A stretch of 63,984 bases of DNA from a virus. Shown here in pieces: positions 1 through 63,984 of this stretch. The notes beneath the pieces were generated by a model. It worked only from the letters and a program-made list of their open reading frames with translations. It was not told where the DNA came from and ran no database searches. Position 1 is the stretch's first letter. Every line of letters begins with the position of its first letter. The translations under genes were made by a program, and so were the position numbers. Location of the stretch: positions 1-63,984 of the IMG/VR virus record IMGVR_UViG_3300007609_000018. One strand, given 5' to 3'.

Positions 1-224
1 CTTTCAAGTTCTAAGGCAGTACGCTTTGTTTTTTCAGCGTGTTTTAATCGTTTTGTTTTTGCTTTTACTTCTCGTTTGCTAGGGCATTTTAAAATAGTGT
101 CACAGTTTTTTGCTTGACAATGAACTAATTTTATTTCAAGGTCGTGTATTTGTTGGCGAAGTTTCTTTTTAGTTTGTCCGTTTGCTGCAGAAAATAAAAA
201 TAATATTATTATAAAATGTTTCAT
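1..224 (-). CDS. Exported coiled-coil protein, partial (spanin-like position)
   Basis: Unrecognised gene that runs off the left edge; 74 codons are visible from an ATG at 224. The first 17 residues (MKHFIIILFLFSAANGQ) are a clear Sec signal peptide or membrane anchor of Bacteroidota type. They are followed by a highly charged, helical segment rich in K, R, E and Q with two cysteines. A short anchor plus a periplasmic coiled coil, next to lysis-type genes, is what an Rz-like spanin would look like. That role is inferred from architecture and place only. Confidence 0.6.
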   Translation of the reverse strand, partial: MKHFIIILFLFSAANGQTKKKLRQQIHDLEIKLVHCQAKNCDTILKCPSKREVKAKTKRLKHAEKTKRTALELE

Positions 225-268
225 ATACACTTTTAGTTGTGTTTATTCAGTTGTTGTAAGTAATAAAA

Positions 269-847
269 TTAAAAAAGGGTAGGTGCATTTTTAAATCGGC
301 TCAATCTACCTTCTGCCATTTTAAAATACTTCTCGTTTAACTCACAGCCTATAAAGTTTCGCTCTTCCATTATTGCTGCTAATGCTGTACTTCCAGAACC
401 CATAAAAGGGTCAAAGATAGTATCACCTTGTTTAGTATTTTCTAACACCAATTTACGCATCAATGCCAACGGCTTTTGGCTTGGGTGGTCATAATATTCA
501 TCTTTTGCAAAACTCGCAGCTACTGTACTATTTATAAAGTAATGGTTATAAACTTTATAGGCTTTACCACCGTTTCTTTCTAATATAATTTCGTACATAG
601 AGCCTACACCACATTTTTTATCCCAAATATGTTTTGCTGTATAATCCAAAGGAAAGTCAACTTTAGCAGACCAAAAGATAATTTGAGGGCAATTATAATT
701 TTTAACCCAGTCTAATAATCCATCGTAATAATGGTATTCTTCTGCCATATAATCAGGGTATGGTGGGTCTGTTATAATTGCATCGAACTTTATCGTTGGC
801 AAAACATCTTCAAATCGCTTATTAAATAACTTTATTTCCATATTCAT
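269..847 (-). CDS. Small DNA amino-methyltransferase (adenine-N6 or cytosine-N4)
   Basis: A 192-residue SAM-dependent DNA methyltransferase. The catalytic motif DPPY is at residues 27-30, and the SAM-binding motif DPFMGSGST is at residues 146-154 near the C-terminus. This DPPY-before-FxGxG order is that of the beta group (DpnA/CcrM-like). It is much shorter than typical CcrM enzymes and has no obvious separate target-recognition domain, so its specificity cannot be read from sequence. No restriction partner is adjacent. It probably protects phage DNA from host nucleases late in infection. ATG codons occur at residues 1 and 3, and either could be the start. Confidence 0.88.
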   Translation of the reverse strand: MNMEIKLFNKRFEDVLPTIKFDAIITDPPYPDYMAEEYHYYDGLLDWVKNYNCPQIIFWSAKVDFPLDYTAKHIWDKKCGVGSMYEIILERNGGKAYKVYNHYFINSTVAASFAKDEYYDHPSQKPLALMRKLVLENTKQGDTIFDPFMGSGSTALAAIMEERNFIGCELNEKYFKMAEGRLSRFKNAPTLF

Positions 848-874
848 TTTTTTAATTTAACTACTTACAACAAC

Positions 875-985
875 GTATAAAGTTAATAGCTACTTTAAGC
901 GTGTTTAAGATGTTTATTTATTAATCTAAGTGCACTAGTGTACTTAATTAGGTTAGGTGCCTTAAACACGCTACTAACCTTATAC
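875..985. repeat. Long imperfect hairpin in intergenic spacer
   Basis: The arms at 875-909 and 961-985 pair as GTATAAnGTTAnTA...GCGTGTTTAAG, with a 10-nt insertion in the left arm. The loop holds an almost perfect palindrome at 928-945 (AAGTGCACTAGTGTACTT). It fills the spacer between the methyltransferase and the next minus-strand gene. Similar structured spacers occur elsewhere in the window beside accessory genes. It lacks a trailing T-run, so it is not a standard terminator. Confidence 0.7.
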
Positions 986-992
986 AATTCCG

Positions 993-1220
993 TTACCGCC
1001 AATAATAAAGACGATACGATTGACCTCTTAACGAAGCATTGTTTTTGTCGCTTTCGTCTGAATTTTTACAACTTAATTTTGCTTTATCAAATTGATTTTT
1101 ATTTATCCTATTCTCAACTTGTTCGCTACCGATAAAATACCAATCTTCAAAATAAGCATTGTTTTTAAAAATCAATTTTTCACCTTTTGATAGTCGTTGT
1201 TCTATTTCATTTGCTTTCAT
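993..1220 (-). CDS. Hypothetical protein, 75 aa
   Basis: Not recognised. It is a charged, soluble small protein starting MKANEIEQRLSKGEKL, with a lysine- and asparagine-rich middle. It begins 2 nt after the stop of the 35-residue membrane protein upstream, so it is probably translated from the same mRNA. The stop codon lies in the motif GGTAACGG at the edge of the hairpin spacer. A shorter ORF on the opposite strand (938-1135) is its shadow. Confidence 0.6.
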   Translation of the reverse strand: MKANEIEQRLSKGEKLIFKNNAYFEDWYFIGSEQVENRINKNQFDKAKLSCKNSDESDKNNASLRGQSYRLYYWR

Positions 1221-1222
1221 AA

Positions 1223-1330
1223 TTAACTATTTCTTATCCAATCTAATATACAAATCCAAATTGAAATATTAAAACAAAGCCAAAGAAATAAAGATATAAA
1301 ATAAATAAATATTTTTACTTCTGTTGTCAT
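1223..1330 (-). CDS. 35-aa single-pass membrane protein
   Basis: The peptide begins MTTEVKIFIYFISLFL and ends CILDWIRNS. Almost all of it is one hydrophobic segment with a charged N-terminus and a basic C-terminus. Its ATG overlaps the TGA of the DUF5675 gene as ATGA, and its stop is 2 nt before the next gene, so it is well placed for coupled translation. Size, topology and position between lysis-type genes suggest a small holin, antiholin or other membrane effector. No family was recognised. Confidence 0.55.
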   Translation of the reverse strand: MTTEVKIFIYFISLFLWLCFNISIWICILDWIRNS

Positions 1331-1719
1331 TTAATTACAAGTTCAAATTCATTAGGCAAATAATCTACTAATTCATTCATTTTAGAACGGCTGCTTGTAA
1401 CATCTCTATAACCATCACCATCTATATCGGTGTGCCTATAACCTACTAATATGCAGCCTAAAATATCTTTATGAAAATTGCCGTGATGGATTAAAATCCA
1501 ATCCCTACCAACTACGTCTAAAATATGAAAATGCTCATTATACTTTGCAGAAGTTCTTTTAACTACTTTGTAACATCCTTTTGGTATGCAGCTTATACTT
1601 CTTTGATTGTCCGCCCATTCTAACTCTAAAGTGCAAGCTAATTTTTTTAATCCGTCAAATAAATAACCTAGTGTTTGCTCTTTTTCATAAGATAATCTTA
1701 TTAAAGTTAGTTGTTTCAT
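1327..1719 (-). CDS. DUF5675 family protein, lysis-module candidate
   Basis: A 130-residue protein with the hallmarks of phage DUF5675: an N-terminal TLIRLSYEKEQTLGYLF strand pair, then CTLEL, then the conserved block NQRSISCIPKGCYKVVKR, then WILIHHGN and a GCI motif. The family's biochemistry is not established to my knowledge, but members sit in lysis regions. It carries an EF-hand-like loop (DIDGDGYRD) near residue 105 that may bind calcium. Upstream lies a two-helix membrane gene (4-nt overlap) and downstream a 35-residue membrane peptide. This supports a role in cell-wall breakdown, by inference. Confidence 0.7.
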   Translation of the reverse strand: MKQLTLIRLSYEKEQTLGYLFDGLKKLACTLELEWADNQRSISCIPKGCYKVVKRTSAKYNEHFHILDVVGRDWILIHHGNFHKDILGCILVGYRHTDIDGDGYRDVTSSRSKMNELVDYLPNEFELVIK

Positions 1720-1955
1720 TTCTTCAAGTCTTTTTCCTTAATTTTATGGTTGGTTGAGTTATTTTTATGAAACCAATAAACTCTTATTATCAAATAGATT
1801 AAACCAACTATTGAGAATGACAACTTAACTATTCCGTTAATATTGATTAGTGTTATATTTAAAAGTACACTTTGGATTATTTCAATAGTATTAAACCCCC
1901 ATACTACCATAACAGTAGTGTCTATATAACCTAAAATAGATTTAAACTTTTCCAT
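1716..1955 (-). CDS. Two-TM holin-like membrane protein
   Basis: About 79 residues starting MEKFKSILGYIDTT. There are two hydrophobic helices (about residues 13-35 and 46-64), then a basic tail rich in K and N. This is the size and topology of class II holins. The reading frame is open further upstream to 2027, but that extension would overlap the preceding membrane gene by 86 nt, so the ATG at 1955 (14-nt overlap) is preferred. The stop overlaps the DUF5675 start as ATGA. Holin function is inferred. Confidence 0.6.
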   Translation of the reverse strand: MEKFKSILGYIDTTVMVVWGFNTIEIIQSVLLNITLININGIVKLSFSIVGLIYLIIRVYWFHKNNSTNHKIKEKDLKK

Positions 1956-2295
1956 TATCACTTTTAACCTTAGTAGTTTTATTAAATAGTAACTTAGCAA
2001 AAGCAGCACCAAAAATAAGCAATCCAACGCTTGAATAAGTTAGTTCTGTTCCTGTTAAAGAAGTAATAAATTTTGAACTTTCGGGTATCCAATTTAAAGT
2101 AAATGATATAGTGAAAGAACAAACTAAAGAGTATAAAAAACGTGGGTAATTCTCTTTAATCATTACAAGTAGCTTGAACTTACCATTGCTTATGCTTTCC
2201 CTTGCGTGTATTAAATTGTAAATAAAACCACCTAACATAATTATAGCGGTCATTATTCCTATTGTTTCCCAATGTATTTCGTTTACTACTATCAT
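1942..2295 (-). CDS. Three-TM membrane protein, possible holin
   Basis: A 117-residue hydrophobic protein with three predicted membrane helices (about residues 10-30, 52-70 and 84-105) separated by charged loops. It precedes the two-helix gene and the DUF5675 gene in one tight run, which fits a holin/antiholin pair. No named family was recognised. The ATG at 2295 is 2 nt after the preceding stop, consistent with co-translation. Confidence 0.6.
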   Translation of the reverse strand: MIVVNEIHWETIGIMTAIIMLGGFIYNLIHARESISNGKFKLLVMIKENYPRFLYSLVCSFTISFTLNWIPESSKFITSLTGTELTYSSVGLLIFGAAFAKLLFNKTTKVKSDNGKV

Positions 2296-2297
2296 TT

Positions 2298-2588
2298 TTA
2301 CTGAACTATATAATCTATTTGATAGGTAGGATTGTTGTTTGCATCAAAATCAGTAATTCTAGCTTCAAAAAAGAATTGAGTTGTTTTTGTAAACAAAAAA
2401 TTATCATTTCCTAATGGTATTGCTAGTTGTGAAGTAGTTGCATTTAAAAAACTTCTATTTTCAGATGATGCCCATCCAAACATCTGTCCTATCGCTTGAT
2501 TGTAATTATTAACGCAATCTTGATATTTAGAACTATCGCCTGTTGCGTTTCCTGTTGCAGTTACTACTATAATTTTATTTGCTTCCAT
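2298..2588 (-). CDS. Hypothetical virion-region protein, 96 aa
   Basis: Not recognised. Soluble, rich in N, T, A and aromatic residues, with a beta-rich look (KIIVVTATGNATG at the start, QIDYIVQ at the end). It lies between the signal-peptide fibre-like protein and the membrane genes and is on the same transcript. It could be a small structural or chaperone protein for the fibre, but nothing specific supports that. Confidence 0.55.
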   Translation of the reverse strand: MEANKIIVVTATGNATGDSSKYQDCVNNYNQAIGQMFGWASSENRSFLNATTSQLAIPLGNDNFLFTKTTQFFFEARITDFDANNNPTYQIDYIVQ

Positions 2589-2600
2589 TTTTTTTAATTT

Positions 2601-3377
2601 TTATTTAGTGAATAATAAACCTTCTTCGCTGAAAATTGCACCACTTCCAGTTCCGTCAGTTTGTAAAATTGTACCATTAGATGCGTTTATCCAAGTGCTA
2701 TCTGATTTGTCAGTAAATGATTTTACACCACCTTCAAAAATAATAGTGTCGGTTGTCGCAAATCTTATATTTCCAAAACTTTGAATATTAATTAAACTAT
2801 CACCTTGAATTGATAAATCTTCATTCGCTAAAATTAATAAATCTTCATTCGCTTTAATTAATAAATCTTTATTTGCTAATACATCTAGCTTTGATGTGTC
2901 AGTTACACTTATTGAGTTAAATTTTTGATTAGGAAAATCAACCCAACCTAAAGATGATACATCCCCAGCACCTAATATGTTTGCATCTACTATTCCTACT
3001 GTATTTATGAAATTTCCGTAGTCTTTGCCTTTAAATCCTATAAATGGCAAATCTAATCCTACGTTAATTGAGCTATTTAATAAAACAAAATCACCATTTT
3101 CACTTTTTACAACAGGTATATAAACACTTCCGTACTTTTCGTAGTATAAACTATCTTCTAAATTGAACAGAATAGACGCATCATTTGCATTTGCTACATT
3201 TGGAATGGTATCTACTGTTTCAAAATTGAAGTTTTGAATTTCATTACCCTCTAACGTTAGATTATCTCTCATTTTTGTTTGCCCATATATATCTACATTT
3301 TGAAAATATGGTGTCCAAGTTTGAGAATAAGTTATTGAAGTAATTAATACTGCTAATATTGTTAAGATTTTTTTCAT
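2601..3377 (-). CDS. Fibre-like protein with Sec signal peptide
   Basis: 258 residues. Residues 1-19 (MKKILTILAVLITSITYSQ) form a textbook Bacteroidota signal peptide, which is unusual for a virion protein. The rest is low in cysteine and rich in D, N and S. A tandem beta-repeat at about residues 167-205 (units such as DLLIKANE, DLLILANE, DLSIQGD) resembles parallel beta-helix stretches of phage fibres and spikes. The ATG overlaps the stop of the upstream fibre gene as ATGA, so the two are translationally coupled. It is either a secreted or surface-displayed protein made late in infection, or a fibre that captured an export signal. Confidence 0.65.
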   Translation of the reverse strand: MKKILTILAVLITSITYSQTWTPYFQNVDIYGQTKMRDNLTLEGNEIQNFNFETVDTIPNVANANDASILFNLEDSLYYEKYGSVYIPVVKSENGDFVLLNSSINVGLDLPFIGFKGKDYGNFINTVGIVDANILGAGDVSSLGWVDFPNQKFNSISVTDTSKLDVLANKDLLIKANEDLLILANEDLSIQGDSLINIQSFGNIRFATTDTIIFEGGVKSFTDKSDSTWINASNGTILQTDGTGSGAIFSEEGLLFTK

Positions 3378-4084
3378 TTTAAATATGTTATTGTTCCTGT
3401 TAATGATTGCCCTAAAAAGTCAAATGTAATGGTTGTTCCATCATCTGATACTGTTGGGTTTATTTGTTGTCCTCCATCTAATACTATTCCATATATAGTT
3501 GGAAACCCTAACCCATGCTCTATCTCTACACTTGTTTCATTTGTAAAATCCAATGTTTCAAACGTGAAATTAGATGAACCTGCTGTCGATACTTCAGCAT
3601 TCGTTACATATATTCCAGAATTAGTTGCATCTATCAATATTGGTTTTATTGTTGAATTTTGAAACTGATAAAAGTTTACTTGTCCTACCGGTAAAACCCC
3701 ACCATCTACTTGTACGTTTGATGCCCCTATATTATTTATAGACCATTGAAGTTGTTTTCTGTAATCTTCTGGCTTGATTATGTAAACATCTTCATCATCT
3801 ACTGATGTTGCAAAAGCATCTTCTAAATAAACGTTCATACTGCCGTCATTTAAGCCGTCAAACCCCTTAACTAATGATAATTGACCGTTTGTCTTGTCTA
3901 AGATGTAAAACTCGCCTAAACGCAATGTTTCTGCAAAATCATAAGGCCAATCTGTTATCCGTAGAACTGAATCAACTTGTGCGTCAGATGTCATTTTTGC
4001 TGAAGGTACCTGTTCGCTTAATGGTAAAGTATTTATTTCCCCTGTTATACCGAACTGATTTGTGTTGTTTGAATTAATAATCAT
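3374..4084 (-). CDS. Tail fibre or receptor-binding-like structural protein
   Basis: 236 residues, beta-rich, no signal peptide. The C-terminal region (about 183-236) has the pattern VEIEHGLGF...IVLDGGQQINPTVSDDGTTITFDF. It matches the recurring phage fibre module of the type 'H-x-LGx...V.V.d..g..i.P.v...d.ntvtitF'. It is the first gene of the block after the giant ejection protein. A TAnnTTTG promoter-like sequence ends 4 nt before its ATG. Receptor contact is inferred from the module and position. Confidence 0.65.
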   Translation of the reverse strand: MIINSNNTNQFGITGEINTLPLSEQVPSAKMTSDAQVDSVLRITDWPYDFAETLRLGEFYILDKTNGQLSLVKGFDGLNDGSMNVYLEDAFATSVDDEDVYIIKPEDYRKQLQWSINNIGASNVQVDGGVLPVGQVNFYQFQNSTIKPILIDATNSGIYVTNAEVSTAGSSNFTFETLDFTNETSVEIEHGLGFPTIYGIVLDGGQQINPTVSDDGTTITFDFLGQSLTGTITYLK

Positions 4085-4088
4085 AATA

Positions 4089-4096
4089 CAAATATA
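4089..4096 (-). promoter_or_regulatory. Candidate Bacteroidota -7 element (TATATTTG)
   Basis: On the minus strand TATATTTG fits the Bacteroidota -7 consensus TAnnTTTG and ends 4 nt before the ATG at 4084. No convincing -33 TTG is visible. If real, the transcript would be almost leaderless. The portal gene has the same arrangement. Confidence 0.3.
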
Positions 4097-4148
4097 TAGA
4101 TTTATTTTAATAAGTCTTGTTTTGGTTAAATATTAGATATTTAGTGCT

Positions 4149-7100
4149 TTATTTTAACCCTAACTCTATTTTTGCCTCGCTTTTTGCTTTTTGCCATAGT
4201 TTAGCTACATCTTTTTGAATTGTGGTTATTGGTTCGCCTCTTGATTCCATTTTTTTGTTCTTAAAGTACGGTTTTTTTGTAAATTCCATATAACCTTTTA
4301 TTCCCATGTATGTCCATTTTGGTTTTGGTAAACCATCTTGTGTTATTTCGAGTGGTGCGTTTAAGAATTTTTCACCTGCTAATTTTATGTATTCGTAATG
4401 CTCTTCTTCTGTAAGATACCTGTATTCTAATCCATTTTCGTCAAAATAATATCCTGCTGTGTTTTTTATCTTATTTGGAATTGCAGCGTTGTTTAATAAA
4501 AACATATCTACTTCGTAATTTTCCGAATCCTTACCTTTTCTATCTATGTAGTAGCTTATGTTTATGAATTGATCGCCTGGAAAGCCTTTTACCTCTTGTC
4601 CGTAAATATCTAATCTTGGCTTATTTACAAAATAATTTATTCCTGCTTTGTAAGCCATGTAACCTTTTAAATCTTGATAAGTGTAAGAATTACCTGTCAT
4701 TATTTTTTCAATCTGCCTTTTAAGGTTTATGTTCCAAAACAATACATCCCCAACTTGACCAATAGTCATATCTGCAATGTTTTTAATCAATCCTTTAAAT
4801 GGTTTGTTTTTTTGTGTATCAGTTATACTTTCCTCTGTTTCTTCGGCTTTTCTAAATGCTGTTCCAACTTCTGATACTAACTTAGATACACCTTGTAGGA
4901 TAGACATATCTAAAACCATTGTTGAAGTGTTTTTAGTTGCATCTAACCATAACATCCTACCTGTTTCGGCAGCTACTGCAAACCTTAAATTCATCTCATC
5001 TTCAGAGATAGATTTATCTGCCTTGTGTTTTCTCAATAAATCATTATAATTTCCAATCAACGTCAAGGGAATAGATAATGCAGGTATGTTTAAGAAATTT
5101 ATACCAGGGGTATAAGGTAATTTTAAAGTATATGCAGGTAGTGCTTCTTTTGCTTGTGTTCCATAGTTATCTGTTCCTGCCTTTAGACTTCCTGTTAAAT
5201 AAAATTCATCATCATCTTCGCCTGTTCTGCCTATAAATAAAGCACCTAAACCAAGTAAAGTTGCCGTTCCAAGCATTGCCCTCCCCATTTGTATTTCATA
5301 TTTCCTTGTGCCTCTTTCACCCATCATTGCAGAATTTTCAGCAAAACCACCAAAAAACTTACCACCATCTACTACTCTTTTCGATCTTGAATATATACCA
5401 GATACACTTAACCCATTGGCCCTTAATATGCCGTAAAAAGGTGCGTGGTCAAGCATATATTCCGATATGTTACCTACTACTGTTGTGAATGGAATATAAT
5501 TCATTGTAGCTAACTTTGATGCAATATTGTGATTAGATACGGTTGAAAGTAGTTTTGTGAACTTAGCTACTGTTCCGTTTCTTTCTCCTGTAAAGGTTTG
5601 CTGTTTAGCAATATCCATTAACTCATCTTTAGCATCTTCTGTTAAATCTTCAATGTTATTGTATATTATTTCTTGAAGTCTAATGGCTTTTTCCGAATTG
5701 GATAGTTTTTTACCAGACAGTTTTTCATATTGAGCAAACTCTTTATCAGCTTGTTTTTGAATTTTTTTAGTTTTATCGGTATCTGTGTTAAGTATTGCCA
5801 TTTGATTTGACACCATTGTTCTCAAATCTTTGCCTTTATATCCTTGATTAGAGTACACATCGTATAGATTCTGATACATTTCTCTTTCAAAATTAAGGTT
5901 TGTCATAAAAGCATCTTGTGCTGCCAAAAACCTACCAACATATCTTGCATAGTTATAAGGATTAAAAAATCCCAACTTAAACCTGTGTCCGTTATACTTT
6001 TCTCTTTCCAACTCACTTATGGTAAACTTGTTATCACGAGATATTGATTCTATTTGTTTGTAGTTTTGAGTTCCCTCTATCATGTTTGCAACGGCTAAAT
6101 TCCATGAGTTTGCCCAATTATTCGCATCTCTTCTGAATGTAAATAACCTCTGTATTGGGTTTCTTCTTTTGTCGTTAAAATATGAAGTAGGATTTAACAA
6201 ATCCGAAAACGGTGCTATTGCATAATTCCAAGCATTAGACCACATATTTATTACTGTGGTAAAAGGACCACTAAGCATTGAAGCGTATCTCAAGCCAACA
6301 AATACATTTACTAAGTTTACAACATTTTCTGGGTAAAGTTCTGTTATGTACTTTGCTATATCTCTTGTTGCCTTTGTTTCTATTGCACTACCTGGTCTTG
6401 ATAACTCTACATTTTCAGCTAATTCTTTTATTCTTTGAATTTGCTTGTTTGTTAATGGATTAGTAAGATTAAACTTATAAGCAAATAATTCTCTATTTAA
6501 TTTAGATGTAAAAGCACCATTGTTTATTGCTTCCATCATTTTATTAAGAACAGTTTTTCTTTTTCTTTTAACTGATGGCAACCTACTACTCCCCATAAAG
6601 TTAATAAGTGCTTTTTCTATTTTAGGTTTTAATGTCTTGTTTACTTCTGCCGTTATTTCATCGTTTAATTTTTTAGCCTCGCTTTTTGTTAAACCGTATT
6701 CATTCATTAATACCGTAACAATGTTCTGAACTTCTTTTTGAGTATTGGAATAATGCTTTCCTATCAATTCCTTAAAATCTATTTCATCTAATAGTTCTCT
6801 TTTTCTATTTTCAACCGTCAATTCTTCATCTGCCTCCTTAAATATTTTATCTGTATGGTTGTTATAGGCATCTTCTATTGTTTTCTTTTGCTCTTTTGTG
6901 GCTTTTTTATATCCTTGATGTTTTTTCAAAGCTGCCATTCCCTTTTTAATGACTTTAGCCTTATCTCCGCTTCTTTTTATTTCTTTTACACTTGCCTCTA
7001 TTGCTTTATAAAATGCTTGCTGTGCAGGTGTTAATTTAGCACTAAATTGAATTTCTGAAGAAACAACACTAAGGCTTATGTTTTTATATTTCTCTGCAAC

Positions 7101-10100
7101 TTTGTCTTTAAACTTTTGTGTCTTTTCTTTTGGCGATTTAGACATTTTTATTGCTTTCGCCTTTAACCTTTCTATTAACGATTTGTTTTCTTTTGCTAAA
7201 TCAACAACTTCTTTTTTTAGTCCATTTATAGTTTTTTCAAATTGAGTAAGCATTTCTCTTGCTGTTTCTCCTTTTGGACCTACTTTTTGATCAAGTGATT
7301 TTGTATTACTTTCATCTATTTTTCTTGATACTCTTTCTGCAATAGCTATCCCTTGACTTGCATATATTTTACTCATAAACTGAATACCTCTACCTGCTGT
7401 TCTGGCCATTTGGTCGAAAGTGTTTGCTATTGTTTTTTGCTTATTAAGTAGTTCATCAATCTTAGCCATTACGCTAATTTCATTATCTACATTTCTCATA
7501 TCAGATTCTTGAAGTGAATACTGATTCAATGCAGTTCCAAGTATCATAGACCTCATATCAAATGGCATATACTTAGTTTCATCCATTGCTAAAACTACCG
7601 CTTTGTCTATCCCCCCAAGTTGCTCTATTAAAGCATTTCCCATTTCAATAGTTTGCTGATTAGTTTGAACATCGTAATAAAGTCCAACTTCATCTTCTAT
7701 GGATTTTTTTGTTTCTGAACTAATACCTTTTGATAAGTTTACTATTTTATCTATTAATGATTTAGCTCTTTTTTGCAAATTACTATTGTTTGGATTAGAC
7801 GTATCTGGCTCTTTTGGTGGTGTTTTAGAGGGTTCTTTCGATTTAACTTCTTTAGATATTTCATTTCCAGATAACAATTCTGCTGCTGCTAAATCGGTAA
7901 ACTTTTCTAATGTTAAGTCTGCTAATTGCTCTGAACTCATGCTTGTTATTCCTAAAGCATTTTTTACTTTATCAAACAATTCCTTTATATAGGCTTTAAA
8001 TGCGTTCTCTTTGGCTTTTAAAAACTTCGCACCCTTTTCCCCTATTGCTTGTGCTAACGCTTCTTCTAATATGCTTTCCTTGCTATTATTGGCATATACA
8101 GGGTTGTTTCTTACGTCTTTTTCGTATTGAGTTCCTTCTACTAACTCTATCCCTTTATCATATACCTCTTTATGGTTGTTTTTAATGTATTCATTCCAGA
8201 TATGACCGAACTCGTGAATTGGTGTGTCTGTTGTTGCCTTATCTGTGTTTATGAATACTTCTCCATCTTTTACATATCCTAATGGCGGTATCGCTCCTTC
8301 AGTTAATTTTAAATCTTTTGCTATTTCTTCTGAATTTTTGAAGTTTACCTTAATATTCGGAAATGCTTTGTTTAGCACTTTTGTTAGTTTTTCAAGTGCT
8401 TTTTCAGATAGCTTTTGTTCTTTTGATTGTTCTTGGAATGGAACCTCAAAATCATCTACTTGTCCTTGCTCATTTTCGTCTGGCTTTTTGCTTTCATCTT
8501 TCTTTTTGCTTTCAATGCTTTTGCTGCTGCTCGGTAGCACTTCTCTATTGTTGATTCTTCCATGGTTTTTGTTTAAATAGTTATAAAAATAATCGTTTAC
8601 AGGTGGAAATACTGTATCTAAATATTCCTCTGTTTTTTCTGTGTCTAATAATCCATCTTCATTAACAAAGTTTTCAGCTATGTGTGCGTAAAATTCTTGC
8701 TCATAACTTTCAAACTCGTCAATACTTTCAACTGCTTCTTCTAATTCTACATCTTCCTCTAATTGCTCTTCTTTTGCTATTTTTTCTTTTTTAGCTTGTT
8801 TCTCTTTTTCTATTCTTTCCATTGCAGCAATATCCTCTTTAGTGTACTGTTGCTCTTGCTGCATTGTACCTAAATAAGTTTCTATCATTTCTGCTTTAGT
8901 GTTGTGGTTTCTCATTACATCTAATATCTCGTTTCTGTAAACAGAATCGTCTATATCGGTATTATACTCAACACTCTGATCACTTTTAAGACTTTCTATT
9001 AAGTCGTCTATTGTATTACCTTTTCTATTGGTTAATAAGGTCTTCTTCGCACCTGCCTCTTCTGATTTACCTACTTCTCGACCGCTTTTATCTAACCTGC
9101 TGCCTATTCCTAATTCTTGATAGATTTCATTCTTGTCCATTTTACCACCAAATATCAAATATTGAAGTATGTGTTGCAATGGACTTTTAGGTGTATCTGA
9201 ATTTATTTTATCTTTTATTTCATTTTCAATGGTTGCCGAACTTACCGCACCTATCATTTTATTCTCAATAGCTGAAAATTGAGTGTTTTTACCTATTGTT
9301 TTCTTTCCTTTCTTATTGTATTCGGATGTTCTTGATACTTCTTTTCCTGTGTCTTTGTTTTTTATAGTAACAGCTTTACCATCTTTGTTTACACCTACTT
9401 CAAATGTAGCATTTCTATATTCTACTTCTTTGGTTTCTACTACGGTTTCATTTTCTTTTTTAGCTTTTTCTATTCGCTTTTGACGTTCTGTTTTTTGTTC
9501 TTGTATGTCAGATTCTAAATCTTTGGTTTCTTGGCTTACATCGCTTTCCTTTGCCTTTTTTAACTCTTTTTTAGCTTTCTCTACTTCTGCTACAAATGGT
9601 TTTAAACTCTCGGTTGCAGCATCTTGACTTACTCTCTCATCAAATAATTGACCTTTGTTGCTTTTTCTTTCCCCAAACAAGTCTGCTTGATCCTCGTTTA
9701 TCTTTTTACCAAACTCTTTCTTTTTAGCTTCTAACTTTTGTCTTGCTTTAGATAATCTATCTTCTGCTTTAGATATTCTTTCCTCTTTCTGTTTTTGTTC
9801 TGGGGATTTTGTTTTTGGCTTTTCTTCTTCTAATATACCCTCTAAACCTGTTTCTACCTCCGTATCATCATCTAAAATGCCTTCTAATCCTGTTTCTACT
9901 GTTGGTTCAGTTTCTACTTCTGCCTTATTTTCTTCTATTTGCTCGTTTTTAGGCTCTCTAACCATAGTTAAGCCATCTTCTTGCATAACGAACCCATTAT
10001 CTTCATAAAGTTTCTGTAAACGGTCTTTATCGGTATCGGCATCTTCTGGTACTACTTTTAGTTTTATTTGTTTGCCATCTTCATCTGCTGCATCAGTTAG

Positions 10101-13100
10101 CTTTTTTAATGCTTTTTTTGCGTTTCCTCGACCTTTCTCTTTTGACTTGACACTTTCTAAGGTAATTCCGCTTTCATCTTCTGTAAGGATTATTTCTGTG
10201 CCATCTACGTCTAATGCTACACCTCCTTCCATTACATCTTCTATGCTTTCGGATTTACCTATTTTGTCTGCGAATTGTTTTGTTTCACTCGGTTCAGTAT
10301 CTCCAACCGTTTCTTTATCGGTAGTTGATTCAGTTTCTCCTTTAGCGATTTCCTCATCTGCGATTCGCTCAACTTCTTGCTGTTGTTCTGGTGTGTATTC
10401 TTCATATACTTCTTTTAATTTAATTTGATATGCTATTTCTTCGGCAGCTCTACCTCTAAATGTTCTTTTTTCTCCGCTTTCGGTTTCTAATGATACTGAA
10501 TAAGAACCATCTTCTTTTTGAGTAACCGCCATTTCTGGCTTACTAAAATTGTTTTTGTAGGTTTTGCCATTTACTGTAACAGTATTATCTTCTGCTATTT
10601 CAACTTCATCTTGTTTCTGTTGTAATATTCCATATTCTTTTAACTTCTTAGATGATATTTGGTTTTTGTTCCCTAACTCAATTATTTCGTTGCTTGTTTC
10701 AAACACGACTGTTTGTCCATCTAATCTTAATCTTCCTTCTTTACCGTCTTTTTCGTAAACGCTATCTTCATCAATAGATTCTGCAATAGTATTGTTACCG
10801 CCTAAATCATCTACTTCTTTTTCAGACTTTCCTGGAGTGTAATCTTTTTTAGATTGTACATTGAATTTACTTCTTGTGCTTTTTTCTTTTGTTGGCTCAT
10901 CTTCCAATGTTTCCTCAAAACCTGTTTCTGCTTCTTCTTCAGTAGATTGCTCTAATTTTGCTATTTCTGCATCATATTTAGCATTGATTGAATTTCTCTT
11001 GTTTTCAGCTAATTGCCATTTACCGGCACTTACTTTTATATCGAATTGTTCCTTTATTTTTACGGAAACATCCTTTAAAGACATACCACTTTCAAGCCAT
11101 AATTTAATTTTAGCTTGTATTAACTTTAATTCTTTAGCACTTATAAATCCTTTCTCGTATGCTTGTACTGCATCATTTCTTATTTCTTTTGATCCTTGAC
11201 CTACAATAGATAGTTCTCCGTCATTATAGTTCGTTAAATCTTCTTGAATAACTACATCTCCAAATTTCTGCTCTTTTAACTCACCTTCTCTTTCAGCTTC
11301 TATTTTTTCAATAGGAGATTGAGTTTTTTCTTTTTTAGGCTCTATCTTTCCTTTTTCGTTAAGGCCTAATATTTCTTTTTGCTTTTTATCTATTTCAGAT
11401 ATTTTAGCATTGTTTAGTGTTTTTAAATTCTTATCAGCTATTTCTTCGCCTTTCTTTTCTAACTCTGCTCTTTCTTTGCCTAATTCAAAGTATTCAAACT
11501 TTTTATTATCATCTAATTCATTTGGTAGCTGACTTGTAATTTCAGATGCTTCCTTAATGTCTTTTCTTGCTTGTGTAGCTTGTTCTTTGGTTATTTCTTG
11601 TTCTTTCTCTAATTCAGATAATACTTTTAGTGAGTTATCTTTTTTAAACGAACTATTGAATATAAAAGCATTATATCTTTTTTTACTGTTTAATTGGTTT
11701 TGTGTAGCTTCTATTGCACCACCAAAAATTCCCATTGCTGAACCTAATAAAAAGTTATCTCTAGCCTCTCTGTAATCAAATACGTTCTCTACTCTTGTTT
11801 CTGATGATAGGTTGTATGTTCCGGTTACACCCATTTCAGTTAGTTTCTCTAATACAGATTCTTCTAAACCTTCCCCAAAACCATTTTTAATTATAGCACT
11901 ACCATAATTTCTTATTGTGTTTATTGTGGCGTTTTTAAATCCTTCTTTAGCAATACTATTTCTAACTGAATTTTTTGTTATCTCTTTTACAAACTGTGAT
12001 TTAGAACCTTGAATTATTCTAGCCTCCATTCCAAATATCAAGTTGGTTAAACCTATAACTATGGAAACATCGTTTGAATATCTTGAGGCCTCGTCTTTTG
12101 TCATTCCCATTCCAATAGCTTGCTCGTATATGCTTTTTTGCATTTGCGCTGCTATTATTCCTGTTACTGCTGCTTTTGAACCTATTGTAGCTGACTTGCC
12201 TGTTAAACTCAATCCTTTTACCATTCCACTACCACCAACAAACATAGTTCCTAAGTCTGCTAATACATCTAATCCTTGGTCCACAAATTGATTAACATTA
12301 AACTTTTCTTTTGGTTTTGGTTTATTATCATCTGCTAAATACGCATTTTTTACTTCTGTGGCTTTTTCTTCTGATACCGCATACCCATCTTTATCTCTTA
12401 CTGATACTACATCACCTTCTTCGTTGAATAATATTTTAGAATCGCCATAGTCTGCCTCGAAATTAAACATACCTTGCTGAAATCTTGATGATTTAGTGAT
12501 TGTTCTTCTTTCTACATAATCTCTTGACATATCTTGAATGGCATTTGTCCAACCATAAGAAGGTGTGTCGGAGTAACTAAACGCTTGAAATCTATCTACT
12601 AATGAACCTGGCATTTGTAAAAGTCCACCCATTGTTTTTGTTACTGCATTTTGAACCGCTATAAGTGGTTTTGAAAAGAAAAATTCACTTTCTCTACCTT
12701 TTTCCTTAAATCTTTTTTTAAGTTTTTCTTCTCTTGCAGCCGTTTCGTTTTCTATTTTAGTAATGTATTCTTTTGCTAAACTATAATCGTCTTTTTTAAG
12801 CAAGTTTTTAGACGTTTCAATTAATTCTTCTTGTCTTTTTTCTATTTTAAATACATCGTTGAATAAAGGATCACTTTGTAGTTTTTCCAATTCCTTTATT
12901 TCTTCTTCACTTTTGTTTTCTTTCTCAAATAAGTTTGCGTATGCGTTTAAGTTTTTATAATCTATTATCTGCTCTTTTAAATCGTTTAATCGATTAAAAT
13001 TCCATTCGATAGCTTCTTGGTGGTGTAGGTATTTATCTTTATTAGCACCCTGTTCGTCTTTGTCTGTTGCAAAGAAATATTCGCCTCTCTCTCTACTTTT

Positions 13101-13844
13101 TTTAGCGTATTCGTATTTTTCTGGGTTTGTTTCTTTTAGATATTTATTGTAATTCTCTAAGGCGTTTCCACCTATTAAATCTACTTCTTTCTCGTATATA
13201 TCTTTTAGGTTGTTTGCTTTTAGTTGTTTTTCACTTGCTTGTAGTTCAAGTAATGAGTACCCTTTATCAGATGTTTCTTCTTTGGGTTTTTCTTGTATTC
13301 CCATATCTACATTAGTCGTACTTGAATCTAATGTTTCTGGCTTTTTAAACTCACTATAATCTTCCATTCCAATATCCTTTACATTGGATTGTGTTTTATA
13401 GTAATCAGCTTGGTAGTTTAATAAATCAATTTTGCTTTGGTAAGGGTTGTTTTTTCTTTCTTGCCTTTCTTCTTTAAACTGCTCTATTCCTTCTCTTTCT
13501 TCTTTTCTTTGGGTTTCTGAAATATTTGGAACTTGATTTTCGGTAGGTTGCTTATCATCTTCTTTAGGTATTTGATTATTGCTTTCGGTAGATTCCAATT
13601 CTCCAACTTGTGATCCACTTCCACCACTCTCGGATTGTTCTTTTTTTTTTAAGCCGTATTTGTTAAGTATAACCTCTTTTTGCTCTTCGCTTATTGGTTT
13701 ACCTGTCTTTTCTGCAAACTTGTCTAATAACGCACCATAATTACCTTTATACTTGGTTTTAATGCTTTCCTTTTGCTCGTTAGACATAGTTTTGCCTGTC
13801 TTTTCTTCAAAACTGCTTAATAATTGGTCTATATCCTTACTCAT
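4149..13844 (-). CDS. Giant internal virion (ejection) protein with zinc-peptidase motif and GNAT-like segment
   Basis: 3,231 residues, the largest gene in the window. In order: a duplicated helical unit (about 3-33 and 34-64, each with an 'EKTGK...S.EQKE' core); long coiled coils; a hydrophobic, glycine-rich region (about 520-615) and another near 690-715; a GNAT-acetyltransferase-like segment (about 1203-1296) with KGRGNA and LYEDNGF; a tandem TGLEGIL repeat near 1317-1340; a zinc-peptidase motif HEFGH at 1877-1881 with candidate third ligand E1927 or E1928; long helical regions; and two membrane-like stretches near 2508-2550 and 2858-2880. It is the third and largest of three adjacent internal proteins, matching the place of T7 gp16. 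No lytic transglycosylase motif was seen. Such multi-domain phage proteins are known as polyvalent proteins, thought to enter the cell with the DNA and counter host defences. Acetyltransferase and protease activities are inferred. Confidence 0.85.
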   Translation of the reverse strand: MSKDIDQLLSSFEEKTGKTMSNEQKESIKTKYKGNYGALLDKFAEKTGKPISEEQKEVILNKYGLKKKEQSESGGSGSQVGELESTESNNQIPKEDDKQPTENQVPNISETQRKEEREGIEQFKEERQERKNNPYQSKIDLLNYQADYYKTQSNVKDIGMEDYSEFKKPETLDSSTTNVDMGIQEKPKEETSDKGYSLLELQASEKQLKANNLKDIYEKEVDLIGGNALENYNKYLKETNPEKYEYAKKSRERGEYFFATDKDEQGANKDKYLHHQEAIEWNFNRLNDLKEQIIDYKNLNAYANLFEKENKSEEEIKELEKLQSDPLFNDVFKIEKRQEELIETSKNLLKKDDYSLAKEYITKIENETAAREEKLKKRFKEKGRESEFFFSKPLIAVQNAVTKTMGGLLQMPGSLVDRFQAFSYSDTPSYGWTNAIQDMSRDYVERRTITKSSRFQQGMFNFEADYGDSKILFNEEGDVVSVRDKDGYAVSEEKATEVKNAYLADDNKPKPKEKFNVNQFVDQGLDVLADLGTMFVGGSGMVKGLSLTGKSATIGSKAAVTGIIAAQMQKSIYEQAIGMGMTKDEASRYSNDVSIVIGLTNLIFGMEARIIQGSKSQFVKEITKNSVRNSIAKEGFKNATINTIRNYGSAIIKNGFGEGLEESVLEKLTEMGVTGTYNLSSETRVENVFDYREARDNFLLGSAMGIFGGAIEATQNQLNSKKRYNAFIFNSSFKKDNSLKVLSELEKEQEITKEQATQARKDIKEASEITSQLPNELDDNKKFEYFELGKERAELEKKGEEIADKNLKTLNNAKISEIDKKQKEILGLNEKGKIEPKKEKTQSPIEKIEAEREGELKEQKFGDVVIQEDLTNYNDGELSIVGQGSKEIRNDAVQAYEKGFISAKELKLIQAKIKLWLESGMSLKDVSVKIKEQFDIKVSAGKWQLAENKRNSINAKYDAEIAKLEQSTEEEAETGFEETLEDEPTKEKSTRSKFNVQSKKDYTPGKSEKEVDDLGGNNTIAESIDEDSVYEKDGKEGRLRLDGQTVVFETSNEIIELGNKNQISSKKLKEYGILQQKQDEVEIAEDNTVTVNGKTYKNNFSKPEMAVTQKEDGSYSVSLETESGEKRTFRGRAAEEIAYQIKLKEVYEEYTPEQQQEVERIADEEIAKGETESTTDKETVGDTEPSETKQFADKIGKSESIEDVMEGGVALDVDGTEIILTEDESGITLESVKSKEKGRGNAKKALKKLTDAADEDGKQIKLKVVPEDADTDKDRLQKLYEDNGFVMQEDGLTMVREPKNEQIEENKAEVETEPTVETGLEGILDDDTEVETGLEGILEEEKPKTKSPEQKQKEERISKAEDRLSKARQKLEAKKKEFGKKINEDQADLFGERKSNKGQLFDERVSQDAATESLKPFVAEVEKAKKELKKAKESDVSQETKDLESDIQEQKTERQKRIEKAKKENETVVETKEVEYRNATFEVGVNKDGKAVTIKNKDTGKEVSRTSEYNKKGKKTIGKNTQFSAIENKMIGAVSSATIENEIKDKINSDTPKSPLQHILQYLIFGGKMDKNEIYQELGIGSRLDKSGREVGKSEEAGAKKTLLTNRKGNTIDDLIESLKSDQSVEYNTDIDDSVYRNEILDVMRNHNTKAEMIETYLGTMQQEQQYTKEDIAAMERIEKEKQAKKEKIAKEEQLEEDVELEEAVESIDEFESYEQEFYAHIAENFVNEDGLLDTEKTEEYLDTVFPPVNDYFYNYLNKNHGRINNREVLPSSSKSIESKKKDESKKPDENEQGQVDDFEVPFQEQSKEQKLSEKALEKLTKVLNKAFPNIKVNFKNSEEIAKDLKLTEGAIPPLGYVKDGEVFINTDKATTDTPIHEFGHIWNEYIKNNHKEVYDKGIELVEGTQYEKDVRNNPVYANNSKESILEEALAQAIGEKGAKFLKAKENAFKAYIKELFDKVKNALGITSMSSEQLADLTLEKFTDLAAAELLSGNEISKEVKSKEPSKTPPKEPDTSNPNNSNLQKRAKSLIDKIVNLSKGISSETKKSIEDEVGLYYDVQTNQQTIEMGNALIEQLGGIDKAVVLAMDETKYMPFDMRSMILGTALNQYSLQESDMRNVDNEISVMAKIDELLNKQKTIANTFDQMARTAGRGIQFMSKIYASQGIAIAERVSRKIDESNTKSLDQKVGPKGETAREMLTQFEKTINGLKKEVVDLAKENKSLIERLKAKAIKMSKSPKEKTQKFKDKVAEKYKNISLSVVSSEIQFSAKLTPAQQAFYKAIEASVKEIKRSGDKAKVIKKGMAALKKHQGYKKATKEQKKTIEDAYNNHTDKIFKEADEELTVENRKRELLDEIDFKELIGKHYSNTQKEVQNIVTVLMNEYGLTKSEAKKLNDEITAEVNKTLKPKIEKALINFMGSSRLPSVKRKRKTVLNKMMEAINNGAFTSKLNRELFAYKFNLTNPLTNKQIQRIKELAENVELSRPGSAIETKATRDIAKYITELYPENVVNLVNVFVGLRYASMLSGPFTTVINMWSNAWNYAIAPFSDLLNPTSYFNDKRRNPIQRLFTFRRDANNWANSWNLAVANMIEGTQNYKQIESISRDNKFTISELEREKYNGHRFKLGFFNPYNYARYVGRFLAAQDAFMTNLNFEREMYQNLYDVYSNQGYKGKDLRTMVSNQMAILNTDTDKTKKIQKQADKEFAQYEKLSGKKLSNSEKAIRLQEIIYNNIEDLTEDAKDELMDIAKQQTFTGERNGTVAKFTKLLSTVSNHNIASKLATMNYIPFTTVVGNISEYMLDHAPFYGILRANGLSVSGIYSRSKRVVDGGKFFGGFAENSAMMGERGTRKYEIQMGRAMLGTATLLGLGALFIGRTGEDDDEFYLTGSLKAGTDNYGTQAKEALPAYTLKLPYTPGINFLNIPALSIPLTLIGNYNDLLRKHKADKSISEDEMNLRFAVAAETGRMLWLDATKNTSTMVLDMSILQGVSKLVSEVGTAFRKAEETEESITDTQKNKPFKGLIKNIADMTIGQVGDVLFWNINLKRQIEKIMTGNSYTYQDLKGYMAYKAGINYFVNKPRLDIYGQEVKGFPGDQFINISYYIDRKGKDSENYEVDMFLLNNAAIPNKIKNTAGYYFDENGLEYRYLTEEEHYEYIKLAGEKFLNAPLEITQDGLPKPKWTYMGIKGYMEFTKKPYFKNKKMESRGEPITTIQKDVAKLWQKAKSEAKIELGLK

Positions 13845-13853
13845 TGCTTTTTT

Positions 13854-15515
13854 TTAAAAATCATCCCAAATATCAGAACCACCACTTGACTTTGGTCGGA
13901 ATACCTTTTTTTCCACTCCATACTTTTCAGCTAGTTTGATAGCTTGTTCTTCAGTAAATTCAATTCCCCCATTTGCAACTTCTATTTTTATTTTATTTAC
14001 ATCTGAACGCTTTGTAGCGTTTGATATTAATGTATTATAAACCTGTTCTCCTGCCTCTAATGGTGTGTTCGTTTGTTGTTGGTTTATTGCTTCTGGAATA
14101 AATACACCATTTTCATAGGCATTGTTTTCCGTCATGTAATCAACTGCTATGGTTGCTGCTTCGGCTGTATTCTTCTTAAACATTTCACTATTCTGCAATA
14201 CATCCATCATTATTGACGTATTTTCTATCGGAACAAACTCTGCGCCTCCGTTTAGTCTATTGTCTATGGTTGATTGTGTTGTTTTTATGGTAACACCCCC
14301 ATCTTCTGAATATTTTATTTGAAGTATTCTATTGTCTAATGCAATTTCGTTTCCTTGATCAGCTGCGTTTCTAATATCATCTTCTGTAATACCTAAATCT
14401 AACAAATCGTTTGATGATAACGCTTTCATTTGTATTGCTTGAGGCAAAGGTATTGCAATATTACCTAATTTCTGATTATTGAGATAATCACCTGTGTAAA
14501 CATAATCGCCTGTTTTTGGGTTTTTTGTAAACACTCTTTTATCCCCTGTCATCATTAATGACATTTTATTTACAAAATCATTTACTCCACGCTTTAAATT
14601 ATCTCTATCTTGATTTCTTCCTGCATTTGGATTGTTCCTAGAATTAATTTCTTTTTTGTTGTAAGCCATATAGCCAAACATCATTTTCATATACTCTTCT
14701 TCTTCTGTTGCGAATACACCGTTAGTTTCGTTTACAGACATTCTTCTTGCTAATTCTTTTTGCTGTGTTGGTGGTAGGTTTGCTATCCCCTCAATAGCTA
14801 ATTCTTTCGCTTCTGGATTTGATTCCAACAATCCTCTAAATGCTTCATAGGTTCTGTCCTTACCTACTGATGTTTCTTTTACAGTTCCTTGCATTGTTTT
14901 CCCTACAAACGTTCTTGAACTTATATCTTCTTTTAGTTTTGAAAAAGCATTTTCTGCAAGTTCTTGTAAATTGTCTTTTTTTATAACTAATAACTCATCC
15001 ATTTCAAGCCTTTCTTGTGGTGTGGCTTTTTGGTATTTCATTAAGTTAGTCATTGAATTATCCCAATCATAAACACTATTGGTCGCATCTCTGTCTTGGT
15101 ATAATGCCTCGTATGCCTCTTTAAATGATTCTTTTTGTTGTTCTGATGTGTTTACTAATGATTCTATTTGTCTTTTTTTAGCTTGGTATTTTGGGTCCGT
15201 TTCTGGATTTACGTTTTCCATTAATGAATTTGTATAATCTGTTTGTAAGCTATTTATACTTTCATCAATTAAAGGTATGTCATATTGCCACGCACCTTCA
15301 GAATCAACATCAAATTCGCCCAATGCTTTTTCCATTGCCTTTTTCTCTGCTGCTTTCTTAGCCTTTTGTCCTGCTTGGAACTTTTGGACATTGTTTACTA
15401 TGTCTAAATGTACATCTAAAGGTTTTCTTCCAGATGTTTCAAATATATATGCACCCACACTACTGCCACCTCCATCTTGTGCATACATAAAATCATTTCC
15501 TTGCTGTGCTGCCAT
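13854..15515 (-). CDS. Internal virion protein, middle-sized ejectosome component (gp15-like)
   Basis: 553 residues, largely helical and polar, with no cysteine-rich or enzymatic motif. It begins with a flexible alanine- and glutamine-rich stretch (MAAQQGNDFMYAQDGGGSS) and ends in an acidic tail, SGGSDIWDDF. It sits between a small PG-binding internal protein and the 3,231-residue protein, which is the gp14-gp15-gp16 order of T7-like ejectosomes. By analogy it would form part of the conduit across the periplasm. The assignment rests on gene order and composition rather than recognisable homology. Confidence 0.6.
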   Translation of the reverse strand: MAAQQGNDFMYAQDGGGSSVGAYIFETSGRKPLDVHLDIVNNVQKFQAGQKAKKAAEKKAMEKALGEFDVDSEGAWQYDIPLIDESINSLQTDYTNSLMENVNPETDPKYQAKKRQIESLVNTSEQQKESFKEAYEALYQDRDATNSVYDWDNSMTNLMKYQKATPQERLEMDELLVIKKDNLQELAENAFSKLKEDISSRTFVGKTMQGTVKETSVGKDRTYEAFRGLLESNPEAKELAIEGIANLPPTQQKELARRMSVNETNGVFATEEEEYMKMMFGYMAYNKKEINSRNNPNAGRNQDRDNLKRGVNDFVNKMSLMMTGDKRVFTKNPKTGDYVYTGDYLNNQKLGNIAIPLPQAIQMKALSSNDLLDLGITEDDIRNAADQGNEIALDNRILQIKYSEDGGVTIKTTQSTIDNRLNGGAEFVPIENTSIMMDVLQNSEMFKKNTAEAATIAVDYMTENNAYENGVFIPEAINQQQTNTPLEAGEQVYNTLISNATKRSDVNKIKIEVANGGIEFTEEQAIKLAEKYGVEKKVFRPKSSGGSDIWDDF

Positions 15516-15517
15516 TT

Positions 15518-16420
15518 TTATTTTATTTTACTTATAGCTTTTTTCATTGTAGGCCCATAAACACCATCTATTATTCCATCATATAAACCTGCATCTTTAA
15601 GTCTTTTTTGAACTTCTGAAATACTCTTTGAATCAAGTTTACTAAAGTCTGTATTTTTTGCTTTATAAGGATTTAATTCTGCCATATTGCTAAGGTTTGG
15701 CGTATCTATGTTTGAAGTATCTATTCCCATAGAGTTGCTTTCGTCTTGTTTTTTCTGCAAATCAGACTTAGTTGTAGATAAGTCTGAATTTATTTTTGGA
15801 CTTACACTTTCATCTTTAGATTTTTTCTTGCCACCACCTTCAATACCTGCTAATGTACTTGCAGTAGAACCAATGGTGCTTGTAATATCGTCTATTGCGT
15901 TTTGGCTGTTGGCTGTTGATGCTATTTCTAACGCATCTGCTTGTTCTCTTAATTTTTCTTCTTCTAACCTTGCCTCTTGTCGTCTGTCATCTTTTAATGC
16001 ACCTATTCCTTCTTGTGATCTATTGGCTACATCTTGTCTTTTTACCCTAAAACCTGCATTTTTAACATCTAAATCTGCTAATGTTTTCATTTTACCTACA
16101 CCTAATGAAGCTATTGCGCTTAATCTGTCTGAACCTGTTTTGCCACTTTCTCTAATTGTTCTTGCACTATTAGCCTCGCTATTATCTAAACCCGACTTTG
16201 CAGTTTCAAGTCCTGGCATATTCGATAGTGCCATCATTTGATTCATATTCGCAACATCTTTATATTCTTGCTGAATAGGTTGCGCTTTAATTCGCTTTTT
16301 TCTTAGTTCTTCTGCTTTTTTAGCTTGTTCTTTTGCAGTTTTAATTCTTGTTGCTGCTGAACCAATGCTTCCTATTGTTGAAATTCCTAAACCTATTGCT
16401 TGACCTATTCCTGGTAACAT
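15518..16420 (-). CDS. Small internal virion protein with C-terminal peptidoglycan-binding domain (gp14-like)
   Basis: 300 residues. The N-terminus is a glycine-rich hydrophobic segment (MLPGIGQAIGLGISTIGSIG) followed by a K/E/A-rich coiled coil, typical of gp14-like ejection proteins. The last 35 residues (VQKRLKDAGLYDGIIDGVYG, then PTMKKAISK) are a PG_binding_1-type repeat, which binds cell-wall glycan or peptide. This domain probably targets the ejection complex to the murein. It lies directly upstream of the other two internal proteins, and only 3 nt separate it from the nozzle-like gene. Confidence 0.72.
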   Translation of the reverse strand: MLPGIGQAIGLGISTIGSIGSAATRIKTAKEQAKKAEELRKKRIKAQPIQQEYKDVANMNQMMALSNMPGLETAKSGLDNSEANSARTIRESGKTGSDRLSAIASLGVGKMKTLADLDVKNAGFRVKRQDVANRSQEGIGALKDDRRQEARLEEEKLREQADALEIASTANSQNAIDDITSTIGSTASTLAGIEGGGKKKSKDESVSPKINSDLSTTKSDLQKKQDESNSMGIDTSNIDTPNLSNMAELNPYKAKNTDFSKLDSKSISEVQKRLKDAGLYDGIIDGVYGPTMKKAISKIK

Positions 16421-16423
16421 ATT

Positions 16424-19400
16424 CTAAATTTTTGTTCGTTCACTTACTTCAAAGTTAATAATATAAGACCACAAATCTACACTTTCTTTATTATCGTTCC
16501 TTAATTTAAGCAAAATTGCAACACTACGCAACCTTTCTCCGTTCAATATCGGATTAGATACAGTTGTGTTTAAATCACGCTTAAACTCTGAATACCAATG
16601 GTCTTGCTTGTTTCTCCAACTTCCTTTTAGTATTCTTGATAATTGTCCTTCTCTATTTGTTATTTCATATATCTCCCAATCACAATTTCCATCTAATTGT
16701 TTTTGTTGCAACTCATTTGCATAAAATACTTTTGGATGGTTTGGATCTGGATTAGCCAACAGCCATAACTCACTTGGTGCAAATATTCCGTTAAACTCGT
16801 TTATATTTCCTTTATCGTGTACCATTAATTGTCCATTATTAAACGATATAAGGCTGTTTAAAACAGAAGTATAGTAATCTTGTTCATAAGTGTAAAAAGT
16901 GGTCCAAATCTTCTTTAAATTGCTATATGCGATTGTTTCTCTATCGCCTCTTATGTACAATTTTACTTTATCGCCTATTTTGTATTGGTCTGTTATGTTT
17001 CCTAATATAAATATTTTATTGTTGCTTGTAAAGTATATTTGAAACTTGGTTAATGTTCCTTTGTATTCTATTTCTACTGAAGTAAAGTTTGGTATTCCGC
17101 TTGGTGCTGATGATTCTAAACCTGTTACATCTAAATTATCGTCTGATGCTACAACCTCAAATTCAAACTCTTGACCTCTTTTCCCTATTGTTAAAATGTA
17201 TTCTCTATAAAACGGATCATATACTGCCGGTGCATCCCATATTCCGTTTTCGCATACTTGTCTGAAATAGTTTCTTGCTTTGTTCTCTGATATTATCTCT
17301 AACCCTGCTTGACTATATTGCCAAACTGCATTTCTAAATGAATCAAACCCAAATGCTAAGTTTTCATACTCAACTATACTTTCTGGGTGCTGTGTTCCAT
17401 AGTTTCCTGTTAATGGTCTTACATTGTTTAAGAATTTATCTGATACCCCAACTGTTTCTTCTCCGTTTGAATCTATAAATATGCTTTCGTTTACATACAC
17501 GCTTACAGACCTGTTTAAGTGTACTGATAGCAATATGCTACCAACTCTCAATAATCTTTTTATCAATCCAAACTCTCTATCTATTTCAATATCCTCTAGT
17601 CCTTCATTGTTTGATAATCCATTTACCTCTGTATCTGGCACAAATATATTTGACACTCTTAATGATGTCGGTCTAAATATCTCTTTAAAATCTTTATCTA
17701 CAATACCTACTCTACCTAAATCTAAATCTTCACTTGGGTAATTGTCTGATATTCTTAAAGATTCTATTACATAGTTAAATGATGAAAATACACTATCATC
17801 TTCATCAATAACTCTCATCGTTCTTTTTCTGAAATAACTATCTCCACCTTTTATAAATAATTGCGGAACACTATGACTGTTTTGACTTGTTCCTGGACTT
17901 GTGCATTTATAACAAGTTGCTGATTCATAGTATATTTTTTCTTCTTCAAGTAGCCTACGATTGAATATTTCAACCAAAACACCTGTTTTTATCTCTGGTA
18001 GCGAACTTTCTGTTTTAAGCACTAACCAATTACCGTTTTTGTACGAAACTGCCTTAAACTCGAATAATTCGTCATAATAAACACCATCTTCATTTAGTAC
18101 AAGTCGAACTCTATCTCCTTCTTCAAATGTATATCCTAATTGACTGTCGTTTTCTCTATCAAATTGGTCTATTAAGTTATTCAAGTTAATCATAACTTGG
18201 TTTGCATCTCCATTTGAGTAACTCGTTTCACTTGCTTCTTGGTTATCATCATCGTAAGAAGTGATGTATTGAACGTTATTTACCAAATATTGCAACGATT
18301 TACTGTGATGGATGTTTTTTGTAATTAGTATTTGATAGTAATGCGCCCATTTAGGAGGTTTTGAGTTTAAATTAACTCTTATTCTTGCAGGTCCGTATTT
18401 CTTTGTGTTTGGTATTGGGTAGCTGTCTGGATAGTATTGGTTTAAATCTTCTCCATAAAACGGTATGTATGCTTTTCCTAAATCAACTACACTACAAACT
18501 CTACCTGCTTCATCTTGGTACCTTATACCTACTAAATATGAACCACCTCTTTTTCTTGCTTTACCAACCTCTTCTGTTCTAACTGTTACACCTATATCGA
18601 ATAAAGTAAATACTGCTGTTGGAGAATATGGTGGTCCAACTGTTGTTACGTTTTCATCAAACTCTATTTGCGCTAAAAACTGACTTCCAGATAATGAAGG
18701 AACTAAACTTGAACTGTATGTTATAGGACAACTATTGTAATCACTTAAAAGTATGTTATCGTTTCTTAGAGTGTAGTTTCCGTATGTTTGAGTTATAAAC
18801 TGTACTGTATTATTTTCTTCTGAAGATGTAAGAGGAATGTTGTTTAACACCAATGTTTTTCCTATTGTGTTTGACCACTTTATATATGCAAATGATATAT
18901 TTGCAAACACAGGTATTCTGTAAAATCCTTGCGAATCTGTTAATGCTACTCTTCCTGTTTCTGCAAATTGCACCATTACATTAGAAACACCATTCCCGTC
19001 TGAATCTTTAACATACCCTTCTATAAACGTTTTAAGGTTGTTTGAAAACTGTTGGTCGCTTACAATAGACAGTAATTGTTGATGCTCGTTTAGGCTTAAT
19101 GGGTTTGGATTAGTAGATAGCAAGTTAAAATCTTTTAACACACCATTTGATTGACTATCATAATAAGTCTGTACGGAGTATGAATCTTCACTAAAACTAG
19201 GGGGATTGTTATTTTGTATATGGCTTATTTTTGGTGTTTGAACTATAACATCAGACAATTCAAATGCGTATAACTTTCTTCTGTACCAATATCCGTTATG
19301 GTCTGTGTAATAAGGATATTTTGCATCTATTAATAAGTTATCTGTAACGTCATTTTCATTTATAATTAAAGCTGCTTTTTCAACTCTATTTCCTTCGTCT

Positions 19401-21544
19401 GCATCATCTAATGAAGTGTTCCCTTTGTTGTCAATCAAATATCCAGAAACAGAAGAACCTTTTATATCATCTTCTGGCTTAATATTTACTAAATCATCTA
19501 CATAAAAAGTTCCTACATCAATATCTGAATTGGTTATTTCAATTTCAAATTCACTTACAAAATATCTTCTACCATTTGCATCCTCTACCGCACAAACATT
19601 TGTACTCGTTCCTTGATATGCTCTTCCTTTTGTGATGTCATACATAGGTCCTTTATCTAACTTATCGCCTATACTACACCAATGACTTGCTATTCTTACA
19701 ATGTATCTTCCTGGTCTTACATTTTTAATATTGAACGTACTGTAAACATCATTCCCATCTTTAATCCAATCTGTAATTCCATCTACATTATCTTGAGCAT
19801 CAATTATATTGTTTGTGGTTTGTGCAAAATCAGTATTTATTTGTTTTGAAATATCTACATAGTCTGTTCCTGCTAAGTAAACCGGAAAACCACCTTCTGG
19901 AATCCATTGTTCGTACCCAGAACCTTGAAATGTTCTTGTTTCTGAATTTGATATAACACCTATACCACCCCATACAGGAAATTGACCTATACCATTTTCA
20001 TCATCTTTATTCAACTGCATTATAGGTTGTGATGTATTTGTTAATGGTAAAAAGTCGGACCCATAAGGCTGTCTTATTGTTTCACTTTCCCAATTCCCAT
20101 TATTCTGCCAATTGAATATCCTTATTTTCCCTGTAACATTGTATGTTTCTTTGTTAGCGCTATCTTCTACTTGAATACCTAAATCAGCATCTACGCATGG
20201 TGTATCGTAATCATCTAACACCCCACCGTCAATCAATCTGTTTTCTATTATCTTTTGCGATTCTGAATATCTTGGAACTTTATCATACAATTTTGCAGCT
20301 AATACATCATCTATTCCTGCCTGTGCTACATCATTGAAATACTTATACATTACCTTTTTGTTGGCATCAACAATATGGTAAAACTCACATATATCTAAAT
20401 CTTCTACTACTTTCCAAAATCCACTATTTCTTTCTCTTACGTGAACTCTTACTCTCTTTAAAATAGTCCAAATATTGCTATCTAAGAGGTTTTCATCGTT
20501 AAAGTCTATCTCTACGTAGTTTAGGTCTTTATTTGCGCCACAAACGGTATTATTGATAGGTATTTCACTTATTGGTCCTAATGCACTTCTTTCAGCATCA
20601 TCATAAACATATTGAAGTCTAAATTGAAATACCTTTTCTTTTATGTAGTTGTAATTTATTTTTTCGTCTTTTTTATAAATTACTAAAGGATCGCAACCTG
20701 GTGGATATTTTGCTCTATCAAAAAATCTATCTACTAAATTTGTTCCATACCAATTTGATGGTGTTACTTTTGGAAATAAATCGTTTCCTTGACTGTCTGT
20801 AAATTCTACCTCTACTTCTACTGCATTTAAACTTAGATTTGTTTCGGTTACTTTTAAAAAACAATTACACTCATCTGCTTTTAGGAAATTACTAAACCCA
20901 TTGTTTATTGCACTCGATAAATCTTGTATTACATCTTTTCTATTATCGTCTGTTACTTGACGTATAAGGTCTAATAAAATATTTCCTTGACTGTCTTTTA
21001 ACTTTAACCTAAAGTCTTTGTCTGTGTCCTCTGAATAGTCAAATTTAGGTAGGTAAATATCCCAACTCTTAGCCTTGTTTGTAATATTGGCTTTGTTGAT
21101 GTTTATTTTTCTTGGTTTTATGTTGTCTGTCCAATACAGTAAATCGTTATTAATTAAATCTATTCCTGTAATGTATCTGTCTTTTATCCAACCAAAATTA
21201 AATGTTATTATCCTTTCAACTACTCCATTTGGGTTTGCTGTATCTGTTCTTTCTGGAAAGTATCTGTATATGCTATGGTTAAACTCACTATTCCATATCA
21301 TATAGATACAGGTTCTTTGTTGTTTGTCGTTTAATGCGCCTATACACTTATTCTCTCCTTCTGGCAAAGCAAACTCTACTAATACATTTCCTTTTACGTT
21401 TGTTGATGAGTTTTGTCTTTCAATATAAGCCACACTATTCCTAATATTGATAGCTTTACGATAGTCCGTTTGTTTTACATCTCTATCATCGCTATCGAAA
21501 TCCATTCCTCCAATAGGTCGTATTTCGTGCTTTTTGTATGACAT
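16424..21544 (-). CDS. Large tail nozzle / tail stabilisation-like protein
   Basis: 1,706 residues, beta-rich. The N-terminus (HEIRPIGGMDFDSDDRDVK, then a 'DYRKAINIRNS' stretch, then 'NKCIGALNDKQQRTCIYMIW') resembles the large nozzle or 'stabilisation' proteins of Bacteroidota podoviruses and crAss-like phages, where beta-propeller repeats form the tail tip. At about residues 840-905 there is an inserted carboxypeptidase-regulatory-like beta-sandwich (GYVKDSDGNGVSNVMVQF, then TDSQGFYRIPV). That domain type often mediates adhesion or surface display. It sits between the connector genes and the ejection proteins. Exact placement in the tail is inferred from gene order. Confidence 0.72.
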   Translation of the reverse strand: MSYKKHEIRPIGGMDFDSDDRDVKQTDYRKAINIRNSVAYIERQNSSTNVKGNVLVEFALPEGENKCIGALNDKQQRTCIYMIWNSEFNHSIYRYFPERTDTANPNGVVERIITFNFGWIKDRYITGIDLINNDLLYWTDNIKPRKININKANITNKAKSWDIYLPKFDYSEDTDKDFRLKLKDSQGNILLDLIRQVTDDNRKDVIQDLSSAINNGFSNFLKADECNCFLKVTETNLSLNAVEVEVEFTDSQGNDLFPKVTPSNWYGTNLVDRFFDRAKYPPGCDPLVIYKKDEKINYNYIKEKVFQFRLQYVYDDAERSALGPISEIPINNTVCGANKDLNYVEIDFNDENLLDSNIWTILKRVRVHVRERNSGFWKVVEDLDICEFYHIVDANKKVMYKYFNDVAQAGIDDVLAAKLYDKVPRYSESQKIIENRLIDGGVLDDYDTPCVDADLGIQVEDSANKETYNVTGKIRIFNWQNNGNWESETIRQPYGSDFLPLTNTSQPIMQLNKDDENGIGQFPVWGGIGVISNSETRTFQGSGYEQWIPEGGFPVYLAGTDYVDISKQINTDFAQTTNNIIDAQDNVDGITDWIKDGNDVYSTFNIKNVRPGRYIVRIASHWCSIGDKLDKGPMYDITKGRAYQGTSTNVCAVEDANGRRYFVSEFEIEITNSDIDVGTFYVDDLVNIKPEDDIKGSSVSGYLIDNKGNTSLDDADEGNRVEKAALIINENDVTDNLLIDAKYPYYTDHNGYWYRRKLYAFELSDVIVQTPKISHIQNNNPPSFSEDSYSVQTYYDSQSNGVLKDFNLLSTNPNPLSLNEHQQLLSIVSDQQFSNNLKTFIEGYVKDSDGNGVSNVMVQFAETGRVALTDSQGFYRIPVFANISFAYIKWSNTIGKTLVLNNIPLTSSEENNTVQFITQTYGNYTLRNDNILLSDYNSCPITYSSSLVPSLSGSQFLAQIEFDENVTTVGPPYSPTAVFTLFDIGVTVRTEEVGKARKRGGSYLVGIRYQDEAGRVCSVVDLGKAYIPFYGEDLNQYYPDSYPIPNTKKYGPARIRVNLNSKPPKWAHYYQILITKNIHHSKSLQYLVNNVQYITSYDDDNQEASETSYSNGDANQVMINLNNLIDQFDRENDSQLGYTFEEGDRVRLVLNEDGVYYDELFEFKAVSYKNGNWLVLKTESSLPEIKTGVLVEIFNRRLLEEEKIYYESATCYKCTSPGTSQNSHSVPQLFIKGGDSYFRKRTMRVIDEDDSVFSSFNYVIESLRISDNYPSEDLDLGRVGIVDKDFKEIFRPTSLRVSNIFVPDTEVNGLSNNEGLEDIEIDREFGLIKRLLRVGSILLSVHLNRSVSVYVNESIFIDSNGEETVGVSDKFLNNVRPLTGNYGTQHPESIVEYENLAFGFDSFRNAVWQYSQAGLEIISENKARNYFRQVCENGIWDAPAVYDPFYREYILTIGKRGQEFEFEVVASDDNLDVTGLESSAPSGIPNFTSVEIEYKGTLTKFQIYFTSNNKIFILGNITDQYKIGDKVKLYIRGDRETIAYSNLKKIWTTFYTYEQDYYTSVLNSLISFNNGQLMVHDKGNINEFNGIFAPSELWLLANPDPNHPKVFYANELQQKQLDGNCDWEIYEITNREGQLSRILKGSWRNKQDHWYSEFKRDLNTTVSNPILNGERLRSVAILLKLRNDNKESVDLWSYIINFEVSERTKI

Positions 21545-21547
21545 ATA

Positions 21548-22366
21548 TTATCTTTTTGGTAGTTGATGTATTGAACTTCTAATTACGGTAAGCCATTCGT
21601 CTTTTGTCATTGCATTTTCTCTTCGTGTCATTCCTTTAAACTCTCTTTGAAATTCATTTTTCCAATACATTGCTTGGTTTAAATCTACTCTGTTTGTTCT
21701 TTTTGAAACTTCAAAGCTGTTTCTTTTCCAATGAACAAATGCGTTTAGTACAGGAATGGCTGTTTCTGGAATTATAGCGTTTCCCGTGCTATCTATTCCC
21801 TTAGTCTTATATTCTAATATCACCTCATCTACTTCTACATAGCTACTGAAGTGTATTTTCCTATTCTTTAGGTCCATCTTATAGCCTCTACCACTAAAAC
21901 CCTCGCCTAATCCGTAATAGCCTGCTACGTGCTGTCCATTGTGAAAGTGCGGTGTATATCCCCAATTTATAAAGTTTGAAGGTGTTACGTTTCCTTTACT
22001 AAAATTGTCAAGTGTGTTTATTACTTCTTCATCACCACAAGCGTTTTTCTTATACTTTGCTTCGTCTATACATAAACTTGGGTGGTGGTCGAAATTACAT
22101 AAGTAGCCATTAATACATACCCCTATTTTGATATAATCAACATAGTCTAATGGTATATCAATGGTGTTTGACGAACTCATAGGTAGTCTTACGGTTTTTA
22201 TTGTTGTGTCAAAAGAACCTGCAAGGTTTAATCTTCTATAACCATCTATTGCCCATTTTAATAATTGCTTAAACTTAGAGTTGTCTTTTTCCCCTAAATC
22301 AGCCATTACACTACTAACTATATAATGTAAGTCATATATACCACTAATCAAGTTGTTCTGAATCAT
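21548..22366 (-). CDS. Tail tubular / head-tail connector protein (gp11-like)
   Basis: 272 residues with an alpha-beta pattern typical of the T7 gp11 or P22 gp4 adaptor class as found in Bacteroidota podoviruses. An N-terminal helical part (LKWAIDGYRRLNLAGSF) is followed by strands (IDIPLDYVDYIKIGVCING) and a C-terminal helix ending in a basic tail. It overlaps the upstream connector gene by 23 nt and is followed by the nozzle gene after 3 nt. Together with the next two upstream genes it would link the portal to the nozzle. Confidence 0.6.
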   Translation of the reverse strand: MIQNNLISGIYDLHYIVSSVMADLGEKDNSKFKQLLKWAIDGYRRLNLAGSFDTTIKTVRLPMSSSNTIDIPLDYVDYIKIGVCINGYLCNFDHHPSLCIDEAKYKKNACGDEEVINTLDNFSKGNVTPSNFINWGYTPHFHNGQHVAGYYGLGEGFSGRGYKMDLKNRKIHFSSYVEVDEVILEYKTKGIDSTGNAIIPETAIPVLNAFVHWKRNSFEVSKRTNRVDLNQAMYWKNEFQREFKGMTRRENAMTKDEWLTVIRSSIHQLPKR

Positions 22367-22934
22367 TATACTTATCCTCTTTAGTTTCTTTTTGTTCTCT
22401 CAACTGCTCTCTTATCATTGAAATCAAGTCTAATTCATAGTCCGATGGTACCGGTATCTCATCTTCTGGGTTTAACCCTTTTATCTTTGGCACATATTTA
22501 ACCAATAATTCTTCTACTAATGGTGGAACACCACTTACATACACTTTATCTGATTGTAATTTAGCCTTTGAGTTACCAACAAGTCCTCCTGCTTCTAAAT
22601 TCCAATAAACCGAATCTTCTCCAACCATAAAAAAAGCAAAGGCATTGTTTTCCCCATCTGTAAAAGAAACTTCTTTCAATCCCTTGCCATTTATATTTAC
22701 AGGATATGTAGGAAGTTGTAAATACTTTTTGTTTCCATCTGATAGTATTGGAAGTGTATATGATTTTAAGAATTGATCGACTACATCTTCTCCGTCTTGC
22801 TTTATCTTAGCTTGAATAAGTTTAGGCAAAACACTATCTGCTAATATCCATACCAATCTCTCATCAAGTTTTTTATCTTGATTAGAATAGCCTTTCAGCA
22901 TTATTATCATATCCCCTAATTCAGCCTTTGTCAT
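22344..22934 (-). CDS. Virion connector-region protein, 196 aa
   Basis: Not assigned to a named family. It has helical ends and a beta core, with an acidic C-terminus (EQKETKEDKYNDSEQLD). The start overlaps the preceding stop by one base (TAATG), and the 3' end overlaps the gp11-like gene by 23 nt, so all three connector genes are translationally coupled. Its place suggests a ring, head-completion or connector protein. Confidence 0.55.
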   Translation of the reverse strand: MTKAELGDMIIMLKGYSNQDKKLDERLVWILADSVLPKLIQAKIKQDGEDVVDQFLKSYTLPILSDGNKKYLQLPTYPVNINGKGLKEVSFTDGENNAFAFFMVGEDSVYWNLEAGGLVGNSKAKLQSDKVYVSGVPPLVEELLVKYVPKIKGLNPEDEIPVPSDYELDLISMIREQLREQKETKEDKYNDSEQLD

Positions 22935-23632
22935 TACTTACCTGTCATTTTTCTTGATTCACTAAATTGATATAAATTTCTTTCTGCAAGATTTACCCCA
23001 TAGTATTGCAACATTCTTACTGCAAAGTCATTATGTAATGTTACAGGCCACTCTAATTGTGTTGAATTTTGCTCGTCATACTCATCAATATCATTTACTA
23101 CATTATATGCCCTAAAAGGTGTTTTAGGCTCTCTAAGGTATGTTAAAATCACTTTATCAACCAATTCGGGCCACACCTTAATTCCTTTTTCGTAATAATT
23201 ACCAATAGGGTAGTTTTTTGATGGTGGTATTATGCTATTATTCAATCTTTCACTTAATTCTGAATCGGTAATAATTTCTATTCCTGTTCCTTCGTCTTTT
23301 CTTACTCCGCAATTCTCATTGTAAGTGTATAATGCTCTTATTGAACTGAACGCTAAATAATCACTTGGTCTTTGGAAATACCCATCAACCTTACTAAGTA
23401 TAACCATAGGTAGCAAAAAACTTAAATCATCTGTGATTTTTTGTGTTATTTGCCATGATTGAGTTGGTATCGGTTGCCCTGGCCTATACTCTTCTGGTAG
23501 TCCATACTTTTCTTTAAATAAATCAATATTGATTATTTTTAATGATAAGTTAAACTCATTTGGCGATACCGAACCTGCTTGTTCTTTATTTGATACCCAA
23601 TTAATCCATCTGTATAATTCGTCTATTGTCAT
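22934..23632 (-). CDS. Head-tail connector-like structural protein
   Basis: 232 residues. The N-terminal stretch (LYRWINWVSNKEQAGSVSP, then FNLSLKIINIDLFKEKYGLP) is of a type I recall from structural genes of Bacteroidota podoviruses, in which a helical N-terminus precedes a beta domain ending in VILTYLREP. It overlaps both neighbours by one base (TAATG junctions). A role in the portal-to-tail ring is inferred from position. Confidence 0.55.
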   Translation of the reverse strand: MTIDELYRWINWVSNKEQAGSVSPNEFNLSLKIINIDLFKEKYGLPEEYRPGQPIPTQSWQITQKITDDLSFLLPMVILSKVDGYFQRPSDYLAFSSIRALYTYNENCGVRKDEGTGIEIITDSELSERLNNSIIPPSKNYPIGNYYEKGIKVWPELVDKVILTYLREPKTPFRAYNVVNDIDEYDEQNSTQLEWPVTLHNDFAVRMLQYYGVNLAERNLYQFSESRKMTGK

Positions 23633-24888
23633 TATCCGCTAAAACTTGTTCGATTTACTTGAATACTTAAATGCACCTCACCGCCTGGTGTTGTTTTACT
23701 TGTTGATATTGTCATTATTTGACCTGCTGTAAATGTATTGTTAGAACTTGGACTTAGTGTGAATCCTGTTCCTACTGATGAATTTGCTGTTGCCGTAATT
23801 GTTCCCATAGAACTTCCAGAGTTGTCTTTTACATTTAAAGAGGCATCATCTGTTGCTTCGATCAATTTATCTACGTGGGCTGTTATTTTCTCTACTGTGC
23901 AATTAAATGGTATAGCTATTTTAACATCACCTAAAAAATCTGTTTCAAGAGATATGTTTCTGTAAATTCCCTCAAATGGTGTTGCTGCTATTGTTGTTGC
24001 GCCTGCGTTATCCATTACAACTTGCCCTGTCATTCCGACTGCATTAAAGTCTGTTCCATCGCCAAGTAAAAACTCACCTGTTCCTGGTTTAATTGCTGAA
24101 GGCCTGTCGCTTGAGTTACCAATCAATACCGAACCTCTTGCTAAATCTGCCATTTTAGCTACCGTAACTGCTTCATCAAGTATTTTAGCTGTTGTAACCG
24201 CATCATCTGCCAATGCAGGTGCAGCTTCGTATGTTTCTGAAAATATTACAACCCAACTTGTTCCATTGTAAAATGCTCTTATAAATACCTTTTTATCCAA
24301 TAAAGCATCTGGCATTAATGTTCCTAAAATTGTTACAGTATTTCCGTCTGGATCAATATCGCCCTCGTAATAAAAATAGACTTCTTTATTTTTTACCCCT
24401 GTTGCGGTTATTGATATACTTGCCGTTAGTGTTATTGCTCCTGCTGTGTACAATCTTTTTCCTGTTTTTGATTGTAACGTTCCTAAAGCAATAGCACCTA
24501 TTCCACTTCTTAACTCTATATCTTCGTCAATTACAAATTCAGATTCATCTAAAACTCCATCTTTATTGTTCTTCAGTTCTACTACATAAAAATTAGTGCC
24601 ATCATATTCAAAGATAAATTTAGTGTTTCTTGACAACTGTTTTTCAGTCATTGTAACACCAAGTATTGTTAAATCATTTCCATCTAAATCCGTTCCACTT
24701 GCGTTCCACCAAACTTCTGTTCTTAACCCCTTTATTTCTAAACTTTCGTCTGATTCTATATTTACATCCGCAGTAAGTGTTGGACTTCCTGTTAATTTAA
24801 AAACACTATTACCATTTGTTGAATATGGTAGAGTTAATGTACCGCTTGTTGGTACTGTCTTTTCGATTGTTGTTATAAATTCTATCAT
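23632..24888 (-). CDS. Head or tail fibre-type protein with duplicated beta domain
   Basis: 418 residues. Two related beta domains lie in tandem (about 15-105 and 128-220); both contain a 'DxDGNxxTILG...M' motif followed by an 'F...Y(D/N)GT(N/S)(F/W)VV' strand. The linker region near 225-300 (ALADDAVTTAKILDEAVTVAK, then ARGSVLIGNSSDRPSAI, then LLGDGTDF) is a repeat style very common in phage fibres. The C-terminal third is a separate beta domain. Lying three genes from the capsid gene, it may be a head fibre rather than a tail fibre. Confidence 0.65.
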   Translation of the reverse strand: MIEFITTIEKTVPTSGTLTLPYSTNGNSVFKLTGSPTLTADVNIESDESLEIKGLRTEVWWNASGTDLDGNDLTILGVTMTEKQLSRNTKFIFEYDGTNFYVVELKNNKDGVLDESEFVIDEDIELRSGIGAIALGTLQSKTGKRLYTAGAITLTASISITATGVKNKEVYFYYEGDIDPDGNTVTILGTLMPDALLDKKVFIRAFYNGTSWVVIFSETYEAAPALADDAVTTAKILDEAVTVAKMADLARGSVLIGNSSDRPSAIKPGTGEFLLGDGTDFNAVGMTGQVVMDNAGATTIAATPFEGIYRNISLETDFLGDVKIAIPFNCTVEKITAHVDKLIEATDDASLNVKDNSGSSMGTITATANSSVGTGFTLSPSSNNTFTAGQIMTISTSKTTPGGEVHLSIQVNRTSFSG

Positions 24889-26495
24889 TACTGTTTTAAT
24901 AAGGTTATCATTAATTGTTCCGCAATTACTAATTCATCACCGTAAGTAGGACCGCTTATACCTCCATCATCATCTCCGTTTTGACCTTGTTGCTTTATAA
25001 CTAATGCACTTGTTTCATCTTCGCCTGTTATTTCAACTATTTGTCTTGGTGATGTATAAAATGCGTTTCCAAATACACTTCCACCTACTTTAGTAGAATA
25101 TGTTGCATATAATTTTGTGCCATCTCTATATATCTCACAATCAATAGAAATTCTGTGGTTTGAAAAGAAATTGTCTAATGTGTCTATAATTCCTATTGCT
25201 GCAATGTTAAAAGAACCTACCGTTAGTAAGCATGACTTAAAGTATGTATCATCACTTTTAAATCTAAAAGTTGCTTTTATTTTTAAACAATCCCCGTCAG
25301 CTAACGCACTTGCTGTTGTGTGTGTTATTAAATCCTCTACACCTGTTCCTGTGCTTGTTTTTGGTGCTGTTGCATCGTTAAACGCATAATATTCGTTAAA
25401 TAGTAATGCTGAACCATCCGCACCATCTTCTCCGTCTGATCCATCTGCTCCATCCGCACCGTCTTCTCCATCTGCTCCGTCTGCACCACCTAAATTTGGC
25501 AGTTCATTTGTAAACACAGTTCCATCGCTCATTGTTTGAACCAAACTATATGTTCCTGCATCTTCTACTATTTCAGAACTACTTAAAAAGGTGTCTGATG
25601 TACTTAATGCTACAACTAATGTAGGCTCATCCCCTTCACAATCACAATCTTCTGTACACTCTAATAAAGTGTAAATATTTTGTAACATAGATTCTGGAAC
25701 TTCTTTACCGCAATACTTCATTTGTTTTGCTAACTGCCATTCGTTAAAAGCTAAATTGTAGTCTTTACGCATACTTTCAGCCTCTAATGGGTTGGTAGCA
25801 ATTTTTTTAAGTAAACGACCTCTAAACTTATCAAAACAGCAAATAAACTTGCATAACGTTTCATCACAATCTACTTTAAACTCTTCTATTGTTTCCAACT
25901 TTTCTACTTGATAAACATTGGCCGATAACAAATATGTTACTGTTGCAACAACTTTAACTGTCCATGTTCCTGTGTAAATTGGTGTTACTGTGTTTGTTTT
26001 TAATACTGATACTATCGGATCATTTTCAAGTGATGATGGGTAGTATAATGTATGCGCTCTTACTATGCTATCAAAATTACCATAACTCGTTGTGTCGGTT
26101 GTTTTTATCAATGATTTACTACAATCAATCTCTTGCTTTATAGTTCCGGTTGTACTTCCTAGTTTTGTACAAAAATTAATAGTCTTATCTTGAGTGTATA
26201 TTTCAGTATCGCCTGTAACTTGTGCTTTTATGTTTACCACATAATCCCCACTCATTAAATCCCCACCTGTTATAGTTGATAGGTCCTTACAGATATTATC
26301 TACATCAGCACTTGAAAAATCATCTGAATCATATCCTGTTGTCTTATAGACTAAATTACCTAACGGATCAACTATATTGTATAAAAAAGAAAATGTGTCT
26401 GTTCCTGTGTTAAAACCTAACGATGTCCAATCTGTTTCATCTTCTAAACAGATTTTTTTGGTAATAGTATTAATTGTGTACTTAAATGATAGCAT
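24888..26495 (-). CDS. Structural protein with collagen-like repeat
   Basis: About 535 residues. The N-terminal half is beta-rich. The middle has a cysteine-rich helical part (CKFICCFDKFRGRLLKK; ECTEDCDCEGDEP), and residues about 333-358 form a collagen-like GxY run of acidic triplets (GADGEDGADGADGSDGEDG). The C-terminal part is again beta-rich. Collagen-like stretches usually trimerise phage fibres. The frame is open to a GTG at 26519, but that codon lies inside the terminator hairpin, so ATG 26495 is preferred. The stop overlaps the next start by one base. Confidence 0.65.
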   Translation of the reverse strand: MLSFKYTINTITKKICLEDETDWTSLGFNTGTDTFSFLYNIVDPLGNLVYKTTGYDSDDFSSADVDNICKDLSTITGGDLMSGDYVVNIKAQVTGDTEIYTQDKTINFCTKLGSTTGTIKQEIDCSKSLIKTTDTTSYGNFDSIVRAHTLYYPSSLENDPIVSVLKTNTVTPIYTGTWTVKVVATVTYLLSANVYQVEKLETIEEFKVDCDETLCKFICCFDKFRGRLLKKIATNPLEAESMRKDYNLAFNEWQLAKQMKYCGKEVPESMLQNIYTLLECTEDCDCEGDEPTLVVALSTSDTFLSSSEIVEDAGTYSLVQTMSDGTVFTNELPNLGGADGADGEDGADGADGSDGEDGADGSALLFNEYYAFNDATAPKTSTGTGVEDLITHTTASALADGDCLKIKATFRFKSDDTYFKSCLLTVGSFNIAAIGIIDTLDNFFSNHRISIDCEIYRDGTKLYATYSTKVGGSVFGNAFYTSPRQIVEITGEDETSALVIKQQGQNGDDDGGISGPTYGDELVIAEQLMITLLKQ

Positions 26496-26510
26496 ATTGG
26501 TATAAATTAA

Positions 26511-26548
26511 AAAACTCACACCAAATATAATAATTTAATGTGAGTTTT
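26511..26548 (-). terminator. Intrinsic terminator after the 298-aa gene
   Basis: Perfect 10-bp arms AAAACTCACA (26511-26520) and TGTGAGTTTT (26539-26548) enclose an 18-nt A/T loop. Read on the minus strand, the stem is followed by TTTTTTAATTT. It lies between the 298-residue gene and the collagen-like gene and would lower expression of everything downstream. Confidence 0.7.
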
Positions 26549-26571
26549 GTTTTTTTGATTGTTTTTAACTG

Positions 26572-27468
26572 TTATGCACTTTCTAATTCTAACTCTTTTT
26601 CTTCGACTAATTCTTTTAGTTTTGATAAAAGTCCGCTACTGTCTTTTTTCATTACCGTAACGTATAAGTGGTCCATTTTGTCTATTCCTTTTGGAACCAT
26701 ACAAATTTGCTGTCCTCCTACCCATTTCCAGAACCTTGTTTTAGGTGTTTCTTGATATGCAATTATATCATAATCTATGGCTCTGTTTACAATAGAATTA
26801 AACACCCTTCTTTGACTTTTAGCGTATTCGTCAAATTTGTGATAACCTATTCGTGAAGCATATTGAATTAACATTTCTTTTGCTCCTTCAGTACCTACTT
26901 CGTCAAATGGCTCTTTAAATTGACTGATAGATTCGTACAATTCTTGAGTATCAGTTTTCTTCAACTTAATAATGTAGTCTTTGGTATCTACTTCTGCTTT
27001 TATAGATGCGTAAGCTACTTTCTTTTCAGCTTGAATGTTTTTCTCTCTGAATATAAATCTATTTGGTCTTTCTGCGTATTTATCTTCGTACTTAGGATTT
27101 GTTTCATTGTTTGGATGGTTTCTTAAAAACCAAATTAAATCTGCTCTGCTCGCAGGTACTTCTAATTTACCATCTTCAAATTGAATGTTTACAGGCGTGT
27201 AGTTTACTTTAACCTCACTACCCATTCTTACTTTTTGTAGGTTCTCTACATACCTAATTTGGTCTGCTACCCCTGTTAAGATATCTGAATTGTATTGTGC
27301 AGGTATTGATGTTCCTGCTGTTGCCGATTTCAGCACTACTACCGAATCGTTTTTCTTCGCCAATCTTGATGAGTATTGGCTTGAATGAATTAGGAAAGTT
27401 ACTTTCTTTTTGTCTTTCCCTAAATGCTCTTTAATCCCCTTAAACTCTGTGTCGTTTACGTAAATCAT
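26572..27468 (-). CDS. Capsid-associated protein of unknown role, 298 aa
   Basis: Not recognised. Soluble, mixed alpha/beta, with a strongly charged helical C-terminus (LLSKLKELVEEKELELE). It stands alone between two intrinsic terminators, directly after the major capsid gene, so it is probably expressed at a level unlike its neighbours. A head-decoration, capsid-vertex or assembly role is possible, but the sequence shows no motif that decides. Confidence 0.55.
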   Translation of the reverse strand: MIYVNDTEFKGIKEHLGKDKKKVTFLIHSSQYSSRLAKKNDSVVVLKSATAGTSIPAQYNSDILTGVADQIRYVENLQKVRMGSEVKVNYTPVNIQFEDGKLEVPASRADLIWFLRNHPNNETNPKYEDKYAERPNRFIFREKNIQAEKKVAYASIKAEVDTKDYIIKLKKTDTQELYESISQFKEPFDEVGTEGAKEMLIQYASRIGYHKFDEYAKSQRRVFNSIVNRAIDYDIIAYQETPKTRFWKWVGGQQICMVPKGIDKMDHLYVTVMKKDSSGLLSKLKELVEEKELELESA

Positions 27469-27494
27469 TACTTTGTTTTTTGTGTTTAATAAAA

Positions 27495-27520
27495 AATAGA
27501 GGGTTTTTACACCCTCTATT
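27495..27520 (-). terminator. Intrinsic terminator after the major capsid gene
   Basis: Perfect 10-bp stem AATAGAGGGT / ACCCTCTATT with a 6-nt loop. On the minus strand it is followed by TTTTTTATT. It starts about 20 nt beyond the capsid stop codon. Such a terminator keeps a strong capsid transcript separate from the tail genes. Confidence 0.85.
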
Positions 27521-27541
27521 GAATCTAATTTATTGGTTGGA

Positions 27542-28885
27542 CTATAACGCCTCCCAAAGATAAAATGAACGTACAGCGCAAAATTGACTTGCTAATTCTG
27601 CTCTTTGATTCATTACTCTCTCATCTATATCATTCGTAGGTCTATCTACCCCTGCTGAACCTGTCATCCAAGTCTTAACTCTTCGACTAACACCATTCAA
27701 CTCCTTGTATCTCATACCAACATAAGGAAGTTGTTGCTTGGTCTTAGAATCTTTAGTAGTTCCCATTGGAATCCAAACACCTAAACCATCTATATTGTAC
27801 CCATTCGCACCATATAATTTAGGGTGGTTAAATGAATCCATTTTTTTGAAGTTATACTTACGGTCTGTCTTAATCAACTGCTTAACGTCAATGTCAATCT
27901 TTTGACCTTTTCTTGAACCGTTTGCATAAATCACAGGATTCTGCTCAAATGAATCTAAAAATAGATTTTCAATGTTTTGGAATAAACCAATACCTAACAT
28001 ACCTAAATGCTCTCCTGGTGCAAAATACTTATCAAGTCGTCTTGTCATTGCATCAAAATCAGCAATAGTTAATGTACCTGGCGTATAAAACGCTTCGTTA
28101 CCACCCGACTTAATCCATGGTATTAAACCTGTCATAGAACGTAAACCGCCCAATGCAGGGTTATTGATTGGCTTATTAAATAAAGATGCACCATCTACTG
28201 CTAATGCAAATCTGTAATCTAAATCAACTTGCTCACCTTTTAAGTGCCATGCGTTAATTGATCTACCATCACTATCTTTATCAATCCACGATTTATTTGT
28301 CATTTCTGAACCAGAAACTTCAATAGTTTCTTTAATAATTTGGTGCTTGAAAAAGAACTCTAATGGTTTTGTTACACGACCTTCTGGGTTTCCTGTTCTC
28401 TCATTAAACTCGTTTGAGAAAATAACAAGGTTTTGACCCGATGCAACAGGACCTAAAACTTCTGTTTCATCGTGAGGCACAACTGTTGCGCTTTCACTTC
28501 CAGATGTTTTGTTTACTGCTGTTACTACACCTACCGCTCTACTTGGAAACAAAATAACATCGCCTTCTCTTACATAGAAGTTTCCTTCTGAATCAACTGT
28601 TGATGAATCAATAGGAATAGTAATTGCAGCCCCTGCTGCCCCTGCTGCTACTGCTGAACCTGCTACTAATGTTTCGTGAATCCAATCTTCCTCAAAGTGA
28701 GAAACTTGAGTTTGAGTTGATGGTGTAATATTACCAAGTGTATCTAACAACTGAAAAAATGTTAGACCTTGATTTCCGTATTGCCTAAATAAAGCGTTTC
28801 GTTTATCTGGCTTGTGAATGTCCACGTCAAATGAACTGACGTAAGAATCTGTATATGCTGCTGATGCTGCTGCTGGATTATTCAT
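27542..28885 (-). CDS. Major capsid protein (HK97-fold type)
   Basis: 447 residues, the usual size for this protein. It has an alanine-rich N-terminus (MNNPAAASAAYTDSYVSSF), a long mixed alpha/beta body with a glycine-rich loop (GSAVAAGAAGAAITIPI), and a C-terminal segment ending in RSFYLWEAL. It follows the scaffold gene in the order portal-scaffold-capsid, and a strong terminator follows it. The fold is inferred from size, order and general pattern. It is the only candidate in the window. Confidence 0.85.
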   Translation of the reverse strand: MNNPAAASAAYTDSYVSSFDVDIHKPDKRNALFRQYGNQGLTFFQLLDTLGNITPSTQTQVSHFEEDWIHETLVAGSAVAAGAAGAAITIPIDSSTVDSEGNFYVREGDVILFPSRAVGVVTAVNKTSGSESATVVPHDETEVLGPVASGQNLVIFSNEFNERTGNPEGRVTKPLEFFFKHQIIKETIEVSGSEMTNKSWIDKDSDGRSINAWHLKGEQVDLDYRFALAVDGASLFNKPINNPALGGLRSMTGLIPWIKSGGNEAFYTPGTLTIADFDAMTRRLDKYFAPGEHLGMLGIGLFQNIENLFLDSFEQNPVIYANGSRKGQKIDIDVKQLIKTDRKYNFKKMDSFNHPKLYGANGYNIDGLGVWIPMGTTKDSKTKQQLPYVGMRYKELNGVSRRVKTWMTGSAGVDRPTNDIDERVMNQRAELASQFCAVRSFYLWEAL

Positions 28886-28898
28886 AATTTATTTTTTT

Positions 28899-29897
28899 TT
28901 ACATTAAAGAATCCAACCCAACTTTTTTATCCGTACTTATTTCTTCTTGCCTTTGTAATCCGTTTGGATTATGTAGTTCTTGATGATATTGTTCTTCTTT
29001 CTTTGAACGTACACTTTCTGCAATGGAACTGTATATTTTGTCCTTGTTTTTATAGAGATAATCAGCCTCTAACGCATACTTTAATTGTTCAACAGAACCT
29101 TCTACTCCGTTTGAAACCCAATTATTCACAATATGACCTGCCATCTCGGCTATGTCTTTTTGATCCTCTTTTGGTACTTCAAATTGAAACTCATCTGAAC
29201 CGAAACTAAAACCATTTATGCTACTTACAACTTCTGGTATCTTACCTTTCCACTCTGTTACCTTCTCGGCACTTATGGCTTGTTGCTTTTGCTCTGGTGT
29301 TTGTTTTTCTTGTAGTTTTTGATTGTATTCTTTTATTGATTTATCTGCCTTCTCGGCTTCTAAATCCAATTTTATCATTCCAATCCTAACATCTTCGTCT
29401 AATTCGTCATACTTTCCATCTTCGTTTTTAAATAATCCAAAGTCTTTCTCGATTACTTTTTTTAATTCATCTAATGACTTACTTGTTCCTTCTAGTTTCA
29501 TTGCAATTGCAACTTTATCTATTGGAGATAAATCATCTCCTTTTGATTTCTGAATCAAGTCTATTTCATTATAACTTAATCCCTTATCCAATAAATCAAT
29601 TACCGCTAATTTGTTTTCGTCTTTTACAACTCTAACGCCATCTTGAGAATATTCTTTCCCTTTTTCAATGAACTGTTTTAACTCATCTTCGGAATGTCCG
29701 AATTTTTCAGTTATATACTTTCCGTAATCAACTTCTTCGGTTTTTGGTTCTTCAGTTGGCTTGGTTTGTTGTCCCTGTCCTTGTTCCTCCGATGCAACTT
29801 CTTCCCTATTTTGTTCAGATGGTTGATTTGAGTTTGGACCTAATTGGTCTAATATACTTGTTTCATTTCCTTCTGTATTTGTGTTTTCCTCTGCCAT
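28899..29897 (-). CDS. Scaffolding protein
   Basis: 332 residues, very rich in E, Q, K, D and S, predicted to be mostly helical and partly disordered. The N-terminus (NTEGNETSILDQLGPNSNQP) is a low-complexity acidic region, followed by coiled-coil segments (DLEAEKADKSIKEYNQKLQE). This composition, directly between portal and capsid genes, is diagnostic of phage scaffolds that guide procapsid assembly and then leave. No protease domain is visible. Confidence 0.78.
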   Translation of the reverse strand: MAEENTNTEGNETSILDQLGPNSNQPSEQNREEVASEEQGQGQQTKPTEEPKTEEVDYGKYITEKFGHSEDELKQFIEKGKEYSQDGVRVVKDENKLAVIDLLDKGLSYNEIDLIQKSKGDDLSPIDKVAIAMKLEGTSKSLDELKKVIEKDFGLFKNEDGKYDELDEDVRIGMIKLDLEAEKADKSIKEYNQKLQEKQTPEQKQQAISAEKVTEWKGKIPEVVSSINGFSFGSDEFQFEVPKEDQKDIAEMAGHIVNNWVSNGVEGSVEQLKYALEADYLYKNKDKIYSSIAESVRSKKEEQYHQELHNPNGLQRQEEISTDKKVGLDSLM

Positions 29898-29915
29898 TTT
29901 TTTGTGTATTTAAAG

Positions 29916-29923
29916 CAAATATA
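29916..29923 (-). promoter_or_regulatory. Candidate -7 element before scaffold/capsid genes (TATATTTG)
   Basis: On the minus strand TATATTTG matches TAnnTTTG, 18 nt before the scaffold ATG, inside a very A/T-rich spacer after the portal stop. A dedicated promoter here would give extra scaffold and capsid mRNA. No clear -33 box is seen. Confidence 0.3.
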
Positions 29924-29933
29924 TAATTTTTTT

Positions 29934-32156
29934 TTATTTTGTTTCGTGTTCAGCCTTTATTTTAGCTAATTCTCTTTCCTTTTCTATTTCAATTTTGGCT
30001 AACTGCTCTTCCTTTTTAACTTCTACGTCAGCTTCAAATTGTATTGTATCACGTTCTTCTTGTTTTGTGATTTGTGCTAATTGTTGCTGTTGTTCGCCTT
30101 GCACTCTTGAATTTTCTTCTGCTTTTTTCTGGTCTGCTTTCAGTTTTCTTTTAATTCTGTAAGACAATGTAGCTTCTGCAAGTTTTATATAGTTTTGGTC
30201 TATTAAATCGATTATATGCAGGTAATCATCCATTCCTATACCGCCCATTCCACCTTGCTCTGACTTAGTAAGTGCTTGTGTAGCTGCTTGTTTTATCAAT
30301 TCCCTTTGCTCTGAACTTGCTTTTTGTTCTAATCTAAGGTTGAATTTACCATTGTTTACTTCGTTGCCTATTTCAAATGTTTTTGCAATGCTTTGTCCGA
30401 ACTCTGGATAGGTATATTTTAATTTGCCTTGCTTTGCTTTAATTTGAATTTTTGAAAGTATATCTAAACACGTTTTTTCCTTTAAATAAGAATAACCGCT
30501 TACCATTGGGTGTATAGCGTTTTTAGTTCCCTCTACTGCTATTTTACCTACACCAACTAATGCTCTTTCGCCTGGATTACTTGCATCCATAAAATCATTA
30601 ATCCCTGTTACGTCTTTTATAAGTTCTATGTTTCTTGCTATGTCTGAAACTAACTCTACAAACTCATTTCCTAATCCACCTTCATCTGGTATCATTGGTG
30701 GCATTGCATTTCCATTATCATCTATTGAGGATTCTTTGCTGACTATTTTCCAACCTGTTTGTGTGGCTATTTCTAATAGTTCTTGAACTTTCATTTTTTT
30801 ACCATCTATTGTTACATTTTCAAATGCTTCTTGATAAACAGTAAACCCTTTCGGCATTGCTCTTGCCTTTGCGTTTTGTATTTTTAACCACGATAGCTGT
30901 ATTGCATCAGCAAATGGTAACATTCTCTCTAAATGACTTGTGTTTGATACCCTATAAAATTTTATAGGTAGCATACATTCTCGGGCATTATCACTATACC
31001 TTGAAATGTCTTTCATTTTTCCATAATTGTATATCCAATCACTTCCAACAATCCAACTACTTGCATAGACTGTTTTTACATCTGTTGAATATACTTCGTA
31101 GTTTTTCCTTTTACCCTCTTTCTTTTCAAACTTTTCTGGGTATATGTACTCGTTTCCGTATGCTTTTTTCTTTTTACTTTTCTTTTTATCTAATGAATAC
31201 CAAAATAGGTCTAATACTAATACCTTGCAATTATCAAATGTATCGTAATCATAAATATCGTCTGTATTTATGTATCGTGAGTTAAATAGTGATGAGTTGT
31301 ATTTTTTTGTTCTGTGTTGCTCAAATATTTCCTTGTATTGGTCGTCTGTAAAGTACCCACCGCACTCTTGTTTTAACTGCTGTATGGTTATCATTCTGTA
31401 TTCGCCTATCCTTTCTATTCCGTCTGGCTTATGACCTCTAAAACTGTCTATTAAAACGTTTACAGGATCAACGTAAGATATTCCTATTCTTTTGCCGTTT
31501 GATGTGTGAACCTTACAAGCCATTACGCCATTATCAAAAGCATCTTCTCTCATTAGTTTAGATACTTCGGACCACTCGTTTTCGTACAATACACCGTTTA
31601 TACCAACTCTTGCTGATATTTCTTGCTTTAACTCAAACTTCATATTCATAAAAAGTTCAAGTTCTTCTATTGTTTCTGGTAAATCTTCTTCGTTAATTTC
31701 TTCTCCTGCGTTCATTTTTAAACGCATTTTATCTATAAATGGCTTTAATAACTTAGTTGCCCAAATTTCCCACTTAACACTTTCTCTTTCTGCGGAAGCT
31801 GATGGATCAATGTCTGTTACTTTTATATTGTAATCCACCTTTTCCATAAACGATAAAACAATATCTCGGTACTTTGGTATTATCTTAACAATGCTATGGT
31901 CTAAATCCATAAAAGAAACTGTTTTTCCAGATTCCTCTAGTTTTGACAACCATTTTTTATACTTATCGGTTTCTTGATTTCCTTCAGCATATTTTCTGTT
32001 TTCTATCCAATCGTTTATTCTTGAGTAAATATTATTATGTCCTGTACCGTTTCTAAACGAATGATGTGCTGCTTTACAATATTTTAAACACCACTTATCG
32101 TCTTTTCTCTTTGGATCAATTAGGTGTGATGGAAATGGATGTACTTCGCTACTCAT
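29934..32156 (-). CDS. Portal protein
   Basis: 740 residues, the usual size of large podovirus portals. The N-terminal part contains the segment NRKYAEGNQETDKYKKWLSK. The middle has the long stretch of alternating strands and helices with YVDPVNVLIDSFRG. The C-terminus is a long K/E/Q-rich coiled coil (QQQQLAQITKQEERDTIQFE), like the barrel helices of large portals. It lies between terminase and scaffold genes. It forms the dodecameric DNA channel at one capsid vertex; this is family knowledge. Confidence 0.82.
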   Translation of the reverse strand: MSSEVHPFPSHLIDPKRKDDKWCLKYCKAAHHSFRNGTGHNNIYSRINDWIENRKYAEGNQETDKYKKWLSKLEESGKTVSFMDLDHSIVKIIPKYRDIVLSFMEKVDYNIKVTDIDPSASAERESVKWEIWATKLLKPFIDKMRLKMNAGEEINEEDLPETIEELELFMNMKFELKQEISARVGINGVLYENEWSEVSKLMREDAFDNGVMACKVHTSNGKRIGISYVDPVNVLIDSFRGHKPDGIERIGEYRMITIQQLKQECGGYFTDDQYKEIFEQHRTKKYNSSLFNSRYINTDDIYDYDTFDNCKVLVLDLFWYSLDKKKSKKKKAYGNEYIYPEKFEKKEGKRKNYEVYSTDVKTVYASSWIVGSDWIYNYGKMKDISRYSDNARECMLPIKFYRVSNTSHLERMLPFADAIQLSWLKIQNAKARAMPKGFTVYQEAFENVTIDGKKMKVQELLEIATQTGWKIVSKESSIDDNGNAMPPMIPDEGGLGNEFVELVSDIARNIELIKDVTGINDFMDASNPGERALVGVGKIAVEGTKNAIHPMVSGYSYLKEKTCLDILSKIQIKAKQGKLKYTYPEFGQSIAKTFEIGNEVNNGKFNLRLEQKASSEQRELIKQAATQALTKSEQGGMGGIGMDDYLHIIDLIDQNYIKLAEATLSYRIKRKLKADQKKAEENSRVQGEQQQQLAQITKQEERDTIQFEADVEVKKEEQLAKIEIEKERELAKIKAEHETK

Positions 32157-32160
32157 GGTT

Positions 32161-32168
32161 CAAAGATA
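32161..32168 (-). promoter_or_regulatory. Candidate -7 element before portal (TATCTTTG)
   Basis: On the minus strand TATCTTTG fits TAnnTTTG and ends 4 nt before the portal ATG, the same spacing as at 4089-4096. A start this close would give an almost leaderless mRNA. No -33 motif is obvious. Confidence 0.3.
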
Positions 32169-32171
32169 TAA

Positions 32172-34394
32172 TTATTTTGGTTTATAAAAACTTGACATAC
32201 CTTTTGACTCCGTTTTTATCTTTTTCATTGGTAGTCCTTTTGCTACTAATGCTTTTGAACCGGAAACAAAAAAATCGTATGGTGAAAAATCATCTGGGTC
32301 CAAAGATAGTGCATCTTCTAAAAATCTAGGAAATGGACATCTAAACCCTCTTGTTTCAATATATGTGTCTGTTGATGCTACCATTCTTTCTATTTTAGCG
32401 GTTCCTGTCGTGCTTTCCCCTGGCGTTGCTCTTTGTTTTTGTTTTACCTTTCCTTTATAAGATTTATATTCTCTCTCAAACATTAAATACTTTTCATATC
32501 CTCTTTTTATAAAGTGTTCCCAAATTATTGGTACGTTAATCTCTGGGTACATTTTACAAGATAAATAAATACAGGCTTTTAACATATCTTCTGCGTACAT
32601 CTCTGGAGTTGCAGGTCTTTTCCCATATTCTAATACAAAGTTGTCTGTAATCCATTCTTCTTCGTGCTTTCCTAAATCTACATGAGGGTCGTAATATGCC
32701 CATATATGGCCCGTACCCATTGATTTTTTATTTGTTGCTACTTTTCTGTATCTGAATGGATCTGCTCCACCAACAAACTTGTCTGTGTTTACAGGATGTT
32801 TTTTACCACCATCTACTGTGTGTTTGTTTGATTCGGATTGTGGCATTATTTCCGTCAATCCTTTCATTAGCCACCCTCCGTTGTTTGTTGGCCTCCATAT
32901 TACTTTTGTATCTTCTTTATCGTCTAGCCAAACAAAATCACCTCTAACTAAATCTCTTTCTTCATCCCATACAAAGTAGTCAAGTCTTTTTTGAATTATA
33001 TCTGTATTAAATGGACAGTCTTTTGACATTGACCTAAAGGCCTCTTTTACTGTAAACGGATATTTCCTTATTTCGTTTTGCCTATCTTCTGGGTCCGTTA
33101 TGGATTCTCTAATTTCTGTTAATATTTGCTTTCCACCTTTTTCCCAATTTTTCAATTTTAATTCATCTGCATCTATTTCTTTTGATTCTACCATTTTTTC
33201 AATGGCTTTTCTTCTATATTCTCTTTGGTACTCTAATGGTTCATCTACTATTGGAATACCATATTGGTCGAATATGAAATTTGAATATGCAGGTTCAAAA
33301 AGTCTTATTAATCCACTTTGAGTTCTTCCTAGTGCTTTTATTTTATCTCTACCGCTTTGTTCCCATATTTTTTTGAATTGCGCACCGCCTTTTGCTTCTA
33401 ACTCTTCTACTGTTGTGGTTATTAGTGCTTTTCCAAAGACATAGTCATCTTTTAATAGCGTTGGTTTTACTTTATCCCATGTTTCATATACGTCTGATTT
33501 TTCAGTTTTTCCTGCCTCATCCATTCCGTATTTATATAGCTTTGCGCCATCATAAGCTGTTTCTGTGCTTGATCGATAATCTAAAAAACTATAAAGTTCG
33601 TCTGGCTCATCGTCTAAATCTATGTTTCTTCCAGAAGTTGTTGGGTTCCTAAATTCTAAAATGCTTTTAGGATTAGATGAGTTTGCAAATGTTGGCGAAA
33701 ACCAAAAGGGTAGTTTTTTCCATGCAGGTATTATTGCTTTATTCCAAACTGCTTGAGCATCTAAATCTGTTTTAGACTGCATTCCAGATAATACATTTTT
33801 CTTTCTTGTTGTTCCCTCTAAAAGTATGTTTCCTAAACGATATGTTTTCCCCACCCTTCTTCTTGTAAAGTTCACTCCTCCAAATACACTATTTTTTTTA
33901 CATACTTCATATTCCCACCACAACCAAAAGTCATTATCTGTCATTCTAAAATTAGGACTTCCAATATCTAATGTGTAATAGTTTAGATAGTACCATGCTA
34001 TTCCTGGAATATGAATTGGTTTTCCATAAATGTACTGCCAAACACCATGTATTCTTTTATGCCATTGTTCTTCTATCCATGCACCAATTTCTCTATCTTT
34101 TTTGGCTAACTCTATCTGAATGTTTCTTAATGGATTTTCTTTTTGTTCTTTTTTATTTTGCTTTAAGAAGTCTTTTTTTGCTTGTTCGTATAGCTTTGGT
34201 AATTTGGGGTGCTGTTCTTCTTTTACAAAGTATTGATTTTCTTTTTTTAAACCAAAGTTTTGAATATCCTCTGGCTTTGGATGGTCTGGAAGTTTTATAT
34301 TGTAAGGTAATACCCCATCTATATCTTCAGATATTGTATGTATCGGATTGAAATCTTGGTAATCTAGTATTTTACTATTTATTATGATGCCCAT
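32172..34394 (-). CDS. terL: Terminase large subunit
   Basis: 740 residues, the packaging ATPase and nuclease. Near residue 176 is a Walker-A-like loop (RRRVGKTYRLG), and near residue 288 a Walker B strand with catalytic acid (YKYGMDEAG). The RNase-H-like nuclease begins near residue 540 with FVGGADPFRY, whose aspartate would bind metal. It contacts the portal and the putative small subunit. It overlaps the upstream gene by 13 nt. Confidence 0.9.
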   Translation of the reverse strand: MGIIINSKILDYQDFNPIHTISEDIDGVLPYNIKLPDHPKPEDIQNFGLKKENQYFVKEEQHPKLPKLYEQAKKDFLKQNKKEQKENPLRNIQIELAKKDREIGAWIEEQWHKRIHGVWQYIYGKPIHIPGIAWYYLNYYTLDIGSPNFRMTDNDFWLWWEYEVCKKNSVFGGVNFTRRRVGKTYRLGNILLEGTTRKKNVLSGMQSKTDLDAQAVWNKAIIPAWKKLPFWFSPTFANSSNPKSILEFRNPTTSGRNIDLDDEPDELYSFLDYRSSTETAYDGAKLYKYGMDEAGKTEKSDVYETWDKVKPTLLKDDYVFGKALITTTVEELEAKGGAQFKKIWEQSGRDKIKALGRTQSGLIRLFEPAYSNFIFDQYGIPIVDEPLEYQREYRRKAIEKMVESKEIDADELKLKNWEKGGKQILTEIRESITDPEDRQNEIRKYPFTVKEAFRSMSKDCPFNTDIIQKRLDYFVWDEERDLVRGDFVWLDDKEDTKVIWRPTNNGGWLMKGLTEIMPQSESNKHTVDGGKKHPVNTDKFVGGADPFRYRKVATNKKSMGTGHIWAYYDPHVDLGKHEEEWITDNFVLEYGKRPATPEMYAEDMLKACIYLSCKMYPEINVPIIWEHFIKRGYEKYLMFEREYKSYKGKVKQKQRATPGESTTGTAKIERMVASTDTYIETRGFRCPFPRFLEDALSLDPDDFSPYDFFVSGSKALVAKGLPMKKIKTESKGMSSFYKPK

Positions 34395-35023
34395 TGTTCT
34401 GGTGTTACCTTGTATGTGTGTTTCTCTTCAACATCAAAGCTACCAACAAAATTTTGCAAATTAATATCTTTTTGAAATAATCCTTCTGCAAGGTCGTCTA
34501 TTGACTTACGAACTTCGGCTAATTTATTCATTACTTTTATCTTTTTATCTGATAGACTTAAAGCATCTTCTTTATCATCTTCTTTATTGTTTAGTGATTC
34601 TAATATTTGACTGTGCGATTCGATCATAAAACACATTGTCATAAAATCTAAACTATCTTGCATTTTTAACCATCTCAAAATTAAGTGGTTTACTATCTTG
34701 TTTTGGCCTGCTATTATTTCCATTACTTGCTCTGTAAACATTCCACTTTTATTTGGCTTATATCCTGCTAAATTCATAGCTTGTTTCTTTCTTTCGATTA
34801 TATCTACCAATTCCTTTTTTACTAATGGACTTTTTTTATCATAACACAATACAATAAATCTAATAATCTTATTTGCTGATATGCCTTTTGGCAGCTTGTG
34901 CAATATCCCAATAAATATGTTTTTTAAGTCTTTAAACTCTTCTACGTTTGTTATATCACGACCTACTTGTACGCTCATAACATTAAACTTCATTTCTCTA
35001 AATTCTGTTGGGTTGTAGTTCAT
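34382..35023 (-). CDS. Putative terminase small subunit
   Basis: 213 residues, mostly helical, with a charged middle segment (KEDDKEDALSLSDKKIKVM). It lies directly upstream of the large terminase and overlaps it by 13 nt, which is where the DNA-recognition subunit is normally encoded. A helix-turn-helix is not obvious by eye, so the call rests mainly on position and size. It could also be another packaging factor. Confidence 0.45.
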   Translation of the reverse strand: MNYNPTEFREMKFNVMSVQVGRDITNVEEFKDLKNIFIGILHKLPKGISANKIIRFIVLCYDKKSPLVKKELVDIIERKKQAMNLAGYKPNKSGMFTEQVMEIIAGQNKIVNHLILRWLKMQDSLDFMTMCFMIESHSQILESLNNKEDDKEDALSLSDKKIKVMNKLAEVRKSIDDLAEGLFQKDINLQNFVGSFDVEEKHTYKVTPEQWAS

Positions 35024-35087
35024 TTTAGTATTATTTTTGATATTAACTATATTCGGTAGTTACCTATAATAATTTTTAAAAACTGCC

Positions 35088-35921
35088 CTAACTCAAACTC
35101 TGAAAAAAATGCTTAACAACTGTCACAGTCCATCCATTTCCTAAAAGGTTCTTTCTTATATTCTCACTATACCCTTTTGTATAGTCTTTTGGAATACCTT
35201 GCAATAACTCCCAATAACTACTGTTTGCCATATAAAATTCATTGTTTTTTTGGTAAAATATACTTGCAGATGTCGTTTGTCTATTTCCTGTTGATGTTAA
35301 TGTTGGTGCATTTTTCAATTCACTTAAATTATAAGGGTTAAAGAAGTTGGGTAATTTTTTAAACATAGATGTTTTTCTTTTAACAAAAGGAACAGGGTTT
35401 ACTTTATTAAATAATTCACTACTGAACTTAATTGGAATATTCTTTTTTTCATAATCTGTAAACGGTATATTAGTCCAGTAATACCTTGGTCTATTTTGCC
35501 CGGTAAAATACTTAGAGTTTATTTTTATTGGCTCAACACCTAATTTCTCGTTAATAATATTTAGCCATTCTTTTTTCATAGAAACATTTTCTAAAAAAAA
35601 ATATTTAGGTTTTAAAAATTCTTTTGCCTTTACAAACTCAAAAAACAACTTACTTCTTTTGTCGTAAAAATTTAATTGTTTACCAATACTACTAAACCCT
35701 TGACAGGGACTTCCACCTATTAATAAATCAATTTTTGGTAATTTATTTAATTTAGCAGAACAAACATCCCCCATTTGTTTGGTGCTTGGGTAATTTCTCA
35801 AAGTTACTTCTATCGCTTTTTTATCTATTTCATAAGCAAAATAATTATCTATTTTTATATTTAATTTGTCTAAAGCAATTTGCCCACAACTGATTCCATC
35901 AAAATAGCTTACTACATTCAT
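35088..35921 (-). CDS. DNA (cytosine-5) methyltransferase
   Basis: 277 residues. The catalytic motif IV GGSPCQGFS has its PCQ at residues 72-74. Motif VI ENV is at 111-113. Motif VIII is NRPRYYWTN, a shortened form of QxRxR. The C-terminal conserved GNGWTV is motif X-like. The target-recognition region is short (about 170-225). The N-terminus MNVVSYFDGISCGQIAL is the SAM-binding motif I. It is one of three DNA methyltransferases in the window, and no restriction endonuclease is adjacent. Likely role: late protective methylation of DNA to be packaged. Confidence 0.9.
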   Translation of the reverse strand: MNVVSYFDGISCGQIALDKLNIKIDNYFAYEIDKKAIEVTLRNYPSTKQMGDVCSAKLNKLPKIDLLIGGSPCQGFSSIGKQLNFYDKRSKLFFEFVKAKEFLKPKYFFLENVSMKKEWLNIINEKLGVEPIKINSKYFTGQNRPRYYWTNIPFTDYEKKNIPIKFSSELFNKVNPVPFVKRKTSMFKKLPNFFNPYNLSELKNAPTLTSTGNRQTTSASIFYQKNNEFYMANSSYWELLQGIPKDYTKGYSENIRKNLLGNGWTVTVVKHFFQSLS

Positions 35922-36203
35922 TTTATTTATGTTTTATTTGCCCTCGTACATCACGCAGGGCGGTTTTAAAAAATTACAGACAGGTAACAATGTATATAAA
36001 AAATAGCTACTTTCAGTTGTCAAGTAATCCTTAACAACTGCTCTTTTATATCGCTACTTTACATACACAATAAAGTTTAAAAACACAGAGGCAATTCAAC
36101 AACCTAAACCAAACTTTAAAAAAACATGACGAAAAACCGCCCCTGTGTTACTCTTTTACTGCATATCCCCACTTCCTAACTTTCTTAATAGCGTTCTTTA
36201 AAT
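35922..36203. repeat. Structured 282-nt spacer with nested inverted repeats
   Basis: No gene was found. Outer arms GGGCGGTTTT (35958-35967) and AAAACCGCCC (36133-36142) are perfect complements. Inside, CAGTTGT (36014-36020) and ACAACTG (36034-36040) form a second hairpin flanked by A/T-rich, partly complementary sequence with two copies of GCTACTTT. It separates the methyltransferase from the small gene upstream of it. The layout resembles the hairpin spacers near 900 and 58,150. Confidence 0.65.
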
Positions 36204-36428
36204 TCAACGCCTGGAAATATAAACAGTTTTTTCTACATTTACCCTATGTGATACACTACCATTAAACTTCGCTAAAGTGTCTTTTAAATCAATTTCTAAC
36301 ACCTTTTGTGTAGAACCTTGATACTTCCAACCCTTTAATCCTTTTCTTAGCCTTAAAGATGCAAATTTAACTTGCTTTCGCTGTTCAGCTTTCTTTACTA
36401 TCTCATCTTTTTGGTGGTTTTCAAACAT
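36204..36428 (-). CDS. Basic small protein, 74 aa
   Basis: Not recognised. Strongly basic with an RLRKGLKGWKYQGS core, suggesting nucleic-acid binding. It follows the HisRS-like gene after 6 nt in the same operon, so the two are probably co-expressed. A link with that enzyme (substrate or partner) is possible but unproven. Confidence 0.55.
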   Translation of the reverse strand: MFENHQKDEIVKKAEQRKQVKFASLRLRKGLKGWKYQGSTQKVLEIDLKDTLAKFNGSVSHRVNVEKTVYISRR

Positions 36429-36434
36429 AATATT

Positions 36435-37061
36435 TTATTTAACAGATAACAACCTATCAATTCCTATTGCAAACCCTACTCCTCCATCATACTCTCCTCC
36501 TCCACAAATCTGTTTTGAACTTCCTAATTTATCATAAACAATTTCAAAACCTTTACCATCTTTATAGTAGTCCAACCCCCTACTTACGTTTCTATTTACT
36601 TTAAAACCCTCTATTCCAAAATATTTAATCAAATCTATTGAAATAGAAATTAAATATTCCAAAAGATCGCTTTTTGGATTTATTACTTCAACACCTAATT
36701 GTGTAAATTGCCTATATCTTCCGGCTTGTGGCCTTTCCCCTCTAAAACATTCTTGAACATAAAATAAATTAACATCTTTTTCATACTTAAATTGAGTTTT
36801 TGATAATTTCTGAATAACAGATGTATATTCTGGTGCAAGACAAATATTTCTATTTCCTCTATCAGTAAAGTTAAACATTAAATTATTATTTTCTACACCC
36901 ACTTTATCTTCAAATATATCTTGCATTTGAATAATTGGTATTGATATTTCTTGAAACCCATGGCTTGTTAAATATGTAGCCATATCAGAAATTACACTTC
37001 TTTTCTCATTTCCTAAAAGTATTCTTGTTCCTTTGTAAGTTGTCTTTTTAATCTCTAACAT
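36435..37061 (-). CDS. Minimal histidyl-tRNA-synthetase-like enzyme (catalytic core only)
   Basis: About 208 residues, half the usual HisRS length. Visible class II motifs: YKGTRILL near residue 9 (HisRS KGTRDIL), LAPEYT at 75-80 (LRPEGT), motif 2 CFRGERPQAGRYRQF at 105-119, histidine-binding SRGLDYY at 160-166, GGGEYDGG at 187-194 and motif 3 GFAIGIDRLL at 196-205. The catalytic and histidine-binding residues are kept. The insertion domain and the C-terminal anticodon-binding domain are missing. It probably still activates histidine or a similar amino acid with ATP, but its acceptor may not be tRNA. Alternative reading: a HisZ-like regulator, though the intact active site argues against that. 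A TTG at 37070 is open, but ATG 37061 is preferred. It overlaps the upstream gene by 14 nt. Confidence 0.82.
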   Translation of the reverse strand: MLEIKKTTYKGTRILLGNEKRSVISDMATYLTSHGFQEISIPIIQMQDIFEDKVGVENNNLMFNFTDRGNRNICLAPEYTSVIQKLSKTQFKYEKDVNLFYVQECFRGERPQAGRYRQFTQLGVEVINPKSDLLEYLISISIDLIKYFGIEGFKVNRNVSRGLDYYKDGKGFEIVYDKLGSSKQICGGGEYDGGVGFAIGIDRLLSVK

Positions 37062-37482
37062 ATTTCTCAATTTCAGCTTGAATTTTCCTATTCATTTCAA
37101 TATCTGAATCGTGAAAACCTATTAATGCATCACGACTTCCTAATAACCTTACTTCATCTCTACGTAAAAGTTCATATAAATAGCTTATAAAGTCTTTGTC
37201 ATTACCCTTTATTTTAGCATTTGTAAAGTTTCTAATTCTTTTTTGAACATCAACACTATCATTAATAACAACAGACAAATTGCCTACATATTCAAACTTT
37301 TCAATAGGTTCTTCTGACGAATCTACTTTAGGTATAAACTTATAAGCTGCAATTAGAAACTCTAAGGCCTCGTTTTCATTTTTAGCAAATTTTTTATCTA
37401 CAAAACAAAATCTTTTCGTAACTAAATCATTAAACCTGTAACCCTCTTTTTCTAAACTATCAAACTGCCATACTGTTATCAT
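37048..37482 (-). CDS. Hypothetical protein coupled to HisRS-like gene, 144 aa
   Basis: Not recognised. Soluble alpha/beta protein starting MITVWQFDSLEKEGYRF with a charged helical C-terminus. Its stop lies 14 nt inside the HisRS-like gene, so the two proteins are probably made together and may interact. It could be the acceptor or a specificity subunit for that enzyme. This is inference from overlap alone. Confidence 0.55.
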   Translation of the reverse strand: MITVWQFDSLEKEGYRFNDLVTKRFCFVDKKFAKNENEALEFLIAAYKFIPKVDSSEEPIEKFEYVGNLSVVINDSVDVQKRIRNFTNAKIKGNDKDFISYLYELLRRDEVRLLGSRDALIGFHDSDIEMNRKIQAEIEKYVRD

Positions 37483-37484
37483 AA

Positions 37485-37700
37485 TTACTTAAAATTTTTG
37501 TTATAACTTTCTTCAGTAATTAACCATTGCTTTGATTTATTATTCGGATCACTCGCTATTACATCGCCTAACTTTGGTGAACCACTAATAAAATCACTTT
37601 CACTTATCTTTACTGTTACTCCTTCTGTAATAATACTTCCCTTTGTGTTAAAGTGAATTATATCCTTTTCAGTTACTTTTCTTATTTCTGGAATTACCAT
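37485..37700 (-). CDS. Hypothetical protein, 71 aa
   Basis: Not recognised. Starts MVIPEIRKVTEKDIIHF and contains a compact beta-type pattern (GVTVKISESDFISGSPKLGD). It lies 2 nt from both neighbours in the run that leads to the HisRS-like gene. No motif suggests an activity. Confidence 0.5.
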   Translation of the reverse strand: MVIPEIRKVTEKDIIHFNTKGSIITEGVTVKISESDFISGSPKLGDVIASDPNNKSKQWLITEESYNKNFK

Positions 37701-37702
37701 TT

Positions 37703-37888
37703 CTACAATTCTATTTTTATACTAACAACAATATGTGTGCTTGGCCATTCACTATCCTCACGTTCAATATGAACTTCACAATCATCAATCAATAAATCAT
37801 TTTCTTCCTCGAAATCTTTTATCAATCTTTCAATTTGGTTAGAAAGTTTTATTCTTTTTTTTCTTATTTCTTCTATTGTCTTAGACAT
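37703..37888 (-). CDS. Small coiled-coil protein, 61 aa
   Basis: A short helical N-terminus rich in K, R and E (MSKTIEEIRKKRIKLSNQIE) is followed by a beta strand pair ending VVSIKIEL. Not recognised. The frame is open from a TTG at 37894, but the ATG at 37888, which overlaps the GroES-like gene by 8 nt, is more likely. Confidence 0.5.
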   Translation of the reverse strand: MSKTIEEIRKKRIKLSNQIERLIKDFEEENDLLIDDCEVHIEREDSEWPSTHIVVSIKIEL

Positions 37889-38441
37889 ACTCAATTACCC
37901 CCACTATGTTATTCCTATTTACTCTAAAAACATCTGTATCACCCATTATCTCACTATGAGCAAATGGTACATCACAATCTACTTCCGTTGCTATATGCTG
38001 CCCTTTCTCAAACCCATATCCATCATACAAAACTTTAAACTGATTTTTCTTATACCCTGGCTTTAACTCTAACTCTGAAACTCTCTTCTCTTCTATCTTC
38101 TCACACAAAACATAATCATTTATAAACACCGTTTTTCCTTCTCGTTTAACAAAAAACAATGATTCTTTATGCAAGATCGCTTTACGCTTTCTATCTTCCC
38201 CAACAGAATATTTATAATCAATTATCCTATTCTCTTCCTTGGCCCGAATAGTCGCTAAATAATGAAAATAAACTTCATCCCCCTCTAATACTTCCGGATT
38301 ACCACTCTCTAAACAAATCCCCTTAATTGGCGCATACTTACATGGCTCATAACTCGTAGCAATGTAAATCCCAGAATCAGTTTTCATCTCATTCTCCGTA
38401 TCTACAAACTCAACCAATATGTTCTCGTGTAATAATTGCAT
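37881..38441 (-). CDS. GroES-like co-chaperonin, probably tandem domain
   Basis: 186 residues. The N-terminal half follows the Cpn10 pattern: ENILVEFVDTENEMKTDSGIYI, in which a tyrosine-isoleucine replaces the usual G-G-I-I-hydrophobic turn, then a mobile-loop-like stretch (TSYEPCKYAPI), then KGICLESG and EGDEVYFHYLAT. The second half (FINDYVLCEKIEE to NNIVGVIEYV) looks like a second, divergent copy. Phage GroES replacements such as T4 gp31 let host GroEL fold large capsid proteins. It is the first gene of the late operon after the non-coding region, which fits expression before the capsid proteins. Fold assignment is by eye. Confidence 0.5.
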   Translation of the reverse strand: MQLLHENILVEFVDTENEMKTDSGIYIATSYEPCKYAPIKGICLESGNPEVLEGDEVYFHYLATIRAKEENRIIDYKYSVGEDRKRKAILHKESLFFVKREGKTVFINDYVLCEKIEEKRVSELELKPGYKKNQFKVLYDGYGFEKGQHIATEVDCDVPFAHSEIMGDTDVFRVNRNNIVGVIEYV

Positions 38442-38460
38442 AAAGCCTTAAATTAAAAAA

Positions 38461-38523
38461 ACCTTGCCAGATGTAGGAATTAAAAAATCTATTGTGGAAG
38501 TAGTTTTTTTGCTCTGACAAGGT
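38461..38523. repeat. Hairpin with arms ACCTTGCCAGA / TCTGACAAGGT
   Basis: Imperfect inverted repeat: left arm 38461-38471, right arm 38513-38523, one mismatch. The right arm lies in the 12-mer CTCTGACAAGGT at 38512-38523, which recurs as a direct repeat at 39336-39347. It sits just upstream of the late operon's first gene and may be an operator or part of the promoter region. Confidence 0.55.
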
Positions 38524-39096
38524 TCAATATGTTTTCTATCTTCCATCATAATTCCTCACACAAACATAAAACCTTTTTTTCAATTTCCAACTATTTTTTT
38601 AAAATTATTTTTTTTCACTCATATATATTCACACGCACACACGCTCTTAGTTATATATCTCTATTCTAATTACTACTTACTTAGTATAATACAAAAAATA
38701 CTAAGTATAATTAGGAAAAAAGAAAAAGAAAAAATATATTAAAAAAGAAAAAGAAAAAAGACAACCAAATTCCCACAGTTAAAATCACATTATTCCCACT
38801 TTAAAAAAATAACTTCTAAGCAATTAAAACCACTTCCCCCTATCTATCACACCAACTACTCAATAAAACCCCTCAAATCAAATAAAAAACACTAAAACAC
38901 CCATTTTTTGAAACTCAACAATAACAATACTTTAGGCAACTTCCCCCACCGTATGAACACCAACTTTTTATCCCACCAATCAAACAAACATTTATATCAC
39001 TCAAATTAACCACTAATCAAACCCAATAACAAACACTCTTAACCGTATACACTTTTTCTGCGCATAGGTGCTGTGAGTGAGTGATAGGTATATATA

Positions 39097-39147
39097 GGGG
39101 GGAGGGTGTCAAGGAATGGAAACGGGATCCTAAAACCCACCCCCACC
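39097..39147. other. G-rich tract followed by C-rich tract
   Basis: GGGGGGAGGG at 39097-39106 is followed by further G pairs and a GGG near 39124, then CCCACCCCCACC at 39136-39147. In a genome this A/T-rich these runs are striking. They can pair with each other as a hairpin or form a G-quadruplex on one strand. A structural role in replication or transcription control is inferred. Confidence 0.45.
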
Positions 39148-39335
39148 GAAAACAGAACCAAATAACGAAACGCAAAGCCAACAATGCCAAAGGTCCAGAC
39201 TAACCAATGAACACAGACAAACCAATATTTTTAGAAACCTATTTAACATAATATAAATTATCTACCATATTTTTATTGTGTAACTCATTGATTTACAGGA
39301 AACTAAACCAAAGGGAATATTCAAAATCCTTGAAA

Positions 39336-39347
39336 CTCTGACAAGGT
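39336..39347. repeat. Second copy of CTCTGACAAGGT
   Basis: Exact 12-bp direct repeat of 38512-38523, inside the non-coding region. Two exact 12-mers about 820 nt apart, both in the intergenic region, suggest a protein-binding site rather than chance. Confidence 0.45.
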
Positions 39348-40061
39348 GGCACAATTCAACGGATAAATAACTCATTCAGATAGAAAACTAAACTATCTAA
39401 ATTTCAATTCTAAGCGCATTAAATTACCTTACCTATGCTATACCATTACTAAAAACTAAACTCTCGATATACGCTAAATTTGATACCTTTTTGAACGTTT
39501 GCACGGACACGCTGACTGTTAAAAGAAATGAATACCGCTTAAATACTACATTTTCTTTGTTTTTTTACTTTTATTCTAATGTTTAATATTTAGGTTTTTA
39601 AATAGTTGTTTTTGTGATTGGTTTTTTTTCTTTTTTTTGTTTGCTTTACTTACTCTCTATGCTTACTCTATCGCTTCGCTCTTCTTTCCTTTGTTTGTTG
39701 GGGTTTGCGTTATGTTGGTTGTTTGGCTTATTTGCTTGTTTTTATTGCTTGTATGGCATTTACTTTGTTTTGGTGGTGGATTAGTTCAGATGATTTATTT
39801 TACTTCTTTAGTCGGTCCGTTTTGAGCGCTCTCTTCGTTTCCTTTCCTTACTCCCTTTCGTTCCCTTTCCCTTTACTTGCTTTATTCTTTATGTATTAAT
39901 TATTTATTTTAAATTCTTTTGCATTGGTTTTCAGTTAGTTACAAGTTTTTATAAAGTTTTTATTCTCGTTTGTTTAGTTTTTTGAATTGTATGGGCTTAT
40001 ATTTACAACCGTTAAGGCATTAAGCCGATTTTAATATTTATAACAAGTAAATAAAAAGATT

Positions 40062-40283
40062 ATGAGAACTACAAAAGTTTATAGAGCAACATTAAGAAAA
40101 GATTTAAACGAAGATAATAAAAAAGGGAAAACTTTGAAGTTGGAGTTTGAACTTAATAATAAAGTTTCTGTATTATCAAATACAGAATGGGATTGGTATC
40201 TAGACACTATAACCGTAGATGATGTAGATAATATGTTTGAAAATCTTACTTTCTTAAAAACTAACACATGGAGAGAATTATGA
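40062..40283 (+). CDS. First gene of plus-strand block, 73 aa, unknown
   Basis: Not recognised. Charged, starting MRTTKVYRATLRKDLNEDNK, with a tryptophan-rich part (TEWDWYLDTITVDD). The leader is A-rich (AATAAAAAGATT) rather than Shine-Dalgarno type. It is the first gene after the divergence region, so it is probably among the earliest expressed. Confidence 0.6.
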   Translation: MRTTKVYRATLRKDLNEDNKKGKTLKLEFELNNKVSVLSNTEWDWYLDTITVDDVDNMFENLTFLKTNTWREL

Positions 40284-40525
40284 AATACTTACTAATTATA
40301 CCGATACTATTTTTATTAATTTCAAACGCATCAAATTCAGTTGTCAAAAGGCAAGCTATATTAAACCATATAATGATTGGCGAAGATTATAAAGGTTCTG
40401 GTTTTGAAATTTGGCGAATAAATTATAAGGAGAATTGTGTATCTCACATCGCTTACTACTATTCAAACACAAAAGAAATAGTTTATAACGATTATCAAGA
40501 AATTCCTTTACACTTAAACAAATAA
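40280..40525 (+). CDS. Small exported protein, 81 aa
   Basis: Starts with a hydrophobic Sec-type signal (MKYLLIIPILFLLISNASNS), then a small soluble domain with one cysteine and several tyrosines. The ATG at 40280 overlaps the previous TGA as ATGA; an upstream ATG at 40268 is also open but would put four polar residues before the signal. An early secreted or membrane-anchored phage protein may act in superinfection exclusion; this is inferred from the signal only. Confidence 0.6.
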   Translation: MKYLLIIPILFLLISNASNSVVKRQAILNHIMIGEDYKGSGFEIWRINYKENCVSHIAYYYSNTKEIVYNDYQEIPLHLNK

Positions 40526-40553
40526 AATTTTTTACACAAATAAATAAAATATT

Positions 40554-40913
40554 ATGAACAATTCAATAAGAAAAGAACTACTAGAACACATTTTAGACAA
40601 AATAAGCGATGGTGTAATTGATGACACAAATAAAGATGAATGGCATTTTTATTGTTTTAACGAAGATTATTACTGCATCGGTTATTACAAATGCTCACAA
40701 TGGCTAAAAAGGCACAATTTGGGCGAATTTGAATCTGCTGCAATTTGTACTCAATACGAAATAGATAACTTTGGCGAATGTGGTAAAGTATATGATAATT
40801 CAGAAAAGGTAGTAAATATGCTTGCTTACATATACGGCGAGGAGCTTTTTTCTGATTTAGATTGTGAAACAATAGAGGAATTGCAAGAAAAGATAGAAGA
40901 AGAAATAAATTAA
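40554..40913 (+). CDS. Hypothetical protein, 119 aa
   Basis: Not recognised. Acidic with clustered aromatic and cysteine residues in the middle (WHFYCFNEDYYCIGYYKC), which could bind metal, and an acidic helical C-terminus (CETIEELQEKIEEEIN). Such small acidic proteins are common among DNA mimics, but nothing here proves that. Confidence 0.6.
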   Translation: MNNSIRKELLEHILDKISDGVIDDTNKDEWHFYCFNEDYYCIGYYKCSQWLKRHNLGEFESAAICTQYEIDNFGECGKVYDNSEKVVNMLAYIYGEELFSDLDCETIEELQEKIEEEIN

Positions 40914-40929
40914 ACCACCATTTTAACCG

Positions 40930-40975
40930 CTTTTACCCTTGCACCGCTATTTTATAGTATTGGGCAAGGGTTAAG
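40930..40975. repeat. Hairpin between early genes
   Basis: TACCCTTGC and GCAAGGGTTA arms enclose about 22 nt in the 99-nt spacer after the 119-residue gene. No T-run follows, so it is more likely an RNA-stability or processing hairpin than a terminator. Confidence 0.5.
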
Positions 40976-41012
40976 GCAGTAGAAGTAATATTTTTAACAA
41001 AAAAATAAAACA

Positions 41013-41204
41013 ATGAAACACACAGAGATAACAAAAGAAGCGTTTAAAGCTATTGTAACCAACGAACAAGAATCTTTTGATTATAACGATAAAGGAGAAC
41101 TATTCGAGAAAACATATTTTAAAGCAAAAGGCATGAAACTACTAACTATATACAACTTTGTAAGCAACACAAAGCAGTACTACATACAAGATATTAACTA
41201 TTAA
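41013..41204 (+). CDS. Hypothetical protein, 63 aa
   Basis: Not recognised. Starts MKHTEITKEAFKAIVTNEQ; a compact helix-strand mix ending YYIQDINY. The leader AAAAAAATAAAACA is of the same A-rich type as the next two genes. Confidence 0.55.
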   Translation: MKHTEITKEAFKAIVTNEQESFDYNDKGELFEKTYFKAKGMKLLTIYNFVSNTKQYYIQDINY

Positions 41205-41227
41205 TTTAACTTAAAAAATAAAACAAG

Positions 41228-41608
41228 ATGAAACTAAAAGCAACGATAGAAAAATTAACAAATTTTGCTAATAAAGATAATATTCAAAAAGATATAAATA
41301 GATATTTCTTTACAATACACACTCCTAACGGAGAAACATTAAGGGTAGCTAAGTCAAGTTTTAAGGAGATTAAAAATTCTGATGATTTTAAGGGATGGTT
41401 GGCAAATTGTGAAGGCAAAGTAACAAGATTATTATTGACTTTATTCGATTTTGATTTGGAATTTATAGAGAATAAAAAGCCACATATTGACTCGTATGGA
41501 AAATATCTAATATATACAAAGGAACACGAAGAAAAGTATGAAGAGTGGTTAAAAACGACTAATTCAAAAGATACATCATTAAGCTATTTTTTAACATTTA
41601 AAAACTAA
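41228..41608 (+). CDS. Hypothetical protein, 126 aa
   Basis: Not recognised. Lysine-rich, with a beta segment YFFTIHTPNGETLRVAKSSF and a helical C-terminus. Preceded by AAAAATAAAACAAG, the leader form shared with the next gene; the two probably form an expression pair. Confidence 0.55.
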   Translation: MKLKATIEKLTNFANKDNIQKDINRYFFTIHTPNGETLRVAKSSFKEIKNSDDFKGWLANCEGKVTRLLLTLFDFDLEFIENKKPHIDSYGKYLIYTKEHEEKYEEWLKTTNSKDTSLSYFLTFKN

Positions 41609-41614
41609 AACAAG

Positions 41615-41833
41615 ATGAAACTATTAAAAGTAGATTATTTAAACGAAATACCTAAAAAAATTAACAATTACACTTTAATAAATGTAATAAATAAAAAATC
41701 CTTCAATGAAGATACTTTTATAAGACTATCCAAAGGTTATAAATATAAAGTGTTTAGAACTATAATATCATCGTTAGATGAAATATCCCAAGATTATAAC
41801 TACGGAGCTTTATATCTTATATTAACAGACTAA
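41615..41833 (+). CDS. Hypothetical protein, 72 aa
   Basis: Not recognised. Rich in K, N and Y, starting MKLLKVDYLNEIPKKINNYT. It lies 6 nt downstream of the previous stop, with the same AAAACAAG leader before the ATG. Confidence 0.5.
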   Translation: MKLLKVDYLNEIPKKINNYTLINVINKKSFNEDTFIRLSKGYKYKVFRTIISSLDEISQDYNYGALYLILTD

Positions 41834-41876
41834 AAAACAGATAGAAAAAAAATCTAATAACCAATAAAAATACACT

Positions 41877-42119
41877 ATGAAAACTTTTAAAAGAACAAGT
41901 TTACCGCAGTCAATAAATTACAACGGAGAAACTTATACTCCCAATATGACCTCCTCCGCTCAACTTGACACCAAAAGAGAAGCAAACAAACTAAAATCAC
42001 AAGGCGAAAAAGTTATTTTAGTTGAGGTATTGAGTAAAAACCTAAGAGGTAAAAAGGACCTTTATAATTTACCATACAAGCCGACTAAATGGATATTCAC
42101 TAAAAAACTAAATAAATAG
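41877..42119 (+). CDS. Hypothetical basic protein, 80 aa
   Basis: Not recognised. Basic (about one fifth K and R) with a stretch SLPQSINYNGETYTPNMTSS and C-terminal PTKWIFTKKLNK. It may bind nucleic acid. It is part of the head-to-tail early run. Confidence 0.5.
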   Translation: MKTFKRTSLPQSINYNGETYTPNMTSSAQLDTKREANKLKSQGEKVILVEVLSKNLRGKKDLYNLPYKPTKWIFTKKLNK

Positions 42120-42124
42120 AAATT

Positions 42125-42712
42125 ATGATAACTATAAAAACAAATATTTACACGTTTGAAGAACTAACGGAAGAACAAAAAGAAAAAGCTATTGATAGCG
42201 TAAGAAACAAATACTATGATCATAACGATTTTGCAGAGTGGGCTATTGATGATTGCTCACTATTTGAACCACCACAAAAAGAGTTAGAAGAACTTTTTGG
42301 TAAAGATTACAAATTCCCTTTATTAGAAAACACTAGGGAAAAACTATTTTTTTCACTAGGTAGAGATAGATATATAGATATTTCTAACGCAATGCAAATT
42401 TCAGATGATACCTACTTTTTAAAATGGCTAGGGATTAATAAATATGATTTTTTAAATGATGATGGCTGCCCTGTTTTAGACTATAAAATAGGTAAAGACA
42501 CAATAGAATTTTATACTAATGATTTTAATGTTGAGTTTACAAATGAACAAGAAACTATTTTAGAAAAAGCCAAAGAAAAATTTGAAGAACATTGTGAAAA
42601 TATCTTAAATAGAATTGAATATGATATTGATTATAGGTTTACCGATGAAGCTATCATAGAAGATATACACGCAAACGATTATCAATTTACTGAACAAGGT
42701 AATTTGTATTAA
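42125..42712 (+). CDS. Phage protein of the 'YTFEELTEEQKEKAI' type, 195 aa
   Basis: Acidic 195-residue protein. Its start (YTFEELTEEQKEKAIDSVRN, then YDHNDFAEW) and its C-terminal IEDIHANDYQFTEQG match a pattern I recall from uncharacterised phage and mobile-element proteins. Negative charge is high throughout. No function is established to my knowledge; a DNA-mimic or antitoxin-like role is speculation. It starts 5 nt after the previous stop. Confidence 0.6.
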   Translation: MITIKTNIYTFEELTEEQKEKAIDSVRNKYYDHNDFAEWAIDDCSLFEPPQKELEELFGKDYKFPLLENTREKLFFSLGRDRYIDISNAMQISDDTYFLKWLGINKYDFLNDDGCPVLDYKIGKDTIEFYTNDFNVEFTNEQETILEKAKEKFEEHCENILNRIEYDIDYRFTDEAIIEDIHANDYQFTEQGNLY

Positions 42713-42820
42713 AACACTACAACCCCAAAAACCCCTTAAAATTTACGTTCTAAGCAACTTTTAACTAAAAAAGGTACAAACACCTTACAAAACATTTTTA
42801 ACCGATTAAAACTAGAAATA

Positions 42821-43630
42821 ATGACAAACGAAATACAAAAAAAAGACGTAATAAACGTAGCAAATTCATTAAATATAAAATTAACTGAAGAACAAGTAAC
42901 GGAAGTTTTAAAATTATATGATGATAAAGCGGATGATCTACCGAACGAAAACTTTACCTACATTTTAGAAACTATTTTAGTGGATGATATGGGTTTAAGT
43001 CAAAAACCAATAAAGAAAACCTCTAAACACCTAAGAACTACATTTGAAAACCTTGAAAAAGGAATAAAAAACCAATTTAAGAAACTTACAAAAGAACAAG
43101 AGATAATTTTCATTGAACAATCTATGTTTCCAAACTATCAAGAATATAAAGAAACGATGACAGAAATGGATGATGAAAGCGATGATTTTATTGAAAGAAT
43201 AGACTTGTTTAATTTAAGAGAAAAACTCCCAATGATAGATTTTTATAACTCTGGATTTCAAGAAAAAACAGGGCATATATACAAAATTAGAGGGCAATTC
43301 ATAGATGTTATAGAGCAAGGAGATGACGAACTAATTACAATAAGATTAAAAGACGTTGTAAAAACTTCTCATAAAATTTCAATTATTGAATTTATCGAAT
43401 CAAATATGGAATGTAAAGCAACACGCATAGACAAATTAATAGAAGGTGCTGAAGAATGGTACCCTAAATATGATAGATGCGATGAAATAGCCTTTATTTT
43501 AGATGTTCTGCAAACCTATGAAGATGGAGAAGTAAAACTTCACAACGAACCAAGCCTATATAACGCACTAGAGAGTAGTTTAATTACGGCAGAGTACATA
43601 AACACCAACCACCACCCAAAACACGCTTAA
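42821..43630 (+). CDS. Hypothetical acidic protein, 269 aa
   Basis: The longest gene of the early block. The first 45 residues (DVINVANSLNIKLTEEQVTEVLKLYDD, quoted in part: VANSLNIKLTEEQVTEVL) form a small helical domain that I recall from several Bacteroidota phage proteins. The remainder is alpha/beta with many acidic residues and no recognised motif. A 108-nt spacer with no clear structure precedes it, so it may have its own promoter. Confidence 0.6.
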   Translation: MTNEIQKKDVINVANSLNIKLTEEQVTEVLKLYDDKADDLPNENFTYILETILVDDMGLSQKPIKKTSKHLRTTFENLEKGIKNQFKKLTKEQEIIFIEQSMFPNYQEYKETMTEMDDESDDFIERIDLFNLREKLPMIDFYNSGFQEKTGHIYKIRGQFIDVIEQGDDELITIRLKDVVKTSHKISIIEFIESNMECKATRIDKLIEGAEEWYPKYDRCDEIAFILDVLQTYEDGEVKLHNEPSLYNALESSLITAEYINTNHHPKHA

Positions 43631-43631
43631 A

Positions 43632-43883
43632 ATGGATATTTTGATAGAATTTAGAAAAGCAGTAGGATCCTCTACAATGCTAACTATTGATAGCAATAAA
43701 ATAGAACTAAGTTATACAGACGAAAGAGGAAAGATTAAAATATGGTTTGAAACAGAAAACCGAAGTGCATTTTTACATTTTAACCCTCAATCTAAATTAG
43801 CTTCTGAATATGGAGATTTTTGGAAACACCCAAAGGAAGTAGTAAACAACAAAATTTTTAAACAATTAAACTTAAAGAAATGA
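43632..43883 (+). CDS. Hypothetical protein, 83 aa
   Basis: Not recognised. Mixed alpha/beta, starting MDILIEFRKAVGSSTMLTID. It starts 1 nt after the previous stop and overlaps the next gene as ATGA, so it is translationally coupled on both sides. Confidence 0.55.
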   Translation: MDILIEFRKAVGSSTMLTIDSNKIELSYTDERGKIKIWFETENRSAFLHFNPQSKLASEYGDFWKHPKEVVNNKIFKQLNLKK

Positions 43884-44101
43884 AAAAACCAATACCAAAA
43901 TTTGACAAGAACAACAATTTAAGAATAGGAATGAAAATTATAGGCTATGTAAGACAGTCCAGAAAAACAGGAGGATATGCTTATTTAATAGGTAAACCAA
44001 GCGATATAAGCGTGGCAAGTTTTACAAGTAATAAGGAACCATTCACAGAGGAACAAGCAAAGCAAAGATTAATAAACGCAGTAACGCCACTACCGTTTTA
44101 A
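43880..44101 (+). CDS. Hypothetical basic protein, 73 aa
   Basis: Not recognised. Basic N-terminal part (KKPIPKFDKNNNLRIGMK) followed by a segment with glycines and aromatic residues (YVRQSRKTGGYAYLIGKPSD). It may be a small RNA- or DNA-binding protein. Its start overlaps the preceding stop as ATGA. Confidence 0.55.
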   Translation: MKKPIPKFDKNNNLRIGMKIIGYVRQSRKTGGYAYLIGKPSDISVASFTSNKEPFTEEQAKQRLINAVTPLPF

Positions 44102-44147
44102 GAATAAGTAATACAAATTGACAACGAAAAAACAAAAACTAGAAAAG

Positions 44148-44567
44148 ATGAAAACAACTACAAATTCAGAAAAATATATTGAATCAATATATAGAAGAAA
44201 GAAGAACGAGGAGCAAAATGCAATAGAATTGTTTGAACAAAGAACCAACATAAAGACAACCAAAAAGTACGGAAAACATTACATAGTAATTGATGAAGTA
44301 TTTACGGACAAGCCAACAAGACAAATATCTTTATTTTTTAAATATATTGGCTATGGTTCAGTAATTTTTTTAGGTAACATAAACGGAAAAACCAAAGAGA
44401 AGTTGAGATACAAAAATACTGAAATTCAAAAAGAAACTGAAAGCCTAATATTAAAACTTAATTACATAAACCAAGAAGTTGAGCAGGCAACACAAGAAGT
44501 GTTTAAAACACATGGAAAACCAAAAACACCAATAGGAATTATAAGGGATAGAATTTTTTATAACTAA
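44148..44567 (+). CDS. Hypothetical basic protein, 139 aa
   Basis: Not recognised. A highly charged helical N-terminus (KYIESIYRRKKNEEQNAIEL), a beta middle (KHYIVIDEVFTD) and a basic C-terminus. The frame is open back to a TTG at 44118, but the ATG at 44148 with the A-rich leader before it is the better start. Confidence 0.55.
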   Translation: MKTTTNSEKYIESIYRRKKNEEQNAIELFEQRTNIKTTKKYGKHYIVIDEVFTDKPTRQISLFFKYIGYGSVIFLGNINGKTKEKLRYKNTEIQKETESLILKLNYINQEVEQATQEVFKTHGKPKTPIGIIRDRIFYN

Positions 44568-44607
44568 AAACCAAAACAATTAACTAATCAATTTAAAACT
44601 ATATAAA

Positions 44608-44814
44608 ATGGAAACAGGAATAATACAAGTAAATTTAATTGATGGAGGTAAATATTTTGTACACTTCAAAAATAAAAACCAAAAAAATAGAATACTATTA
44701 TCTTTAAAAGAAAACGCTGAAAAAGTTTCTGAATGGGGGGTATTAGTAAATGGCATTCACAGCACAAAAGATTTTGAATCAATTATAAAAAACAGACAAA
44801 AACTAAAACAATGA
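44608..44814 (+). CDS. Hypothetical protein, 68 aa
   Basis: Not recognised. Starts METGIIQVNLIDGGKYFVHF, a beta-type module, and ends in a basic helix. The stop overlaps the next start as ATGA. Confidence 0.5.
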   Translation: METGIIQVNLIDGGKYFVHFKNKNQKNRILLSLKENAEKVSEWGVLVNGIHSTKDFESIIKNRQKLKQ

Positions 44815-45002
44815 ACGGGGCAATTTTAGACAGACAAGGCAAGCAAGTTGAAATAACAGACCTTAATTCAGCTTTAATACAAGCAAAGGAAGCAGTACAA
44901 TTCCACAGAAGAAAAACAGGCATAAAATACCCAGAAGTAGCAAAAGATTGGGAGCATATTTTACACGAATTACAAAAAATCAAAAAAAGCAACGCACAAT
45001 GA
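44811..45002 (+). CDS. Hypothetical protein, 63 aa
   Basis: Not recognised. A short strand pair (GAILDRQGKQVEITDLNSAL) followed by a charged helix. It overlaps both neighbours as ATGA and belongs to a four-gene translationally coupled run. Confidence 0.5.
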   Translation: MNGAILDRQGKQVEITDLNSALIQAKEAVQFHRRKTGIKYPEVAKDWEHILHELQKIKKSNAQ

Positions 45003-45307
45003 ACCACACTAAACAAAAAAACATAATCAAGGCACTAACTACCGAACAACTATTTGAACGCCTTAAAACGGATTTTTCAGCCATAAAGGATAAACTATTT
45101 TGCAAGGTAAGAACCAAGAAAGCAATAGAGTATCTTATACACCAAACCATTCAAGAGTTAAGGAATAGGAATATAAACTTTACAACCTCTATTGAAAATC
45201 CAGAAAAAAGAAAGGAATTTAAAAACTTTGATTATTCTAAAAGGTTAGTTCAGCTATACCAAAAAATAGATGGAAAAATTACATTCACTCACATATTAAT
45301 TTATTAA
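44999..45307 (+). CDS. Hypothetical basic protein, 102 aa
   Basis: Not recognised. Strongly basic and helical, starting MNHTKQKNIIKALTTEQLFE. Frame open from a TTG at 44948, but the ATG at 44999 overlaps the preceding stop as ATGA and is preferred. It may bind nucleic acid. Confidence 0.5.
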   Translation: MNHTKQKNIIKALTTEQLFERLKTDFSAIKDKLFCKVRTKKAIEYLIHQTIQELRNRNINFTTSIENPEKRKEFKNFDYSKRLVQLYQKIDGKITFTHILIY

Positions 45308-45308
45308 A

Positions 45309-45521
45309 ATGAAAAAACTAAAAGAAACATTAGAAAGTAAAAAATCCGAATTGGATAATATAATTCAAGAAAGGAACAAAACCTATGAAAATCGATCTGA
45401 CAAGTGGAAGAGTTCAGAAAAGGGGTACAAACACCTTTCACAAACTGAAAGACTACAATCCTCTTCAGACAACATGGAGGAATCTATTGTATTCTTAGAA
45501 TTTTATATTAGTGAATCTTAA
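45309..45521 (+). CDS. Small coiled-coil protein, 70 aa
   Basis: Not recognised. Almost entirely charged helix (LKETLESKKSELDNIIQERN), so probably oligomeric. It follows the previous stop by 1 nt. Confidence 0.5.
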   Translation: MKKLKETLESKKSELDNIIQERNKTYENRSDKWKSSEKGYKHLSQTERLQSSSDNMEESIVFLEFYISES

Positions 45522-45525
45522 AACT

Positions 45526-45702
45526 ATGAAAAACTTTAAAATAACAAGAGAAGCATACGCAAAACAATCTGGACAAATTGATGATGAAAAAACAATCATT
45601 GAAGATATTTCATTGCACGAAGCTAGAATAGGACTTAAAGTTCTCAAGAAGTATCAACAAATACAGAAAACCAATTTTGAATTTACAATTAAAAACACAT
45701 AA
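45526..45702 (+). CDS. Hypothetical protein, 58 aa
   Basis: Not recognised. Starts MKNFKITREAYAKQSGQIDD. A GTG at 45511 is also in frame, but the ATG just after the previous gene's stop is more likely. It is on the same transcript as its neighbours. Confidence 0.45.
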   Translation: MKNFKITREAYAKQSGQIDDEKTIIEDISLHEARIGLKVLKKYQQIQKTNFEFTIKNT

Positions 45703-45705
45703 CAA

Positions 45706-46161
45706 ATGGAAAAGCTAATTAATGAATTAGAATCAATCGCAAAGGAAATTTCACTTTTAAGCAACACTAAACAACCATTGCTTATCAAACCATATGGTAA
45801 GTTAGAAAACGTCATAAACAGGCTTAAATCAAACGAAATTCAGCAATCTGAACTTACAATGGCACTTGCCAACCTAAAAGAAGAAAGAGTGGGCATGATT
45901 AAAATGCGAAACACAGTCAATAAATACCTTAGAGAACACGACTTGAGCGAAGAGATAAAAGCAAGGCGGAGAATTCAAATTGCAGAAATAAACGAAGAAT
46001 TGGGATTAATTAAAGAACAAATTTCTTACCTTCACACAGTAGAGAAAAAATCAATAGACCAAAAATTCATAGAATTAGTATTGCAAAAATTAGGAAAGGA
46101 AGAGTTCCAGGCATTGCACAAACAAGCAACTCAAATTTGCAAAAATGGAGGTTCAAAATGA
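45706..46161 (+). CDS. Coiled-coil protein, 151 aa
   Basis: Not recognised as a named family. Helical throughout with heptad-like leucine and isoleucine spacing (about residues 1-110), many K, E and R, and one C-terminal cysteine. Probably a dimer or larger assembly. Its stop overlaps the 28-residue membrane gene as ATGA. Confidence 0.55.
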   Translation: MEKLINELESIAKEISLLSNTKQPLLIKPYGKLENVINRLKSNEIQQSELTMALANLKEERVGMIKMRNTVNKYLREHDLSEEIKARRRIQIAEINEELGLIKEQISYLHTVEKKSIDQKFIELVLQKLGKEEFQALHKQATQICKNGGSK

Positions 46162-46244
46162 TATACTTAATACTTTGGATAACACTTCAGTTAATATTTA
46201 GTATTCCTATAATTGTAGGGATATATATGGCGATTAAAAGATAA
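46158..46244 (+). CDS. 28-aa single-pass membrane peptide
   Basis: MIYLILWITLQLIFSIPIIV is nearly all hydrophobic, followed by GIYMAIKR with a basic end. Start overlaps the previous stop as ATGA. It is too short for the usual ORF cut-offs, but the overlap and the membrane profile make it a likely gene. A small toxin-like or exclusion peptide is conceivable. Confidence 0.5.
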   Translation: MIYLILWITLQLIFSIPIIVGIYMAIKR

Positions 46245-46250
46245 CATATT

Positions 46251-46427
46251 GTATAACAAATTTAAAGCGTATAAAAATGAAATTACTAATAGTTAATAGA
46301 CGATATTTAACAGGTGGTAAATTTTTTAGATACCAACGAATGAAAGGAGTAAAAGATTTAGGTTTTAAAATTGCAATTGGTAAATATGAATTTAGATTCT
46401 ACAAAAACTAGCGTATTTTTGTTATAC
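46251..46427. repeat. Perfect 10-bp inverted repeat around a small gene
   Basis: GTATAACAAA (46251-46260) and TTTGTTATAC (46418-46427) enclose the 44-residue gene exactly, with 16 nt before its ATG and 6 nt after its stop. The right arm abuts the left arm of a second flanking repeat. Confidence 0.7.
46277..46411 (+). CDS. 44-aa basic peptide in a repeat-bounded cassette
   Basis: Not recognised. Basic (about a quarter K and R), starting MKLLIVNRRYLTGGKFFRYQ. It has no overlap with neighbours, unlike the rest of the block, and lies within the inverted repeat 46251-46427. That suggests it arrived as a unit. Confidence 0.45.
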   Translation: MKLLIVNRRYLTGGKFFRYQRMKGVKDLGFKIAIGKYEFRFYKN

Positions 46428-46600
46428 GTTGTTGTGCGCTTTTAATTAATTGAAATGAATAACAAAGAAAAAATGATAGAACTATGTAAAAGCATGGTTG
46501 AATTAAACGAAAAAAGTAGTAGTGTCTTTGCTTCAATAAATAAAGCTATTTGGCAAAAAAAACTTGAATATTGGATTAGAGTTTAATTGCGCATAACACC
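46428..46600. repeat. Imperfect inverted repeat around a second small gene
   Basis: GTTGTTGTGCGC (46428-46439) and GCGCATAACACC (46589-46600) match at 10 of 12 positions as an inverted pair. They enclose the 43-residue gene. The left arm touches the right arm of the previous repeat. Confidence 0.6.
46455..46586 (+). CDS. 43-aa helical peptide in a repeat-bounded cassette
   Basis: Not recognised. Charged helix starting MNNKEKMIELCKSMVELNEK and ending in EYWIRV. It is bounded by the repeat 46428-46600 and preceded by an A-rich leader. Too short for standard gene calling; coding status is moderate. Confidence 0.4.
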   Translation: MNNKEKMIELCKSMVELNEKSSSVFASINKAIWQKKLEYWIRV

Positions 46601-46628
46601 TTTATATAATCAACTAAACCAAACCTTA

Positions 46629-46718
46629 ATGCAAACAATATCAATAAATTATAATTTGAAATGGCAGTTTAAAAAACCAAAAAACAATGACAGAACAAGA
46701 AAGAGTAAGACACATTAA
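46629..46718 (+). pseudogene. Truncated remnant of a phage 'INYNLKWQFK' protein
   Basis: 29 codons read MQTISINYNLKWQFKKPKNN and then run into an early stop inside the next gene. The opening matches, from memory, the N-terminus of a common Bacteroidota phage protein that continues with a cysteine-containing domain here absent. It overlaps the start of the 92-residue gene out of frame. Probably a broken leftover, possibly still a short peptide. Confidence 0.35.
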
Positions 46719-46965
46719 TCAATTAGTCGTATTAACAAGTTTAGTAATAGACAAATTGGAAGATTTAGAAAACGATCGGTTTCCAAAGTTTGCATTAAAG
46801 AAAGCTGCAAACAATTATAAGAGAGAAATTGAGAAGTATATTAATACTGTTTATGATGAAGGAAAACGTCAAGATGAAAGCAATGCAAGAAAAGAACTTG
46901 ACACTTTACACGAATCAGTAGGTAAACTAGAAACATTTTTAAACGAAATTTATGGACCGATATGA
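46687..46965 (+). CDS. Helical protein, 92 aa
   Basis: Not recognised. Almost entirely charged helix (starting MTEQERVRHINQLVVLTSLV), possibly a helical bundle. Its stop overlaps the start of the DUF4406-like gene as ATGA, so the two may work together. Confidence 0.55.
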   Translation: MTEQERVRHINQLVVLTSLVIDKLEDLENDRFPKFALKKAANNYKREIEKYINTVYDEGKRQDESNARKELDTLHESVGKLETFLNEIYGPI

Positions 46966-47276
46966 AAATAGCATACATAGCACATCCAATATCTGGTAAT
47001 GAAGAAGAAAACATTAAGAAAGTAATATCTATTGTAAGGGAAATTAATTTATCACAAAAAGGAATACTTCCCTTTGCACCTTATATAGTTGATTTAAAAG
47101 CCTTAGATGATTCAAGCCCAACAGAACGTATGATAGGTATAACAAACAATCAAGAATACTTTATGCGTGGAATTATAGACGAACTTTGGGTTTATGGAAT
47201 AAGTCCTGGAGTAAAACAAGAAATAGAACTAGCAAAAAGGTTTAACATTAAAATAGTTTACAAAAATTCACTTTGA
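46962..47276 (+). CDS. Nucleoside 2-deoxyribosyltransferase-like protein (DUF4406 type)
   Basis: 104 residues. The N-terminal MKIAYIAHPISGNEEENIKK and the later FAPYIVDLKALDD and ELWVYGISPGVKQEIELAKR fit the Rossmann-like fold of the nucleoside deoxyribosyltransferase superfamily, in the small DUF4406-type phage branch. Such proteins cleave or swap the base of deoxynucleosides or related nucleotides, which would affect nucleotide pools or nucleotide signals. Whether the catalytic glutamate is retained (candidates in the last helix) needs alignment. It is the last gene of the plus-strand block and overlaps the convergent sulfotransferase gene by 9 nt. Confidence 0.68.
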   Translation: MKIAYIAHPISGNEEENIKKVISIVREINLSQKGILPFAPYIVDLKALDDSSPTERMIGITNNQEYFMRGIIDELWVYGISPGVKQEIELAKRFNIKIVYKNSL

Positions 47277-47804
47277 AGCATTGTGTTTAATATCAAACTC
47301 TTTTAAAGAACTTTCTAAGCAACCTTCAGCACCAATTTTATTCCAAAATAATGTAAAGTCTTTTTTAACACTTGATAGGTTTATTTGTATTTTCTTATCC
47401 TTATCTTTTAAAAAGTGTTCAATATTATTGTTTACAGTATCTATGTAATCATAACACACCTGCTTTTTGTCAGATACTTTAACATTCATTCTAATCAATC
47501 TTCCAAATGATTGTGCTATGCTTACAGGGTTGGTATATCTTTTTAAAAAACTATTACAAACCAAATCTCTATCTCTTATTAGGTGAACATAAAAAGCATC
47601 GTTTCCAAACATCTTATCTAATGTTCCTAAGTGCCAACTCAATCTGTTATCTGATTCAATATGATAATCTGAATAGTTAAATCTGTTTATTCCAAATTCT
47701 CTTGCCAAACTTTCATGTCCAGATGTGTAATTTTTAATGTGTTTACAGGCCTTAAATATTGTAGTTGAACCACACCTACCTGTACTTAGTATAAACACTC
47801 TCAT
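47268..47804 (-). CDS. Sulfotransferase-like protein
   Basis: 178 residues. The N-terminal P-loop STGRCGSTT (residues 7-15) is the 5'-phosphosulfate-binding loop of PAPS-dependent sulfotransferases. VHLIRDRDLVCNSFLKRY near residue 92 matches the 3'-phosphate-binding segment (R...S). Possible targets are host surface glycans or small molecules, which would change phage adsorption. It lies downstream of a terminator, next to an HNH gene and convergent with the plus-strand block, which is typical of an added (moron) gene. Confidence 0.8.
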   Translation of the reverse strand: MRVFILSTGRCGSTTIFKACKHIKNYTSGHESLAREFGINRFNYSDYHIESDNRLSWHLGTLDKMFGNDAFYVHLIRDRDLVCNSFLKRYTNPVSIAQSFGRLIRMNVKVSDKKQVCYDYIDTVNNNIEHFLKDKDKKIQINLSSVKKDFTLFWNKIGAEGCLESSLKEFDIKHNASK

Positions 47805-47820
47805 AGAGCTAATTTACCAT

Positions 47821-48087
47821 TTAAAATTTATTCATAACTTTTAAATGAACTTCTTTTAAATATTCTTTAGTTAGTTTTTCTTCGTCAGAACCAAAATCAG
47901 CTTTGTTATGACAACTTCTACACAATGCTTGTAAGTTCTCTATGTAATCTTTAGTTTTAGATCCACCCATACCTCGAGGAGATATATGGTGTATATCAAC
48001 AGCTTTATTATTACAAACTTCACAAGGAATATGCTCTCCTGGATAGTAACCAAAGTATTCGTGATATATTTTAACGTGTTTTTTCAT
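47821..48087 (-). CDS. HNH endonuclease
   Basis: 88 residues. Zinc ligands C22 and C25 (PCEVC), the catalytic HH at 33-34 in DIHHISPRGMGG, then LCRSCH with C56, C59 and H60. This is the free-standing HNH fold used by homing and packaging-linked nucleases. It is far from the terminase genes, so a mobile or homing role is more likely than a packaging one. It follows the terminator at 48104-48128. Confidence 0.85.
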   Translation of the reverse strand: MKKHVKIYHEYFGYYPGEHIPCEVCNNKAVDIHHISPRGMGGSKTKDYIENLQALCRSCHNKADFGSDEEKLTKEYLKEVHLKVMNKF

Positions 48088-48103
48088 AGTTCTTAAAATT
48101 ACA

Positions 48104-48128
48104 AAAGCCAGATGATTAGTCTGGCTTT
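48104..48128 (-). terminator. Intrinsic terminator at the end of the replication operon
   Basis: Perfect 9-bp stem AAAGCCAGA / TCTGGCTTT with 7-nt loop; on the minus strand the stem is followed by TGTAATTTT. It lies between the 54-residue gene and the HNH gene, so it separates replication genes from the HNH and sulfotransferase genes. Confidence 0.8.
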
Positions 48129-48226
48129 ACACAAAAAAGAAGTAATACACATAAATAGTGGATTGTGAAGTTCAAATTTAACTCCTTCTTTTTATTATTT
48201 AATACAAAATTTTTCATAGGAATTGA

Positions 48227-48391
48227 CTAAAATTTAGTCTTTAATTCAGCAAGGTAAATCCACATTTTCTCTATTGCAGGTTTTAGTTTTTCAGCTTCAA
48301 AATCTTTCTTTTTATCTCTTAACTGATAATAAATACTTTCGTGCAATCCTATTGATTGTCTTAATCTTTGATACTTAGTCTTGTTATCCAT
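48227..48391 (-). CDS. 54-aa charged protein after primase genes
   Basis: Not recognised. Starts MDNKTKYQRLRQSIGLHESI and ends WIYLAELKTKF; basic and helical. The N-terminal region looks like a short helix-turn-helix. It overlaps the stop of the 70-residue gene by 8 nt and ends about 100 nt before the terminator. Confidence 0.5.
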   Translation of the reverse strand: MDNKTKYQRLRQSIGLHESIYYQLRDKKKDFEAEKLKPAIEKMWIYLAELKTKF

Positions 48392-48596
48392 TATTCATAG
48401 CTTTGTTTAAAATTGTATTACTTACTCGTTCTTTTACCTTTCCATTGTCAAGGTTTACAATATCATTATAGACTGCTCCCGTTTGCTCATCTTTATATGT
48501 TCCTTTCACTAAAAATGTTACCCCTTTAGATTTAAATAGTAATACTGAAGGATATGGTATTCCATTTTTATCCTTGTATTTGGTTTGTTTTTTCAT
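48384..48596 (-). CDS. Hypothetical protein, 70 aa
   Basis: Not recognised. Basic, starting MKKQTKYKDKNGIPYPSVLL, with a beta-type middle (VTFLVKGTYKDEQTGAVYND). Its start overlaps the primase stop as ATGA, so it is co-translated with primase and may modulate it. Confidence 0.55.
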   Translation of the reverse strand: MKKQTKYKDKNGIPYPSVLLFKSKGVTFLVKGTYKDEQTGAVYNDIVNLDNGKVKERVSNTILNKAMNNG

Positions 48597-50281
48597 AAAC
48601 TATTCAACGTTTTCATTAATTCATTCATTTTATCAAAATCTTCTGGTGTTTCTACTACCATTGATTCTATTACTTTTGGCAACTCTATCCTCAAGTAGTT
48701 GTTTACTACATCTTTACAATCCCTAATTATGTAGTGTATATCCTCTGTAAGCGACTTTATTTGTTTTTTAGATGATAGTGTAGGGGTGTTTAATAAAACC
48801 TCGCTACAACCCTTTATATTGGAAACAAACCAATCGGTGTTTTTATACTCTTCAGTCATTTCCATTTCAAAGTAAGCATTATTTATATTTTTTAGTAACT
48901 CATTGTCTAATTTAACATAAGGTTCTACTGAACCCATTATTACTTTTATGAATGGACCTTTATCGTCTAACATCCATCCGTACTCTATCATTACTCTTGC
49001 CAACTCTTCATAGTGATTGTTTAGTTTTTGTGTTTGTACAGGTGTTTTTGATTTACTTACCTGGCCTTTATTTACATACTCACTAAACATTTGTTCGCTT
49101 ATTCCAAATAGTCTTGCCGATTCCTTTATGTAAACGCTTTTCTTTATGCCATCTGTAATTAATCTTAATAACTCTACTACTTCTTTTATCTTTTCGGTCC
49201 TTTTAGACGGTTCGCTTGTATATTGCCTTTTGTTTTGATCTGTTTTAAACACTAAGAAATCTTTTTTATTATCTCTAAGGTATTCTTTAAATCCACCTTT
49301 TGCGACCATGCTGTCCGGGTCTTGCTTGTTTGGGAGTATAACTACCTTAACATCAAAATCTTCTTCTAAGGCTATCTGTATGCCCTTTTCAATAGCTTTT
49401 AAACCTGCTACATCTCCATCAAGTAAAAATGTTATATTCTTACTAAATCTACCTATCATTGAAAGCTGACCTTTAGTCAATGAAGTTCCAGAACTACTTA
49501 CTACATTTTCTATACCCCCTTGGGCCATGCTTATTACATCTGTATATCCCTCAACTATATAGCACTCGTTTAGTTTAACTATTGAATCTTTTGCGTGATA
49601 CAATCCATATACATCTTTTGACTTGTTGTAAATTTCTGTGTTCCTACTGTTAAGATATTTTGGTGCTTTTTTATTTTCTTTAATTATTCTACCTCCAAAC
49701 CCACATACCTTTCCAGATAAAGTAAATATTGGAACTGTGGCTCTATTTCTAAAAAAATCATTTCCTTTAGAGTTTAGCAATGATGCTTGTTCCATTAATT
49801 TTCTATCAAAGTTTAGTGTATTTATATCATCACTTGCAAACCCTAATCTAAACTTGTTTATGGTTTCTGCATTATATCCTCGATCAATCCAATACGATAT
49901 ATCTTTTGATTGAAAATGTAAACAAACAGATTCGTGTATTGAATATAAGTTTTCTGAAACTTGTCTTTTCTTTCTTTCTTCTTCAGATATTTCTTCTTCA
50001 AATGGTAAATCAAACTTTTCACAAATCCACTTTATAGCTTCTGGATAAGTAAATCTTTCGTGTTCCATTACAAACCCTACCTTGTTGCCACTCTTACCGC
50101 ACCCAAAACATTTATATATGCCTTTAGAGGGCGATACTACAAATGATGGTGTGTTCTCATTGTGAAACGGACAACAAGCCTTATAGTTACTCCCATTGCG
50201 TTTTAATGACACAAATTCAGATACTATTGAATATATATCTGTATTGTCAAAAACTTTATCTATTGTTGATTTCGCTATCAT
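48593..50281 (-). CDS. dnaG: DnaG-type primase
   Basis: 562 residues, close to bacterial DnaG size. The N-terminal CHC2 zinc motif has C37, H40, C58 and C61 (CCPFH...CFGCG). The catalytic Toprim region contains YIVEGYTDVISMAQGG and then LLDGDVAGLKA. The last 150 residues are helical, as in a helicase-binding domain, and diverge from DnaG. It makes RNA primers and should act with the DnaB-type helicase at 61,339. No DNA polymerase is encoded, so it must serve the host polymerase. It is preceded by a coupled 49-residue gene. Confidence 0.93.
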   Translation of the reverse strand: MIAKSTIDKVFDNTDIYSIVSEFVSLKRNGSNYKACCPFHNENTPSFVVSPSKGIYKCFGCGKSGNKVGFVMEHERFTYPEAIKWICEKFDLPFEEEISEEERKKRQVSENLYSIHESVCLHFQSKDISYWIDRGYNAETINKFRLGFASDDINTLNFDRKLMEQASLLNSKGNDFFRNRATVPIFTLSGKVCGFGGRIIKENKKAPKYLNSRNTEIYNKSKDVYGLYHAKDSIVKLNECYIVEGYTDVISMAQGGIENVVSSSGTSLTKGQLSMIGRFSKNITFLLDGDVAGLKAIEKGIQIALEEDFDVKVVILPNKQDPDSMVAKGGFKEYLRDNKKDFLVFKTDQNKRQYTSEPSKRTEKIKEVVELLRLITDGIKKSVYIKESARLFGISEQMFSEYVNKGQVSKSKTPVQTQKLNNHYEELARVMIEYGWMLDDKGPFIKVIMGSVEPYVKLDNELLKNINNAYFEMEMTEEYKNTDWFVSNIKGCSEVLLNTPTLSSKKQIKSLTEDIHYIIRDCKDVVNNYLRIELPKVIESMVVETPEDFDKMNELMKTLNSL

Positions 50282-50427
50282 TTAGTCTTATACCTTACAA
50301 AGTGGGTAAATTCAGAATTGTCTTGTAGCTTTCCTTGACTACATATTTCTGCTTTCATTCCACCTATTTTTCTAAGGAATTTTTGATAGGCTTTTCTTGA
50401 TTTGACTTTTTTCGTTTTCTCCCACAT
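50278..50427 (-). CDS. 49-aa basic protein coupled to primase
   Basis: Not recognised. Starts MWEKTKKVKSRKAYQKFLRK, strongly basic. Its stop overlaps the primase start as ATGA (50278-50281). It overlaps the upstream 72-residue gene by 64 nt, which is unusually long, so one of the two may be spurious; the coupling to primase favours this one. Confidence 0.5.
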   Translation of the reverse strand: MWEKTKKVKSRKAYQKFLRKIGGMKAEICSQGKLQDNSEFTHFVRYKTK

Positions 50428-50582
50428 AAAACTACTTTTTTAAATGTTAAACTTTTATCGTTACTGTATTTTAGCTGATGTCTTAAAAACCAATTTTCCA
50501 ATATATGTTTCATTGGGTATCTTTTGGTTTCTATTAATTTATCGTCTTTGTATATTCTTAGCAAATATTTGTTATTTTTCAT
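50364..50582 (-). CDS. Hypothetical basic protein, 72 aa
   Basis: Not recognised. Starts MKNNKYLLRIYKDDKLIETK and ends in a K/R/S-rich tail (CGRKRKKSNQEKPIKNSLEK). Its first 11 nt overlap the micro zinc-ribbon gene, and its last 64 nt overlap the 49-residue gene. Confidence 0.45.
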   Translation of the reverse strand: MKNNKYLLRIYKDDKLIETKRYPMKHILENWFLRHQLKYSNDKSLTFKKVVLCGRKRKKSNQEKPIKNSLEK

Positions 50583-50670
50583 TTTTTCCGTTTAAGCAAT
50601 TCTTGCAAATTCCTAACTGTTCAGAGTTTGGGTTCTTTTTGCAGAATACGCAGTATTGTTTATTTTTCAT
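50572..50670 (-). CDS. 32-aa zinc-ribbon microprotein
   Basis: Two CxxC pairs (YCVFC and ICKNC) separated by 11 residues in a 32-residue peptide, with K and N elsewhere. This is the ligand spacing of a zinc ribbon or rubredoxin-like knuckle. Such small zinc fingers are frequent in Bacteroidota phages, but the role is unknown. It overlaps the start of the 72-residue gene by 11 nt. Confidence 0.55.
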   Translation of the reverse strand: MKNKQYCVFCKKNPNSEQLGICKNCLNGKNEK

Positions 50671-50729
50671 AATTCTCTAAAGTCTTAATAATCTTATCAA
50701 GTGTATCAATAGTTGAAATTATTTATATA

Positions 50730-51269
50730 CTAATATCTCTTATCTGTCCAATGAATTAATTGACCTGTACAATTACCTTGAAACCAATCCCAAAAGTCCT
50801 CTACGTTATCAAACCCATCGTTTACCGCCAATTCCTGTACTTCTTCATCACTCAATTCTCTTCCATCTATGGTTATATTTCTAAATGGACCTATCTCTGA
50901 ATCAATATTAATTAATTCATAGTCTTGAACAGATACACAAGGAATAATCGGTGCAAAATTAAATGTTTTACTCTTGTATGGCTTTCCTTTCCAAATCTTA
51001 AAGTGTATGTCCATTCCTGCTCTCCATCTGTTTCCAGAACGCATTGTGTGTATTTTAGGCTTACACTCTACATCTAAAAAATCTTCTTGCCCAATAATTT
51101 TTAAATAATCGGATGCATAATCAAGGGCGATAAACTCTGCGAACTGTTCTAAAGTTAATGTTAGATGTTCTAAATCATAAAATCCACTATACACCTTTTC
51201 TACAAAATATGTAAGTTCTCCTGCTCTTGGGTGTCCTGCTAAATACTTTCTTGTTAAATTAATTGTCAT
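50730..51269 (-). CDS. ASCH/PUA-like phage protein, 179 aa
   Basis: A segment HTMRSGNRWRAGMDIHFKIW, followed by KPYKSKTFNFAPIIPCVSVQ, is of the type found in phage proteins with a PUA/ASCH-like RNA-binding barrel. The C-terminal half has an acidic helix (FDNVEDFWDWFQGN). Function is not established to my knowledge, though an RNA- or nucleotide-binding role fits. It lies in the run ending in primase. Confidence 0.5.
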   Translation of the reverse strand: MTINLTRKYLAGHPRAGELTYFVEKVYSGFYDLEHLTLTLEQFAEFIALDYASDYLKIIGQEDFLDVECKPKIHTMRSGNRWRAGMDIHFKIWKGKPYKSKTFNFAPIIPCVSVQDYELINIDSEIGPFRNITIDGRELSDEEVQELAVNDGFDNVEDFWDWFQGNCTGQLIHWTDKRY

Positions 51270-51271
51270 AA

Positions 51272-51499
51272 CTATTTAATTTTGTTCTTAAAATAACGCT
51301 CTAAGGCGATTGAAATAATAAACCCTATACCAAATATGCCTAAGTGTATAATAACCTCTCTAAACTTAATTAAAGTGCCAAATACATGGTAAGAAGTGTT
51401 TGCTGCAATTACAATAAATATCTGTACTGCAAATAATACCTTGAATATCTTGCATACTAAATATTTTTGAGTGTAATATTCTATCTGTTCTGGTTTCAT
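51272..51499 (-). CDS. Two-TM membrane protein, 75 aa
   Basis: Two hydrophobic helices (about residues 16-35 and 50-66) joined by a short loop, with a basic C-terminus (ERYFKNKIK). No family recognised. It overlaps the methyltransferase upstream as ATGA. A small inner-membrane protein amid replication genes could anchor the replisome or exclude other phages; neither is supported beyond position. Confidence 0.55.
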   Translation of the reverse strand: MKPEQIEYYTQKYLVCKIFKVLFAVQIFIVIAANTSYHVFGTLIKFREVIIHLGIFGIGFIISIALERYFKNKIK

Positions 51500-52602
51500 A
51501 ACTTTAGTTTTTTAATTATTTTTGCTAATACGTTTACAACTATACTATTACCTGCTTGTATATACATTTGAGTATTGCTACAAGGTATTTTGAATGTATC
51601 TGGAAAGTCCATTAGTCTGAAACACTCTCTTGGTGTTAATCTTCTCACCTTGTTTTCTATTAAATACTGTCCTGCTTTATCATTGCAATTTCCACCACTT
51701 CCCATAAGTGTCCTGCCAATTGTTGTAGAGCTGTAAATCCTTCTACTAAAATCGTTATATTTTTCATTAGGCAACATACCGATAACTTTTAATTCAATTG
51801 AATTGTCAGTAGGGCATAATGCACCATTTGCTCTTAAAGCATTTGCAACATCATCTTCTGTTTTAGGTTGCCATTTAAACCCAGTTCCTTTTTTTTCGTG
51901 TCGGTCTTTATGATTTATAAATCCTTTTATCAATGTTTCACTCAAAAAATACTTTTCATCAACATCATCTTCTAAAACATCTTTTAGTCTTTTTGTTAAT
52001 GGAAATGGTTTTGGAAAGCTAAAGACATTATCCTTATCATCACGTATTCCAATTATAAACACTCGTTCTCGGTTTTGTGGAACTCCATAGTCTTTTGCAT
52101 TTAAAACTCTATGGTATATATGATATGGTACTGAATCTTCTCTCGGAAATATTATAGGATTTCCATTTACACTCTTTCCGCCTAACATATCTATCCACGT
52201 ATTAAAAGTTTTACCATAAGTAGCGTTCTTGTATTTCTTGTTATCTGAAAGCAATCCTTTTACGTTCTCAAATATGAAAAATCTTGGTTTGTTTACTTTT
52301 ATAAATTCGTGGCTATTGTAAAACAATATTCCTCTTTTATCATCTTCTCCACCACGTTTACCGGCTAAACTGAAACTTTGACATGGAGGCGATGTAACGT
52401 ATATATCTAAAGGTTTGGCAGGAATTTCTCTGTCATAAACATTCAAAGGATAGTATGCAGGCTCTCCATAATTTTCTATATATGTCTGTCGTGCATACTT
52501 ATCCATATCACAAGCAAAAATTGTTTTAAACTTTATGCCTAATCTCATCAATGCTTGTTCAAATGCCCCTACTCCAGAAAAATCACTACCTACTTCAATC
52601 AT
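51496..52602 (-). CDS. DNA (cytosine-5) methyltransferase, second
   Basis: 368 residues. Motif I is FSGVGAFEQAL near the start; motif IV is SPPCQSFSLAGKRGG with PCQ at 73-75; motif VI ENV is at 112-114; motif VIII is QNRERVFIIGI; motif X is GNSIVVNVLAKII at the C-terminus. It is longer than the 35,088 enzyme and its target-recognition region (about 230-320) is different, so it probably methylates another site. It is coupled to its neighbours and, by operon, expressed early. Confidence 0.92.
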   Translation of the reverse strand: MIEVGSDFSGVGAFEQALMRLGIKFKTIFACDMDKYARQTYIENYGEPAYYPLNVYDREIPAKPLDIYVTSPPCQSFSLAGKRGGEDDKRGILFYNSHEFIKVNKPRFFIFENVKGLLSDNKKYKNATYGKTFNTWIDMLGGKSVNGNPIIFPREDSVPYHIYHRVLNAKDYGVPQNRERVFIIGIRDDKDNVFSFPKPFPLTKRLKDVLEDDVDEKYFLSETLIKGFINHKDRHEKKGTGFKWQPKTEDDVANALRANGALCPTDNSIELKVIGMLPNEKYNDFSRRIYSSTTIGRTLMGSGGNCNDKAGQYLIENKVRRLTPRECFRLMDFPDTFKIPCSNTQMYIQAGNSIVVNVLAKIIKKLKL

Positions 52603-52796
52603 TACTGATACCCTCCTTCATCTGTTCTTCCTGGTGGTACATTCATACCACTATTCATAAAATTATCATAGCCTGGATGGTCTGATGGTGCTTTGGCTAC
52701 TTTATCTACTTCAAGCATTTTATCCATTGCAGTTTTTGCATCTAAATTCCCTTTCTTGTATTCGTCTAATACTTCTCTAATCTTATTGTTTTCCAT
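52602..52796 (-). CDS. Hypothetical protein, 64 aa
   Basis: Not recognised. Acidic-helical N-terminus (MENNKIREVLDEYKKGNLD) and a proline- and glycine-rich C-terminus (PPGRTDEGGYQ). It overlaps the methyltransferase start by one base and lies 1 nt after RecT. Confidence 0.5.
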   Translation of the reverse strand: MENNKIREVLDEYKKGNLDAKTAMDKMLEVDKVAKAPSDHPGYDNFMNSGMNVPPGRTDEGGYQ

Positions 52797-52797
52797 A

Positions 52798-53883
52798 TTA
52801 ATTTTCTTTTATAAATGTTACTAAATCTTTTATTTCTTGTATAGTTGCTTGCTCGTAGAAATCTCTTGCATTTTCATACTTTAATCCTATTGTTGCAATA
52901 GCGGTTTCTATTTGGTCCTTGTCTTTTATATCTATGCCTTTTAAAGCATTGTATATTGACATATACTCTTTTTTATCTCGAACTACTCCTTCAGTAAGTT
53001 TTAAATCATCTATAAAAGATAAATCAATGACTTCTTCAAACTCTGCATCTTCTACTTGGTTCTTCTTGTCAATCTTTTCAGTTCCTCTCTTGATTACGTT
53101 TTCTACATCTTTTGCAGTTGATTCATTGGTTTTAATCTTTTTACCACCACGTTCTATCATTTCATCTTTTGGATCTGCTTCATCTACTAAATTCATTAAC
53201 TGTCCAACTCTATCTGCGTGTGCTGTGTTTTTAGGCAATACTTTCCAAAGAAGTCTTATCCCTGTTTTCTTAATCATCTCCCCTAAGTGTACTCCTGTCC
53301 AAAGTGAATTGTTTTTATTACTCTTGTAAGATTGAGATGTATTTCTAATTTCCCATATTCTTTCAATTGGTGTAAATAAACATTGCTTTGTTCCATCACT
53401 AAGTAAACAAGTTGCTAATACACCATACTCTTTGCCTCTTTTGCTTGCACTAAGTCCTTTAGCGTAATATGGTTTATATTTTATTAAATCATCAAAAGCG
53501 TAATCATATTCAAAATCATCGTTTTCATAAATAACGTGAGCATTTGGTTTTTTTGCTATACCTAATACTTCCATCATTGTAATTAATCCTTTGTAGTCTG
53601 GGTCAAGGCAACACTCAACTACTTTTCCTTTTTTTCTTGGAACTAAGTGCGCTTGTTGCAGTACAGGATTCAAACTTAATCCAGATAGTGCTACGTTAAG
53701 TATAGCCTTTTTTGCACTCTCTGGTGTGCAGCTTGCTAAATAACTGTTTGATTGAAACGCCTGTAAAGCATACCCAACTTCTTTCTTAAATGCTATTTGC
53801 GTTTCTTTAGGCAAATAACTTACAAATTCTCTTTTTACATCTTCTGATGCAATTTCACTCTTTAATTTTACTATGTTACTCAT
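52798..53883 (-). CDS. recT: RecT-family single-strand annealing protein
   Basis: 361 residues. The RecT core is clear: SCTPESAKKAILNVALSGLS, LNPVLQQAHLVPRKKGKV, LDPDYKGLITMMEVLGIAK and MIKKTGIRLLWKVLP. The C-terminal third, with acidic helices, is a variable tail. It anneals resected DNA ends during recombination-dependent replication. The partner nuclease is the lambda-exonuclease-type gene at 56,182, three genes away. Confidence 0.93.
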   Translation of the reverse strand: MSNIVKLKSEIASEDVKREFVSYLPKETQIAFKKEVGYALQAFQSNSYLASCTPESAKKAILNVALSGLSLNPVLQQAHLVPRKKGKVVECCLDPDYKGLITMMEVLGIAKKPNAHVIYENDDFEYDYAFDDLIKYKPYYAKGLSASKRGKEYGVLATCLLSDGTKQCLFTPIERIWEIRNTSQSYKSNKNNSLWTGVHLGEMIKKTGIRLLWKVLPKNTAHADRVGQLMNLVDEADPKDEMIERGGKKIKTNESTAKDVENVIKRGTEKIDKKNQVEDAEFEEVIDLSFIDDLKLTEGVVRDKKEYMSIYNALKGIDIKDKDQIETAIATIGLKYENARDFYEQATIQEIKDLVTFIKEN

Positions 53884-53957
53884 AACTTTTTTGTTTTAAA
53901 ATGGTTAATTAATTTTATTTATAGACGTTTATGTTTTATCTTTTGTATATTTTATAG

Positions 53958-54152
53958 TTAGCTACAATTATCCAACGCACGTTCTATCGTGTAAAAACCT
54001 AACCTATCACCATTTACTATTTTCCTGCATTTAGTTTCAAAATCCCTCTCGTCTTGCCCTAACACAATATAACCGCTGAACTCTCTCACTATTGGTGCTT
54101 TGTGCTTTACGTTATTAATTGCTTGTTCAATTTGTTTATCTGTATATGCCAT
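53958..54152 (-). CDS. Hypothetical protein, 64 aa
   Basis: Not recognised. Starts MAYTDKQIEQAINNVKHKAP and contains GYIVLGQDERDFETKCRKIV. It stands alone, with structured spacer on the upstream side (54,160-54,254), like the other cassette-like genes. Confidence 0.5.
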   Translation of the reverse strand: MAYTDKQIEQAINNVKHKAPIVREFSGYIVLGQDERDFETKCRKIVNGDRLGFYTIERALDNCS

Positions 54153-54180
54153 AGCTCTTTAAAAGTGGCTAACACAAAAT

Positions 54181-54244
54181 ATAGTGAATAGCCGATTAAA
54201 CATTTATTTCAATAGCCAAGTTTTAGGTGTCGGCTACTCACCAT
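54181..54244. repeat. Inverted-repeat hairpin in spacer
   Basis: ATAGTGAATAGCCGA (54181-54195) and TCGGCTACTCACCAT (54230-54244) pair at 13 of 15 positions. On the minus strand the flank reads TATAACGTTG directly after the RuvC-like gene's stop, a motif shared with other spacers here. Confidence 0.65.
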
Positions 54245-54254
54245 ACATTCAACG

Positions 54255-54803
54255 TTATAAAAACTTTTCTATTTGTTTATATTGTGCCGTTTTCATTCCT
54301 GCATGTGCTATTGCTATACAATCGCAAATATGCTCCATTCTTGCTTTAATTAAATCGCCTTTCTTATTCCTTTCATAAGGAAAGTTTGGATAATTAGTTT
54401 CTACCCACTTCATCATATCGTCTTTACTTGCATTTATTCTTCCAACAGTAGCTTTTTTTACCTCCGTTGGTGTTACTTGTATTGCATCTGGCTTTAATAA
54501 TGCTATAAACGCACAACTCAACCCGTAGCTTTTCATGCCGTTTGAACTTTGACTTCCACTTGGTGTTTCTGCAAATGTAATAATTGGCTTGATTTCTTCT
54601 GTTTTAGCGAATATCTCGTCTATTACTTGCTTGGCTCTAGATACTGTGTCAGAACTTGCTCTAATCTGCTTATTTTTAGTTTTTTCAGTTTTAACTAAAC
54701 TCCAATCTTGAGGTACAAACTTACCATTCTCTATTACACCCCAAACAAATCCTGTATTTGCCATACTAGGGTCTATTACTAAAACTCTTGTTTCTTTACT
54801 CAT
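54255..54803 (-). CDS. RuvC-like Holliday-junction nuclease
   Basis: 182 residues. The first acidic motif is VLVIDPSMANTGF with D11; the second is TFAETPSG, where the glutamate is in place; the last is EHICDCIAIAHAG with D near residue 160. These are the RNase-H-fold catalytic acids of RuvC. It would resolve branched recombination intermediates before packaging, together with RecT and the exonuclease. Other RNase-H-like resolvases remain possible, but the motif pattern favours RuvC. Confidence 0.8.
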   Translation of the reverse strand: MSKETRVLVIDPSMANTGFVWGVIENGKFVPQDWSLVKTEKTKNKQIRASSDTVSRAKQVIDEIFAKTEEIKPIITFAETPSGSQSSNGMKSYGLSCAFIALLKPDAIQVTPTEVKKATVGRINASKDDMMKWVETNYPNFPYERNKKGDLIKARMEHICDCIAIAHAGMKTAQYKQIEKFL

Positions 54804-54806
54804 AGC

Positions 54807-55547
54807 TTATTTAATTAATTCTTTAACAATATTCTTTGTGTGTATTGGAAACGAACTTTTGAGCATCCAATTTAGAAACCCTGGTTCATCATACACGGAC
54901 TTATCTTTGTGCTTTCCAATATTAAATCTAACAATACCTTTTTCATCTTCATAGAATGCACTACAAAATTTGTATGGTTTCTTTTTAGCAAAGAAGTAAT
55001 CACTTATTTCTTTTTTAGTTAAATGGCCTGTATCATTTAAAGTAAATACATCTCTTTGTTTGCTTAATATTTCTAAAGTAGCGTTACAATCCCCTAATGC
55101 TGAATGTGAGTTTTCCATTTCTTTTCCAAAATATCTACTATACACCCCAGATAGTGTTTGAGGATTTAACTCTTTCTCTATTTCGTAGCTATCTAAGACG
55201 TTTAAACCGTCAAGCGACCATTCTATACCACACCTTAAAAATTCTTCTATTAGAAGTGGAATATCGAACCTTTTACAATTATATCCTGCTATGTCGCAAT
55301 ATTTAATGGATTCATACAAGCTATTTGCTATTTGTGAAAATGTAGGACAATCTATTACATCTTCATTGCTTATGCTATGAACTTCGGTAGCTTCTTCTGG
55401 AATTGATATAGTAGGATTAATCTTTCTTACCTTTTCTTCCTTATCTCCGTTTTCAAATATTTTAATAAATCCAAACTCTACAATTCTATCTTTTGCAATG
55501 TCTGTTCCTGTTGTTTCTAAATCGAATATTACTAATGGTCTGCTCAT
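54807..55547 (-). CDS. DnaQ-like 3'-5' exonuclease (DEDDh)
   Basis: 246 residues from the ATG at 55547 (MSRPLVIFDLETTG). Motif I DLETTG carries D9 and E11; AGYNCKRFDIPLL is motif II; the ENSHSALGDC stretch is the DEDDh motif III. It ends with an extra domain (about 190-246) holding VRFNIGKHKDKSVYDEPG and LNWMLKSSF, which resembles the C-terminal part of exonuclease-like phage proteins. The frame is open to 55616 but would overlap the upstream gene by 73 nt, whereas the chosen start gives a 4-nt overlap. It may proofread or trim DNA. No DNA polymerase is encoded, so it must act alone or with the host polymerase. Confidence 0.85.
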   Translation of the reverse strand: MSRPLVIFDLETTGTDIAKDRIVEFGFIKIFENGDKEEKVRKINPTISIPEEATEVHSISNEDVIDCPTFSQIANSLYESIKYCDIAGYNCKRFDIPLLIEEFLRCGIEWSLDGLNVLDSYEIEKELNPQTLSGVYSRYFGKEMENSHSALGDCNATLEILSKQRDVFTLNDTGHLTKKEISDYFFAKKKPYKFCSAFYEDEKGIVRFNIGKHKDKSVYDEPGFLNWMLKSSFPIHTKNIVKELIK

Positions 55548-55906
55548 AATGTTAGTTCTTTTTGTGTTAGTGCAAAATATAGGTTTTGAAGTTGGTGTAC
55601 ATATTGTATATTGCATAATGTATCAGACTTGTAATAAACGTACCATAAACCATTAATATATCCTATATTGTAAACGCTTGATTCCCAAAAATCATATCCA
55701 TATCCTAATTTCTTAAATCGAAATTTCAACAACCATTCTTCTATTAGTGGTATTCCAAATATTTCATCTTCACTACAATCAATATCATCAGAACCGCTTT
55801 CGTCAGAAGATAATTCTGCCCCTCCTTTCCAAATACGATACACATATTGAACTATACCAAACTCGTCTTGCACCCAATTACCTATCCTTAATTCTTTTGC
55901 TTTCAT
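55544..55906 (-). CDS. Bacteroidota phage protein of the 'VHQLQNLYFALT' type, 120 aa
   Basis: Typical ends: MKAKELRIGNWVQDEFGIVQ at the start, IPLIEEWLLKFRF in the middle, and YVHQLQNLYFALTQKELTL at the end. I recall this pattern from many Bacteroidota phages and prophages, where it is uncharacterised. It overlaps the exonuclease start as ATGA. No function can be given. Confidence 0.65.
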   Translation of the reverse strand: MKAKELRIGNWVQDEFGIVQYVYRIWKGGAELSSDESGSDDIDCSEDEIFGIPLIEEWLLKFRFKKLGYGYDFWESSVYNIGYINGLWYVYYKSDTLCNIQYVHQLQNLYFALTQKELTL

Positions 55907-55907
55907 A

Positions 55908-56177
55908 TCATTTCCCTTTAAAATCGTTTCTAATTACTACTCCTTGTGATTCCTCAAACATATAAATTATACAATACTTTGTATCTTCTGGATATGTCTT
56001 TGGTAATAATGAATTTAATTTACCTATTCTTCTTATAGGCCCTTCGTAAATTATCTTTTTTGGTTTTGGTACTCCATTATTGCTACAAGTGCCATCTTTT
56101 ACTAACCAATTTATAGGTTTACTTAGTCCTAAAAACTTTATTGTTTGTTTATATTCTCCTACTATTTGTGTTCTCAT
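55908..56177 (-). CDS. Hypothetical protein, 89 aa
   Basis: Not recognised. Starts MRTQIVGEYKQTIKFLGLSK. A longer form from 56210 would overlap the exonuclease by 29 nt, so the ATG at 56177 (4-nt gap) is preferred. It lies between the exonuclease and the 120-residue gene. Confidence 0.5.
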   Translation of the reverse strand: MRTQIVGEYKQTIKFLGLSKPINWLVKDGTCSNNGVPKPKKIIYEGPIRRIGKLNSLLPKTYPEDTKYCIIYMFEESQGVVIRNDFKGK

Positions 56178-56181
56178 CTTC

Positions 56182-57291
56182 CTACTGTTTAAACCATTCT
56201 TTAAAATCAACTGTATCTAATAGTTCTTTCACTAATGTTTCTGGTGGACAGTCTTTTATTCGGTTGTTTAGTTGTAATTTTCCATATCTGTTTTTCTTAT
56301 TGTCTATTCTACCACCTTCAGATATGTCTAAATCATCAAACCTTAACTCTTCTAACTCTATCATTTCTTTTGCTATCAAGTTCTTTACTTCCAATTCTCT
56401 TGATTTACATTCTTTTGAAATTTCATTTAAGCATTTCCACTTGTAAGCTAATTCTAAATGCTCGTGTGTTCCAATACCCCAATCCGGATCAGTTCTATAT
56501 CTTTCACTCATAAATTGCTTATAAGTTTCCGTATTGTCTGGGTCCGGTTCTAATTTCTGAATACCACTTGGAGTGTCTTGATTTACAAATGAAACATATC
56601 CTTCTTCTTTTGCTATCTCTTTTGCAGGTAATACTTTGTCATACCAAAATCTTTTAGAAATGTCTATAATTTTGTTTTTAAGGGATTTTATTCCATCACT
56701 ATCGCCTGGTATCGGAAATGTTTTAAAGTTTCTTAGATTGTCAAATATTACTGTTTCTGCGTAATCTAACTCAAAGATTATCATTCCTTGTGTTGGTTGT
56801 GCAATATATTCTGGTGGTATTCCATCTTCCCACTTATTTAAAGCAAATGAATTGGCTGTTTTAATCTCTAATACAGATTCTTTTTCTTCTACCTCACCTG
56901 TGGCTAAGTTTACACTTCCCTTATTCATTAATCTGTCAATAGAGTAAAATAGCCATGGATAATCTGGATTAACTGCATATCCATTTATCTTTCTACACCT
57001 TCGGATTATTTTACCTTCATTGAAGTTTTCAATATATCCATCTTCCGTTCCATCTATGTATTGCCAAATGTTAGCTATCATATCTTCCATTTGCCTACCC
57101 CAAAATAAATGTTGGTTATCCTTTAGTGGTTTTAAAACACCTATCTTCTCATAGAACACTTCTACTGCTGATTTATAAGGGTTTAATCCTAACATAGCAC
57201 TTATGTCTGAACCACCTATGCCGTTTAGCCTAAACTCATACCATTCTCGACTATGGGTTTCTATTCTGTGTATTTGTATTTTACTTTTCAT
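56182..57291 (-). CDS. YqaJ / lambda-exonuclease-type recombination nuclease
   Basis: 369 residues. REWYEFRLNGIGGSDISAML at the N-terminus (RxxGIGGSD) is the YqaJ-type signature. FWGRQMEDMIANIW, SVLEIKTANSFALNKW (the catalytic E-x-K) and PPEYIAQPTQGMIIF follow. This 5'-3' exonuclease resects double-strand ends to load RecT. Its position three genes upstream of RecT in the same operon fits a two-component Red/RecET-like system. Confidence 0.88.
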   Translation of the reverse strand: MKSKIQIHRIETHSREWYEFRLNGIGGSDISAMLGLNPYKSAVEVFYEKIGVLKPLKDNQHLFWGRQMEDMIANIWQYIDGTEDGYIENFNEGKIIRRCRKINGYAVNPDYPWLFYSIDRLMNKGSVNLATGEVEEKESVLEIKTANSFALNKWEDGIPPEYIAQPTQGMIIFELDYAETVIFDNLRNFKTFPIPGDSDGIKSLKNKIIDISKRFWYDKVLPAKEIAKEEGYVSFVNQDTPSGIQKLEPDPDNTETYKQFMSERYRTDPDWGIGTHEHLELAYKWKCLNEISKECKSRELEVKNLIAKEMIELEELRFDDLDISEGGRIDNKKNRYGKLQLNNRIKDCPPETLVKELLDTVDFKEWFKQ

Positions 57292-57306
57292 ATTTTTCTA
57301 TATTTT

Positions 57307-57345
57307 CAAACTATATTTTTTTGATTATAAATACTTTATAGTTTG
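57307..57345. repeat. Perfect 9-bp hairpin CAAACTATA / TATAGTTTG
   Basis: Arms at 57307-57315 and 57337-57345, in the spacer just upstream of the exonuclease start. It is followed on the minus strand by A/T-rich sequence without a clean T-run, so it is a possible attenuator rather than a strong terminator. Confidence 0.55.
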
Positions 57346-57366
57346 GTTGGGTTGTTTATATTCAGA

Positions 57367-57601
57367 TGTTACCTGCCATTATACAGCAGACAGGCTATTC
57401 CAAGTTTTTAATATTGTGAACTTATACCAAGCTCTATCAAAATAATAGCCTTTCTTTGCAAGTATAAGTTCAATCAAATGTTGTTCGGCTTCTTTTTCAG
57501 TTTCAAACCCTTCTTTAGGTTGTTCATCAATCGTTTTCACATCTCTACTACCAATATTTCCAACTTGGTAATAAACGTAAATAAAATAACGGCAGGTAAC
57601 A
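57367..57601. repeat. Perfect 11-bp inverted repeat around/into an accessory gene
   Basis: TGTTACCTGCC (57367-57377) and GGCAGGTAACA (57591-57601) are exact complements, 235 nt end to end. The left arm touches the stop of the 88-residue gene, and the right arm lies inside its N-terminal coding part. Confidence 0.7.
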
Positions 57602-57645
57602 GCACCTATATTCAATAGCGGTTTTTGTGGTTCATTTGAGTTCAT
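57379..57645 (-). CDS. Hypothetical accessory protein, 88 aa
   Basis: Not recognised. After a short N-terminus the sequence runs YFIYVYYQVGNIG, then an acidic stretch with EKEAEQHLIELILAKKG. The right arm of the 11-bp inverted repeat encodes part of residues 14-18. The stop codon lies at the left arm. The N-terminus may have been supplied by the repeat, so the ancestral start is uncertain. Confidence 0.5.
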   Translation of the reverse strand: MNSNEPQKPLLNIGAVTCRYFIYVYYQVGNIGSRDVKTIDEQPKEGFETEKEAEQHLIELILAKKGYYFDRAWYKFTILKTWNSLSAV

Positions 57646-57691
57646 ATTTTCTAATTTAATTTTGTGAATAATTCAAGTTTTGTACTTCTAA

Positions 57692-57717
57692 GTTCGCAAC
57701 TAAATATAGCTGCGAAC
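57692..57717. repeat. Perfect 7-bp hairpin GTTCGCA / TGCGAAC
   Basis: Arms at 57692-57698 and 57711-57717 in the 74-nt spacer upstream of the 88-residue gene. Next to it, on the minus strand, the stop of the 121-residue gene is in CTATAACGG, the motif shared by these spacers. Confidence 0.55.
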
Positions 57718-57719
57718 CG

Positions 57720-58085
57720 TTATAGGTCATTCATCTCCCAACCTTTACAGCTTGCAATTTTATTTGAAAGAGCAAGAATTTCATCGGTGTTGTAAACCAC
57801 ATAAAGTGCGTCATCTTCAAATAAGCCATCACGCTGACCGCATTCAAAGTCAAGTTTAAATTCAGTTTTTTCTTTTTGGCCTTTATCGAGTATATCAAAA
57901 AAATTACCATAAGAATTTGCATCAACATTTCCAATTAAATCTTCATAAAAAAAGTCTATTGGCTCATCTCCATTAAAAATCGTATCATTCTTAATTTTAA
58001 GCCCTGTAAAAATACAAGGTTCATATTTTGAATAAAGCGTTCCACTTGGGAGTTTATAAAATTCTTGTTTAGTAACTATTCTCAT
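57720..58085 (-). CDS. Accessory protein, 121 aa
   Basis: Acidic protein starting MRIVTKQEFYKLPSGTLYSK, a pattern I recall from uncharacterised Bacteroidota phage and prophage genes. The later part includes FECGQRDGLFEDDALYVVYN. It is flanked by hairpin spacers on both sides and not coupled to neighbours, so it looks like an independent unit. No function known. Confidence 0.6.
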   Translation of the reverse strand: MRIVTKQEFYKLPSGTLYSKYEPCIFTGLKIKNDTIFNGDEPIDFFYEDLIGNVDANSYGNFFDILDKGQKEKTEFKLDFECGQRDGLFEDDALYVVYNTDEILALSNKIASCKGWEMNDL

Positions 58086-58119
58086 TATTTCTAAGTAAAA
58101 CGCCCTATAATAAAGTGTA

Positions 58120-58216
58120 TAGCAAATTGTGGGCGTGTTACAGTTTGCTACTTTGTACCTTTAACTTAATGCTTTGCAAGCTGTTAGGTAGATACTTTTA
58201 ATCCCACAACTTGCCA
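58120..58216. repeat. Imperfect 14-bp inverted repeat in 154-nt spacer
   Basis: TAGCAAATTGTGGG (from 58120) and CCCACAACTTGCCA (58203-58216) pair at 12 of 14 positions. The loop holds further partly self-complementary sequence, including TACTTTGTACC. The 58,086-58,239 spacer has no ORF. Confidence 0.65.
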
Positions 58217-58239
58217 TATTCAAATCGTTACCCGTAATA

Positions 58240-58653
58240 CTATCTACGGAATAATCTAACACCGTCTACTTCTTCAAAATCTAAATCTCTTACTTTGCTT
58301 AAAACAGAATTTCCAAATTCAGAAAGTTTATCGTACAATTCCTTTAAGCGATTTTCATCCTCTCTATTATCACATAATTCTACCCATCTTCTTATAAGTT
58401 CTCTGTTTAATTCTGGGTGGTTTAATGAGTTGTTTTTAAGTTTATGAAATTCTGCACTCCAATATGCTACCGTATCGCTTATTTGTTTTACTTTCATTTC
58501 AAGTGGGTAGCATCTATCGCTTACATCACTACTTACTAACCTAAGCACTCCATCACTAACACTTGTAATTCTGTTTTCCTCTGTTTCCATTATTTGTTGA
58601 AGTTTGAAATCACAGAAACACCAATCTTCTTTTTTAAACTTTAAATTTTTCAT
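58240..58653 (-). CDS. Helical accessory protein, 137 aa
   Basis: Starts MKNLKFKKEDWCFCDFKLQQ; the rest is alpha-helical with RLVSSDVSDRCYPLEMKVKQ and a charged C-terminus. The N-terminal CFCDFKLQQI and the following helices are of a kind common in Bacteroidota phages, but I know of no function. Hairpin spacer lies downstream on its minus-strand side. Confidence 0.6.
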   Translation of the reverse strand: MKNLKFKKEDWCFCDFKLQQIMETEENRITSVSDGVLRLVSSDVSDRCYPLEMKVKQISDTVAYWSAEFHKLKNNSLNHPELNRELIRRWVELCDNREDENRLKELYDKLSEFGNSVLSKVRDLDFEEVDGVRLFRR

Positions 58654-58700
58654 CTGTTATATTTTTTAAGTTGTTTATTATTAGATTTTAGCAGTAATAG

Positions 58701-59033
58701 CTACTCACTACCGTTAAACCTTAGTGGTTGCTTACCCAATAGTGCAATCATTTCTTCGGTTCGTTTCTCGTTATACTCTTGGTATTCTTTAGGTGTCATT
58801 AACTTATAACCATCGCTTTCAAATACTTGAAACCTTTTTCGTAGTTTCTTATTAATCCAAGAGTAATAACGTTCCCAACTATCTAAATCTCTTGGCTTAA
58901 ACATATCTCCTGCCGTATCAATATCGTCAAGTAATTCCCAAAGAAATTCGGCTTGCTTTCTGTCAATTTTACTACTGCCAACAACAGGTGTAGTGCATTG
59001 CTCTGTTTTGTTCTTTTTGCTATCGTCTTTCAT
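58701..59033 (-). CDS. Hypothetical accessory protein, 110 aa
   Basis: Not recognised. A polar N-terminus with KKNKTEQCTTPVVGSSKIDR, then helices (AEFLWELLDDIDTAGDMFKP, YKLMTPKEYQEYNEKR). It sits between structured spacers in the same style as the neighbouring genes. Confidence 0.55.
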   Translation of the reverse strand: MKDDSKKNKTEQCTTPVVGSSKIDRKQAEFLWELLDDIDTAGDMFKPRDLDSWERYYSWINKKLRKRFQVFESDGYKLMTPKEYQEYNEKRTEEMIALLGKQPLRFNGSE

Positions 59034-59071
59034 TTATCTAGATTTAAGTGTTACTAATTAAGTTCGTGCTG

Positions 59072-59115
59072 TAAGGTTGTCACACACCATACCCAAAACG
59101 TTATACTCAACGTTA
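59072..59115. repeat. Spacer with AACGTTA direct repeat
   Basis: AACGTTA occurs at 59097-59103 and 59109-59115, preceded by GGTTGTCACACACC, a short palindrome-like element. The minus-strand form TATAACGTT abuts the stop of the following gene and recurs in other spacers. Confidence 0.5.
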
Positions 59116-60171
59116 CTTTTCTATATGAGCAACAACCTTATCAATCAAAGCATTTACATCTGAATACATCTTTTGATTCTTCTTTGATTTAAAAGAATAT
59201 TTTGTTTTTAATTCTAATAAATCTGCTTTCAAGTCTGCTACCTTTTCAATGTCGCCTTTTGATAGTTCTAGTTGCCTTGCTTTTTCTTCTTCTGCCAACC
59301 TATCCTTTTCTTGTTGTTCTTTGGCTTTTAACTTAGCTGCTAACTCGTCTTTTGCTTTCTGTTCAGCTTCAAGTTTGGCTTTGTTTTCAGCATCTATTTT
59401 GGCTTGTTTTGATCTTTCTTCTTCTTGCTGTTGTTTTAATTTTTCATTTTCTTCTCTGATTCTTTCTTGCTCAAAATCATAGGCCTCTTTTTCAGACTTT
59501 AATTCCTTTAGTTTAGATTGAAATTCATCTTCAGACATTTCTCTTAAATCTAAATCTTCGTATAAAAAATTAAAATAAGGTCTTAATAATACTTGTCTTG
59601 AATGGCTTAACTCAGTTTTCTCACGTTCTATCCTTTCTTGTTCTAATCTATCTTCTTCTGCTTTCTTAATTGCAGCTTGTTCATCTTCCCATGCCGTTTT
59701 CTTTGCACTTAAATACGCTTGCCATACATCTTCTTCCATTGCTGATAAATTGCGCTCTGCTGCATCTTCTAAGTACGGCTCTAATTCAGATACTCTTTTT
59801 TGTTGAAGTTTGTCTAAACGCTCTTTTTCAAGGTTTTCATAGTAGTTCTCAATTTCAGATAGCTTTTCTTCCATTTGCACTACCGGTTCTGTTAGTTTAT
59901 TTTTAATTGCATCAACAAACTTTCCTGCTTGTAAAAAGTATTGCTTTTCTACCTTATGGATTTTAGCTACACCTGTTCTAACTTTTACAAGTTTCTTTCT
60001 TAATTCAGATGCTTTTCCTACTAAATCTTCTGATATTTCAGCATTAATTATTTCAGCATACACTTTTTCATACCCTTTCTTTTCTTCTATTTTAGGAAAG
60101 AATGATTGCTCTATGCTTATTGCTTTTTCTGGTTGCAAATTAAAATCTTCGTGTTTTACTATTTGTGTCAT
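59113..60171 (-). CDS. Coiled-coil phage protein, 352 aa (DUF1351-like layout)
   Basis: The middle (about residues 85-310) is one long coiled coil of E, K, Q, A and R. The N-terminal segment (EISEDLVGKASELRKKLVKVRTG, quoted in part) is of the type seen in phage DUF1351-like proteins encoded near recombination genes. It may be an accessory factor of recombination, but no activity is known. It opens the run of unlinked accessory genes toward 57,379. Confidence 0.65.
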   Translation of the reverse strand: MTQIVKHEDFNLQPEKAISIEQSFFPKIEEKKGYEKVYAEIINAEISEDLVGKASELRKKLVKVRTGVAKIHKVEKQYFLQAGKFVDAIKNKLTEPVVQMEEKLSEIENYYENLEKERLDKLQQKRVSELEPYLEDAAERNLSAMEEDVWQAYLSAKKTAWEDEQAAIKKAEEDRLEQERIEREKTELSHSRQVLLRPYFNFLYEDLDLREMSEDEFQSKLKELKSEKEAYDFEQERIREENEKLKQQQEEERSKQAKIDAENKAKLEAEQKAKDELAAKLKAKEQQEKDRLAEEEKARQLELSKGDIEKVADLKADLLELKTKYSFKSKKNQKMYSDVNALIDKVVAHIEK

Positions 60172-60190
60172 CTTTTTTGTGTTTTAAATG

Positions 60191-60394
60191 TTATTTAATT
60201 GGTTTCCAAACCACAATCATTTGTGGTCCTGTAATATCTATTTTCATTCCGTTTTCATATTCTACTGAATACAGAACTTCGTTAATTTCTCTTTCGTAAT
60301 ATTTGTCAATACTTTTAACACCTTCTACTCCTACTTCATATCGTCTGTACTGTCCACAAATTTGTGTTTCCACTTGATGTATATATCTACTCAT
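60191..60394 (-). CDS. Hypothetical protein, 67 aa
   Basis: Not recognised. Beta-rich, starting MSRYIHQVETQICGQYRRYE and ending MIVVWKPIK. It overlaps the upstream winged-helix-type gene by 8 nt. Confidence 0.5.
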   Translation of the reverse strand: MSRYIHQVETQICGQYRRYEVGVEGVKSIDKYYEREINEVLYSVEYENGMKIDITGPQMIVVWKPIK

Positions 60395-60728
60395 CGTTTC
60401 TATTTATCATTTTATCTAATTCGTTTAATTTCTTGATATTTAAAATGTAGTGTTTTATGCCACCTACCCTATCTATTTTGACAAACCCCCTATCCTTTAA
60501 CATCTTTACATTATAATGATATGTTGGTCTTTTACATCTAAAGTATGAGAAGAAATCATCGGTTGGTTTCATTCCTTCAGATAAACTCTTTAGCATATCC
60601 ATAGATAATTGATTTGTAAGGCATTTTAGATCACTTTCTAAATCTACAACATCTGTCATTCTAATTTTAATATCCGTTCCTGTACCGTCTTTGTAGGTAA
60701 GGTTTTTATCTAATAGTGTTCTTGCCAT
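60387..60728 (-). CDS. Winged-helix DNA-binding protein, 113 aa
   Basis: The C-terminal half has a winged-helix pattern: YFRCKRPTYHYNVKMLKDRG as helix and recognition helix, then FVKIDRVGGIKHYILN as wing. The N-terminal part has KIRMTDVVDLESDLKCLTN. Probably an early regulator or replication factor that binds DNA; which one cannot be told. It overlaps the 52-residue gene by one base (TAATG). Confidence 0.55.
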   Translation of the reverse strand: MARTLLDKNLTYKDGTGTDIKIRMTDVVDLESDLKCLTNQLSMDMLKSLSEGMKPTDDFFSYFRCKRPTYHYNVKMLKDRGFVKIDRVGGIKHYILNIKKLNELDKMINRNDE

Positions 60729-60886
60729 TACTTTTTGTTTTGTAGTTCTAAATCAACTTCTTCTAGTTTTTGATAAGCACCTTTAACTTCTTCTCTCATT
60801 TCAAAGGTTACCTTTTCGCCACAAATGACAGCACTCTTTAAAAATGCTATTGTGTTTTTTACTGATTCTAATTTTTTATTTTTCAT
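60728..60886 (-). CDS. 52-aa helical protein
   Basis: Not recognised. Starts MKNKKLESVKNTIAFLKSAV, with one cysteine and a charged helical C-terminus. The stop overlaps the next start as TAATG. It belongs to the run downstream of the DnaB-type gene. Confidence 0.5.
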   Translation of the reverse strand: MKNKKLESVKNTIAFLKSAVICGEKVTFEMREEVKGAYQKLEEVDLELQNKK

Positions 60887-60890
60887 TGTT

Positions 60891-61076
60891 TTATTTTTTA
60901 ACTATTTTATATCCAGAACTATCTAATCCTTTTAGTATATTTTCAACTATTTGATTAGCTTCTTTTACGGTCAATACTGCGCTTAATGCAGTTTCATCTT
61001 CATTCCACCTTAAAATCCATATAGCATCTTGTAGTGCTATGTTTATTTCTCTGTCATTTTTTTTTAAGTTTCTCAT
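60891..61076 (-). CDS. Hypothetical protein, 61 aa
   Basis: Not recognised. Helical, starting MRNLKKNDREINIALQDAIW and ending SGYKIVKK. It follows the 83-residue gene by 1 nt. Confidence 0.45.
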   Translation of the reverse strand: MRNLKKNDREINIALQDAIWILRWNEDETALSAVLTVKEANQIVENILKGLDSSGYKIVKK

Positions 61077-61077
61077 G

Positions 61078-61329
61078 TTATAACATTTTTGATTCAGCTT
61101 CTTTATAAAGTTTATATGAAAGTTCTAAATGGGCTTTTTCTAATTCTTTAACTGTTTTATTTTTTACTGTTTTACTATAAGGATGATCCTCTATTATCTC
61201 ACTTAAAATTTCAACTTTAAGTTTATCTCTACTTGACATTTTCATTTGAGATAATAATTTGTTTTTCATATTTACAATGGTAAACCAATGTTTTTGTAAC
61301 TCTTCTTTTGCTTTTTTACTTTTAGCCAT
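61078..61329 (-). CDS. Helical basic protein, 83 aa
   Basis: Not recognised. Strongly charged helices, starting MAKSKKAKEELQKHWFTIVN. It lies 9 nt downstream of the DnaB-type gene and 1 nt from the next gene. It could be a small helicase-associated protein, by position only. Confidence 0.5.
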   Translation of the reverse strand: MAKSKKAKEELQKHWFTIVNMKNKLLSQMKMSSRDKLKVEILSEIIEDHPYSKTVKNKTVKELEKAHLELSYKLYKEAESKML

Positions 61330-61338
61330 AACTATTTT

Positions 61339-62748
61339 TTAAAATGGTAAATCTTCTACTATCTCTTCCTTGTTGTTGTTTAATAATATTTCTTCTCCTG
61401 TTTCTGTATCATAGATAAAATCACTAAACGAACTATAATGCTTGTCAAATTTAGACCAAAACACACCTAAATCGCCTCCTCTGTGCTTCTCTACTATAAG
61501 ACAACCCAAACCCTTACAACTTGATTTATTTGCTCGTGGTGCTATCTTAGTTTCGATATTGTAGTATTCTGGTCTGTATGCAAACATTACTACATCAGCA
61601 TCTTGTTCTATACCCCCAGAACCTCTTAAATCAGATAGTTTTGGTTTTGGTATTTTCCTATCTTCTACTTTTCTTGATAATTGTGATAGTGCTATTACGG
61701 CAATATTTAATTCCTTAGCTATTTCTTTTAATCCTTTTGAAATGTCATTTAACTCGGCATTATCATTTCCTCTATAATCTTTCCCTATTTTTCCTGTCAT
61801 TAACTGAACATAATCTACTATAAGTAATTTAAGTCCTTTTTCTTTTTTCAACTTTCTTGCTTTGCTTTTTAAGTGTGTTATACTCAATCCTACTACCGGA
61901 TCTACAAATATGTTTGGATATTTAGATATTTCTTTACGTATATCCTTTAAAGCTGCATCTTTATACTGCATTTTAGTAAACACCTTTGAATTTGTTTTTA
62001 ATCCTCTAGCTATTATTCTGGACCAAACTTGAAATGCTGACATCTCTAATGATATTATAGCTGTTGGTACTCCAGAATTTCTTGCAAAATCAGTTGCTTT
62101 TGCACTCTTTCCCATTCCTGGCCTTCCACCTAAAACAATAAAATCAGTATATTGCCACCCACTTGTACATTTATCTAAATATGTAAATCCACTTGGAATA
62201 CCTGTTATGCCATCATCTTCTTCTTCTGTTTTTGTATTTACATTTTCTTCAAATACTTTAATTGCTTTAACTGCATCAACAGGTTCTTCCACACTAGCAA
62301 ATGCAGATATGTTATTTATCTCTTGATTAGCTTTATCAATCGTTTCAAACACATCAATAGAATCTTCATAAAAATTAGTTAGCAAGTTTCCAGATGTTTC
62401 TATTCCTTTTCTTCTCAAGTATTTTTCAATAATAATTTCACAATACTTAGATATATTGTTTTTTCCTGTTTGCTTTTTAACTAATTCAGCTAAATATTGA
62501 AACCCACCTATCTCTTCAAGTTTCTTTTCTTTTTTCAACTCATTGCTTACCAATAGGGTATCTATCTTTTCATTCCTATTGTATAATGTCATTATTGTTG
62601 AATACACTATCTCATTTTTAGTATTATAAAAATGCTTTGGCTCTAACATATCTACTTCCCCTATATTGTCTTGGTTGGCTAATAAAGAACCTAATAGAGA
62701 ATTTTCAAAATCAATAGCTTGTGGTAATATTTTGCCTAAATCGTTCAC
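61339..62748 (-). CDS. dnaB: DnaB-type replicative helicase
   Basis: 469 residues with an N-terminal domain (LPQAIDFENSLLGSLLANQD) and a RecA-like motor. Walker A is GRPGMGKS at 208-215; the following ISLEMSAFQVWSRIIAR, LLIVDYVQLMTGK (Walker B) and ALSQLSRKVEDR are typical of DnaB. The start is a GTG overlapping the preceding TAG. It is the replicative helicase and should work with the DnaG primase. A possible loader is encoded just upstream. Confidence 0.95.
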   Translation of the reverse strand: MNDLGKILPQAIDFENSLLGSLLANQDNIGEVDMLEPKHFYNTKNEIVYSTIMTLYNRNEKIDTLLVSNELKKEKKLEEIGGFQYLAELVKKQTGKNNISKYCEIIIEKYLRRKGIETSGNLLTNFYEDSIDVFETIDKANQEINNISAFASVEEPVDAVKAIKVFEENVNTKTEEEDDGITGIPSGFTYLDKCTSGWQYTDFIVLGGRPGMGKSAKATDFARNSGVPTAIISLEMSAFQVWSRIIARGLKTNSKVFTKMQYKDAALKDIRKEISKYPNIFVDPVVGLSITHLKSKARKLKKEKGLKLLIVDYVQLMTGKIGKDYRGNDNAELNDISKGLKEIAKELNIAVIALSQLSRKVEDRKIPKPKLSDLRGSGGIEQDADVVMFAYRPEYYNIETKIAPRANKSSCKGLGCLIVEKHRGGDLGVFWSKFDKHYSSFSDFIYDTETGEEILLNNNKEEIVEDLPF

Positions 62749-63251
62749 TATCCTTCAAATTTTGTGTAAAAACTATCTTGATCACTCTCTACCTGCCCTA
62801 TCATATCTTTTATTACTTGCCACCTTAAAGACCTACTCAATAATCTCTTCCAATTCTTTACAGGTCTATCTTGTTTGCCCCATTTCCAATCTCTATCTTC
62901 ATAGTAACTTACAAAGTATTCAGACACTTCTTCTGCTACCGATTCAGATATTTCTAATTTTTCTAATAAATGATCTACTACTTCTTTTCCTGTTGGCGGT
63001 GTAAATCCATCTAAAACAACTTTATTTTCCTTAACTATCCCTAATTCTTTTTTTATCTCTTTGGAAAGTTTTAAATAACCATTAATATTTCGCAGATACT
63101 TTTGTTTTACGAGCATATTAATTGTATCGGGTACTATTTGCTCATCTACATTAAAACGATTGCTTAAACGCTTTAAATCAGCTTTTAATCGTTTTGAAGT
63201 GATTAACTGTATAGTCAGTTTGTTAGTGAATATTATTTGTTCGTTTGTCAT
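62748..63251 (-). CDS. Replication accessory / helicase-loader-like protein
   Basis: 167 residues. N-terminal part helical, with a winged-helix feel (FNVDEQIVPDTINMLVKQKY). The C-terminal YFVSYYEDRDWKWGKQDRPV, then KNWKRLLSRSLRWQ, matches the closing motif of phage replisome organisers and DnaT-like proteins. It overlaps the helicase start and likely delivers or anchors that helicase at the origin. The role is inferred from motif and context. Confidence 0.6.
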   Translation of the reverse strand: MTNEQIIFTNKLTIQLITSKRLKADLKRLSNRFNVDEQIVPDTINMLVKQKYLRNINGYLKLSKEIKKELGIVKENKVVLDGFTPPTGKEVVDHLLEKLEISESVAEEVSEYFVSYYEDRDWKWGKQDRPVKNWKRLLSRSLRWQVIKDMIGQVESDQDSFYTKFEG

Positions 63252-63318
63252 TTTTTAGTTGGTTTTTTAATTAAATCTTTAAAATTTTGGTTTAAATATG
63301 GTTGATAGCTAGGTGGAA

Positions 63319-63525
63319 CTAGAATGACACTATTATCATGTTGCCATATCCATTACCTAAATTATAGTTTGAGCATAATGGTTGTATTATTATTTTATAA
63401 TCAAATATACCCTTATCAATCATAGTTATTACGCCCATTCCATCATAAACAGCATCGCCACATTTGCTAACATTATGGCGTTGTAGCCATAATTCTAATT
63501 GTTGTAATTTACCTTGTTTATTCAT
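63319..63525 (-). CDS. Hypothetical protein, 68 aa
   Basis: Not recognised. Starts MNKQGKLQQLELWLQRHNVS and has a beta-type end (YGNMIIVSF). The frame is open to 63615 but would overlap the next gene by 50 nt, so the ATG at 63525 is preferred. Confidence 0.45.
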   Translation of the reverse strand: MNKQGKLQQLELWLQRHNVSKCGDAVYDGMGVITMIDKGIFDYKIIIQPLCSNYNLGNGYGNMIIVSF

Positions 63526-63565
63526 AATAGTCAATGTTTTATATTTGGGTGAGTATATATGGTAG

Positions 63566-63826
63566 TTACCTATGTATTCTCGGATTGTTTTCACACCAAA
63601 CCTTGAACCTTTCATACTTATCGTTATCTACAATTACTTTGTAGCCTTTATCCTCTTTCTCTTGACCTTTAATTACATACTTTCCAGAAAAAGCAAATGC
63701 ACAATCTAAATCATCATCTATTATTGATTGCTCAATAGTTGCTCTACTTGCACCTGTTTCAAACATTACTTTTCCTATTGACTTTACATTAGGAATACTG
63801 TTTATTACTATGTTTATTAATGCCAT
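63566..63826 (-). CDS. Hypothetical protein, 86 aa
   Basis: Not recognised. Starts MALINIVINSIPNVKSIGKV; alpha/beta with several acidic residues. It overlaps the partial gene at the right edge as TAATG. Confidence 0.5.
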   Translation of the reverse strand: MALINIVINSIPNVKSIGKVMFETGASRATIEQSIIDDDLDCAFAFSGKYVIKGQEKEDKGYKVIVDNDKYERFKVWCENNPRIHR

Positions 63827-63984
63827 TATATTGTGTTTTTATCTATTGCTAAATTGTTTTCTATTAAGTTGTGAATGTCAAAGTGATGTTTGTATAGTAA
63901 TTGAACAAGTCCGTAAGGTAGGTTTTCAGCTTTAATATTTTTTATTTCATAAATTTCTATATCAAATTTATCTAAATATCCTGC
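63826..63984 (-). CDS. C-terminal part of a gene cut by the window edge
   Basis: 52 residues in frame to the edge, with no visible start. The last part reads LVQLLYKHHFDIHNLIENN. The overlap TAATG with the next gene supports a coding assignment. The function is not recognisable. Confidence 0.5.
   Translation of the reverse strand, partial: AGYLDKFDIEIYEIKNIKAENLPYGLVQLLYKHHFDIHNLIENNLAIDKNTI

What the first reader, a model, noticed from the sequence alone, without database searches (positions are those of the whole stretch)
4149..13844. 3,231-residue ejection protein with zinc-peptidase motif and acetyltransferase-like segment
A single gene of 9.7 kb forms the last internal virion protein. 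It holds HEFGH (1877-1881) with an acidic residue about 50 residues on, and a GNAT-like stretch with KGRGNA and LYEDNGF (1203-1296). T7 gp16 is about 1,300 residues and carries a lytic transglycosylase instead. A virion-delivered protease plus acetyltransferase could disarm host defences or modify host proteins on entry.
Basis: partly seen in the sequence, partly recalled or inferred. Interest (0 to 1): 0.85.

Follow-up and report, generated by a model that had tools for sequence, protein, structure and literature searches.

The report
Giant phage protein with two enzymes
A virus that probably infects Bacteroidota bacteria encodes a 3,231-residue protein, likely packed in the particle and injected with its DNA, that carries a zinc-protease domain and an acetyltransferase domain whose nearest solved relative is the anti-CRISPR enzyme AcrVA5, so it may tame the host in the first moments of infection.

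Summary
A 3,231-aa ORF lies on the minus strand at 13844-4149. HEFGH (1877-1881) sits in a ~195-aa domain found in 80 other IMG/VR loci, almost all in ORFs of 1.3-5 kaa. A glutamate 47 residues on (E1928), not part of the search pattern, is invariant in 77/77 aligned domains. AlphaFold2 models it well (pLDDT 85) and its ranked PDB matches are mostly zincin metallopeptidases. Residues ~1200-1306 model as a GNAT fold. Three sequence tests, Foldseek and VIA-align all rank the anti-CRISPR acetyltransferase AcrVA5 first among solved structures. Both domains recur together in Tenacibaculum phage Gundel_1 and other phages, and are about twice as conserved as terminase or portal. Relatives carry LPD23, ART-PolyVal and Kinase-PolyVal domains, so this belongs with the known 'polyvalent proteins'. 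Synteny places it last in a T7-like ejection cassette. New in the material searched: the AcrVA5 link, and an N-terminal duplicated ~30-aa unit plus KKK motif shared by many such giants. Injection, catalysis and targets are inferred. The 'disarms host' idea is plausible but untested; self-processing by the protease is at least as likely.

The parts
4149..13844 (-). Whole giant ORF, 3,231 aa
13749..13823 (-). N-terminal repeat unit 1 (residues 8-32)
   Evidence: tandem duplication p<=0.005 against shuffles
13656..13730 (-). N-terminal repeat unit 2 (residues 39-63), 31 residues after unit 1
13638..13649 (-). KKKE motif (residues 66-69), followed by a Ser/Glu-rich linker
   Evidence: KK[KR]+polar in the first 130 residues of 41/71 giants against 3.3 expected
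11277..12584 (-). Conserved N-terminal region (residues 421-856), function unassigned
   Evidence: shared with L053, L058, L062, L069, L075, L077
9927..10229 (-). AcrVA5-like GNAT acetyltransferase domain (residues 1206-1306)
7857..8444 (-). Zincin-like metallopeptidase domain (residues 1801-1996)
8202..8216 (-). HEFGH zinc/catalytic motif (residues 1877-1881)
8061..8063 (-). E1928, predicted third zinc ligand
   Evidence: invariant in 77/77 aligned domains and not in the search pattern
5076..6749 (-). C-terminal region (residues 2366-2923), shared with L086 only
13854..15515 (-). 553-aa neighbour, in the T7 gp15-like position
   Evidence: gene order as in Gundel_1, phi13:2, phi38:1; no family hit
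15518..16420 (-). 300-aa neighbour with peptidoglycan-binding domain, in the T7 gp14-like position
   Evidence: PF01471 E 2e-5
16424..21544 (-). 1,706-aa structural protein
   Evidence: phrog_14478 E 9e-36

Best explanation
The gene encodes a giant polyvalent virion protein of a podovirus-like phage of Bacteroidota. It is packed in the head as the last member of a T7-like ejection cassette and injected with the DNA. Its conserved enzymatic islands are a zincin-like metallopeptidase near the middle and an AcrVA5-like GNAT upstream of it. Proposed working: the N-terminal duplicated tag helps load or dock the protein; the zincin cuts the polypeptide in cis (in the head or after entry) to free its modules, or cuts a host protein; the GNAT then acetylates lysines on host proteins, possibly defence proteins, during the first minutes. 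Shown by computation here: domain identity, conservation, gene context. Inferred: packaging, injection, catalysis, cis-cleavage, targets. The confidence given is for the whole chain including delivery and active enzymes; the two domain assignments alone I hold at about 0.95.
For: Zincin: 44% to Gundel_1, 80 loci in giant ORFs, invariant HExxH and E1928, confident model with zincin matches. GNAT: motifs, model and AcrVA5 as best structure and profile match. Class: relatives carry LPD23, ART-PolyVal, Kinase-PolyVal, InPase, L007 has GNAT+LPD23+second peptidase. Context: same gene order with virion-structural annotations. Constraint: zincin 42-55% and GNAT 34-45% identity against 21-25% for TerL and portal. 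Literature on the class.
Against: No proteomics for this phage; 'structural protein' labels of relatives are annotations, partly by similarity. Foldseek alone does not find a significant solved match for the zincin (best E 1.3). No cleavage site or acetylation target known. The window protein itself hits no polyvalent Pfam domain.
Confidence: 0.6

Rival explanations
1. The GNAT is specifically a virion-delivered anti-CRISPR: it acetylates a Cas protein (Cas12a or Cas2-like) before immunity can act, as AcrVA5 does.
For: AcrVA5 is the closest solved relative by structure and by profile, with a clear gap to the next GNAT. AcrVA5Bsp, from a phage assigned to Bacteroidota, inhibits Cas12a in vitro and its homologues are mostly in Bacteroidota phages (PMC10799925). 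AcrVA5 also acetylates Cas2 (PMC11021501).
Against: Tree unresolved; AcrVA5 is described as a broad-spectrum acetyltransferase; no Cas12a found in 296 sampled genomes of the host phylum, though without a positive control; identity to AcrVA5 only 25%.
Confidence: 0.2
2. The zincin is purely a maturation protease that processes the giant protein itself (or other internal proteins) during head assembly, and does nothing to the host.
For: Zincin lies near the middle of most giants, fitting release of modules on both sides; P1 DdrB is processed before packaging and has a zincin (PMC5512222).
Against: The N4 virion RNA polymerase keeps its zincin but is packaged unprocessed (PMC5512222). No cleavage site is evident.
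Confidence: 0.35
3. The domains are structural relics: folds kept for packing or stability in a giant scaffold, without catalysis.
For: No activity data; the rest of the protein diverges quickly.
Against: E1928, G1935, G1938 and the HExxH residues are essentially invariant (HEFGH itself is biased by the search pattern). GNAT motif A and the Y-x-x-x-G-F motif are kept. Both islands evolve more slowly than TerL.
Confidence: 0.05

Closest known systems
Polyvalent proteins (Iyer et al. 2017, PMC5512222)
   Same: Giant multidomain phage protein; zincin as the hub domain; GNAT among the partner enzymes; next to structural genes; relatives carry LPD23, ART-PolyVal, Kinase-PolyVal
   Different: GNATs were reported there for gammaproteobacterial (pro)phages and conjugative elements; here Bacteroidota phages, with an AcrVA5 link and a duplicated N-terminal tag not found in the papers searched
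Tenacibaculum phage Gundel_1 QQV91510 (2,482 aa structural protein)
   Same: GNAT then zincin in the same order; 36% and 44% identical; same gene order
   Different: Rest of the protein not alignable; TerL and portal only 21-23% identical, so not a close relative
AcrVA5 (Moraxella prophage anti-CRISPR acetyltransferase) and AcrVA5Bsp
   Same: Minimal GNAT fold, closest solved structure and best profile match; shared long beta5-alpha4 loop
   Different: AcrVA5 is a free ~92-aa protein; here a domain inside a giant; 25% identity; Cas targeting untested
N4-like virion RNA polymerases (PB119, Pokken)
   Same: Giant virion protein with the same type of GNAT and an HExxH motif
   Different: No RNA polymerase domain recognised in the window protein
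T7 gp16
   Same: Last gene of an ejection-type cassette
   Different: 2.5 times longer; no transglycosylase found; zincin and GNAT instead

Membership tests
Polyvalent proteins | Large protein with two or more unrelated enzymatic domains | tested here: met
   zincin plus GNAT in one 3,231-aa ORF
Polyvalent proteins | Connected by shared domains to the polyvalent network | tested here: met
   its zincin is shared with giants bearing LPD23, ART-PolyVal, Kinase-PolyVal, InPase; the window protein itself has no such Pfam hit
Polyvalent proteins | Delivered into the cell with the invading DNA | not testable with these tools
   only gene order and annotations
Zincin-like metallopeptidase | HExxH plus a downstream glutamate ligand on a second helix | tested here: met
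   H1877, E1878, H1881, E1928 invariant; E1928 lies in the modelled helix 134-155
Zincin-like metallopeptidase | Zincin fold | tested here: met
   VIA-align best rows are zincins, Z up to 6.9; Foldseek alone not significant, so moderate support
Zincin-like metallopeptidase | Zn-dependent proteolysis | not testable with these tools
   needs an assay
GNAT acetyltransferase | Motif A acetyl-CoA loop and fold | tested here: met
   R/K-G-Q/R-G-x-A conserved; fold
GNAT acetyltransferase | Acetyl transfer | not testable with these tools
   needs an assay
AcrVA5 family | Closest to AcrVA5 among solved GNATs | tested here: met
   profile E 3e-10 against 9e-4 for the next; core only 9.7e-7 against 6.5e-4; Z 12.4 against 10.0
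AcrVA5 family | Monophyly with AcrVA5 | tested here: inconclusive
   tree unresolved
AcrVA5 family | Free-standing small protein | tested here: not met
   embedded in a 3,231-aa ORF
AcrVA5 family | Inhibits a Cas protein by acetylation | not testable with these tools
   needs an assay
N4-like virion RNA polymerase | T7-type RNA polymerase domain | tested here: inconclusive
   no Pfam or PHROG hit on the window protein; remote forms not excluded
T7 gp16 | Recognisable lytic transglycosylase sequence domain | tested here: not met
   no SLT or lysozyme match at E up to 1

The most novel reading that the evidence does not exclude
A pre-loaded, virion-delivered anti-defence acetyltransferase of the AcrVA5 type: instead of being expressed after entry, the inhibitor arrives as a domain of a giant ejection protein, is released by the neighbouring zincin, and is loaded through a duplicated N-terminal tag shared by many otherwise dissimilar giant proteins.
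Probability: 0.2. Interest if true: 0.9.

Novelty: new variant of a known kind. Interest (0 to 1): 0.6.

Why it matters
Anti-CRISPRs are usually thought to be made only after the phage genome has entered, which leaves a window in which immunity can win. A pre-packaged AcrVA5-like acetyltransferase would close that window. The finding also ties polyvalent GNATs to a characterised anti-CRISPR, and points to a shared N-terminal tag that could be tested as a packaging or ejection signal of giant virion proteins.

Tried and rejected
Pfam, PHROGs and NCBIfam on the whole protein gave nothing confident; the Clr5 hit at E 0.08 was treated as chance. A nucleotide search of phages found nothing. A single-protein scan of IMG/VR failed; alignment-based scans worked. 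A joint GNAT+zincin alignment misplaced the GNAT-only rows, so the domains were modelled apart. AcrVA5 as a query did not retrieve the giants by pairwise search; only profiles do. The tree did not resolve GNAT orthology. The Cas12a census lacked a positive control and is not used as evidence of absence. Chance origin of HExxH was rejected because of the conserved 195-aa domain. Search-pattern bias on HEFGH was recognised; E1928 was used as the unbiased check. The N-terminal tag gave no confident Pfam family. Iterative searches with residues 1381-1790, 2366-2923 and 2901-3231 found no relatives among the fetched giants. No strongly hydrophobic membrane-type segment was found.

Full report
What is there. 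The window is a whole IMG/VR virus record of 63,984 bases. The ORF lies on the minus strand, 13844 to 4149, and encodes 3,231 residues. No curated family model recognises the whole protein.

Genome setting. On the minus strand come a large terminase (phrog_6681, E 3e-68), a portal (phrog_6547, E 4e-72), a capsid-type structural protein (phrog_13704) and other structural genes, then a 1,706-aa structural protein (phrog_14478), a 300-aa protein with a peptidoglycan-binding domain, a 553-aa protein and the giant. The same order (large tail-type protein, ~200-300 aa, ~510-553 aa, giant) occurs in Tenacibaculum phage Gundel_1 (with an insertion of small genes), Cellulophaga phi13:2 and phi38:1, where the giants are annotated as (virion) structural proteins, partly by similarity to other phages. 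The Gundel paper's main text does not mention mass spectrometry. Packaging is therefore inferred, not shown.

Zincin. Residues 1802-1993 match Gundel_1 at 44% (E 4e-43) and a 3,859-aa protein of phage ctfjg026. An alignment search of IMG/VR found 170 relatives, 80 kept. Almost all lie in ORFs of 1,300 to 4,990 residues, apart from those cut by contig ends, and the domain mostly lies near the middle of the chain. In 77-78 aligned domains H1877, E1878, H1881, E1928 and G1938 are invariant. HEFGH was part of the search pattern, so its invariance is biased; E1928, 47 residues after H1881, was not. AlphaFold2 gives pLDDT 85 and the order helix, strands, HExxH helix, second long helix with E1928. 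Foldseek alone is not significant (best E 1.3), though its first three rows are HExxH-type metallopeptidases. VIA-align ranks lethal-factor-type, Pro-Pro endopeptidase and IrrE/PprI metallopeptidases first, at Z 5 to 6.9. Iyer et al. also tied polyvalent zincins to the lethal-factor fold (PMC5512222). Hits in bacterial genome assemblies are mostly Bacteroidota, so the host is probably Bacteroidota.

GNAT. The segment matches Gundel_1 (36%), L007 (45%), L010, L009, L088, and the virion RNA polymerases of Xanthomonas PB119 and Stenotrophomonas Pokken and Piffle. The alignment shows motif A (RGQGxA) and Y-E-x-x-G-F. The model (core pLDDT ~85) has AcrVA5 (6iuf) as best solved match: Foldseek E 7e-6, TM 0.80 on the target, with the next non-AcrVA5 chain at 3e-3; VIA-align Z 12.4 against 10.0. 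Sequence agrees: profile E 3e-10 for AcrVA5, 9e-4 for the next GNAT. With only the motif A/B core, which removes any advantage from AcrVA5's short N-terminus, AcrVA5 is still first (9.7e-7 against 6.5e-4), and the window sequence alone also ranks it first, weakly (E 0.006). In 296 genomes of the phylum of Aquimarina longa, 5 have a match at E up to 1e-4 and the best reaches 34.9 bits, below AcrVA5's 43.7. AcrVA5 and this family share a longer beta5-alpha4 loop (alignment). The tree is unresolved, so orthology is not claimed.

Selection. Against the nearest relatives the zincin is 42-55% and the GNAT 34-45% identical, while TerL and portal are 21-25%. The two domains are the conserved islands of a fast-changing scaffold, through constraint, exchange between phages, or both.

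Family. Relatives of the zincin carry LPD23, ART-PolyVal, Kinase-PolyVal, InPase, DUF6782 and Peptidase_M78. L007 holds the GNAT, LPD23 and three HExxH motifs. This places the window protein with the polyvalent proteins, which are described as injected multi-enzyme proteins whose zincins may self-process or attack host proteins. No paper in the library mentions both AcrVA5 and 'polyvalent'.

N-terminal tag. The first ~70 residues hold two copies of a ~25-aa unit 31 residues apart, then KKKE and a Ser/Glu-rich linker. A tandem N-terminal duplication is significant in 24 of 51 non-redundant giants against 1 of 51 internal control windows. KK[KR] plus a polar residue occurs in the first 130 residues of 41/71 giants against 3.3 expected, and (within residues 31-130) in 9/195 other ORFs of the same loci, one of which is the front half of a split giant. 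The unit sequences differ between giants while the arrangement stays. A role in loading or docking is a guess.

Mechanism and verdict. Most likely the protein is packaged and injected, the zincin frees modules in cis or cuts a host protein, and the GNAT acetylates host proteins early. An anti-CRISPR role is suggested by AcrVA5 and by AcrVA5Bsp from a Bacteroidota-assigned phage, which inhibits Cas12a in vitro (PMC10799925), but AcrVA5 itself is described as broad-spectrum (PMC11021501) and the target is open. The class is known; the AcrVA5 link and the tag are the new parts.

Noticed in passing
window:13638-13823 (minus strand); N-termini of the giants in L009-L086: Many giant virion proteins begin with a tandemly duplicated ~30-aa unit, then KKK plus an acidic/polar residue near position 60-70 and a Ser/Glu-rich linker; the units differ in sequence but the arrangement recurs (24/51 against 1/51 in controls). 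Possible loading or ejection tag.
   Followed up: partly
window:36438-37070 (minus strand): A 211-aa protein matching histidyl-tRNA synthetase (PF13393, E 7e-19), shorter than the 308-position model it matches; no tRNA gene was found in the record.
   Followed up: no
window:37884-38441 (minus strand): A Cpn10-like protein (PF00166, E 2e-4, just over the cut-off), with a weak match in Gundel_1.
   Followed up: no
window:35091-35921 and 51499-52602 (minus strand): Two C5 cytosine DNA methylases, the first matching only the front part of the family model.
   Followed up: no
window:15518-16420 (minus strand): The small gene of the ejection-type cassette ends in a peptidoglycan-binding domain (PF01471).
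   Followed up: no
L003 (Xanthomonas virus PB119) and L089: N4-like virion RNA polymerases carry the same type of AcrVA5-like GNAT upstream and an HExxH motif near 2275.
   Followed up: partly
L084:3134 onward: A giant that appears split into two ORFs: a 756-aa front piece with the N-terminal tag and a 2,914-aa zincin piece.
   Followed up: no

Follow-up and report, generated by a model that had tools for sequence, protein, structure and literature searches.

Within a 63,984-base stretch of viral DNA (hereafter the window), a 208-aa protein with the active site of a histidyl-tRNA synthetase (HisRS) is encoded on the minus strand at positions 36435–37061, which raises the question of what so short an enzyme, termed here mini-HisRS, could do for a phage. 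The initial annotation, made from the sequence alone, proposed that it probably forms histidyl-adenylate but should not charge a normal tRNA, the acceptor being perhaps a protein, a phage product or a truncated tRNA. The evidence presented below points instead to a working, naturally minimal HisRS that recognises tRNA-His by the acceptor end and charges it, a reading that is considered probable.

The catalytic core of mini-HisRS

The mini-HisRS open reading frame (ORF) is complete, begins with ATG and is read in a single frame; an alternative TTG start 9 nt upstream would yield 211 aa. Its start is overlapped by 14 nt (37048–37061) by the 3' end of a 144-aa ORF (P144; 37048–37482, minus strand), and a basic 74-aa ORF (36204–36428, minus strand) begins 6 nt after its end, an arrangement that agrees in each particular with the initial annotation. 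Mini-HisRS matched the NCBIfam hisS profile (E=3.9e-41, 141.4 bits, below the NCBI equivalog cut-off of 286.75 bits) and Pfam tRNA-synt_His (E=6.8e-19), E-values that discount a chance match.

The class II motifs 1 to 3 and the HisA and HisB active-site residues, features of membership of the HisRS family, are all present on the minus strand. The motif 1 region, GFQEISIPIIQ (36927–36959, residues 35–45), contains P42, which is invariant in subgroup A1 and conserved at more than 90% in A2. Motif 2, FRGERPQAGRYRQFTQLGVE (36687–36746, residues 106–125), carries the canonical RPQxGR loop, and its residues R107, E109, R115, Q121 and E125 are invariant in 38 sequences, as are R161, G162, Y165 and Y166 of the HisA motif RGLDYY (36564–36581, residues 161–166), which corresponds to R259–Y264 of the Escherichia coli enzyme. 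The HisB motif CGGGEYDGG (36480–36506, residues 186–194) is followed by motif 3, GFAIGIDRL (36450–36476, residues 196–204), the arginine of which, assigned by eye from the alignment as R203, is conserved at more than 90%. Residues E83, T85, R113, R121, Q127, E131, R259, Y264 and Y288 of E. coli HisRS correspond to E78, T80, R107, R115, Q121, E125, R161, Y166 and Y191 of mini-HisRS. All histidine- and ATP-binding residues of the E. coli enzyme that could be checked are therefore kept, and they are invariant or nearly so across 38 relatives. The earlier claim that a full set of HisRS motifs is contained in only 208 residues was borne out for every catalytic residue checked, and the intact active site lends support, at the level of sequence, to the predicted formation of histidyl-adenylate.

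An AlphaFold2 model of mini-HisRS had a mean pLDDT of 88.6, and its residues 6–208 superposed on residues 3–316 of Thermus thermophilus HisRS (1adj) with 201 of 208 residues aligned and a Z score of 23.3. PylRS and HisZ also match the model, because the fold is common to them. HisZ (TIGR00443) shares with mini-HisRS a HisRS core without an anticodon domain (Z about 21), and mini-HisRS might on this basis lack catalysis and serve a partner enzyme as a histidine sensor or regulatory subunit. The NCBIfam HisZ model gives it 89.9 bits (below the equivalog cut-off of 271.65 bits) and one bacterial relative is annotated by NCBI as 'ATP phosphoribosyltransferase regulatory subunit'; however, the hisS score is the higher of the two, all of the activation residues are invariant, and several of the bacteria bearing mini-HisRS possess in addition a HisZ-like gene of normal length. 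A regulatory role of this kind is very unlikely.

Comparison of the window gene with its relative in locus L041 yielded a dN/dS of about 0.14; for the other pairs that include the window gene dS was saturated, with pN/pS between 0.15 and 0.26. Given the hisS match, the kept residues, the fit of the model and the dN/dS, mini-HisRS of the window is a real gene under purifying selection. Decayed copies do exist in the family, on a P. caribensis plasmid (L233) and as a truncated gene (L064), but the intact ORF, low dN/dS and invariant active site make it extremely improbable that the window gene is itself a relic or in decay.

Full-length HisRS (TIGR00442, class IIa) shares with mini-HisRS motifs 1 to 3, HisA, HisB, the active-site residues and the core fold, but is about 420 aa in length and contains an insertion domain and a C-terminal HGTP anticodon-binding domain, both of which mini-HisRS lacks. 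Absence of the anticodon-binding domain, recognised in the initial annotation, was confirmed: no match to Pfam HGTP_anticodon was found in the protein or anywhere in the window. Loss of the insertion domain, which had gone unremarked, is an addition. In comparison with the solved E. coli structure, residues 27–131 of mini-HisRS match 28–136 and residues 146–195 match 244–291; since the alignment passes directly from about residue 136 of the E. coli enzyme to residue 244, the insertion domain of about 100 residues between motif 2 and HisA is missing. All of the sequence evidence agrees with function as a HisRS, but with two defining domains absent and the equivalog cut-off not reached, mini-HisRS is not a standard member of the HisRS family. 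The loss of both domains should lower affinity and specificity for tRNA.

Relatives, neighbouring genes and the window phage

Relatives of mini-HisRS were found in the phage genomes LR756502 (642 kb) and LR745206 (635 kb), in Sinorhizobium phage Phosso (469 kb) and at 49 IMG/VR loci, many of them on contigs of 250–608 kb. Nearly all complete copies are of about 200–220 aa and end at or just after motif 3, a pattern into which the window gene fits. A scan of bacterial genomes recovered the short form in Pseudomonas, Paraburkholderia, Chromobacterium, Thalassospira and Azospirillum (chromosomal or plasmid loci L131–L144, L146 and L232), and a full-length HisRS was also present in all six of the mini-HisRS-bearing genomes checked. 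The description of the enzyme as phage-encoded thus holds for many huge phages, but not exclusively, since proteobacterial genomes carry it too.

In a tree of 68 sequences, from which HisZ rows dropped out, all 53 mini-HisRS sequences fell on one side of a single branch (support 100/98) and the 15 full-length HisRS on the other; the family is monophyletic against full-length HisRS. One group, clade A, consists of phage sequences and holds the window; the other comprises the phage sequences of clade B and the bacterial copies. The closest sequence to that of the window is L040, at 78% identity. An unshifted relative is also carried by the 1.17 Mb plasmid pPL1 of Pseudomonas silesiensis (L234). 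In L064 (7959–8540) the gene ends after about residue 147, with a tRNA-Tyr gene directly after it and a tRNA-His gene before it; the shortening is possibly the result of an insertion into the mini-HisRS gene.

The initial annotation had coupled mini-HisRS to P144 and had named an intact anticodon domain in a neighbouring gene of close relatives as an observation that would refute its reading; the search made for one did not refute it. No HGTP anticodon domain for histidine was encoded as a separate gene in seven phage records, two of 635–642 kb among them; the sole HGTP match, in Phosso, belongs to a threonyl-tRNA synthetase about 400 kb away and was rejected as an anticodon partner. P144 was absent from six relatives searched as whole records, and its only relative in the viral collection was in L040, where a 79-aa ORF matches its C-terminal 65 aa (residues 80–144) at 55% identity and overlaps the L040 mini-HisRS by 14 nt, as in the window. 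The structure model of P144 was poor (pLDDT 54.7), and none of the loci examined contained a relative of the 74-aa ORF. P144 is a local feature rather than a general partner of the family, and the proposed coupling is weak.

These observations bear on the idea of a split synthetase, in which tRNA would be charged only with an anticodon- or tRNA-binding protein supplied in trans: in the window by P144 or the 74-aa protein, and by others elsewhere. The tight gene overlap in the window and the basic character of the 74-aa protein would suit such an arrangement; neither neighbour recurs across the family, however, and the whole phage genomes contain no HGTP anticodon gene for histidine, so that a split enzyme is quite unlikely.

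The window phage is not one of the huge phages. Its large terminase subunit (TerL) and portal protein resemble those of 60–76 kb podophages of Bacteroidota (Cellulophaga phi13:2, the Flavobacterium elemo phages and MW202828), a match that speaks against the window as a piece of a huge phage genome. It could be a nearly complete phage genome, and no terminal repeat was found in it. The window TerL was absent from 18 records with mini-HisRS, among which there was no positive control, and a search of viral contigs with back-translated TerL gave no match. A primase, DnaB helicase, RecT and YqaJ-type recombinase are encoded. Upstream of mini-HisRS, in the same gene run, lies a gene (37881–38441, minus strand) for a GroES-like (Cpn10) domain with an additional segment fused at its C-terminus. 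The phage also encodes two C-5 cytosine DNA methylases, at 35088–35921 and 51496–52602 (minus strand), and a relative of the first also occurs near mini-HisRS in L045.

tRNA-His and proposed recognition of the acceptor end

Of 32 non-redundant loci that contain tRNA genes, 11 have the gene for tRNA-His as the one nearest mini-HisRS. Shuffling tRNA identities within loci gave an expectation of 2.9, and none of 20,000 draws reached 11. The gap between the two genes is only 9–18 nt in L044, L064, L073, L077 and L086. HisRS identifies tRNA-His chiefly by the G-1:C73 pair at the acceptor end, and microhelices of 8 bp are charged by HisRS (PMC9976931). Most of the phage tRNA-His genes carry this pair: it was called by script in at least 19 of 36, a lower bound because mismatches in the acceptor stem of several tRNAs defeat the automatic call of N73, and more were recognised by eye. 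A tRNA-His that lacks G-1 and has U72 and A73, the type read by alphaproteobacterial HisRS (PMC9976931), occurs in L070 (7372–7447), L073 (8692–8764), L078 (7267–7342) and L084 (7290–7363); in the last three of these it is a second tRNA-His beside one with G-1:C73.

Laboratory-made HisRS urzymes, which lack both the insertion and the anticodon domain, activate histidine and charge tRNA-His (PMC4082485). Taken with the G-1:C73 identity and the linkage to tRNA-His genes, this counters the view that mini-HisRS should not charge a normal tRNA. The urzymes and Ncat fragments resemble mini-HisRS in having a core without an anticodon domain, but are constructs, whereas mini-HisRS is natural, under selection and possesses a full core (about 205 aa) with HisA and HisB, as against 122 residues in the starting urzyme fragment (PMC4082485). 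A HisRS that occurs naturally in this reduced form would make the question of the minimal synthetase testable on an enzyme kept by evolution.

Under the favoured reading, mini-HisRS would form His-AMP from histidine and ATP, as its intact active-site residues imply, and would then transfer histidine to the 3' end of tRNA-His, selected by G-1:C73 and the motif 2 loop with the anticodon left unread. The likely purpose is to keep histidyl-tRNA supplied during infection by an enzyme largely independent of the host HisRS. Relatives in huge phages probably act on the tRNA-His that the phage itself encodes. Synthetases and tRNAs of huge phages have been described, with the proposal that such phage-borne translation genes serve to charge phage tRNAs (Al-Shayeb et al. 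2020, PMC7162821); the main text of that study mentions neither histidine nor a minimal HisRS, and its phages are huge whereas that of the window is of about 64 kb.

For the window phage the substrate would be the tRNA-His of the host, because the window holds no tRNA gene. ARAGORN found no tRNA gene, truncated tRNA or tRNA-like acceptor in it and there was no Rfam match to E=1, so that the truncated tRNA once suggested as acceptor was not found there; nor was any tRNA seen in the short records of the closest relatives, L040 and L043. The histidine content of the window proteome is low (1.14%). With no tRNA and a histidine-poor proteome there is no obvious demand for His-tRNA in this phage, and the use of host tRNA-His is the weakest step of the proposal as it applies to the window.

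It might be argued, from the missing anticodon and insertion domains, the lack of a tRNA gene in the window phage and the overlap of a partner ORF with mini-HisRS in both the window and L040, that the core makes His-AMP but hands on the histidine (or AMP) to a small molecule or to a protein, P144 for example, in the manner of synthetase paralogues without tRNA charging. P144 cannot, however, be the acceptor for the family because it is absent from nearly all relatives, and both the linkage of the family to tRNA-His genes and the His-codon control site of the sister branch described below count against an acceptor other than tRNA. This alternative is unlikely.

The tRNA-His of Phosso carries G-1:C73, though the host of this phage, Sinorhizobium, is an alphaproteobacterium. 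The HisRS/tRNA-His pairs of E. coli and Caulobacter are orthogonal (PMC3875453), and by analogy the mini-HisRS/tRNA-His pair of Phosso may be orthogonal to the HisRS of its host. So small a synthetase, encoded next to its own tRNA and reading nothing but the acceptor end, would be a ready-made tool for engineering of the genetic code.

Two other features of the tRNA genes were observed. The acceptor stems of tRNA-His in several huge phages contain one or two U:U mismatches, e.g. GTGATTG/CTTTCAC (L005:4436–4511, L006:7274–7347, L057:723–795 and L058:87–160). Genes for tRNAs with a CTA anticodon, called tRNA-Pyl by ARAGORN, lie near mini-HisRS in L002 (3416–3488), L066 (301–455) and L077 (12367–12523), and TAG may serve as a sense codon in these phages.

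A candidate +1 frameshift site in the sister branch

The window gene and all of its relatives in clade A are read in one uninterrupted frame, without the cassette found in clade B and the bacterial copies. In this sister branch the 0-frame ORF, typically MLRGTRxLxGDEA...LRGxLH, stops after 28–38 codons and the remainder of the protein, from FIEAGFEEVILP on, lies in the +1 frame. The junction consists of (C/G)TT followed by a histidine codon, CAT or CAC, in all 34 loci tabulated (for example L007:4044–4138, L073:7910–8003, L077:7910–8003 and L132:2910–3006, and 30 others), and is situated at codon 28 in 32 of them. These loci are related and do not represent 34 independent events. The cassette is also present in the plasmid copy L232, whereas no (C/G)TT-CAY junction was found in the unshifted relatives L065, L068, L076, L085 and L130; at least four changes of the trait are needed on the tree.

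The histidine codon is constant while the codon that follows it varies (TGA in 20 loci, CGA in 11, and CGC, AGC and TAA in one each), a stop following directly in only 21 of the 34. TTCA at the junction is 100% conserved in 30 non-redundant sequences, including what would be the wobble base of the +1-frame phenylalanine codon; elsewhere in the same genes phenylalanine is encoded by TTC 77 times and by TTT 45 times. In 29 of 34 loci the hexamer that lies 3 nt ahead of the slip codon contains a Shine-Dalgarno (SD)-like GGAG, GGGG or GAGG, which coding may explain in part, because the stretch overlaps a conserved arginine codon. A shift at the upstream arginine codon in place of (C/G)UU is disfavoured on the evidence of L079, in which TAG occurs in the +1 frame between the two.

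The junction of the sister branch resembles the +1 autoregulatory site of release factor 2 (RF2, prfB): in both, a 0-frame ORF of only about 28 codons leads to (C/G)UU, often with an SD-like stretch at a distance of 3 nt, and a slow codon then enters the A site. This codon is UGA in RF2 and the histidine codon CAU or CAC in the sister branch. The use of UGA as the slow A-site codon in this same layout is established for RF2 (PMC5009743). On the simplest model, a low supply of His-tRNA would cause the ribosome to stall at CAY, the P-site tRNA would slip from (C/G)UU to UUC, and full-length synthetase would be made. The arrangement suggests that expression of mini-HisRS in the sister branch is controlled by the supply of His-tRNA. 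The site also constitutes evidence on function, because an enzyme made in response to His-tRNA is likely to make His-tRNA.

A fuller proposal may be assembled from these elements: that the natural, urzyme-like mini-HisRS charges tRNA-His through the G-1:C73 end alone, that in the huge phages of alphaproteobacteria it forms with its tRNA a pair orthogonal to the host HisRS, and that one branch, which includes the chromosomal copies of Pseudomonas and Paraburkholderia, is controlled by +1 frameshifting at a hungry histidine codon as RF2 is at UGA. As a combination this is advanced tentatively, as possible rather than probable. Nothing relevant to frameshifting of a HisRS or to a phage mini-HisRS was found among open-licence papers. 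The frameshift, if true, would be a rare programmed use of hungry-codon slippage, the natural use of which a review of frameshifting left unclear (PMC5009743). Existing annotation has overlooked the putative frameshift: NCBI gave one bacterial copy the regulatory-subunit name noted above, and in Phosso the gene was started at an internal methionine.

Follow-up and report, generated by a model that had tools for sequence, protein, structure and literature searches.

Two small phage genes between inverted repeats as a probable single cassette of an integron-like system in Flavobacteriaceae and their phages

Two small genes stand back to back in a viral genome (IMG/VR record IMGVR_UViG_3300007609_000018, the whole 63,984-nt stretch being called the window here), each enclosed by inverted repeats, and the question is whether these are integrated cassettes, and if so of which kind, or ordinary phage genes between fortuitous repeats. 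We conclude, with a probability of about 0.8, that both genes belong to a single integrated cassette, part of an integron-like system common to Flavobacteriaceae and their phages, moved in the manner proposed below.

One cassette with two small genes

All four arms lie where the first-pass annotation of this DNA had put them (GTATAACAAA at 46251-46260, TTTGTTATAC at 46418-46427, GTTGTTGTGCGC at 46428-46439 and GCGCATAACACC at 46589-46600), the inner two abutting at 46427/46428; its ORF coordinates are likewise exact, and the overlap that it described among the surrounding genes is present. Its division into two separate cassettes did not hold. The first unit is a recombination site with a gene in its loop (termed S1) and the second is the gene of the same cassette; that is, the supposed two cassettes are one cassette with two genes, the second repeat pair is the usual pair of cassette-specific ends, and the arms touch because of the AAC/GTT rule by which these cassettes are delimited. 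The parts are:

46243-46433, plus strand: S1, attC-like site with an AAC left box, a GTATAACAAA/TTTGTTATAC stem and a GTT right box; left arm 46243-46260, right arm 46418-46433, 44-aa ORF in the loop
46266-46272 and 46410-46416, plus strand: copies of the 7-bp direct repeat AGCGTAT, which bracket the loop gene and may be due to chance
46277-46411, plus strand: 44-aa loop gene of no known family
46431-46439, plus strand: 5' cassette arm GTT-GTGCGC, by the rule of complementary cassette ends
46455-46586, plus strand: 43-aa cassette gene of no known family
46589-46597, plus strand: 3' cassette arm GCGCAT-AAC, complementary to the 5' arm at 8 of 9 positions
46246-46597 (352 bp), plus strand: whole inferred cassette, from after the S1 AAC through the second gene to the terminal AAC, its limits deduced from the AAC boundaries of other phage cassettes
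46598-46614, plus strand: right flank ACCTTTATATAATCAAC, which resembles (a resemblance only) the insertion target of phage Freya, ACCCCTATAACAAC, and is not a full site

The predicted empty S1 junction is AAAAGATAAC joined to ACCTTTATATAATC (also given as TATGGCGATTAAAAGATAAC joined to ACCTTTATATAATCAACTAAACC).

No Pfam or PHROG family matched the loop gene. Its product is 79% identical in amino acids to a protein of Tenacibaculum phage JQ (dN 0.14, dS 0.65), and the gene is under purifying selection; the JQ homologue, by inspection, is placed between sites, not in a loop, and just before it lies a site-like palindrome with perfect 14-bp arms, AACCGTCAAGGTAT/ATACCTTGACGGTT (L151:2800-3000). 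No phage homologues of the 43-aa gene were found. Phage P12002L has a 44-aa ORF (39530-39664 of L152) wholly within a site loop (39516-39709), identical in P12002S and unrelated to the loop gene of the window.

A family of palindromic sites

The 20-mer that spans the junction of the two inner arms, TTGTTATACGTTGTTGTGCG, has a single exact match in a 257-Gb collection of bacterial and archaeal genomes, in a homologous site of the flavobacterium Leeuwenhoekiella blandensis, where it is the right arm of a palindrome of ~120 nt (TGTATAACAATCAGTTGCGG ... CCGCAATTGTTGTTATACGTTGTTGTGCG). One phage contig has a 17-mer of the junction sequence, next to a gene resembling a methyltransferase. When two mismatches were allowed, the junction had matches in 17 of 199 genomes from the same family (27 places listed), and a reversed-pattern control matched six times; two of the genomes had several matches, some ~2 kb apart. 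The contigs with matches, from marine bacteria, carry long, densely packed arrays, each a series of single genes separated by palindromic sites, mostly of 120-250 nt. Of 148 genomes sampled from the phylum, 17 had sites at E <=1e-7. A DNA search of the phage collection with one phage site gave no match, nor did any Rfam family match the window or three array contigs.

Written in the orientation adopted throughout, the site consensus is AAC-N(2-8)-TGTATAA...loop...TTATAC-N(1-2)-TGTT. In an alignment of 62 sites, none of them from the window, the left spacer is the longer and holds a few bases that the right arm lacks; 94.4% of stem cells are paired, 173 two-sided changes were counted (60 in shuffles, no more than 54 in slid controls), and the stem covaries strongly. 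The sites thus have the hallmarks of attC, namely an imperfect palindrome whose R and L boxes pair and one of whose arms has unpaired bases. The GTTRRRY core is a different matter, in that only GTT is invariant and the next bases are cassette-specific, often breaking RRRY (GTTGTGC, GTTACCT, GTTGGCA). Outside AAC/GTT, the cassette ends are complementary over ~12-14 nt: arms matched at 8.8 of 14 positions in chromosomal cassettes (n=47; 5.1 when mispaired) and at 6.9 of 14 in phage cassettes (n=17; 5.3 when mispaired). Arm position 8 was mismatched in 98% of cassettes of the chromosomal arrays (L040-L083), with neighbouring positions paired, and this fixed mismatch could serve as a strand mark.

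A covariance model built from the 62 sites missed those of the window under default filters; with filters off it recovered, besides S1, six sites (E 2e-14 to 4e-4), all on the minus strand and all outscoring S1, which precede two DNA methyltransferases and small genes:

863-1000 (also delimited as 869-994), minus strand: S2, canonical site of the family and the window's best (87.1 bits, E 2.4e-14)
269-847, minus strand: N6/N4 DNA methyltransferase cassette gene after S2 (PF01555), arms GTTGTTGTAAGTA / TACTTACAACAAC
35980-36084 (also delimited as 35986-36077), minus strand: S3, compact site (39.2 bits, E 4.1e-5)
35088-35921, minus strand: C5-cytosine DNA methyltransferase cassette gene after S3 (PF00145), imperfect inverted arms of ~31 bp
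54165-54262, minus strand: site before a small gene (33.8 bits, E 4.4e-4)
57592-57727, minus strand: site (42.8 bits, E 8.5e-6)
58103-58235, minus strand: site before the 121-aa gene at 57720-58085 (38.6 bits, E 5.5e-5)
58974-59108, minus strand: site (39.2 bits, E 4e-5)

The 88-aa gene at 57379-57645 starts in the loop of the site at 57592-57727 (cassette arms GTTACCTGCC / GGCAGGTAAC), and the 110-aa gene at 58701-59033 starts in the loop of the site at 58974-59108 and reads on through its right arm.

S1 itself scored only 19 bits (E 0.31), the most degenerate site of the window: it keeps the site motif and has lost the inner stem, and as single-stranded DNA it folds no better than shuffles (z 0.19). 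It might therefore be a decayed remnant, that is, a former cassette site that lost its function and became fixed as ordinary phage sequence. Its bottom rank among the window's sites fits such a history, as do a right flank that falls short of a full site and the loop gene, which may be an insertion into the stem region bracketed by the AGCGTAT repeat. Against it, the outer stem and the cassette arms of S1 are still intact, and P12002L likewise has a gene in a site loop; we regard decay as unlikely, if a serious contender.

Cassette movement and the chromosomal platform

Cassettes of the family are precisely present or absent, and are shuffled, among sister phages. Danklef_2 has an empty site (...ACTCTAAC joined to TAAAAAGTATATG..., with CTCTAAC before the junction), where Danklef_1 and _5 carry a stretch of ~780 bp, comprising a site and a methyltransferase, flanked by AAC and TAAAAAG. 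Freya_9 is likewise empty (...ACCAAC followed by ACCCCTATAACAAC...), a position that in Freya_8 is filled by a single-gene cassette of 307 bp. A methyltransferase cassette of P12002S is absent from P12002L, with the same kind of boundary, and two metagenomic phage contigs that are 98-99% identical (L127 and L132) differ in cassette order at AAC. Homology between phage loci ends from -14 to +8 of AAC, a pattern that in part is conservation of the sites themselves. The precise presence or absence that the first-pass annotation had proposed to look for was thus seen in isolated sister phages for other cassettes of the family, with the AAC boundary that was predicted; for the window phage, a search via neighbouring proteins found no close relative (the protein at 46962-47276 matched eight distant loci), and gain or loss of the S1 unit itself was not observed. 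Its picture of single-gene cassettes with a gene in the loop was essentially right, given the AAC-bounded differences in sister phages and related contigs; the folding that it suggested found no support at S1.

Array-bearing genomes encode recombinases of ~355-410 aa, with nearby sites downstream in a single orientation (one exception, L055). An attI-like motif, TATAA(A)C-N-[AC]-GTT, lies within 260 nt downstream of 10 of the 14 recombinases, with 0.006 expected per stretch, and the first cassette begins at it. In the seven cases examined, the first cassette arm after the attI-like GTT is complementary at 5-7 of 7 positions to an AAC-ending arm (taking the best such match over 2.5 kb), and after most of these arms a left site arm can be recognised. 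At the level of the motif, this places a putative attI next to the recombinase. The best matches of the recombinase are XerA/XerC (NF040815), from which the chromosomal proteins differ by an extra N-terminal region of ~95 residues and by their place at the head of an array.

Might these nonetheless be plain integron cassettes that a classical IntI integrase captured? Qi et al. 2023 (PMC9892861), in the part of that work available to us, described attC clusters in phages, among them Polaribacter phage P12002L, and tested two P12002L attC sites with IntI1; P12002L_attC2 recombined with attI1 in Escherichia coli and P12002L_attC1 failed. P12002L has at least six sites of the flavobacterial family beside a methyltransferase and small genes, and the attC sites of Qi et al. 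lie in the methyltransferase cluster of that phage (likened by location, not base by base); the P12002L attC sites are members of the flavobacterial family, and attC cassettes in phages were therefore known already. That sites of the family occur in P12002L, and that IntI1 used one of them, favours the classical reading, and the failure of the other goes against it, as does the recombinase itself: relative to IntI4 it aligns in two pieces with ~21 residues between them, versus ~64 in IntI4 (residues 182-245), where it has no stretch as long. The IntI insert is missing from all 14 aligned recombinases, so the integrase that would define an integron in the strict sense is not the one found here, and in 12 array-bearing genomes all matches to IntI (TIGR02249) fell below the cut-off. 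We consider capture by a classical integrase quite unlikely.

Some phages carry the recombinase. In Freya a homologue (178 bits; L158:3840-4655, L159:3245-4060) lies directly after the cassette insertion target, and Danklef has a truncated copy (L155:41033-41488); the paper on Danklef and Freya interpreted the integrase as an indication that the phages may be temperate (PMC8776804). No homologue was found in the window, P12002L, P12002S or JQ. With six sites at E <1e-3 and no homologue of the array recombinase, the window corresponds to a phage CALIN (at least two attC sites, no integrase).

Gene polarity sets the two pools apart. Genes at phage sites (L084-L150) run one way (72:5 upstream and 48:4 downstream, counts that take in some related contigs and are not fully independent), and those of the chromosomal arrays (L040-L083), also in one orientation, run the opposite way relative to the site (57:3 and 49:2); phages are thus not simply sampling host cassettes. 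An ORF starts in the loop and is read through the right arm at 19 of 76 phage sites, versus 1 in reverse. These loop-start ORFs, at about a quarter of phage sites, often contain ..LYGV.. (L127:3155-3427, L084, L109, L111, L133 and others).

An integron variant and its meaning

The inverted repeats were dropped as evidence in themselves, since such pairs are frequent by chance: exact 10-bp inverted pairs at 100-250 nt spacing number 41 in the window versus a mean of 31 in dinucleotide shuffles, not a significant excess in so AT-rich a window. That count and the poor folding of S1 are what one would expect of chance repeats around two ordinary small phage genes. We nonetheless find chance improbable, because S1 matches the site family, and it is this homology, not arm length, that leads us to take its repeats as real; the window has two occurrences of AAC-N(2-8)-TTGTATAA with TTATACG(T/G)TGTTG no more than 330 nt after it, a pair that none of 300 shuffles contained and that is significantly beyond chance, and the flanks obey the AAC/GTT rule, from which the touching arms follow. 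Transposon-like or MITE-like insertions with terminal inverted repeats would also have repeats bounding genes, a reading that we reject as very improbable given arms specific to each cassette rather than each element, empty sites without target duplication beyond the shared AAC box, and units that abut head to tail in arrays.

In the integron-like reading that we prefer, a cassette would consist of a palindromic attC-like site and a gene with cassette-specific complementary ends (GTT-N6... / ...N6'-AAC). A Xer-like tyrosine recombinase, encoded by the host or in some phages by the phage, would cut at the AAC/GTT box, and the unit would be excised as a circle in which gene arms and site arms could form one long hairpin; the circle would then enter a different AAC box or a simple target of the attI kind. 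The loop of S1 contains a further small gene, and both genes would therefore travel in one move. The homologous site family, the complementary arms, the covarying stem and the chromosomal array with its recombinase and attI-like motif are observed; from these we infer that the flavobacterial recombinase is probably the agent, acting on a folded single strand through a circular intermediate, and that S1 is mobile now or was once. Against this reading stand the weak S1, which folds no better than shuffles, the want of a relative with an empty S1, of a homologue of the second gene or of a recombinase in the window, and the opposite polarity of phage cassettes.

The system resembles sedentary chromosomal integrons in having a recombinase, an attI-like site and cassettes, most with a single gene, arrayed in one orientation; as in them, too, the sites are palindromes of the attC type with additional bases on one of the two arms, and one site type prevails per genome (e.g. 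about 130 bp or 210 bp). It differs from them in a recombinase that lacks the IntI insert and is closer to XerA/XerC, a site with a fixed L box (GTATAA/TTATAC) and no strict GTTRRRY, cassette-end complementarity that spans ~12-14 bp, and an array downstream of the recombinase in the same direction. It is best called an integron variant by its working; in the strict sense it falls outside the integrons, for want of the integrase insert and of the GTTRRRY core. Tentatively, and at somewhat less than even odds, we suggest a separate or early-diverged integron with a Xer-type recombinase that lacks the IntI insert, having two cassette pools of opposite polarity (site after the gene in hosts, before it in phages) and a phage site loop that may double as a start region or gene.

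Integrons are reported to be very rare in Bacteroidetes: an earlier IntegronFinder survey had only integrase-only elements (In0) for the group, and one complete integron, in Salinibacter ruber, was reported later (IntegronFinder 2.0, PMC9024848). A search of open papers (preprints and most subscription journals aside) on integrons or integron-like arrays in Bacteroidetes or Flavobacteriaceae did not find the flavobacterial system, and the available part of Qi et al. (PMC9892861) has no chromosomal flavobacterial sites, resident recombinase or presence and absence in sister phages; in the open papers searched, the platform, the recombinase and the difference in polarity seem not to have been described. 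If the integron-like reading is true, a flavobacterial cassette system with a different recombinase would explain the swaps of methyltransferases and small genes between near-identical flavophage isolates, and would offer a natural way to find out what cassette recombination requires of an integrase, one that the sister phages Danklef, Freya and P12002 would make directly testable.
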